A DNA stretch of 23,788 nucleotides, taken from the IMG/VR virus record IMGVR_UViG_3300036770_006207, positions 1 to 23,788 of that record. The stretch is one strand, 5' to 3'. This DNA is from a virus. Numbering within the stretch: the stretch's first letter is position 1; the number at the start of each line of letters is the position of its first letter. Positions 1 to 23,788 of this stretch are shown here, one piece after another. The notes beneath the pieces were generated by a model. That model searched no databases. It was given only the letters and a program-made list of their open reading frames with translations, and was not told the DNA's origin. A program made the position numbers and the translations under genes.

Positions 1-297
1 ACAAAAGGCTTTGCGTGGAATAACCTTATGCTACAACGTTGGACTGATCACGAAGGCAAGGAACACAGAGTTTTGGAAGACTATGAGAGAAATCGACGAC
101 TGATTGACCTTTCACATCAGCCCGATCATATTAAAGAAATTATTGCTACTACCATTGCCGAAGCGACCAGTGCAAATAAAAATATTAATCAGGTAGGCGT
201 TAAATTAATGAAGTTCTGCGGTCTGTATGATTTGAAAAAGATTTCTGAGCAGGCACAATCGTATGCCGAACCACTTAATGCGAGGTACACACTATGA
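1..297 (+). CDS. 5'-truncated phage protein of unknown function (C-terminal 98 aa visible)
   Basis: I do not recognise this protein. The frame is open from base 1, and the residues before the first internal ATG at 28 (KGFAWNNL) look like ordinary coding sequence. That ATG has no convincing ribosome binding site, so this is probably the C-terminus of a longer protein that starts left of the window. The visible part is charged and probably mostly helical, with no membrane segment, signal peptide or metal-binding cysteine cluster. It ends in a 4-nt ATGA overlap with the next gene (294-297), so the two are probably translationally coupled. If ATG 28 were the true start, the product would be 89 aa. 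Confidence 0.7.
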   Translation, partial: TKGFAWNNLMLQRWTDHEGKEHRVLEDYERNRRLIDLSHQPDHIKEIIATTIAEATSANKNINQVGVKLMKFCGLYDLKKISEQAQSYAEPLNARYTL

Positions 298-770
298 CAG
301 AGATACATGCAAAACCAATCATTGATAACAAATTTTGGATCGTTGAAAAAGACGGAGAAAAATTCGCTACATTAAGAAAAAATGAAGATAATCGTTTTGT
401 GATGAGTAACGAGTCTGGTATTAAAATTTATGATACCAAAACAGATATCACTAAGCAATTCGGAAAAGATTTTTTTGTAGCAAAAATTGTCAAAGAAGCC
501 GATGATGCATTACCAAATGAAATACATGGATATTCAACCAGCAGTACTCCTCACAATTCCATGTTTGATATAAAAAGAAAATTGCCTTTGTTTACAAAAA
601 GCAAGGATTCTAAAAGTTTATATTGTGCAGGATACTATGTAATTAAATTTGATAAAGGTTGGGTTAAATCCTTTTGTCCGAAATTAATAACACTACAAAG
701 ATACGATTATCAAGGTCCTTTTAAAACTGAATTAGAAATGAAGCAGGTATTAAACAATGTCTCAAAATAA
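294..770 (+). CDS. Hypothetical phage protein, 158 aa
   Basis: Function unknown. It starts at an ATG that overlaps the previous stop (ATGA), with a GAGG about 8 nt upstream. The N-terminus (AKPIIDNKFWIVEKDGEKFATL, read in two parts: AKPIIDNKFWIV then EKDGEKFATL) looks like a small beta-rich domain in which an aromatic/valine strand is followed by a D-G turn. It contains two cysteines (in SLYCAGYY and SFCPKL) that do not form a recognisable metal motif. From memory, similar short proteins beginning with this kind of strand occur in T4-like marine phages, but I could not confirm this. The last 14 nt overlap the next gene. Confidence 0.75.
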   Translation: MTEIHAKPIIDNKFWIVEKDGEKFATLRKNEDNRFVMSNESGIKIYDTKTDITKQFGKDFFVAKIVKEADDALPNEIHGYSTSSTPHNSMFDIKRKLPLFTKSKDSKSLYCAGYYVIKFDKGWVKSFCPKLITLQRYDYQGPFKTELEMKQVLNNVSK

Positions 771-1005
771 TTTACCAACGAATTTGCCTTCTGTAGAAAG
801 ACTAATTCAGCGAGTTTTAACAGCCGAAAGAAGTCAACAAAAAGAAGTTAGAATTTCCATAGACGAAGCTCGTATGCTAATAGCCGAATTGGCAATAATA
901 ACTTCGAAATTAGGAAAAACTGTTCAGGAAATACATCAAATTCTGTCTGATATAAAAGAAAGTTCTACCAAAATCGATGTAAAGTTCGATGGGGGTACTT
1001 TCTAG
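757..1005 (+). CDS. Small hypothetical phage protein, 82 aa, helical
   Basis: Function unknown. The start ATG lies inside the end of the upstream gene (14-nt overlap), with AGG about 9 nt upstream. Residues about 12-70 show a heptad-like spacing of leucine, isoleucine and valine with many charged residues, suggesting one or two amphipathic helices or a short coiled coil. There are no cysteines and no membrane segment. This is the last gene before the first non-coding gap (1006-1047), which carries a late-promoter-like octamer, so it probably closes one transcription segment. Confidence 0.7.
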   Translation: MSQNNLPTNLPSVERLIQRVLTAERSQQKEVRISIDEARMLIAELAIITSKLGKTVQEIHQILSDIKESSTKIDVKFDGGTF

Positions 1006-1009
1006 TAGA

Positions 1010-1017
1010 TATAAATA
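1010..1017 (+). promoter_or_regulatory. T4-type late promoter octamer TATAAATA
   Basis: An exact match to the T4 late-promoter consensus TATAAATA, which is recognised by RNA polymerase carrying the phage late sigma (gp55) and co-activator gp33. It sits in the 42-nt non-coding gap between two genes. With T4 geometry (octamer at -13 to -6), transcription would begin near 1023. That gives a leader of about 25 nt with an AGGA at 1033-1036 before the ATG at 1048. The octamer alone is expected a few times by chance in sequence this AT-rich. Its intergenic position is what supports the call. Confidence 0.7.
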
Positions 1018-1047
1018 TATACGTGGTTAATTAGGAACTATGTATAT

Positions 1048-1332
1048 ATGAGTCGTCCAAAACCTCGAATAATACTCGAGCATGTAAACAAAGAAAATTT
1101 TAAAATAGAACAAATCTTAGATAGTGATGCTATTTGGGCCGTTTTCTATCAAGGAAAACCTTTTAACTTAAAAAGCGGAAGTATGGTTGCAAGTTACCCC
1201 GGACCTAAATATAAAAAGGTAAGTTTTTCAAATCCCGGACATGCACACAATCTCGCAAAAAAATTAAATAAGCTATTCAAAACAACAGACTTTGCTGTTT
1301 ACAAACTAACATCGGGTGAAAAAATAAATTAA
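1048..1332 (+). CDS. Small conserved-looking phage protein, 94 aa
   Basis: Function unknown. The N-terminus (MSRPKPRIILEHVNKE) and the segment YPGPKYKKVSFSNPGHAHNL resemble, from memory, a small protein recurrent in T4-like cyanophage genomes; this was not checked by search. It is basic and compact, with no cysteines, and has the look of a small alpha/beta domain ending in a helix that carries LAKKLNKLFKT. It is the first gene downstream of the late-promoter octamer at 1010-1017, with an AGGA 11 nt upstream of its ATG. That suggests late expression, and hence a possible virion or assembly role (inference). Its stop overlaps the next ATG by one base (TAATG). Confidence 0.8.
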   Translation: MSRPKPRIILEHVNKENFKIEQILDSDAIWAVFYQGKPFNLKSGSMVASYPGPKYKKVSFSNPGHAHNLAKKLNKLFKTTDFAVYKLTSGEKIN

Positions 1333-1736
1333 TGGATATCAAGGATACCTATACTAAGGTATTCTTAAAAGCAGCTGAAGAGCCGTGTACCGAGAATACT
1401 TTACAAAATTTAAGATCTGAATGGTGGTGGAATGTCAGATCAAAAAATGATGGTGGTCTTAGGTTAACTGAAACTGCTATCAATTTTATTAAAGATAAAT
1501 CCAAAATAAAAACTTACAAAATAGATTTTCCAAAAGAGTTTGTTATTTCCCCTCAAGTTCTTTTATGGTTAGATCAATTTATCGAATCACCTTATTATAT
1601 CGATAAAAAATCAATCACAGTATTAAAAGAAAAGTCTGCTTTTGAATTATATCTATTTTCCGGCGATATTCGAAAAATGGGTTATTCGAAAGCAATGTCT
1701 AAAAGACTAAACCAAGATTGCGTACTAGATCAATAG
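1332..1736 (+). CDS. Hypothetical phage protein, 134 aa, with WWWNVR motif
   Basis: Function unknown. It shows a distinctive SEWWWNVRSKNDGGLRLT segment around residues 29-46, then a predicted strand (IKTYKIDFP), and then a region with VLLWLDQFIESPYYIDKK and ALYLFSGDIRKMG-like content. The overall pattern (tryptophan cluster, 'LDQFI.SPYYI', 'LFSGDIRK.G') resembles, from memory, a protein found next to the preceding small protein in marine T4-like phages. The start is taken at the ATG that overlaps the previous stop (TAATG). No strong ribosome binding site is seen, so translation probably depends on coupling. An 18-nt gap carrying a second late-promoter-like octamer follows. Confidence 0.78.
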   Translation: MDIKDTYTKVFLKAAEEPCTENTLQNLRSEWWWNVRSKNDGGLRLTETAINFIKDKSKIKTYKIDFPKEFVISPQVLLWLDQFIESPYYIDKKSITVLKEKSAFELYLFSGDIRKMGYSKAMSKRLNQDCVLDQ

Positions 1737-1741
1737 TATTT

Positions 1742-1749
1742 CATAAATA
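1742..1749 (+). promoter_or_regulatory. Late promoter-like octamer CATAAATA
   Basis: CATAAATA differs from the T4 late consensus only at the first base. T4-like cyanophages are reported to tolerate variation at that position. It lies in the 18-nt gap between genes, the only other non-coding gap among the rightward genes apart from a 4-nt one. With T4 geometry (last base of the octamer at -6), the first transcribed base would be 1755, which is the A of the next gene's ATG. That would make a leaderless message for that gene. The promoter would also serve the genes downstream. Confidence 0.5.
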
Positions 1750-1754
1750 TTTTC

Positions 1755-2030
1755 ATGAATTTTGAAATTAATCCGTTGAATGTTTTTAACGAAAGATTTG
1801 TAGATTCTACTCCGATTCATTTTGTAAAAACTAAATTGAGTGGATCAGAATTGATAGAAACCGAATTGATCGACTGGATTGATGCAAAGTTAAAAGGACG
1901 ATATAGTCTTAGTTATGAACCAGAAATTGATTCACAAGGTAAATTAAGATTATCAACCTTTGTAGGTTTTGAAGACCAAAAAGAACTAACATATTTTATT
2001 TTAGCGTGTCCACATTTAAGGAGATTTTAA
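1755..2030 (+). CDS. Small hypothetical phage protein, 91 aa
   Basis: Function unknown. The product is acidic and contains a pattern ELIDWIDAKLKGRYSL that looks like an amphipathic helix, followed by two short beta strands (RLSTFVGF, ELTYFILAC). There is no membrane segment or metal motif. No ribosome binding site is visible in front of the ATG. The octamer CATAAATA ends 6 nt before it, which raises the possibility of leaderless translation. No alternative in-frame ATG is available downstream. Its stop codon shares one base with the next gene's ATG. Confidence 0.7.
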   Translation: MNFEINPLNVFNERFVDSTPIHFVKTKLSGSELIETELIDWIDAKLKGRYSLSYEPEIDSQGKLRLSTFVGFEDQKELTYFILACPHLRRF

Positions 2031-2272
2031 TGGAACAAGAAGCAAAAATTCAAGAAGACCAAATTGAACAAACTACACAAACAGTGTCTCAGTCACCTAA
2101 TCAGAAGCCAGAAGGCCCGGATCTAAACATTCAAGATCTGCTAGGTGTAAAAAGTATTATCGATGTTGCTACCCAACGAGGAGCTTTTAAGGCAAATGAA
2201 CTAGAAGCAGTTGGTAAACTTTATAACAGATTATCTACATTCTTAGATACTGTAGCTAAACCAAAGGAATAA
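2030..2272 (+). CDS. Small hypothetical phage protein, 80 aa
   Basis: Function unknown. I place the start at ATG 2030 because AAGGAG lies at 2018-2023, six bases upstream, and because the ATG overlaps the previous stop as TAATG. An upstream in-frame GTG at 2006 would add 8 residues but has no such site. The N-terminal half is a low-complexity, glutamine- and glutamate-rich stretch and is probably disordered. The C-terminal half (IQDLLGVKSIIDVATQRGAFKANELEAVGKLY split over residues about 35-66) looks like a helical domain. Its 'IID.A..RGAF...E...VG..Y' pattern resembles, from memory, small proteins of T4-like marine phages. Confidence 0.8.
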   Translation: MEQEAKIQEDQIEQTTQTVSQSPNQKPEGPDLNIQDLLGVKSIIDVATQRGAFKANELEAVGKLYNRLSTFLDTVAKPKE

Positions 2273-2276
2273 TAAA

Positions 2277-2933
2277 ATGAAACCGATGAAACACGTAGGA
2301 AAAATAAAAAATACCGGAGCGAAAGTATTAGTAGTATTTAGGACGTTACCGGGTGAATCTAATTCTGCGTTGGTTCTTCCGGTATCACAACTTCCCGATT
2401 CATATCATGACTCTATCATGACTGTTGTAGAAAGTGATCAAGCACAAGAATGTTTCGAATTCGGTGAAATTATGTTCATGAGAACATTTCCGGATGGGCG
2501 CCCTATGCTACAAGCTATGCAATCTGATGGAAGATTACAAAAGGTTGCTACAGACTTAGTATTAATGACTCCGGCGCCGTCAGCTGAAATCGCATTAGAT
2601 CAATTAAATGTTTTAATTGCCGAACAAAAAAATTGTGCTGTTGACGATTTATATACATTTGTCAAAGGAGCTCCTAAAAAAACAGATGCTACAATTGAAA
2701 ATGTTGCTGAAATTAAAAATATCGAAACTCAAATCGACCCCGATATTCCAACTTCAGTCAAAGCGCAAGCATCAAATGCAGGGGCATTAAGTGACAGAGA
2801 TCTAGCTAAATCTTATCGTAGTCAAGCAGATGCTATGTATAAAGAAGCAGCAAGACTGAGAAGAGAAGCAGATGAATTAGATCCGCCCCAGAAAAAAACA
2901 ACAACTAAGGTCAAAGAAGAAGCAAGTGTCTAA
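2277..2933 (+). CDS. Conserved-looking phage protein, 218 aa
   Basis: Function unknown. The N-terminal two thirds (residues about 4-130) form a globular domain starting MKHVGKIKNTGAKVLVVFRTLPGE, read as MKHVGKIKNTGAK then VLVVFRTLPGE. A helix-rich stretch (ALDQLNVLIAEQKN) ends it. Residues about 165-218 are a charged, alanine-rich helix (AKSYRSQADAMYKEAARLRR) followed by a lysine-rich disordered tail, suggestive of a coiled-coil or interaction arm. AGGA lies about 9 nt upstream of the ATG. From memory, the N-terminal domain matches a recurrent marine T4-like phage hypothetical protein. The gene overlaps the next by 8 nt. Confidence 0.8.
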   Translation: MKPMKHVGKIKNTGAKVLVVFRTLPGESNSALVLPVSQLPDSYHDSIMTVVESDQAQECFEFGEIMFMRTFPDGRPMLQAMQSDGRLQKVATDLVLMTPAPSAEIALDQLNVLIAEQKNCAVDDLYTFVKGAPKKTDATIENVAEIKNIETQIDPDIPTSVKAQASNAGALSDRDLAKSYRSQADAMYKEAARLRREADELDPPQKKTTTKVKEEASV

Positions 2934-3231
2934 ACATTTCTTTAAACCTCCAAAAAATTTCGTTAAAGAATGGCCTGAAGTTTTTGAAGATTTGTACATG
3001 AACACTATGCCTGTACAATATCTGCATTCGATAAGATTAGAATTTCATAATGGGAGAGTGTGGGAAATCGCAGTAGACGATCATATTAATATTTCTCATA
3101 CTCAAACATTAACTGATAAACTAATTAATACTCTTCATGAATATTCGGATGAAATAAAAAGGATAGATTTTCAAGTAGATATCGATAGATTAAAGATTGA
3201 TATCGAAAATTCAACTAAAAAAATATTTTAA
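2926..3231 (+). CDS. Small phage protein, 101 aa, GTG start
   Basis: Function unknown. The start is a GTG inside the end of the upstream gene, with AAGAAG about 6 nt upstream. The protein begins MSKHFFKPPKNFVKEWPEVF, followed by a beta-rich middle (HSIRLEFHNGRVWEIAVDDH) and a long amphipathic C-terminal helix. There are no cysteines. From memory, proteins starting this way occur beside the preceding gene in T4-like marine phages. Its TAA stop (3229-3231) overlaps the TAA of the converging gene, so no intergenic space separates the two transcription units. Confidence 0.78.
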   Translation: MSKHFFKPPKNFVKEWPEVFEDLYMNTMPVQYLHSIRLEFHNGRVWEIAVDDHINISHTQTLTDKLINTLHEYSDEIKRIDFQVDIDRLKIDIENSTKKIF

Positions 3232-4445
3232 AATCTCGTATTACCATAATGAATAACAACATGGTCTTGAGATTTAAAAGTTCTCCAAGGATCGATTATT
3301 ATCGATCCTTTTTCTATTTTACAATATAGATCTTGTTGTTCATTAAATCCGCGATATTCGTAGGTAACTTTTCTATTATGTGCCAATAGCACAACACCAT
3401 AACAACCCTGTATATCATCGCCGGTTAATGGATCTATATAAGTAGGCTTATGACCCAGATCTTCGCAATAATGACCTATTAATAAACTATAACTACCGTC
3501 ACAGTATTCGACTCCGGGTTTATATGCCTTGCCGTGTATAAAAATGCTCATTGAATTTTCTTTAGCATGTTTCACCATTTCTTTAGCAAGATTTTTAGCT
3601 TGGATCTCTCGAGCATTCATAATAGAATCAAATAAATCATAACCTAAATCTAATTCTCGAGCCATATATCTTAGAGCAATATTATCTCTTGGATGACATG
3701 CCCCACCGTCGCCCATGCCTGCTTTCATATATTGCGGCCCCATAATACGCATAGTAGATTTTGCTAAAGCATCGGTTACTACATCAACATCAATGTTGCC
3801 TTGTTTCATTGCAACATCTTGTATCATATTAACTAATCCTATCTTAGCAGATATGAATGTATTATAAAAAACCTTTATGCATTCACATTCGTCCCATGTA
3901 CCAATTACATATCTAGGATCGTTTTCCATTACAGTTTTGTAAAAATCTACCAACTGCTGAGCATCACCTGTTTCGCTCCCATCTTCAGTTCCAATCATAA
4001 CCATCTCTGGATTTACCATATCCCATGCAACTGATCCCATAGCAATCAAATACGGATTGTATACGAAGCGAGTATTAGAGACCAATCGAGCAAACTCTCT
4101 ACGAGTAGTGCCAGGTAAAACTGTACTAATGAGTACTAGTAATTGATTCTTATTCATATACCTGTTGGCTTCTATCAACACATCTTTAACGATCTGATAA
4201 CTAAAATCTTTCGGTTCGAGATGTGCTGTGGGGGCTCTGCCATCATAGCTCGGGTCGTGAGGAGTAGGTACCGCTATAAAAACTATATCTCTTTCTCGTA
4301 TACAGTTTTCTATGCTGTCAACAACTGTTATTTTGTCACTAGTTCTTTCATGAATATCATATCCTGTTACATCATGTCCTTTTTCCGAAATGGCCTCTGC
4401 ACATGGTAATCCTAATTTACCTATTCCTAAAAATCCAATCTTCAT
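3228..4445 (-). CDS. UDP-glucose/GDP-mannose dehydrogenase family protein, 405 aa
   Basis: An NAD-dependent, probably two-step, oxidase of a nucleotide sugar, making a uronic acid donor such as UDP-glucuronate in the cytoplasm. Visible marks: Rossmann GxGxxG at residues 7-12 (GIGKLG); VPTP at 59-62; STVLPGTT at 107-114; K191 and N195 in KVFYN, spaced as in the catalytic Lys/Asn pair; and C250 in GDGGACHPRD with D254 four residues later, matching the catalytic Cys and Asp. The third domain follows, with HGKAYKPG at 304-311. The length fits the family. The usual (S/N)PE(F)xxE segment reads NPYLIAMG (130-137), lacking both glutamates, so the substrate or the second oxidation step may differ. It is the last gene of the leftward operon and overlaps the previous gene as ATGA. 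Confidence 0.92.
   Translation of the reverse strand: MKIGFLGIGKLGLPCAEAISEKGHDVTGYDIHERTSDKITVVDSIENCIRERDIVFIAVPTPHDPSYDGRAPTAHLEPKDFSYQIVKDVLIEANRYMNKNQLLVLISTVLPGTTRREFARLVSNTRFVYNPYLIAMGSVAWDMVNPEMVMIGTEDGSETGDAQQLVDFYKTVMENDPRYVIGTWDECECIKVFYNTFISAKIGLVNMIQDVAMKQGNIDVDVVTDALAKSTMRIMGPQYMKAGMGDGGACHPRDNIALRYMARELDLGYDLFDSIMNAREIQAKNLAKEMVKHAKENSMSIFIHGKAYKPGVEYCDGSYSLLIGHYCEDLGHKPTYIDPLTGDDIQGCYGVVLLAHNRKVTYEYRGFNEQQDLYCKIEKGSIIIDPWRTFKSQDHVVIHYGNTRF
3287..3320 (+). terminator. Intrinsic-terminator-like hairpin for the rightward genes, inside an opposing gene
   Basis: A perfect 10-bp stem (AAGGATCGAT at 3287-3296 with ATCGATCCTT at 3301-3310) closes a 4-nt loop, TATT. On the plus strand it runs straight into TTTCTATTTT. 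This is the classic layout of a rho-independent terminator for rightward transcription, 56 nt past the last rightward stop codon. It lies wholly within the 3' end of the leftward dehydrogenase gene, where it encodes part of GSIIIDPW. On the minus strand the hairpin has no T-run after it, so it should not stop the leftward operon. Confidence 0.75.
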
Positions 4446-5413
4446 AACAAATTTTCAATCCTTTGCTTATTTTCATTTATATATATTAAAAATCTCTCTC
4501 TGTTTTTAATTAATCTAGGTAAAATATTTTTATAATGTTTTATACATTCTTCCAAACGAAAATTTTCTAAAATATCAACTATACTTTTTGCTCTTTTTTC
4601 CCAATTGTTATCATTCCACCACGTTCCGAATAAATCATCAAATGTATCAAATCCTAAAGATTTCAATTTAGGATATACATTATTATCTCCCAATATCAAA
4701 AAAGGTCTTAACCCAATTATTGGTTTCCAAGTTTTTTCACTAATAAAGAGATCAGTATGAATTGTAGTTTCGGTCACTACATTAATAAAAAAACTATTCC
4801 AATTTTTAGCATCACCTAATGTTAAAATATCATTTTTAATTGGCATTTTTCCATGAACCGCATTCTCACCTAATAAAACAATATCGTCTAGCTGTTCATC
4901 GATTATCATTAATTTTTCGCTATCTCCGAGACTGATCAAACCCTTATCTGTTAGATTTTTTTCTATCAATTCGTTTATTAAAAATAATCTATGGGCATGA
5001 GGTTTTCTATTTAAACACATATATACTTTTTTAAAATTCGGTAGTACGGTGTATTTTGTATCAAAAAAACTATCAAAATTCATTCTTATAAATTCAGCCC
5101 AAAAATTAAAATAATATAAACCTTCTGTGTTTCCAATATGAATAGTTTTTTTAGAATTATTTTTTATGAATAGATGAGCATCTTTTCTAATATCTATGCA
5201 ATTAGAATTTTCCCAATCGGGACCTGAATAGCAAACAGCAATTTTATTTTTATTAATAATATTTTTTAACTCTAAATCTTTTTCGATCCAAGTAGTGTTT
5301 ATAAAAACATGTTCATCAGAAAGCATTGAAAGGATAGTATTTTTAATTTTTTGATCAACATCCCCAATGATATTATTACTAAATCCTCTGTCATAAATTA
5401 ACGGTCGAGCCAT
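4442..5413 (-). CDS. Putative glycosyltransferase, GT-B-like C-terminal signature (paralog 1), 323 aa
   Basis: The start is ATG 5413: GGAGG lies about 8 nt upstream, whereas the upstream in-frame ATG at 5431 sits just before that site. The protein shares a two-part signature with the genes at 5398-6696 and 7505-8512: LNRKPHAHR (134-142), then VTETT (213-217) followed by SEKTWKPI (225-232), a PF, and FDTFDDLF (255-262). The E..T(E)K..KPI..PF block recalls the donor-binding end of GT-B enzymes such as fucosyltransferase-like and exostosin-like families, so sugar transfer is likely but not proven. No membrane segment is seen. It overlaps the upstream gene by 16 nt and the dehydrogenase gene by ATGA, which places it beside a potential donor-sugar supplier. 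Confidence 0.72.
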   Translation of the reverse strand: MARPLIYDRGFSNNIIGDVDQKIKNTILSMLSDEHVFINTTWIEKDLELKNIINKNKIAVCYSGPDWENSNCIDIRKDAHLFIKNNSKKTIHIGNTEGLYYFNFWAEFIRMNFDSFFDTKYTVLPNFKKVYMCLNRKPHAHRLFLINELIEKNLTDKGLISLGDSEKLMIIDEQLDDIVLLGENAVHGKMPIKNDILTLGDAKNWNSFFINVVTETTIHTDLFISEKTWKPIIGLRPFLILGDNNVYPKLKSLGFDTFDDLFGTWWNDNNWEKRAKSIVDILENFRLEECIKHYKNILPRLIKNRERFLIYINENKQRIENLL

Positions 5414-6696
5414 TTTATAGCTTCCTCCCATTTAACCTTTCCTTTTCCTTTAATAAAATTATCCTTATTATGAATTAATTTTTTTTGGAATTGATCGGAA
5501 TAATATATATCATGGAGTTCTTCCGTAGACATATGACAAATTCTCTCTATATTATCGATGATGATTTTTGTCCTCTTTTTAATATCTTGTTCGTTATCAT
5601 AACTTTCATCAAATAATTCAGGAAATGTTTGATAACCATATTTTCTCATATATTCAAGAGTTCCTGGACATCCTGCTACAATAAAAGGATGATATTGCAA
5701 TATAGGTTGATAAATTTTTTCGGTAAGAAACAACACGTTTTCTTCTTCAAAATTATCAAACGTGGTTTCTGTGACAAAAGTAAAATAACTGTCGGAAAAC
5801 AAATTAGGTTGAAGAAATCGTTGATTTAATCCTTCTCCGATATTATTTGCATCGTGATCTATTATATAAGGACTATTATCTATAAATTCTTTCATGTGTT
5901 TTTTTAAATTTTCAAAATTTAATGGATCTGAATTATACTTTTTAATAGTCCAATTAAAAATACTTTCTTGAGGTTTGTAATATCTATTCAACCAACTAAA
6001 ATACGCATCAATGAGGAGATTTTTTGATTTGAGTTCTGCAGAAAAATAGAGCCGATGTTCTCGTGGATTCGCATTTCTAAAAATAAATTTTTTACTTCTA
6101 GTTTTCCAAAGATTTTGTATTCTATCTTTTTCTTTAGGAAACATATTCGTATGCCCCATTTTTTCTAAAATATGACATTCATTATGATACGTGGATTCAA
6201 AACTATCAAATCCGTATACATTTATTTCGCGAAGTCCCATTTTTTGTTGATATTTTTTAAAATTAATATCGATGTTTACATCGCCGAATACAAAATAAAC
6301 TTTGTGTCCTGGTATCTTTAAATCTTTAATACAAAAATCTATTATATCGATAAACCGAGGCATTGATAAACTAAATCCTTCACTAGAAAACCAAATCAAT
6401 AATCGTAAATTGCTATTTTCATTTTTAATTAATTCTAAAACATCTTTGTCAATCCATGCAAATACATTTTGATAAATCAAACTTTGATCGATCCATTCTA
6501 ATTCTATATGATAATAAGCAGTTTCGCCTTCCCATGTTTCCCTAGTAACTTGCCGATAAGGTATATTCAAGTGGTCGCATACCTCTTTAACAAACATCGG
6601 TTTAACACTTTTGTATTCTTTAATTTCTTCAGATCTCATATAGATAGGAACTGAATTAGGAATTTTTAATCCTGACTGATAAAAAAGCGTGATCAT
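5398..6696 (-). CDS. Putative glycosyltransferase, GT-B-like C-terminal signature (paralog 2), 432 aa
   Basis: This is the longest of the three paralogs. It carries FRNANPREHRLYF (about 206-218), VTETT (308-312), LTEKIYQPI (324-332), HPFIVAG (336-342), and YQTFPELFDESYDNEQD near 355-371. The N-terminal 200 residues are unlike those of the other two copies, which fits a variable acceptor-binding half. It has no signal peptide or membrane helix. GGGAG lies about 8 nt upstream of the ATG, which overlaps the upstream SGNH gene's stop as ATGA. Glycosyltransferase function is inferred from the conserved EK..(K/Q)PI segment. The real acceptor and sugar are unknown. Confidence 0.72.
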   Translation of the reverse strand: MITLFYQSGLKIPNSVPIYMRSEEIKEYKSVKPMFVKEVCDHLNIPYRQVTRETWEGETAYYHIELEWIDQSLIYQNVFAWIDKDVLELIKNENSNLRLLIWFSSEGFSLSMPRFIDIIDFCIKDLKIPGHKVYFVFGDVNIDINFKKYQQKMGLREINVYGFDSFESTYHNECHILEKMGHTNMFPKEKDRIQNLWKTRSKKFIFRNANPREHRLYFSAELKSKNLLIDAYFSWLNRYYKPQESIFNWTIKKYNSDPLNFENLKKHMKEFIDNSPYIIDHDANNIGEGLNQRFLQPNLFSDSYFTFVTETTFDNFEEENVLFLTEKIYQPILQYHPFIVAGCPGTLEYMRKYGYQTFPELFDESYDNEQDIKKRTKIIIDNIERICHMSTEELHDIYYSDQFQKKLIHNKDNFIKGKGKVKWEEAIKWLDR

Positions 6697-7508
6697 TGAT
6701 ATACTCCCGGTAATTGGGGTAAAAGAAAATCATCTACAAACATTTTGTGAGCTTCTTTGCTAGGATGATTATCATATCCATCGTCCCAAGTGTTTATATT
6801 ATTCAAAGTATATTCCCTAAGACCGCCATAGTTTTTATCTGTAAAAATCCACTTAGACCAATCGATGGAATCCTGCATACTTTTAAATTGTGGAGCACAA
6901 GTTAATATGTATTGGCCAAATCCTTCTCTATGAGTCATAAACCTATAGTTCCATCCCTTAGATTCACACATCCATTGCACCTGTAAAATAGATCTAATAG
7001 TATTATACCAGTGCGCATTAGTATTCCATAAATATTTTTGAAAATTAATAAACATGTTTACATATTCTTTATCTATAAATTTTTGATGTGCCCACTTGGT
7101 GTGTTCGGTAACTTTACTACATTGCATTAACCAAAAATTGTTCAATGTAGATCTATCAATTTCTCCAGTGATGTCTTTATGATAATATGTACCGGGATTA
7201 AAATCACTCTTTGATAATCTATTAGATTCAAAAAGATCATTAACATAAGGAGTTTCATCTTGATGTATAGGAATTTCAAACCTAACTGGAGAAGACCACA
7301 TAATCGATATATCAGGAAGAAAACCTTTTTCCGAAGCCCTTAAAGCAGAATCTATTACCGAGGACGAAATAAAACTATTTCCTGCTCCGGATTTGGCAGA
7401 ATTTTTTGAAAATTTCGTATTAGATATAATATTGCTCTGAATATAACGTGCCCAACTATCGTGCATGTCAGTAAAGCTGCATCCGCCAAAAATATAAAAC
7501 TTTTTCAT
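6693..7508 (-). CDS. SGNH/GDSL hydrolase-like protein, 271 aa
   Basis: SGNH-fold proteins are esterases or acyltransferases that often act on glycan O-acetyl groups. Here the nucleophile block is IFGGCSFT, with Ser11; the oxyanion block has SGAGN (G41-N44); and the C-terminal Asp-His block is DNHPSKEAH, with D246 and H248. The usual GxND block is replaced by MWSSPVRFE, as in other phage-type members I recall. The start is ATG 7508, which forms the ATGA overlap with the upstream gene. An upstream TTG at 7514 is less likely. There is no signal peptide, so it should act in the cytoplasm. It is flanked on both sides by putative glycosyltransferases, which supports a glycan substrate (inference). 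Confidence 0.78.
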   Translation of the reverse strand: MKKFYIFGGCSFTDMHDSWARYIQSNIISNTKFSKNSAKSGAGNSFISSSVIDSALRASEKGFLPDISIMWSSPVRFEIPIHQDETPYVNDLFESNRLSKSDFNPGTYYHKDITGEIDRSTLNNFWLMQCSKVTEHTKWAHQKFIDKEYVNMFINFQKYLWNTNAHWYNTIRSILQVQWMCESKGWNYRFMTHREGFGQYILTCAPQFKSMQDSIDWSKWIFTDKNYGGLREYTLNNINTWDDGYDNHPSKEAHKMFVDDFLLPQLPGVYQ

Positions 7509-8512
7509 AACCAACTTTCTATTTCCTTATTAGATATTTTCATCTCAAAATATTTTTTTTGATTCGATAATAATCTTTGATTGTAATAAAATTTATCCTT
7601 ATCGCTGAAATTTTTAATTTCTCTTAAAAATTTTTCTAAACTTTCTAAAGCAGACTCAAATCTTTTTATATCATCAATTTCATTATCATAAGAATTATCA
7701 ATGATATCATCAAATACATCAAAGTTTAAATTTCTAAAAAATTCAACCATTCCTGGCTGTGCTATCCATATTTGAAAATGACAATTTGCAATTGGCTTAT
7801 AGCTTTTTTCTGTGATAAACAATCCTCGTTTAGAATCTGCATATGTTTCTGTAACTAAAGAGATCGATGTTTGTTCGTATATAAAACTTTCGTGAGTTCT
7901 GTCATCTTGATGTATCTGTTCATTCGATCTATCTAATATTATTATATTTTTATCTTTAATAATCCCTTTTACATAACAAGGATCGCCGTTATAAGATTTT
8001 AAAAATAATTCCATACTATTTTTATTTTCAAAATGATTATATCTATTAAGAAAACTAACAAAATTGTTTTCTAATAAATTTTTATCATACAATCTTTGTA
8101 AAATATAATATCGATGCCAGTCCGGTCTCCCATTTAAACATAAAAATTTTTGATTGAAGCTATTTGATACATTTACCTTTTGATTATAATCTTCTAATCT
8201 TTTTTTGTAATCAAAAGCCCAATAATTAAAAAATTTACCTTTAGTTTCTGCTAATTTATAATTACAATGCAATACAGTTCCGTATCTACTAAAATAATCT
8301 ATGTCGATCCAGTTTTCGTCTCCCTCCGAGTGAAAAATAACCAAAGGCAGATTTTTTTCGTAAATTATCTCTCCTATCCCTTCATAATGCTCGCAAATTT
8401 GAAATGATCCTTCCCAATTGCTAAAAGATTCAATCATAGGTAGTATTCTATGCCCTGGACAATTTTTAAAATTTCCATCGACCTTAATTATTCTCAAATT
8501 CGATTTCGCCAT
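7505..8512 (-). CDS. Putative glycosyltransferase, GT-B-like C-terminal signature (paralog 3), 335 aa
   Basis: This is the third member of the paralog set: CLNGRPDWHR (125-134), VTETY (220-224), ITEKSYKPI (233-241), and FDVFDDIIDNSYDNEID (264-280). Compared with its relatives, the segment after KPI reads ANCHFQIWIAQPG instead of containing a PF pair, so the pocket may differ. The N-terminal half has the form of a small alpha/beta domain (VIFHSEGDENW). The start overlaps the upstream radical SAM gene by 19 nt and has only a weak ribosome binding site, so coupling is likely. Function as a sugar transferase is an inference from the shared signature. Confidence 0.72.
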   Translation of the reverse strand: MAKSNLRIIKVDGNFKNCPGHRILPMIESFSNWEGSFQICEHYEGIGEIIYEKNLPLVIFHSEGDENWIDIDYFSRYGTVLHCNYKLAETKGKFFNYWAFDYKKRLEDYNQKVNVSNSFNQKFLCLNGRPDWHRYYILQRLYDKNLLENNFVSFLNRYNHFENKNSMELFLKSYNGDPCYVKGIIKDKNIIILDRSNEQIHQDDRTHESFIYEQTSISLVTETYADSKRGLFITEKSYKPIANCHFQIWIAQPGMVEFFRNLNFDVFDDIIDNSYDNEIDDIKRFESALESLEKFLREIKNFSDKDKFYYNQRLLSNQKKYFEMKISNKEIESWL

Positions 8513-9348
8513 ATCGCTACACTTTCATAACCTTGCATAGTTCCATTAGTATCACAATTTTTACATGCAGGTAATTCTTTTCTCAATCCTTTTTCTAATT
8601 TACGCCTTACTTCGACAAATTTTTCATCGGACCAAATTTTATCAAATTCAGTCTTATAAATATTTCCAAATGATTGTTGTTTCCTCGACCAATCATTACA
8701 ACATAATCCAACGTCACCATTCCAATCTATAAATGCTTTATAAAAAGGTAACCAACAGGGCCTATAAGTTTCTTTAGGAGAAAATATTCCTCCCCTATTA
8801 TTAAAATTGTATAACTCAATTAATTTTTTAGAACCGTCATCGTAATGATCCCTTATTCTAAAAGGAATTTTACAATCCTTTAGAATTTTTGTCATTTGTT
8901 CGACATGACTAGGACCATCGTAACAGTCAACTATTAACAAATCTAAACCTGCAGATTGTAATTGTTGATGTGAAATCGATTCTTTCAATATTCTATCACC
9001 GTTAGTAATGAGTTCTGTATGGAAATTTTTTGATAAAATTTCTATTATTTTTAGTATATTAGGATTTAGAAGAGGCTCTCCATAGCCTGTTATATGAATA
9101 TCGCCGCGATAGTCAACGGACAGCAATTGATCTTTTAGTTTTTCAACTGTGTCAACTGACATATGAAGATTTCTATTAGGATAAATGTTAGGGTCGCTTC
9201 GTGGACAAAAACTGCATGTCCTATTACATAATTCAGTTGGATTGATTTCTATAACAGCAAGTCCTAATAGATAAGGATTAGTTTTATCTAAATCACGATA
9301 TCTTGCATCTCTAAACTGCAAATGATCAGTTATATTAAATTTTGACAT
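8494..9348 (-). CDS. Radical SAM protein with C-terminal SPASM/twitch-like domain, 284 aa
   Basis: The canonical radical SAM cluster motif is CNRTCSFC (C41, C45, C48), followed by GYGEP (88-92), which binds the SAM amino group, and ITNG (114-117). After the core, residues 195-268 carry C198, the pair C216-C217 in DVGLCC, and C262xxC265. This is the auxiliary-cluster domain in its usual C-terminal place. SPASM/twitch enzymes modify peptides, sugars or alcohols; the substrate here is unknown. It is the only radical SAM gene in the operon with this domain order: the six others carry a similar cysteine pattern before the core. It overlaps the upstream gene by 14 nt. Confidence 0.9.
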   Translation of the reverse strand: MSKFNITDHLQFRDARYRDLDKTNPYLLGLAVIEINPTELCNRTCSFCPRSDPNIYPNRNLHMSVDTVEKLKDQLLSVDYRGDIHITGYGEPLLNPNILKIIEILSKNFHTELITNGDRILKESISHQQLQSAGLDLLIVDCYDGPSHVEQMTKILKDCKIPFRIRDHYDDGSKKLIELYNFNNRGGIFSPKETYRPCWLPFYKAFIDWNGDVGLCCNDWSRKQQSFGNIYKTEFDKIWSDEKFVEVRRKLEKGLRKELPACKNCDTNGTMQGYESVAIWRNRI

Positions 9349-10336
9349 AGTGATCCGGTATGATTAATTCCGAATTGCTTAAGGCGTTAGGATTATGTAT
9401 GATAATAGAATCATCCAAACATCTAGAATACCTATGATCAACTGAAACAAAAAATAATAATTCAAAGAGATTAAAATTTTTAATATTTTTACCTAAATAT
9501 ATCCAAGGACAGTCTTTCGGTAATTTTTGTTTATTGACTAATTCAATATTATAAGAGAACGGTACCGATAAATTATTTTGACTTCGATCTTTAAAGGTCA
9601 TATTTTTCATTTGATCAGTTAATTCAAATGAAAAATTCACATCGTTATCGATATATATTTGTAATGGTAAGAATTTAAAAATAGTGTTTGACCATAAATT
9701 AAATTTTTTATAATCTGGCCAGGCATCTGCTCCTAAGAACTCATATGTAAAGTCTGGGTACTTTTGTCCTGCCTGATGTTTTCCTGCTATCCATAATTCT
9801 TCAAGATTTTCTGTTCTCCATAGAATTTTTTCTGAACTAATTAATGTATTTCTTAGTGTAGTTTCATCCGTGATATAAATTGGATCAGATAACCTAGATA
9901 ACAAAGTCTGATTTTTATTAATATTAATTAATGTTTTAAGTTTTTTTATTTTTAAAAATCTTGCAGCTACGCATCTGTTAGTTCCAGGATGAATTACAAT
10001 CTTTCCGTTATCTAGGTGATTAATTCCTTTTAACGGGTTGATCCATCCTTTTTTACAATAACTTTGTATTAGCCATAAAACTTTTTCAAAATAGTGTTTA
10101 ATCTTATTTTCTCCGATAAGAGGGATACCTAATACACTGGCTCCCCAATTATCTAACATAGATCTTGCAATTTTTTCTTCTTCATTTGTCACGTTATTGC
10201 TTTTTTTCCATTCGTCGATAATATCATCATTTATTCCACTATACCATTTTAAATCTTCTATAGGATAGTCCACAAGCACTACTACCTGTGTGTCGAAAAA
10301 ATTTTTATCGAAGAAATCTTGTCCTGCTGTACTCAT
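9335..10336 (-). CDS. Unknown protein with a ParB-like segment, 333 aa
   Basis: I do not recognise the whole protein. Residues 112-140 (KIVIHPGTNRCVAARFLKI and following) resemble the nucleotide-binding box of the ParB/sulfiredoxin fold, where a basic G.(R/N)R..AA..L pattern follows a short strand. The preceding helix-rich 60 residues and the following beta strand fit such a fold weakly. The C-terminal half (tryptophan- and aromatic-rich, KYPDFTYEFLGADAWPDY) has no motif I can name. ParB-like modules can act as CTPases, kinases or nucleases, so a small-molecule or regulatory role is possible but speculative. It sits between two radical SAM genes, with ATGA and 14-nt overlaps, so it may serve the same pathway. 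Confidence 0.6.
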   Translation of the reverse strand: MSTAGQDFFDKNFFDTQVVVLVDYPIEDLKWYSGINDDIIDEWKKSNNVTNEEEKIARSMLDNWGASVLGIPLIGENKIKHYFEKVLWLIQSYCKKGWINPLKGINHLDNGKIVIHPGTNRCVAARFLKIKKLKTLININKNQTLLSRLSDPIYITDETTLRNTLISSEKILWRTENLEELWIAGKHQAGQKYPDFTYEFLGADAWPDYKKFNLWSNTIFKFLPLQIYIDNDVNFSFELTDQMKNMTFKDRSQNNLSVPFSYNIELVNKQKLPKDCPWIYLGKNIKNFNLFELLFFVSVDHRYSRCLDDSIIIHNPNALSNSELIIPDHYVKI

Positions 10337-11499
10337 TTTATTTTTAATATCTCATTTAATTCAGGAAAAACTTTAGAAAAGTCCTCTCCCCGCAACGAAT
10401 CTAATTTTAATGTAGTATCTCTAAATTGCTCGGGATATTCTAAATGAATACTACCTTCCATCATAAAATCTACAACTTCTTTAACTTTCAAATCGTTCCA
10501 TTGATATCCAGTTTTGGTTTTTTCTAAATAATCTTTTACCTGTAATTTTTGATTGTCAGATAATGATTGTATATTCATATATTCTGGTCTAAATATAAAA
10601 TTAAAATATAACTGATCATCATGTAAACCAAATTTCTTTACCCAGTTGATAAATTCATTCATATACATCACGTTGTAAATAGAAACGCTATAACAAATCG
10701 GTGTCCATATTTTATTTTTAGATAACACACTCTCGAAGATAGGAACCATGGTTTCCCATTTGGCGGGATATCTGAGATATTCAAATTTTTTCTCTATCCC
10801 ATCGATACTAAACATAATTTCTACTTTTTTAAACTGATCCCAAATTTCGAACATCCTTTCAGTTGGTTGTATAGTGCCGTTGGTATTATAATGTACGATT
10901 ATATCTTTTGCGTAACCTCTTTCAACGCATTTTTGTAATATTTCAAAATGCTTTTTAATTAGAAACGGTTCTCCTCCGGTAAAATCAAAATATTCTATAT
11001 TCGGAAGTAACGTTTCAATCTCATTCCATATTGGGCTTTCTTCCTCGATCCAGTAACTGTGTATATTAGAATTAAAAGTTTTTCCGTAAATTTTTATTTC
11101 ATCTTCTGCCCATTTAGAACTACTGTGGCTGGAACAACTTCTACACTTTAAATTGCATACCGTACCCAACTTTAAATCTAAATATGTAGGAGGCTGTAAA
11201 GATGAATTCCACCTCTCTAATCTGTGTTTAAACCATTCGTTACTAATTTCTCTTTTTGATCTCTTACCTACAGATTCCATTTCCCAGCAAGGTGAACATC
11301 CGACTGGTTGGGATCCATTTAACATCTGCTGTCTTAGATTATTCATGTATTCACTGTTCCAAACATCCTTGATAGAATATTTGTTTAGATTAGCTACTTT
11401 CCCATCTATTTTTACAGGTTCTCTATAAAGACAACAAGGTTTGGCATTTCCTGCTGCGGTGGCTTCTAAATGTATCCAAGGTAAAATGCATTTTTTCAT
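10333..11499 (-). CDS. Radical SAM protein with N-terminal twitch-like cluster domain (CC type), 388 aa
   Basis: The auxiliary-cluster domain comes first: C4 in CILPWIH, C22-C23 in AKPCC, a conserved DVWNSEYMNNLR stretch, then C68xxC71. The radical SAM core follows: CNLKCRSC (C115, C119, C122), TGGEP (174-178), and HYNTNG. A family signature follows in the second half: SID (231-233) then EYLR (240-243) and W248. The substrate is unknown. The N-terminal placement matches the 'N-terminal twitch' radical SAM group described in protein family collections. Start and stop both sit in ATGA overlaps. Closest relatives by motif are the genes at 12284, 13467 and 14675. Confidence 0.92.
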   Translation of the reverse strand: MKKCILPWIHLEATAAGNAKPCCLYREPVKIDGKVANLNKYSIKDVWNSEYMNNLRQQMLNGSQPVGCSPCWEMESVGKRSKREISNEWFKHRLERWNSSLQPPTYLDLKLGTVCNLKCRSCSSHSSSKWAEDEIKIYGKTFNSNIHSYWIEEESPIWNEIETLLPNIEYFDFTGGEPFLIKKHFEILQKCVERGYAKDIIVHYNTNGTIQPTERMFEIWDQFKKVEIMFSIDGIEKKFEYLRYPAKWETMVPIFESVLSKNKIWTPICYSVSIYNVMYMNEFINWVKKFGLHDDQLYFNFIFRPEYMNIQSLSDNQKLQVKDYLEKTKTGYQWNDLKVKEVVDFMMEGSIHLEYPEQFRDTTLKLDSLRGEDFSKVFPELNEILKIK

Positions 11500-12284
11500 A
11501 ATAATTTTTCTATGTATGGTATTAAATATTCTTCAGCTAAAATTTTATTTCCGGCATGATTTATATGACTTCTATCTATATAAAAATCATTAGACGGATA
11601 TGTTCTTTCTAACCAAGATTTCCAATTCTCTTCTATATAATTTACACTATTTTTAAATTTGAGAAAAAAATTAGATTCTAAAATGTCATTCGGCAAAGGC
11701 AGATAAGAGAAATATAAAGATTTAATGTTGTGTTTTTTTAAATAATTTTCAAAAATTACTAAATTCGAAAAAGTTTTTTGAAATTTGTAAGTACTATATG
11801 ATACGTTTTCAGTCAGAACAGAAACAAAATTTCTATACTTTTTATAATTTAAGTTTTTCATCCCTGAGTGTTTAAATTCATCATGTTTAAATTTATCCTC
11901 GGCCGAATATGAACCATCTGTGTATTTTGTTTTAGCATTATCTGCTATACCAATTACTCTTTGAAATTTATCATTTTTAGATTCGTAATATATTGATTCA
12001 TCTTTTCCATTAAAATATTTGTTGTCTAAAAAATTGTCAAACCCGTCAGTTCCTAAAGTAATTCTATCTAATGTACTCAATTGAAATATAATAAAATCAA
12101 CTTTTTGTGTTTCAATTAAATTAAAGGCGGAAAAAATAGTATAATCAATATCAGCACCACAATGGCCCGCATTAATTACTTGCCAATCTTTTAGACAATT
12201 TTGTAAGTGAGCCGGATATGTTTCATAGCTTTTTATGCTATGACCCCATGTCCAACTGCAACCAACTGCAACCATCGTGTTCAT
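11496..12284 (-). CDS. SGNH/GDSL hydrolase-like protein, 262 aa
   Basis: The nucleophile block is AVGCSWTWG (Ser10), followed by NAGHCG (38-43) for the oxyanion region and a C-terminal DRSHINHAG with D237 and H240 in the catalytic DxxH spacing. The middle of the protein (about 95-170) is rich in lysine and tyrosine and not recognisable. The start is ATG 12284, which overlaps the previous stop as TAATG and has AAGG about 9 nt upstream. A further upstream ATG at 12323 would create a 40-nt overlap without benefit. It is distinct from the other SGNH protein in this operon, so two different acyl-transfer or deacylation steps may exist. Cytoplasmic; no signal peptide. Confidence 0.75.
   Translation of the reverse strand: MNTMVAVGCSWTWGHSIKSYETYPAHLQNCLKDWQVINAGHCGADIDYTIFSAFNLIETQKVDFIIFQLSTLDRITLGTDGFDNFLDNKYFNGKDESIYYESKNDKFQRVIGIADNAKTKYTDGSYSAEDKFKHDEFKHSGMKNLNYKKYRNFVSVLTENVSYSTYKFQKTFSNLVIFENYLKKHNIKSLYFSYLPLPNDILESNFFLKFKNSVNYIEENWKSWLERTYPSNDFYIDRSHINHAGNKILAEEYLIPYIEKLL
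12252..12274. repeat. 10-nt tandem repeat over the SGNH nucleophile codons
   Basis: The unit CCAACTGCAA occurs twice in direct succession (12252-12261 and 12262-12271), followed by a further CCA. It covers the codons for VAVGCSW, which includes the nucleophile serine of the SGNH protein. The period is not a multiple of three, so gain or loss of one unit would frameshift the gene right after its start. Confidence 0.7.
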
Positions 12285-13477
12285 TATATTAAACCTTCTA
12301 ATTCTGTAAAAACATTTCTCCAATTTTCCTGCCTAATAGAATCAATTTTATCCATATGATCGATCATCTTGGGAATTAAATTCTGTGTTTGAGCAGAATC
12401 GATAAATTTTATGTAGCTCTTAAAATCTTCCAGTACAGAGACCGAACCGTTAGGAATCAAATAATTTTCTATATATTGATTTATACTGTTCTTTAATTTT
12501 TCTTTAGTTTCGATTGGTAGTATTTGAACGCACAGGTGTTCGGGATTTACTGCAAAATTAAGTCTGAAATTATCAATATTATCAATTATACCACTTTCAT
12601 ATACTTCTTTATGAAAATCGATTACATGAAAACTGTTAAGTACGGTTAAAGTAAAATTAATAGTAAATCTGACATTAGGGGCTCTGATTTTTATTTGTTC
12701 TCTATTGTCTAAAAATTTTTGCCAGTTTTGTCCTTTTCTTATGAGTTCTCCTCTACTCCAACTTCCGTCAAGACTAGCATACATATCTACTCTTTCAAAT
12801 TTTGGCCAAAGGTCGAGAACGTTCATAGATTTATATTTTAGTTGGCTACAATTTGAATTATATCTAATATGAACATTATATTTTTTCATTTCATCTAGCC
12901 TGTTCAAAATTCGATAATGTTCTTCCATTATTAGAGGTTCACCGCCGGCAAAATAAATTTCTTCAACGGTATCAAATAAAGGTTCTATTTGTTCCCACAA
13001 TTTATCAGGATCCGGATCATTGGGAATATCTGATGGTAAAATTCCGTACATTTTTTTAGTGTCTTCATACCACCCGCTAGACAATTGTGGTCCGCACATT
13101 CTGCATTTAAAATTACATATATTGTTAAATCTAAAATCCCAATACACTAAATTCATTTTTTCGTAAGATCCGTCGGGCAATGTCTTATCTACTTCTGACA
13201 AATGATGAGAATATCTTTGATTAAGTGTCATTCTCATTGAGTTTTGACCCGCTTCTTCGAAAGCATAACATCGCTGGCAACTCTGAGACCTTAATCCGTT
13301 TAACATGTTTAATCTTAAATCTTTCATAGGAGTATCGTTCCATACTTCAGAAAGAGTTTGTTTAGAAAGATCTCCCACTGTATATTCCATTGGAGTTAAG
13401 CAACACGGATATACCTTTTCATTAGGCCATGTATGTAAATGTATCCAAGGTGAAATACAAAAAATATCATTCTTCAT
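12284..13477 (-). CDS. Radical SAM protein with N-terminal twitch-like cluster domain (CC type), 397 aa
   Basis: The N-terminal cluster domain has C7 in CISPWIH, C25-C26 in YPCC, EVWNDTPMKDLR, and C67xxC70. The radical SAM motif is CNFKCRMC (C121, C125, C128); AGGEP lies at 177-181, then RYNSN. The later signature is SLD...GELIR..W, with leucine in place of the aromatic residue of its relatives. The core is closest in style to the gene at 14675 (both CNFKCRMCG). It overlaps the upstream radical SAM gene by 11 nt and has no strong ribosome binding site. The reaction and substrate are unknown; position beside an SGNH gene suggests the same pathway. Confidence 0.92.
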   Translation of the reverse strand: MKNDIFCISPWIHLHTWPNEKVYPCCLTPMEYTVGDLSKQTLSEVWNDTPMKDLRLNMLNGLRSQSCQRCYAFEEAGQNSMRMTLNQRYSHHLSEVDKTLPDGSYEKMNLVYWDFRFNNICNFKCRMCGPQLSSGWYEDTKKMYGILPSDIPNDPDPDKLWEQIEPLFDTVEEIYFAGGEPLIMEEHYRILNRLDEMKKYNVHIRYNSNCSQLKYKSMNVLDLWPKFERVDMYASLDGSWSRGELIRKGQNWQKFLDNREQIKIRAPNVRFTINFTLTVLNSFHVIDFHKEVYESGIIDNIDNFRLNFAVNPEHLCVQILPIETKEKLKNSINQYIENYLIPNGSVSVLEDFKSYIKFIDSAQTQNLIPKMIDHMDKIDSIRQENWRNVFTELEGLI

Positions 13478-14678
13478 AAATTTTTAACTCTATTATTTTT
13501 GCGTAATCATAAAACGCTTTTTCAAACGACTGATTTCTTATCGTATCGAATTTTTTTGTTATTTCTAAAAATTCAAAAAATTTAGTTTCATTGCTATTTA
13601 AGCTCATAAAATTCTTAACTGAATCGTAAAATGGATAATTTCTAATTTTATTCAAAACCAATTTTTTGAGACCCGAAGGTAAATTAGTAATACTAAAATA
13701 AGCGGGATCAGAAACAAAATTGTGACTGATTAGAATTTGTCGATCATTAAAATAATTATAGAATTCTTCAAGATAAAAAACGTTCATCGTTGATACGGTT
13801 TGCAATATTGAAAAATTAATGTTATTATGTTTTTCTTTTAAATCTTGCAGCCATAACAAAAATTCTTGTATCTTATTCCAATCCGACGGATATCTTATAT
13901 AGGAATTTCTTTCTTTTAAATCATCTATGCTAATAGAAAAATCTACACTTAAAAACTCCTTCCATACATCTTCGTACAATTGATTTTTTACGGTTCCATT
14001 GGTAGAATAGTGTATTTTTATTTTTGATGCAACTCCTCGATTTACGAGCATCTCTAAAAATTGTTTATGCTTGTCTACTAATAAAGGTTCGCCACCATTG
14101 ATATATATAAATCTAAGATTGTTTGTTTTCTTATCGAGATTTTTCCAAAAATCGTCATCTAACGGCCAATCGAAGTATTTTTGATCTGTGTCAAATCTTC
14201 CATGTAATTTAATCCAATCTGATTTCATTTTTGTACTGCTATAGGGATTACAAGTTCTGCAGGCTAAATTACAATGATTTCCGAGTCTTAGTTCTACGAA
14301 TTCGTAATCTAAATCTTTTAGACTACCGTCTTTGTTGGTAATTTCTAATGCATTATTATAATTAAAATTCAATCTTTTCGATTCTCTTAACCGTTTGCTT
14401 TCAATGCCAACTGATTCCAATTCATAACATTTTTTACAAGGAGAAGGAATTTCTCCTTCCAATATTTTTTTACGAACGTCATTAAATAATTCCGAATTGT
14501 GTATTCTATCGAAATTATACTTCTCCGAATTTAATGTTCTAAAAATCTTTTTGCCATTTACTAAATCGTGTGAATGTGATTCAGCATTGACACTAGATGA
14601 TTCGCAACACAGAGATACTATACCGTGAGGATGTGTAGCTAGATGTGTCCAAGGCAGGGGGCAAAACGTTTTGCTCAT
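13467..14678 (-). CDS. Radical SAM protein with N-terminal twitch-like cluster domain (CC type), 403 aa
   Basis: The start is ATG 14678, in a 4-nt ATGA overlap with the upstream gene and with a GGTGGA about 8 nt upstream. An in-frame ATG at 14693 would add five residues. Cluster domain: C6 in CPLPWTH, C24-C25 in SLCC, a longer variable insert, then C81xxC84. Core: CNLACRTC (C136, C140, C143), NGGEP (194-198), and HYSTNG. Signature: SIDDLKERNSYIR..W. Compared with its neighbour at 10333 the insert between CC and CxxC is about 11 residues longer. The substrate is unknown. The base composition is very AT-rich, like the rest of the operon. Confidence 0.92.
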   Translation of the reverse strand: MSKTFCPLPWTHLATHPHGIVSLCCESSSVNAESHSHDLVNGKKIFRTLNSEKYNFDRIHNSELFNDVRKKILEGEIPSPCKKCYELESVGIESKRLRESKRLNFNYNNALEITNKDGSLKDLDYEFVELRLGNHCNLACRTCNPYSSTKMKSDWIKLHGRFDTDQKYFDWPLDDDFWKNLDKKTNNLRFIYINGGEPLLVDKHKQFLEMLVNRGVASKIKIHYSTNGTVKNQLYEDVWKEFLSVDFSISIDDLKERNSYIRYPSDWNKIQEFLLWLQDLKEKHNNINFSILQTVSTMNVFYLEEFYNYFNDRQILISHNFVSDPAYFSITNLPSGLKKLVLNKIRNYPFYDSVKNFMSLNSNETKFFEFLEITKKFDTIRNQSFEKAFYDYAKIIELKIYEE

Positions 14679-16012
14679 ATAGAATTCCACCATTGTAAGA
14701 CTAGATTGTTAGTAGCTAAAATTTCTTCTATCTTTAAAGCATGACCTTTATGACCGTCTTTTCTAAATTCGGCGATAGATTGTAATCTAGCTTTTCCCCG
14801 TCTTGCCCCTTCTATATATTGATCGGGATATTTTTCTTCGAAAGTAGGCCTTAATAACATATTTTCAAATATTTCTCTATAGACCTTAGTTAGTTCTGAT
14901 TCCATTCTTTTTTCATAATCGATAAGATCTAATAAAATTGGATCTAACAATCGTCGAGGTAGAGCCATTGGGCTCATTAGTACGCTACTATCAAAATCGA
15001 AAGTAATCTTGACATAACTTTTTACACCCAACTCAACTGCTAGATTCATAAGATTTTTCATATCTAATAATCCTGGCAATGTCACGGTTACATCAATGAC
15101 CATAGCATCGCTTCCGAACTGAGAATTTAAAAAAATACCTTGTTTGAAATAATCTAGCCAACGATCGTATTTTAATCCTGTCCTGACAAATTCAGCTATT
15201 TTACCAGTAGCGTCTTGACTACAGCACATGTTGACATTTTTAAAATACGGTAGGAGATCGTAGAGTTTTATTCCGTTACGTTCTATCAAACTGAGATTAG
15301 TATTATATCTAACAGTTACTTTGTGCGCTTGATCATTATCAACTAGATATTTCATTATATCCCAGTGTATTTGATACATTAAGGGCTCACCTCCAACCCA
15401 ATAAATTTCCTCAATTCGATCTTCTTTTACTGCGTTCCATAATTCCTGTTCTACTACTGTTTGTTGAAAATTTTCTACGACCTTTTTGTTTTCAGGGATC
15501 ATCCATTGATCTACATCAGCTTTCCAAGTATTCATTGATCTTTTTTCTGTTTCCCAGCTACTAGACAATTGTTCTCCGCACATCCTACACTTAAAATTAC
15601 AGAGATTATAAATGCGATAATCAAAACTCACAGGCTTCATGGTAGTATACCCAGTTTCGTCTGTGGATTCAAGAGCTTGTTTAATTTTATTAGGAAAGAT
15701 TGTATTAGTAAAATAGTTTCTATAAGTGTGTAAATTTAATTGTTGAGAATGACAGACTTCACATTCAGGAATACGTTCTCCTTGCATTATACGTTTACGA
15801 ACACTTTTCATGTGTTCGCTGTTCCAGTGCTGTTCTAAAGTGATCGGGATATACGTGCTACTTTGAACAGAATCGCCGGAATCGATATATTGCTTGGTCC
15901 AAGATGCTTGTTCTCTACTAGCACAACATATACGTCGTTCGCTTTGAGGACTGATATAAGTGTGTGTCCACGGTGCTATACAAAAGTAAGGACTAGGTAA
16001 AGAGTCTTTCAT
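14675..16012 (-). CDS. Radical SAM protein with N-terminal twitch-like cluster domain (CC type), 445 aa
   Basis: Cluster domain: C11 in CIAPWTH, C29-C30 in RRICC, HWNSEHMKSVRKR, then C84xxC87. Core: CNFKCRMC (C138, C142, C145), VGGEP (206-210), and RYNTN. The signature around the middle reads CCSQDATGKIAEFVR..W, with a cysteine pair (MCCS) not found in the other copies. The C-terminal 100 residues hold a long, charged helical region and end with a tryptophan pair (QWWNSI). It follows the upstream gene after one base; GAGG is too far upstream to be a good ribosome binding site, so initiation is probably coupled. The substrate is unknown. Confidence 0.92.
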   Translation of the reverse strand: MKDSLPSPYFCIAPWTHTYISPQSERRICCASREQASWTKQYIDSGDSVQSSTYIPITLEQHWNSEHMKSVRKRIMQGERIPECEVCHSQQLNLHTYRNYFTNTIFPNKIKQALESTDETGYTTMKPVSFDYRIYNLCNFKCRMCGEQLSSSWETEKRSMNTWKADVDQWMIPENKKVVENFQQTVVEQELWNAVKEDRIEEIYWVGGEPLMYQIHWDIMKYLVDNDQAHKVTVRYNTNLSLIERNGIKLYDLLPYFKNVNMCCSQDATGKIAEFVRTGLKYDRWLDYFKQGIFLNSQFGSDAMVIDVTVTLPGLLDMKNLMNLAVELGVKSYVKITFDFDSSVLMSPMALPRRLLDPILLDLIDYEKRMESELTKVYREIFENMLLRPTFEEKYPDQYIEGARRGKARLQSIAEFRKDGHKGHALKIEEILATNNLVLQWWNSI

Positions 16013-16013
16013 T

Positions 16014-17018
16014 TTAATAAATTAAATTATCCTCGTCATCAAGAAGATATGATGCTACAAATTTCGGATATTTAGAAACAACACTATTATAGAACCAATC
16101 GGCATTTTTATCTATAGAATCGATTTCTCCTAAAACATGTCTTCCTGGGTTATATTTAGGTTGCCGATAATCTATGTATCTATCAACAAAATTCGATTGA
16201 CACCATTTATAATATTCATTTTTAAAATTACTATTATTTTTATCAGTCGGTGCGTTGTTAAAAAATATCGATACATAATCAGTAAGGTATTCTTGCTGCT
16301 TAACTTCTTTTTTTTCTATTAAGTTGATATCATTTGTATTTGCACATGCCCATAAATCTTTTCCTACAGTTGCAAAATCACATATCAGATTTCCAGATTT
16401 AGGTTCTTGAAAATCTCGATAATCTTCATCTACTAACGTAACGTAAAGGTCTTTATAAGAACGATAATTTATAGGCCTTATTACTAATGAATATTGATTT
16501 CGTTGTTCTTCATTGAAACTTGCCTTTTCTATAAAGTGTACAATTTGATTTATTTTTTCAAATAAATTTCGTTCTCTAATTTTATTTGTATTGAACAGAT
16601 TGACTATTTCATTTTCAAATATAAAATGTAAATTATTAAGTTTATCTGTTTCCACCTTATTTAAATTTAAATTTAATTTAAGATTATCAGAAATTTTATA
16701 ACCAAGTGCATTTAACTCAGTTATAACTTTGTTCATTTCTGCTTTGGCTATTCTAATATTTTCTTCGTTCGAAGGAATGTACCAATTATAATCGTAGGAA
16801 TCTACTGCATGTGTTGTATCAAGATATTTTTTTTTAAAATTTCTATAAATTTTATAATATTCAACAAACTTTTTAGTCAAAGGAAGATCATTTAAAATGA
16901 AAGATAATGTTAAATTATCTTCTTTTTTGATTTCTTCGTTGATATCTAATACTGATTGAAAATTATTTCCGAAATAATCAAAATCCGTACCTTGATTAAA
17001 TATTACATTATATCTCAT
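16014..17018 (-). CDS. Unknown phage protein between radical SAM genes, 334 aa
   Basis: No function is recognised. The N-terminal half is helical and rich in asparagine and lysine (LNLNLNKVE near 115-123, encoded by a short hexanucleotide repeat). The C-terminal half has a patterned region: FATVGKDLWACANTNDINL, then EVKQQEYLTDYVSIFF, EYYKWCQSNF and YNPGRHVLGEID. From memory, 'GK.L.....DND..L......PQ' followed by 'PGRH.LGE' recurs in marine phage proteins of unknown role. There is no radical SAM or sugar-transfer motif. AGG lies 4 nt from the ATG. Its position between two radical SAM groups suggests a partner or substrate-binding protein, but that is only context. Confidence 0.75.
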   Translation of the reverse strand: MRYNVIFNQGTDFDYFGNNFQSVLDINEEIKKEDNLTLSFILNDLPLTKKFVEYYKIYRNFKKKYLDTTHAVDSYDYNWYIPSNEENIRIAKAEMNKVITELNALGYKISDNLKLNLNLNKVETDKLNNLHFIFENEIVNLFNTNKIRERNLFEKINQIVHFIEKASFNEEQRNQYSLVIRPINYRSYKDLYVTLVDEDYRDFQEPKSGNLICDFATVGKDLWACANTNDINLIEKKEVKQQEYLTDYVSIFFNNAPTDKNNSNFKNEYYKWCQSNFVDRYIDYRQPKYNPGRHVLGEIDSIDKNADWFYNSVVSKYPKFVASYLLDDEDNLIY

Positions 17019-17024
17019 AACCTA

Positions 17025-18524
17025 TTAATATTTTCCTAGAGGTTCGTCAATATTTTTATTATCTGGATTCAAGATCCATCCTTCTTTCTCTGCTAGACGT
17101 TTGAGTTCCTCATCATCATCGTATTGTTTGGTGCTATTACCGTCTACCAAAATCTGTATCTTGTCTAATTTAGTCTCGGGAATCTGTGCCAACCAATCAG
17201 TTAAGATCGCAGGAAACACCGATATGTCTTTTGTTCGTCGATGATCATATTGTTGATAGAAACTCTTAAAATCTCTCCATAGCGTAATCTTATTGCTGGT
17301 GCGTCGATGGGGTGCATCGACAACTATGAGATAGTCTATCAAGCGTTCTATACTGGCACGTTCGAACTCATGCATCAGAGGACTATTTTTGTTTGCATCA
17401 TACCATGTTTCGAGTTTGGTTCTGCAATAGTCTTTGATATGATCAGGAAGTGCTAAAGGACTTTGGAAACTAGGAAAACGTAATAAATTTACACTAACCG
17501 TAGGATTCTTTCCATACTTGGCTTTCATCTGCATAACTTCATCAAAGAATTCTGTAATAGAAAACAAGCAAAGACTGTTTATAGTCATCATTATATGTAC
17601 ACCTCGACAATTACCTTCTTCTAAGATACGATTTATATTCTTTTTCCATTGTACATAATCTAACCCGTCACGGATATATTCTGCTTGTTCTCCTACTGCT
17701 TCACAACTTGTGTACAAATGAAACTCATGTATGTTCTTGGTTTTTTCTATGAGCTTATCTATGATATCGTCTTTAGCGATTAAATTACTATTGATGGCAA
17801 ATCTCATCTTGCTGTTCTGCTCATTAAACCAATCTAACAGCTTCCATGTATTTCCGCTCATCAAAGGCTCGCCGCCTGTAATACGTAGCTCATCTAGGCT
17901 AGTGCTTAAACCGTTTTCCCACCATTTCCAAAATGCCTGTATATAAGGATTTTCTTCATCGTTCTTATATGGTTCAACCCACGAACCGTCTTGCTGAAAG
18001 GCAGCAGCACCGTCTGACACTAGATTCTGATAAGCACCGTGCTTTTTAATATCTCGAGCCCACGTAGTACTAAAGCTGGCATTACAATAAGAACAAGCTA
18101 AATTGCAGACACGGTCAAAACTGATTTCTAATGTCTTTAGTTCTGCATCGTGATTCCAAGGCTTGCGATAGATATCTTCTAATTCCTCGTCTTTATAGAT
18201 AATAGTTTTAAAAACACGATCACTGATATGATCCTTTCCTATGTCCTCTATCTTCCAACAATACTCGCACTCTCGAGGTCTCTCTCCCTCGATCATCATC
18301 TTACGCATCAGCTTTTTGTGTTTGGTATTGTGTATAGCGGTGTAATTATCTTTGAGTTCTTCTAGAGGAATATTGTGTGCAGGAGGATGATGGCAACTGG
18401 TCGTTGATCCGCTGCCTAACCATATAGTAGCATTGAGCCATTTAGCTGCGCAAAAACTTTCGCTTTTTATATCAATAATACGTTTACGATAATCTACTAG
18501 AGATTCATTAGGTTTTTTAGGCAT
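17025..18524 (-). CDS. Radical SAM protein with N-terminal cluster domain (CHHP type), 499 aa
   Basis: Cluster domain: C25 in CAAKW, C44 in SCHHPPAH, then C86xxC89. So the second cysteine of the CC pair is replaced by histidine, leaving four cysteines. Core: CNLACSYC (C140, C144, C147), TGGEP (216-220), and INSN. Signature: TSCEAVGEQAEYIR..W. A C-terminal extension of about 100 residues includes DHRRTKDISVFP and an acidic tail, and is longer than in the paralog at 18517. GAGG lies about 7 nt upstream of the ATG. The gene is clearly richer in G+C than its neighbours (roughly 40% in hand-counted lines), a possible sign of separate origin. Confidence 0.92.
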   Translation of the reverse strand: MPKKPNESLVDYRKRIIDIKSESFCAAKWLNATIWLGSGSTTSCHHPPAHNIPLEELKDNYTAIHNTKHKKLMRKMMIEGERPRECEYCWKIEDIGKDHISDRVFKTIIYKDEELEDIYRKPWNHDAELKTLEISFDRVCNLACSYCNASFSTTWARDIKKHGAYQNLVSDGAAAFQQDGSWVEPYKNDEENPYIQAFWKWWENGLSTSLDELRITGGEPLMSGNTWKLLDWFNEQNSKMRFAINSNLIAKDDIIDKLIEKTKNIHEFHLYTSCEAVGEQAEYIRDGLDYVQWKKNINRILEEGNCRGVHIMMTINSLCLFSITEFFDEVMQMKAKYGKNPTVSVNLLRFPSFQSPLALPDHIKDYCRTKLETWYDANKNSPLMHEFERASIERLIDYLIVVDAPHRRTSNKITLWRDFKSFYQQYDHRRTKDISVFPAILTDWLAQIPETKLDKIQILVDGNSTKQYDDDEELKRLAEKEGWILNPDNKNIDEPLGKY

Positions 18525-19890
18525 CCCATTCCTCTTTTAATTTTTTGTATTCGGGAAAAATTGTATCAAAATCAGTTCCTCTTCTGCGATCATACTCTTT
18601 TATGTATTCTATAAAATACTTTCGCCTCTCTCCAACATCCTCACTTTGTTTTAAATAATCACAAAATCGTTTTATTTGATCCCATTCTTCAAGATATAAT
18701 CTAGCATATTGGTGTTTTCGATAATATTTTAACCATGCTTGGCTGACATCTAATATTTCTTTACTGAATTCTTCTCTCATTTCTTGTGGTAATAATTTCA
18801 CACTAAGATGAGCCGGCCATCTTAAATAATTAATGCTTAACGGTATTCTATTAATATCCATAGTTTCATTATAATCGCACCTTAATTCCATTATTAATTC
18901 TATGAATTTCGAAAAAGTAGGTAGACTTAAAATGTTAATAGTAGTCATGACAGAGACTGTACATTCGGTCTGTTCTAAACACTTTCTTACATTAGAGATC
19001 CAATATTTGTAGTCTAGTCCAAATCTCGAATATTCGGCCTGTTTTCCTGTGCTTTCAAGGCTTGTGTAAATATCTATTTTTTTAACTTTGTCTTTGATAT
19101 CATTAATAGCAGACAAAAACTTTTCTATAAGTTTTTCCTCTACTACTAAATTTGTATTAATAGCTATTTCTAATTCTGGTTGTGGATTTTCTTTTACATA
19201 TTCGAAGACTTTCCATGTATCTTTGCTCATTAGAGGTTCTCCTCCGGTAATCCTAAAAACTTTAAGATGTGGCAACGCCTCCGGAAACCATTTCCAGAAC
19301 GCATCAACATATGGATTATCATCGCTGTGTTTATAAGGATATCTACCGACCTTTTTATACCATTCGATGTCTTGATTGCTTTCTGGTATAGGATAAGGAC
19401 CATATTGCTTAATCTCTTCTAACCATTTGCTGGAAATTTCAGGACTACAATAGCTACACTTTAAATTACAAGCATTAGAAAAACTAACTTCTAGATAAGC
19501 AGGATAAACATCATCATAGGGATCTTTAGAAGAAATTTCATTGAATCTGTCCCATGCCCAATAATCTGCTGTTTTGTAATGTCGGTCCGAAAAATAATCT
19601 TTATTGAGATCTTCGATTTTCCAACAATAATCACATTCTGTCGGACGTTCTCCTCTCAACATTAGCTCGCGTTGTGATTTTTTAAAATTACTGTTATGTA
19701 ATGCGGCCGGATTTTTTTCTATTTCCTGAACAGGAATTTTATGTGGACTAGGATGATGGCAACTGTGATTGTAACCATTTTGTAAATATAAGGTTGTTTG
19801 GAGCCATTTAGCTGTACAGAAGCTTGGACTAATGGCATTAATCTTTTCCCTCTTTTCTCTAAGGATGAATATCTTTTGCTCGTTGCTCAT
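18517..19890 (-). CDS. Radical SAM protein with N-terminal cluster domain (CHHP type), 457 aa
   Basis: Close paralog of the gene at 17025: C25 in CTAKW, C44 in SCHHPSPH, C86xxC89, then CNLKCSYC (C141, C145, C148), TGGEP (215-219), and INTN. Signature: TSLESTGKQAEYSR..W. The cluster-domain cysteines of both proteins fall at the same residue numbers, and both share WKIED and the YDRRRGTDFDTIFP-type C-terminal motif (DHRRTKDISVFP in the other). It ends without the longer tail. It overlaps the upstream gene by 32 nt, the longest overlap in the operon, and has no obvious ribosome binding site. The substrate is unknown. Confidence 0.92.
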   Translation of the reverse strand: MSNEQKIFILREKREKINAISPSFCTAKWLQTTLYLQNGYNHSCHHPSPHKIPVQEIEKNPAALHNSNFKKSQRELMLRGERPTECDYCWKIEDLNKDYFSDRHYKTADYWAWDRFNEISSKDPYDDVYPAYLEVSFSNACNLKCSYCSPEISSKWLEEIKQYGPYPIPESNQDIEWYKKVGRYPYKHSDDNPYVDAFWKWFPEALPHLKVFRITGGEPLMSKDTWKVFEYVKENPQPELEIAINTNLVVEEKLIEKFLSAINDIKDKVKKIDIYTSLESTGKQAEYSRFGLDYKYWISNVRKCLEQTECTVSVMTTINILSLPTFSKFIELIMELRCDYNETMDINRIPLSINYLRWPAHLSVKLLPQEMREEFSKEILDVSQAWLKYYRKHQYARLYLEEWDQIKRFCDYLKQSEDVGERRKYFIEYIKEYDRRRGTDFDTIFPEYKKLKEEWDA

Positions 19891-21796
19891 ATAAATTTTT
19901 TAAGAAATCAAAATCATTGATTTTACTTAATGCATCCTTATCGTCTATGTTATTATATCCGTATTCTCTGCCAGCCCTAGCACCGTCTAACGCAAATTTA
20001 CCGAATTTTCTATCTTCACCCTTAGTACACCAATCTTGCAACCTAAAATCAGTTTCTTCGTCGTAGCTTTCATCAACTGGTTTGCTGGCTAATTTAACAC
20101 ATTCTCTAAATGCTGATTTCCAGGTTGAAAATTCGTCCACATCAAATTTTGTAATATTAGAAACTTCATCGATGACTTTTATTCTAGAACTTATAGAAGT
20201 TGTCATATCTACAGAATTCATATCCATTGACAAAACAAGATCTTTCGGTAATAATTTTACTCCGCCGTAACCGTAAATTAAATCGTTGATCGGATTTTGA
20301 CTCTTCCAAATATGTACAATATCTCGTTCGTATCTAGTTACCAAATAATCAAAATTAAAATTTTCTACAATTTGTGCATCACCGTCCACTACAAAAAACA
20401 TATCTGTATCTGATAATTCGGCCGCTTTCTTGTGAGCATTATGGATTCCTTTGACCCCATGTACTCTTTTAGCTCGGGGAAATTTATCAACTAATGTATT
20501 AAAATTATCGTCCGCATTTATTTCATTATAGCTGATAAAAATAATATCATACGATCTGTGTTGACTGGCTACTATTTCGTACAATTTTTTCTCTATCGGA
20601 AATCTAAAATCTATTTCTTTTTTAGATAATATCTTGTTTTTTGAAACTAAAAAAATGCCATTATAATTTAATTCATTTCTAAATTTATTCTGAAATACAT
20701 GATTCATATTTCTATCATAAGAGTTATGATGAGAAAAATATAGATCGAAATTAAAGTCTATCGGTTCTACTTCTTTAGGAATCAACCATAACAATTCAGT
20801 ATTAGAATTTTTTACAGATGACAAATAGTCATCATATGTATCTATGATAAATTGTTCATATTTTTTAGGTTTAGACAGAATAGTATCTATCTCTTTTTTT
20901 ACAATGAAAAAACGATGTTTAAATTCTTTTTCACTAACTATATTTTTTTTCGGAAAAAGACAAATACCATCATAGTGTTCATCATTTTTAAAAATATGAG
21001 TAATATGTTGATTATAATACGGTACCTGATAATCTAATTCTTTAATTAATTCGACATCGTTCCAAACTGCCCAGAACATATTTGTTTTGCTAGATTCAAC
21101 AATTTTTAAATATTGCTGATATGAATTAATATTAAATTTTTCGTAAGGTTTAGGAATGCTTAATGTGATATCTATTTCTTTCTTATCGAGAAATGATCTA
21201 TATTCAAATTCTTTTTGAGAAACTAATTTGTCTTTGCTAAAGAGGCAAATACCGTCAAAATATTCTCCATTTTTAAATACATGAGTTAAATGTTGATTAT
21301 AGATAGGTACCTGATAATCTAATTCTTCAATTAATTCAACATCGTTCCAAACTGCCCAGAACATACGAGTGGTTGATCTATTTGCTGCTTCTAAATATTC
21401 ATCGTAATTAGAGATATAAAATTTTTCAAAAGAAAAAGGACGACTGGCTATTATATCAATTTCTTTTTTATTTTCAAAAAATCTATTTTTAAATTCTCGA
21501 TCGGCAACATTATGAAATTTTGAAAATATACATACTCCATCAAAATAATTTTTATTTTTAAATACATGAACATACTGTTCATCCCATTCTGAAATTCTAT
21601 AATCAAATAGAAAATCAGAAGATATTTCTATATCATCCCAGACTACATAGAAAAATTTAGTAAAAGATTTTTTCTTTATTTGTTCTAAATTTTTAACATT
21701 ATCAATTTTTTGAGATGTAGGAAATCTATTTTTAAAATTTGTCCATAAATCTTGATTGACATTTTGATGGCTTACAAAAAAAATATCATACATCAT
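19859..21796 (-). CDS. Multi-module glycosyltransferase-like protein with internal repeats, about 645 aa
   Basis: The start is taken at ATG 21796 (ATGATG), because the following MMYDIFFVSH matches the beginning of the next upstream protein. The frame is open further upstream but overlaps that gene. Four degenerate modules come first (about 3-119, 120-214, 215-309, 310-411). Modules 2 and 3 share MFWAVWNDVEL, LDYQVP.YNQH.TH.FKN and DGICLF at an exact 95-residue period. The C-terminal module (416-645) is like the whole protein at 21786-22679 and keeps a DGD (471-473) where the repeats have WND or lose it. The fit is one active GT-A-like domain behind inactive copies, perhaps for binding. No membrane segment is seen in the chosen start. 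Confidence 0.78.
   Translation of the reverse strand: MMYDIFFVSHQNVNQDLWTNFKNRFPTSQKIDNVKNLEQIKKKSFTKFFYVVWDDIEISSDFLFDYRISEWDEQYVHVFKNKNYFDGVCIFSKFHNVADREFKNRFFENKKEIDIIASRPFSFEKFYISNYDEYLEAANRSTTRMFWAVWNDVELIEELDYQVPIYNQHLTHVFKNGEYFDGICLFSKDKLVSQKEFEYRSFLDKKEIDITLSIPKPYEKFNINSYQQYLKIVESSKTNMFWAVWNDVELIKELDYQVPYYNQHITHIFKNDEHYDGICLFPKKNIVSEKEFKHRFFIVKKEIDTILSKPKKYEQFIIDTYDDYLSSVKNSNTELLWLIPKEVEPIDFNFDLYFSHHNSYDRNMNHVFQNKFRNELNYNGIFLVSKNKILSKKEIDFRFPIEKKLYEIVASQHRSYDIIFISYNEINADDNFNTLVDKFPRAKRVHGVKGIHNAHKKAAELSDTDMFFVVDGDAQIVENFNFDYLVTRYERDIVHIWKSQNPINDLIYGYGGVKLLPKDLVLSMDMNSVDMTTSISSRIKVIDEVSNITKFDVDEFSTWKSAFRECVKLASKPVDESYDEETDFRLQDWCTKGEDRKFGKFALDGARAGREYGYNNIDDKDALSKINDFDFLKNLYEQRAKDIHP
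21021..21365. repeat. Direct repeat with 285-bp period inside the multi-module gene
   Basis: The 60-base block at 21021-21080 recurs at 21306-21365 with only two mismatches. The offset is 285 bp, exactly 95 codons, so the reading frame is kept. Weaker similarity continues outside the block on both sides. The block encodes FWAVWNDVEL and the following LDYQVP. The near identity at DNA level, far above that of the flanking parts of the modules, suggests a recent duplication or gene conversion. Confidence 0.85.
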
Positions 21797-22679
21797 TTGG
21801 CATTCTATAATATGTTTTAGATAACTCAATGGTTTCGTGATAGAGATCAAAAATATACTTGCTTTGATCAGAATCAAGATATGGCCAATTAAAACCCAGT
21901 TCGTGTTTAATTTTTGTTCCTAGATCTTGTGCATCCTGCTCTACAAACGTATGATTTACTTTTTCTTCGTAGATGTTTTTTAAGATTTCAAAATCTCTAA
22001 CATCAACATAATTCCAATCTGTGCAATTGGTCATCCAAGTACCCATTCGTGTTCCTAATATAGCGTACTTTCCATTCTCAACATGAGAACCCACTGTGGC
22101 CCACATCTTTAATCTATGAAGATTATGCCACCATATCCGTTCTTTAATTTCTTGTGCAGGAACTTTAATTCCATCAGACAATGTCATCTTTACTCCTTCT
22201 CTAAAACCGGCTCTCCATGCCTGAAAAGGGGTATAATTAATCCTCACTTGACTGTAACAAGTGGGAAATTGTATATATCCATCTTCCCAACAAAAATCCA
22301 CTTGGGCTCGATCCGACACTGCTTCTTCGTGTGTTTTCATGTTGAGAACAAAATCTTTTCTCCAAATTTTTAAACCACCGTTGCCGTACATCAACCCGTT
22401 GATATTATTTTTTCCTATCCAACTATAAACTTGAATTTTTGGATTAGACATTTCTAAATCCAAGTTGAAAAAAGATTTATCAACAATATTATCAGCGTCG
22501 ACGCTGATAAACCAAGGAGTTTCTGATAGTTTAGCAGCTTCCTTATGGGCAGCGTCTGAGCCTTTTACACCGTGAACACGCTTTGCCCATGGCACTTTGT
22601 TACATAAATCTGCATAGTGCAGATCAGCATTAGGTTCATCATAACTTATAAAAACAATATCAAATTCTATTACTTTCAT
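21786..22679 (-). CDS. GT-A-like glycosyltransferase-type protein, 297 aa
   Basis: It begins with FDIVFISYDEPNAD, a strand and loop typical of a nucleotide-sugar-binding Rossmann half, followed by AKRVHGVKG and AAHKEAAKLS. D61-A62-D63 in ISVDADNI is the expected metal-binding DxD of GT-A enzymes. YGNGGLKIW (about 98-106) is a likely acceptor-side loop. Proteins of this type recur in marine phage genomes, to my memory without proven activity. The C-terminal 100 residues are helical and tryptophan-rich. AGAAG lies about 5 nt upstream of the ATG, which overlaps the upstream stop as ATGA. The sugar and acceptor are unknown. Confidence 0.75.
   Translation of the reverse strand: MKVIEFDIVFISYDEPNADLHYADLCNKVPWAKRVHGVKGSDAAHKEAAKLSETPWFISVDADNIVDKSFFNLDLEMSNPKIQVYSWIGKNNINGLMYGNGGLKIWRKDFVLNMKTHEEAVSDRAQVDFCWEDGYIQFPTCYSQVRINYTPFQAWRAGFREGVKMTLSDGIKVPAQEIKERIWWHNLHRLKMWATVGSHVENGKYAILGTRMGTWMTNCTDWNYVDVRDFEILKNIYEEKVNHTFVEQDAQDLGTKIKHELGFNWPYLDSDQSKYIFDLYHETIELSKTYYRMPNDV
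22489..22510. repeat. 22-bp perfect palindrome over the DAD codons
   Basis: Two 11-base arms, TTATCAGCGTC and GACGCTGATAA, meet with no loop, centred on GTCGAC. The site covers the codons for ISVDAD, including the putative metal-binding DAD of the GT-A-like protein. Several of these codons are G+C-rich in an otherwise AT-rich gene. No T-run follows on either strand, so it is not a terminator; it could be a dimeric-protein binding site or chance. Confidence 0.6.
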
Positions 22680-23269
22680 TTTTCTTCTATAATATAATTT
22701 TTAAAAATTCTTCTTGTATAAACACTGTAATCTATAGGAACTTCTATATTTTCAAAAACTTTCTGTTTGCCAATTAACTCATTGATTGTTACAGATAAAT
22801 TATATCTAAGACCATTGGGATCATTATAGTCTGTTACTAAGTATAACATCTCTGTAGTACCGTTCCAGTGTATTTTTTTATGTCTATATTTTTCCGATAA
22901 TTCAATTGTTAATGTTTTAGCATCTCGATCATAATTTAATATTATATCGGGGTCTTCAATCAAGGACCACTTTTTATCAATAATTCTATGAAGCACATCG
23001 TCGATTTTAGTTAATGATTTTATTTCTATAAATTCTAAGTCTGCTGTAGTTAGATCTACTGCGTAAGACATGAGACTGGTTGTTCCTTCTGCTACAGAAT
23101 TAGCGACAAATTCATCAACTTCGATTTTATATTTTAAATCTGTAGCAGCATAGTCTGGAAATATTCCAAGAACTTTGCCAGAATCTGGATCGAATTCTGC
23201 ATAATATTTTACTTCTTGAATGGGCAGACTGTTTACCCATTCTTCGAAATCTTTTAACGCAGCTTCCAT
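22676..23269 (-). CDS. Hypothetical phage protein, 197 aa
   Basis: Function unknown. Residues 19-45 (VKYYAEFDPDSGKVLGIFP and following) read like a beta strand, turn and strand of the kind found near tail-fibre or appendage-associated proteins (FDP..GKVLGIFP), but this is weak. The rest alternates short strands and charged turns (DLTTADLEFIEIKSL, NYDRDAKTLTIELS), suggesting a beta-rich protein. There are no cysteines, no membrane segment and no enzyme motif. AGAGGA 6-7 nt upstream gives the best ribosome binding site of the operon. It overlaps the upstream gene by 16 nt. A structural or accessory role next to the glycosyltransferase-like genes is possible. Confidence 0.7.
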   Translation of the reverse strand: MEAALKDFEEWVNSLPIQEVKYYAEFDPDSGKVLGIFPDYAATDLKYKIEVDEFVANSVAEGTTSLMSYAVDLTTADLEFIEIKSLTKIDDVLHRIIDKKWSLIEDPDIILNYDRDAKTLTIELSEKYRHKKIHWNGTTEMLYLVTDYNDPNGLRYNLSVTINELIGKQKVFENIEVPIDYSVYTRRIFKNYIIEEK

Positions 23270-23788
23270 GCTATTTCCTCTAAAATATTAATTACCTCAT
23301 CAGTAATCAATTCTTTTTCGACATAATGAACAATATCACTCTGTTGAAAATTACCTATTTTTATTTTGGCATTTTTATTAATATAAAATCCTACATGGTC
23401 AGTTACCTTATCGGCAGGCCAAGGCCAATTTTGTACATTTCCTTTCATGTGTACAATTCGAGGAAATTCTAATGGGTATGCTATTTGATCTTGTATTCCT
23501 AAAATTTTTGCGCTCAATGCAAATGCTTCATCTGTACCAACAACTTTAGGCTTATGTGTAGATAAAAATAAATTAGAAAATTCTTTAGGATTTTTTATAA
23601 TATATCTTCCTAAAGTAAAGAATTCTTTAGCTACCGAGCTGTCTTTCTTGAACCATGTCCAAAAAGAATATAAATTAGGTAGTTGATTGTGCGTAAATGA
23701 TTTTCGATAAAAGTCATTTACAATTAATTCTCCTCTATAAGTATAGGATTTATTAGCCACATATAATTCAGAATTTTTTAAAAAATAA
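23254..23788 (-). CDS. 5'-truncated glycosyltransferase-like phage protein (C-terminal part)
   Basis: The frame stays open through the right window edge: before the GTG at 23760 come FLKNSELYV, which reads as normal protein. I therefore treat it as the C-terminal part of a longer protein and not as a 168-aa gene starting at GTG. The visible part contains SYTYRGELIVNDFYRKSFT, then GTDEAFALSAKILG, FPRIVHMKGNVQNWPW and DIVHYVEKELIT. From memory, GTDE..., IVHMK and HYVE near the end are features of glycosyltransferase-like proteins in marine phages, with the catalytic half lying outside this window. It overlaps the following gene by 16 nt. The operon promoter must lie further right. Confidence 0.65.
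   Translation of the reverse strand, partial: YFLKNSELYVANKSYTYRGELIVNDFYRKSFTHNQLPNLYSFWTWFKKDSSVAKEFFTLGRYIIKNPKEFSNLFLSTHKPKVVGTDEAFALSAKILGIQDQIAYPLEFPRIVHMKGNVQNWPWPADKVTDHVGFYINKNAKIKIGNFQQSDIVHYVEKELITDEVINILEEIAWKLR

Follow-up and report, generated by a model that had tools for sequence, protein, structure and literature searches.

Marine phages with multiple radical SAM (rSAM) genes have been noted before. TARA_ERS488813_N000010, a T4-like marine virus, encodes 12 rSAM genes together with an A-type Fe-S carrier; the accessible portion of that report treats them as Fe-S metabolism and describes neither a linkage to tail fibres or glycosyltransferases (GTs) nor an ortholog structure (PMC5332604). 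In pelagimyophages, the host recognition cluster is a variable region with tail fibres, GTs and rSAM-related cassettes, which the accessible text reads as modifying the host O-chain while leaving the rSAM cassette unanalysed (PMC7029224). We found no description of the module analysed here.

Similar gene combinations occur elsewhere. A 36-kb plasmid of Brachyspira hyodysenteriae carries several rSAM genes beside GT and sugar-epimerase genes, but it is bacterial and lacks tail fibres (PMC4267127); a search of a plasmid collection with R4, one of the enzymes described below, returned only one other plasmid. N-twitch-like rSAMs pair with GT8 genes in the cultured Vibrio phage K566 and lie beside a gene read by eye as GT4 in Vibrio phage nt-1, but at only ~24% identity. 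Homologs of the GT-A, GT-B and S116 families described below were absent from the cultured-phage collection.

A single operon combines seven radical SAM genes with sugar-transfer enzymes

The DNA analysed here, hereafter the window, is a 23,788-nucleotide viral stretch (IMGVR_UViG_3300036770_006207). It comes from a virus of bacteria in which seven intact rSAM genes share an operon with sugar-transfer enzymes. The operon consists of 19 tightly packed genes (3228-23760), all on the minus strand, which overlap at 16 of 18 junctions and are separated by no more than 6 nt. An earlier sequence-only reading had placed seven rSAM genes at 8494, 10333, 12284, 13467, 14675, 17025 and 18517, and all were found there on the minus strand with intact motifs. 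Its five GT-like proteins, two SGNH-like proteins and one nucleotide-sugar dehydrogenase are likewise present. The five GT-like proteins comprise three GT-B paralogs (4442, 5398 and 7505) and two GT-A-like proteins with a DxD motif (19859 and 21786); a sixth GT, at 23254, is a GT8 truncated by the contig end.

The same reading had found no precursor gene for a RiPP. We agree: across the whole operon, gaps of at most 6 nt leave no space for a small open reading frame, which rules out a RiPP pathway. An assembly artefact is also ruled out, since the independent contigs L088 and L093 show the same order. The near repetition of the gene order in L088, together with dN/dS values of 0.015-0.10 across the seven rSAM genes, demonstrates that the operon is beyond chance.

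Six N-twitch enzymes and one BtrN-like enzyme

When the window was searched as DNA, all seven rSAM genes passed the PF04055 cut-off, without internal stops. CxxxCxxC is present in all seven, with GGEP in six and GYGEP in R1C (8494-9348). Six enzymes lie far above the curated cut-off of 170 bits of NF033640 (N_Twi_rSAM), a family whose name states no reaction, and are thus members: R2 (10333-11499, 374 bits), R3 (12284-13477, 383 bits), R4 (13467-14693, 335 bits), R5 (14675-16012, 286 bits), R6 (17025-18524, 311 bits) and R7 (18517-19890, 345 bits), the first in order. R1C falls outside the family at 44 bits and carries a C-terminal SPASM/twitch domain (PF13186 at residues 198-266). The description of seven rSAM paralogs thus holds for their number and intactness, but they are six N-twitch enzymes of one family plus one BtrN-like enzyme.

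The six N-twitch paralogs represent six old ortholog groups, each with about one copy per locus and found in 54-77 viral loci (77 for R7, 73 for R3, 58 for R6, 57 for R4, and 54 copies in 54 loci for R5). Recent tandem amplification of a single rSAM is thereby ruled out. R7 precedes R6 in 82/82 loci. Such separate, conserved groups in a kept order support the earlier proposal that each paralog has its own role. Radical SAM enzymes are sensitive to oxygen and costly; an A-type Fe-S carrier, which bears on the cofactor cost, is encoded by 10/20 related contigs. Among rSAM homologs, 98.5-100% retain the cysteines that bind the cluster, and CxxxCxxC is present in 627/627 full-length N-twitch homologs. 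These kept cysteines and the low dN/dS values rule out decaying or dead copies, the inactivation that the sequence-only reading had named as evidence against itself.

For R1C, BtrN was the only PDB sequence match (E 4e-19, 72 bits, residues 31-270). BtrN is the aminocyclitol dehydrogenase of butirosin. The two proteins align almost end to end, including the rSAM motif, an NRGG stretch and the SPASM/twitch cysteines, but they are distant in sequence, and R1C is a candidate BtrN-like dehydrogenase. A structure model of R2 (pLDDT 91) has BlsE, anSME and SkfB as its closest folds. The presence of BlsE among them favours the glycan model proposed below; anSME and SkfB, which act on peptides, are as near to R2 and weigh against it, and the fold comparison favours neither sugars nor peptides as substrates.

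Glycosyltransferases and companion proteins

PDB searches with GT-B and GT-A profiles returned nothing useful, and Foldseek alone gave no match for GT-B at E <= 0.001; fold comparison was therefore used for the GT-B proteins. A model of GT1 (7505-8512; pLDDT 82) adopts the GT-B fold over its whole chain (residues 15-335, Z 11.3-9.6), and the entries listed from the best 50 matches are almost all GT-B glycosyltransferases. GT2 (5398-6696, E 1e-19) and GT3 (4442-5431, E 3e-12) are paralogs of GT1. In the GT-A-like protein GTA1 (21786-22679), the DxD motif is invariant in the alignment (VDADN); GTA2 (19859-21877), which has internal repeats, is its paralog (E 9e-35). Y1 (23254-23760) is the C-terminal part of a GT8 cut by the contig end. 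Its family profile matches glycogenin (E 4e-8), and in contig L089 and many relatives GT8 is full-length and occurs as a tandem pair.

SG1 (11496-12323) and SG2 (6693-7514; family in 85 loci) are candidate SGNH-like hydrolases or acyltransferases: Gly-x-Ser and a His, C-terminal in SG1, are conserved in their families, but similarity to a PDB entry is weak (E 0.023). UGDH (3228-4445) matches PF03721 and PF00984 as a nucleotide-sugar 6-dehydrogenase, with a TIGR03026 score (157 bits) below that model's cut-off. Y2 (22676-23269), a conserved protein of ~200 amino acids between the GT8s and GT-A, keeps this position in 39 loci and had no noteworthy match in Pfam or PHROG. X1 (16014-17018) belongs to family X355 (HMM E 5e-32), found in 43 loci, and X2 (9335-10336) is a rare companion found in 5 loci.

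The GT1 model is also near the T4 alpha- and beta-glucosyltransferases in fold, and 12/20 related contigs encode gp23 and are T4-like. It is thus conceivable that the GTs glycosylate modified DNA bases and that the rSAMs alter the attached sugars. We consider such DNA hypermodification very improbable, as other GT-B enzymes score equally against GT1 and the genomic linkage is to adhesins. Furthermore, only 8/20 related contigs carry a member of the thymidylate-synthase family, to which base hydroxymethylases belong, and several rSAM-rich contigs lack one, so that glycosylated hydroxymethyl bases are not supported as a general explanation.

The module follows tail-fibre genes in related viruses

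In many related viruses, the unit sits directly after tail-fibre genes, in the fixed order tail fibre, S116, GT8, GT8, Y2, GT-A, GT-A and rSAMs; the proteins upstream of the module match tail-fibre families. An rSAM gene was present in 44/44 loci retrieved by the GT-A protein GTA1. Loci retrieved by S116 contained an rSAM in 47/49, the GT8/GT-A block in 49/49 and tail-fibre genes in 46/49. The family profiles were made from rSAM neighbourhoods and are biased towards finding clusters, which counts against the model proposed below. In its favour, gp23-anchored loci of T4-like phages contained an rSAM in only 1/80. Thus, rSAM and GT genes co-occur as a unit, as the sequence-only reading had asked, rather than being scattered without glycan genes.

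The same rSAMs are also found behind other adhesins with other GTs, namely an S74-tipped tail fibre and a LamG-fold protein with GT2/GT7. Neighbour genes in relatives include those for a carbamoyltransferase, a DegT aminotransferase, an epimerase and a methyltransferase. Several matches in metagenome-assembled genomes from a genome scan with R2 relatives are phage-like contigs carrying the module. Two observations argue against the tail-fibre glycan model proposed below: in one clade the rSAM block adjoins curli secretion genes instead of tail fibres, and bacterial N-twitch rSAMs are frequently without GT genes. The window itself has no tail-fibre gene and stops inside GT8, so the tail-fibre linkage, like the adjacency of GT genes to structural-protein genes, rests on relatives. 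The earlier glycan-pathway reading was right about the link to glycan genes; it missed the tail-fibre neighbourhood in relatives and a virion protein as acceptor.

With tail-fibre genes as constant neighbours, the rSAMs might instead modify adhesin amino acids by crosslinking, epimerisation or side-chain oxidation, the GTs glycosylating the same protein independently. Characterised SPASM/twitch rSAMs act mostly on peptides, and the structures closest in fold to R2 include SkfB and anSME. However, the operon has no room for a small precursor gene, R1C resembles an aminocyclitol enzyme, sugar-tailoring genes recur around the rSAMs, and the TF1/TF2 proteins contain few cysteines, an argument against chemistry of the thioether or formylglycine type. 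We regard this explanation as unlikely and infer that the rSAMs act on sugars and not on amino acids. S116 as a precursor peptide is ruled out, being conserved along its whole chain with no variable core.

The machinery appears to be soluble

In none of the core families did any member have more than one predicted membrane span. Neither a phosphoglycosyl transferase (PF02397) nor a Wzx-type flippase (PF01943) was found in 20 related contigs (0/20 each), which are possibly fragments. A phage-encoded lipid-linked pathway for O-antigen or capsule is thus not supported. The all-soluble machinery and the lack of a detectable lipid-linked export step suggest that the acceptor is a virion protein and not a glycan that is free or on the host surface.

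Host machinery might nevertheless put the tailored sugars on host lipopolysaccharide or capsule and thereby block other phages. This agrees with the view of GTs in pelagimyophage host recognition clusters taken in the accessible part of PMC7029224, with the rSAM, GT and epimerase genes of the Brachyspira plasmid, which its authors tie to lipo-oligosaccharide or glycosylation (PMC4267127), and with the nucleotide-sugar genes in module clusters. Against it stand the soluble core, the absence of export genes from those contigs and the tail fibre as the constant neighbour. We consider host-surface remodelling rather unlikely; synthesis of O-antigen or capsule is less probable than modification of an acceptor in the cytoplasm, for which the tail fibre is the simplest candidate.

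A model for tail-fibre glycan tailoring

The position of the unit after tail-fibre genes in relatives suggests that these viruses decorate their host-binding proteins with chemically unusual sugars. We then propose a model, which we hold at close to even confidence, in which the operon is a cytoplasmic part of the adhesin locus of the phage, soluble GTs build a glycan on a virion adhesin, and every rSAM alters that glycan at a single position. The two GT8-type and the GT-A enzymes would initiate a short glycan and lengthen it; the tail fibres encoded immediately upstream are the most probable soluble acceptor. The GT-B enzymes would add more sugars, perhaps including a uronic acid from UGDH, and the SGNH enzymes may add or remove acyl groups. 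Each rSAM would alter one site on the sugars by oxidation, epimerisation, deoxygenation or decarboxylation. With these sugars, the adhesin may then alter host binding or shield the fibre. However, tail-fibre and glycan genes may merely share a variable region, and host enzymes might supply lipid-carrier steps.

A broader version, which we advance more tentatively as somewhat short of even, is that in many T4-like aquatic phages up to six or seven distinct rSAMs rewrite the tail-fibre glycan position by position and so mature the virion adhesin post-translationally. The conserved R7-R6 pair, the BtrN-like enzyme with its predicted reaction and the named acceptor candidates are testable handles.

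Together, our results demonstrate that many viral contigs keep several costly rSAMs under strong selection beside host-recognition genes. If the model is true and the rSAMs act on the sugars of tail fibres, the module would offer a large, uncharted set of radical enzymes for sugars, and host recognition would rely on chemistry invisible in protein sequences.

Operon layout and radical SAM content

The window spans the whole of a viral record of 23,788 bases. It holds one compact operon of 19 minus-strand genes running from 23760 down to 3228, with overlaps at 16 of its 18 junctions and a widest gap of 6 nt, while small plus-strand genes, tail to tail with the operon, fill 28-3231. Seven operon genes, all without stops, exceed the PF04055 cut-off, so the number of radical SAM (rSAM) genes given by the sequence-only reading stands, but they are not of one kind. 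R2-R7 are members of the N-terminal-twitch family NF033640 (286-383 bits, cut-off 170), whereas R1C (8494-9348) scores only 44 and carries a C-terminal SPASM domain. Therefore, the rSAM set is six plus one.

Integrity and distinctness of the rSAM paralogs

We compared 167 sources, comprising the window, seven window slices and 159 viral loci fetched via rSAM similarity, with one to ten rSAM genes per locus. CxxxCxxC is retained in all 627 full-length N-twitch homologs, and the auxiliary-cluster cysteines in 98.5-100% of 452 non-redundant ones. Relative to the nearest contig, dN/dS lies at 0.015-0.10 in the seven rSAMs; the other enzymes tested give 0.10-0.17. When the 452 homologs were placed in a tree, R2-R7 each fell in a clade of its own with 54-86 members, mostly one per locus; clade supports are uneven (0.56-0.98). 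R7 lies ahead of R6 in all 82 loci holding one of each, and the neighbouring R7-R6 pair was found 99 times. This pattern is as expected of separate, non-interchangeable roles, and distinct roles for the paralogs are thus well supported.

Glycan enzymes and other operon partners

GT1, GT2 and GT3 are mutually paralogous. The GT1 structure model (pLDDT 82) matches GT-B glycosyltransferases almost exclusively among the top 50 structural matches listed (Z 11.3-9.6, residues 15-335); T4 glucosyltransferases are among these model-based matches, and TarM, Gtf3 and a fucosyltransferase stand at similar Z. The GT-A-like GTA1 and GTA2 are paralogs, and the DxD is invariant across GTA1 relatives. In GTA2 (19859-21877), several ~100-residue repeats (MFWAVWNDVEL...HVFKN...FDGI) lie N-terminal to the GT-A-like domain. 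Y1 is the C-terminal part of a GT8 gene cut by the window edge (family profile against glycogenin, E 4e-8), and the gene at 3228 encodes a nucleotide-sugar dehydrogenase. SG1 and SG2 are SGNH-like on motif alone. X1 (16014-17018) is a member of the companion family X355, which is present in 43 rSAM loci (for example L030:13346-14386) and may be a dedicated rSAM partner.

Linkage of rSAM and glycan genes

In four long contigs, glycan families lie closer to rSAMs than shuffled genes do (0/5000 permutations in three, p 0.006 in one). Because these families had been defined near rSAMs, a reverse test was added. GT-A-fetched loci with enough downstream DNA contained an rSAM in 44/44 cases. Loci fetched with S116, a 116-aa protein 3' of the tail fibre in relatives, contained an rSAM in 47/49, GT8-GT8-Y2-GTA in 49/49 and tail-fibre-family genes in 46/49. 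In the T4-like genome background, gp23-fetched loci carried an rSAM in 1/80; these represent a different genome region, many are short, and they serve as background rather than a strict control. In all three sets, the loci are the best 80 matches to the query and are biased towards near relatives. The proposed association of rSAM with glycan genes is thus well supported.

The GT8/GT-A/rSAM module also occurs in contigs binned as bacterial MAGs (L171-L173), which are probably phage DNA. Two viral records of 424 kb and 524 kb (L122, L123) have gp23-like genes and four N-twitch rSAMs apiece, and could be jumbo T4-like phages.

Adhesin neighbourhood

The window stops short of any fibre gene. Its tie to tail fibres is drawn because L089 and L096 match it in both the rSAM side and the plus-strand genes; in L089, proteins upstream of the module match tail-fibre families. 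The same R7-R6 rSAMs are preceded by other adhesins in a second lineage (L141, L148), where one adhesin has an endosialidase-chaperone tip and the other a LamG fold; the glycosyltransferases differ too, being of GT2 and GT7 type. In a third (L125), the rSAM block adjoins the curli genes csgF and csgG. Therefore, the block is tied less to one given fibre than to display or adhesion genes. At L125:105-6740, in a single viral clade, the genes directly upstream of the rSAMs encode the CsgF-/CsgG-like curli secretion proteins and a CHASE2/adenylate-cyclase protein.

Relation to known systems

Marine T4-like viruses with several rSAM genes, and rSAM cassettes in the pelagimyophage host recognition cluster, are already mentioned in PMC5332604 and PMC7029224, respectively. 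In the literature searched, neither the ortholog groups nor their fixed order relative to tail fibres and GT8/GT-A genes is described, and the missing export parts are not reported either. An A-type Fe-S carrier gene occurs in 10/20 related contigs, in agreement with the T4-like virus to which PMC5332604 ascribes such a carrier alongside 12 rSAM genes.

Cultured phages gave no GT-A, GT-B or S116 match. Among them, Vibrio phage K566 comes nearest: a single stretch of its genome holds several N-twitch-like rSAMs together with two GT8 genes. Its gene VPHK566_0308 (L170:7923-9185), annotated as hypothetical, matches NF033640 under the cut-off with an intact rSAM motif and adjoins a GT8 gene, with an adhesin-like gene, by reading, nearby. 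In Bdellovibrio-group bacteria and Poseidonocella (L176, L177, L178, L184, L188), N-twitch rSAMs occur as single genes or in groups of three, and mostly lack glycosyltransferase partners; those of Poseidonocella adjoin an open frame of 2,317 aa and an acyl-carrier-like protein.

Proposed substrate and acceptor

The only PDB sequence match of R1C, over its residues 31-270, is BtrN, which oxidises an aminocyclitol hydroxyl; this similarity points to a sugar-type reaction for R1C. For the modelled R2 fold, BlsE, anSME and SkfB are level at Z ~12; BlsE acts on a glucuronyl group, and anSME and SkfB act on peptides, so that the fold favours neither kind of substrate. Sugar-tailoring genes recur near rSAMs in relatives, namely carbamoyltransferase (58 loci), a family judged methyltransferase-like by eye (64 loci), aminotransferase and epimerase. 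Given the BtrN likeness and these genes, we prefer sugars as the rSAM substrate, with moderate confidence. The methyltransferase-like family has no confident Pfam match; its N-terminal repeats (ELRKAVxExNLHSIFRL) vary in number (L101:19135-20103).

A phage-borne O-antigen or capsule pathway would require a phosphoglycosyl transferase and a flippase, unless those of the host are borrowed. Searches of 20 related contigs found neither initiating phosphoglycosyl transferases nor flippases; most control genomes did give matches. By a simple hydropathy count, at least two predicted membrane spans occur in none of the core families and in only 26/1,631 neighbours. With neither membrane core proteins nor export parts, the module is better explained by a soluble, cytoplasmically made acceptor (a fibre, for example) than by a phage-encoded O-antigen or capsule pathway.

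Base hydroxymethylation is not supported as a general explanation, the thymidylate-synthase family being present in just 8/20 related contigs. A QueE-like rSAM gene, by eye, lies close to the module in L096 (18073-18927), a near relative of the window, and hints at deazaguanine DNA modification separate from the operon.

The module is real, widespread and conserved; we infer that its radical chemistry acts on sugars and that the tail fibre is the acceptor.
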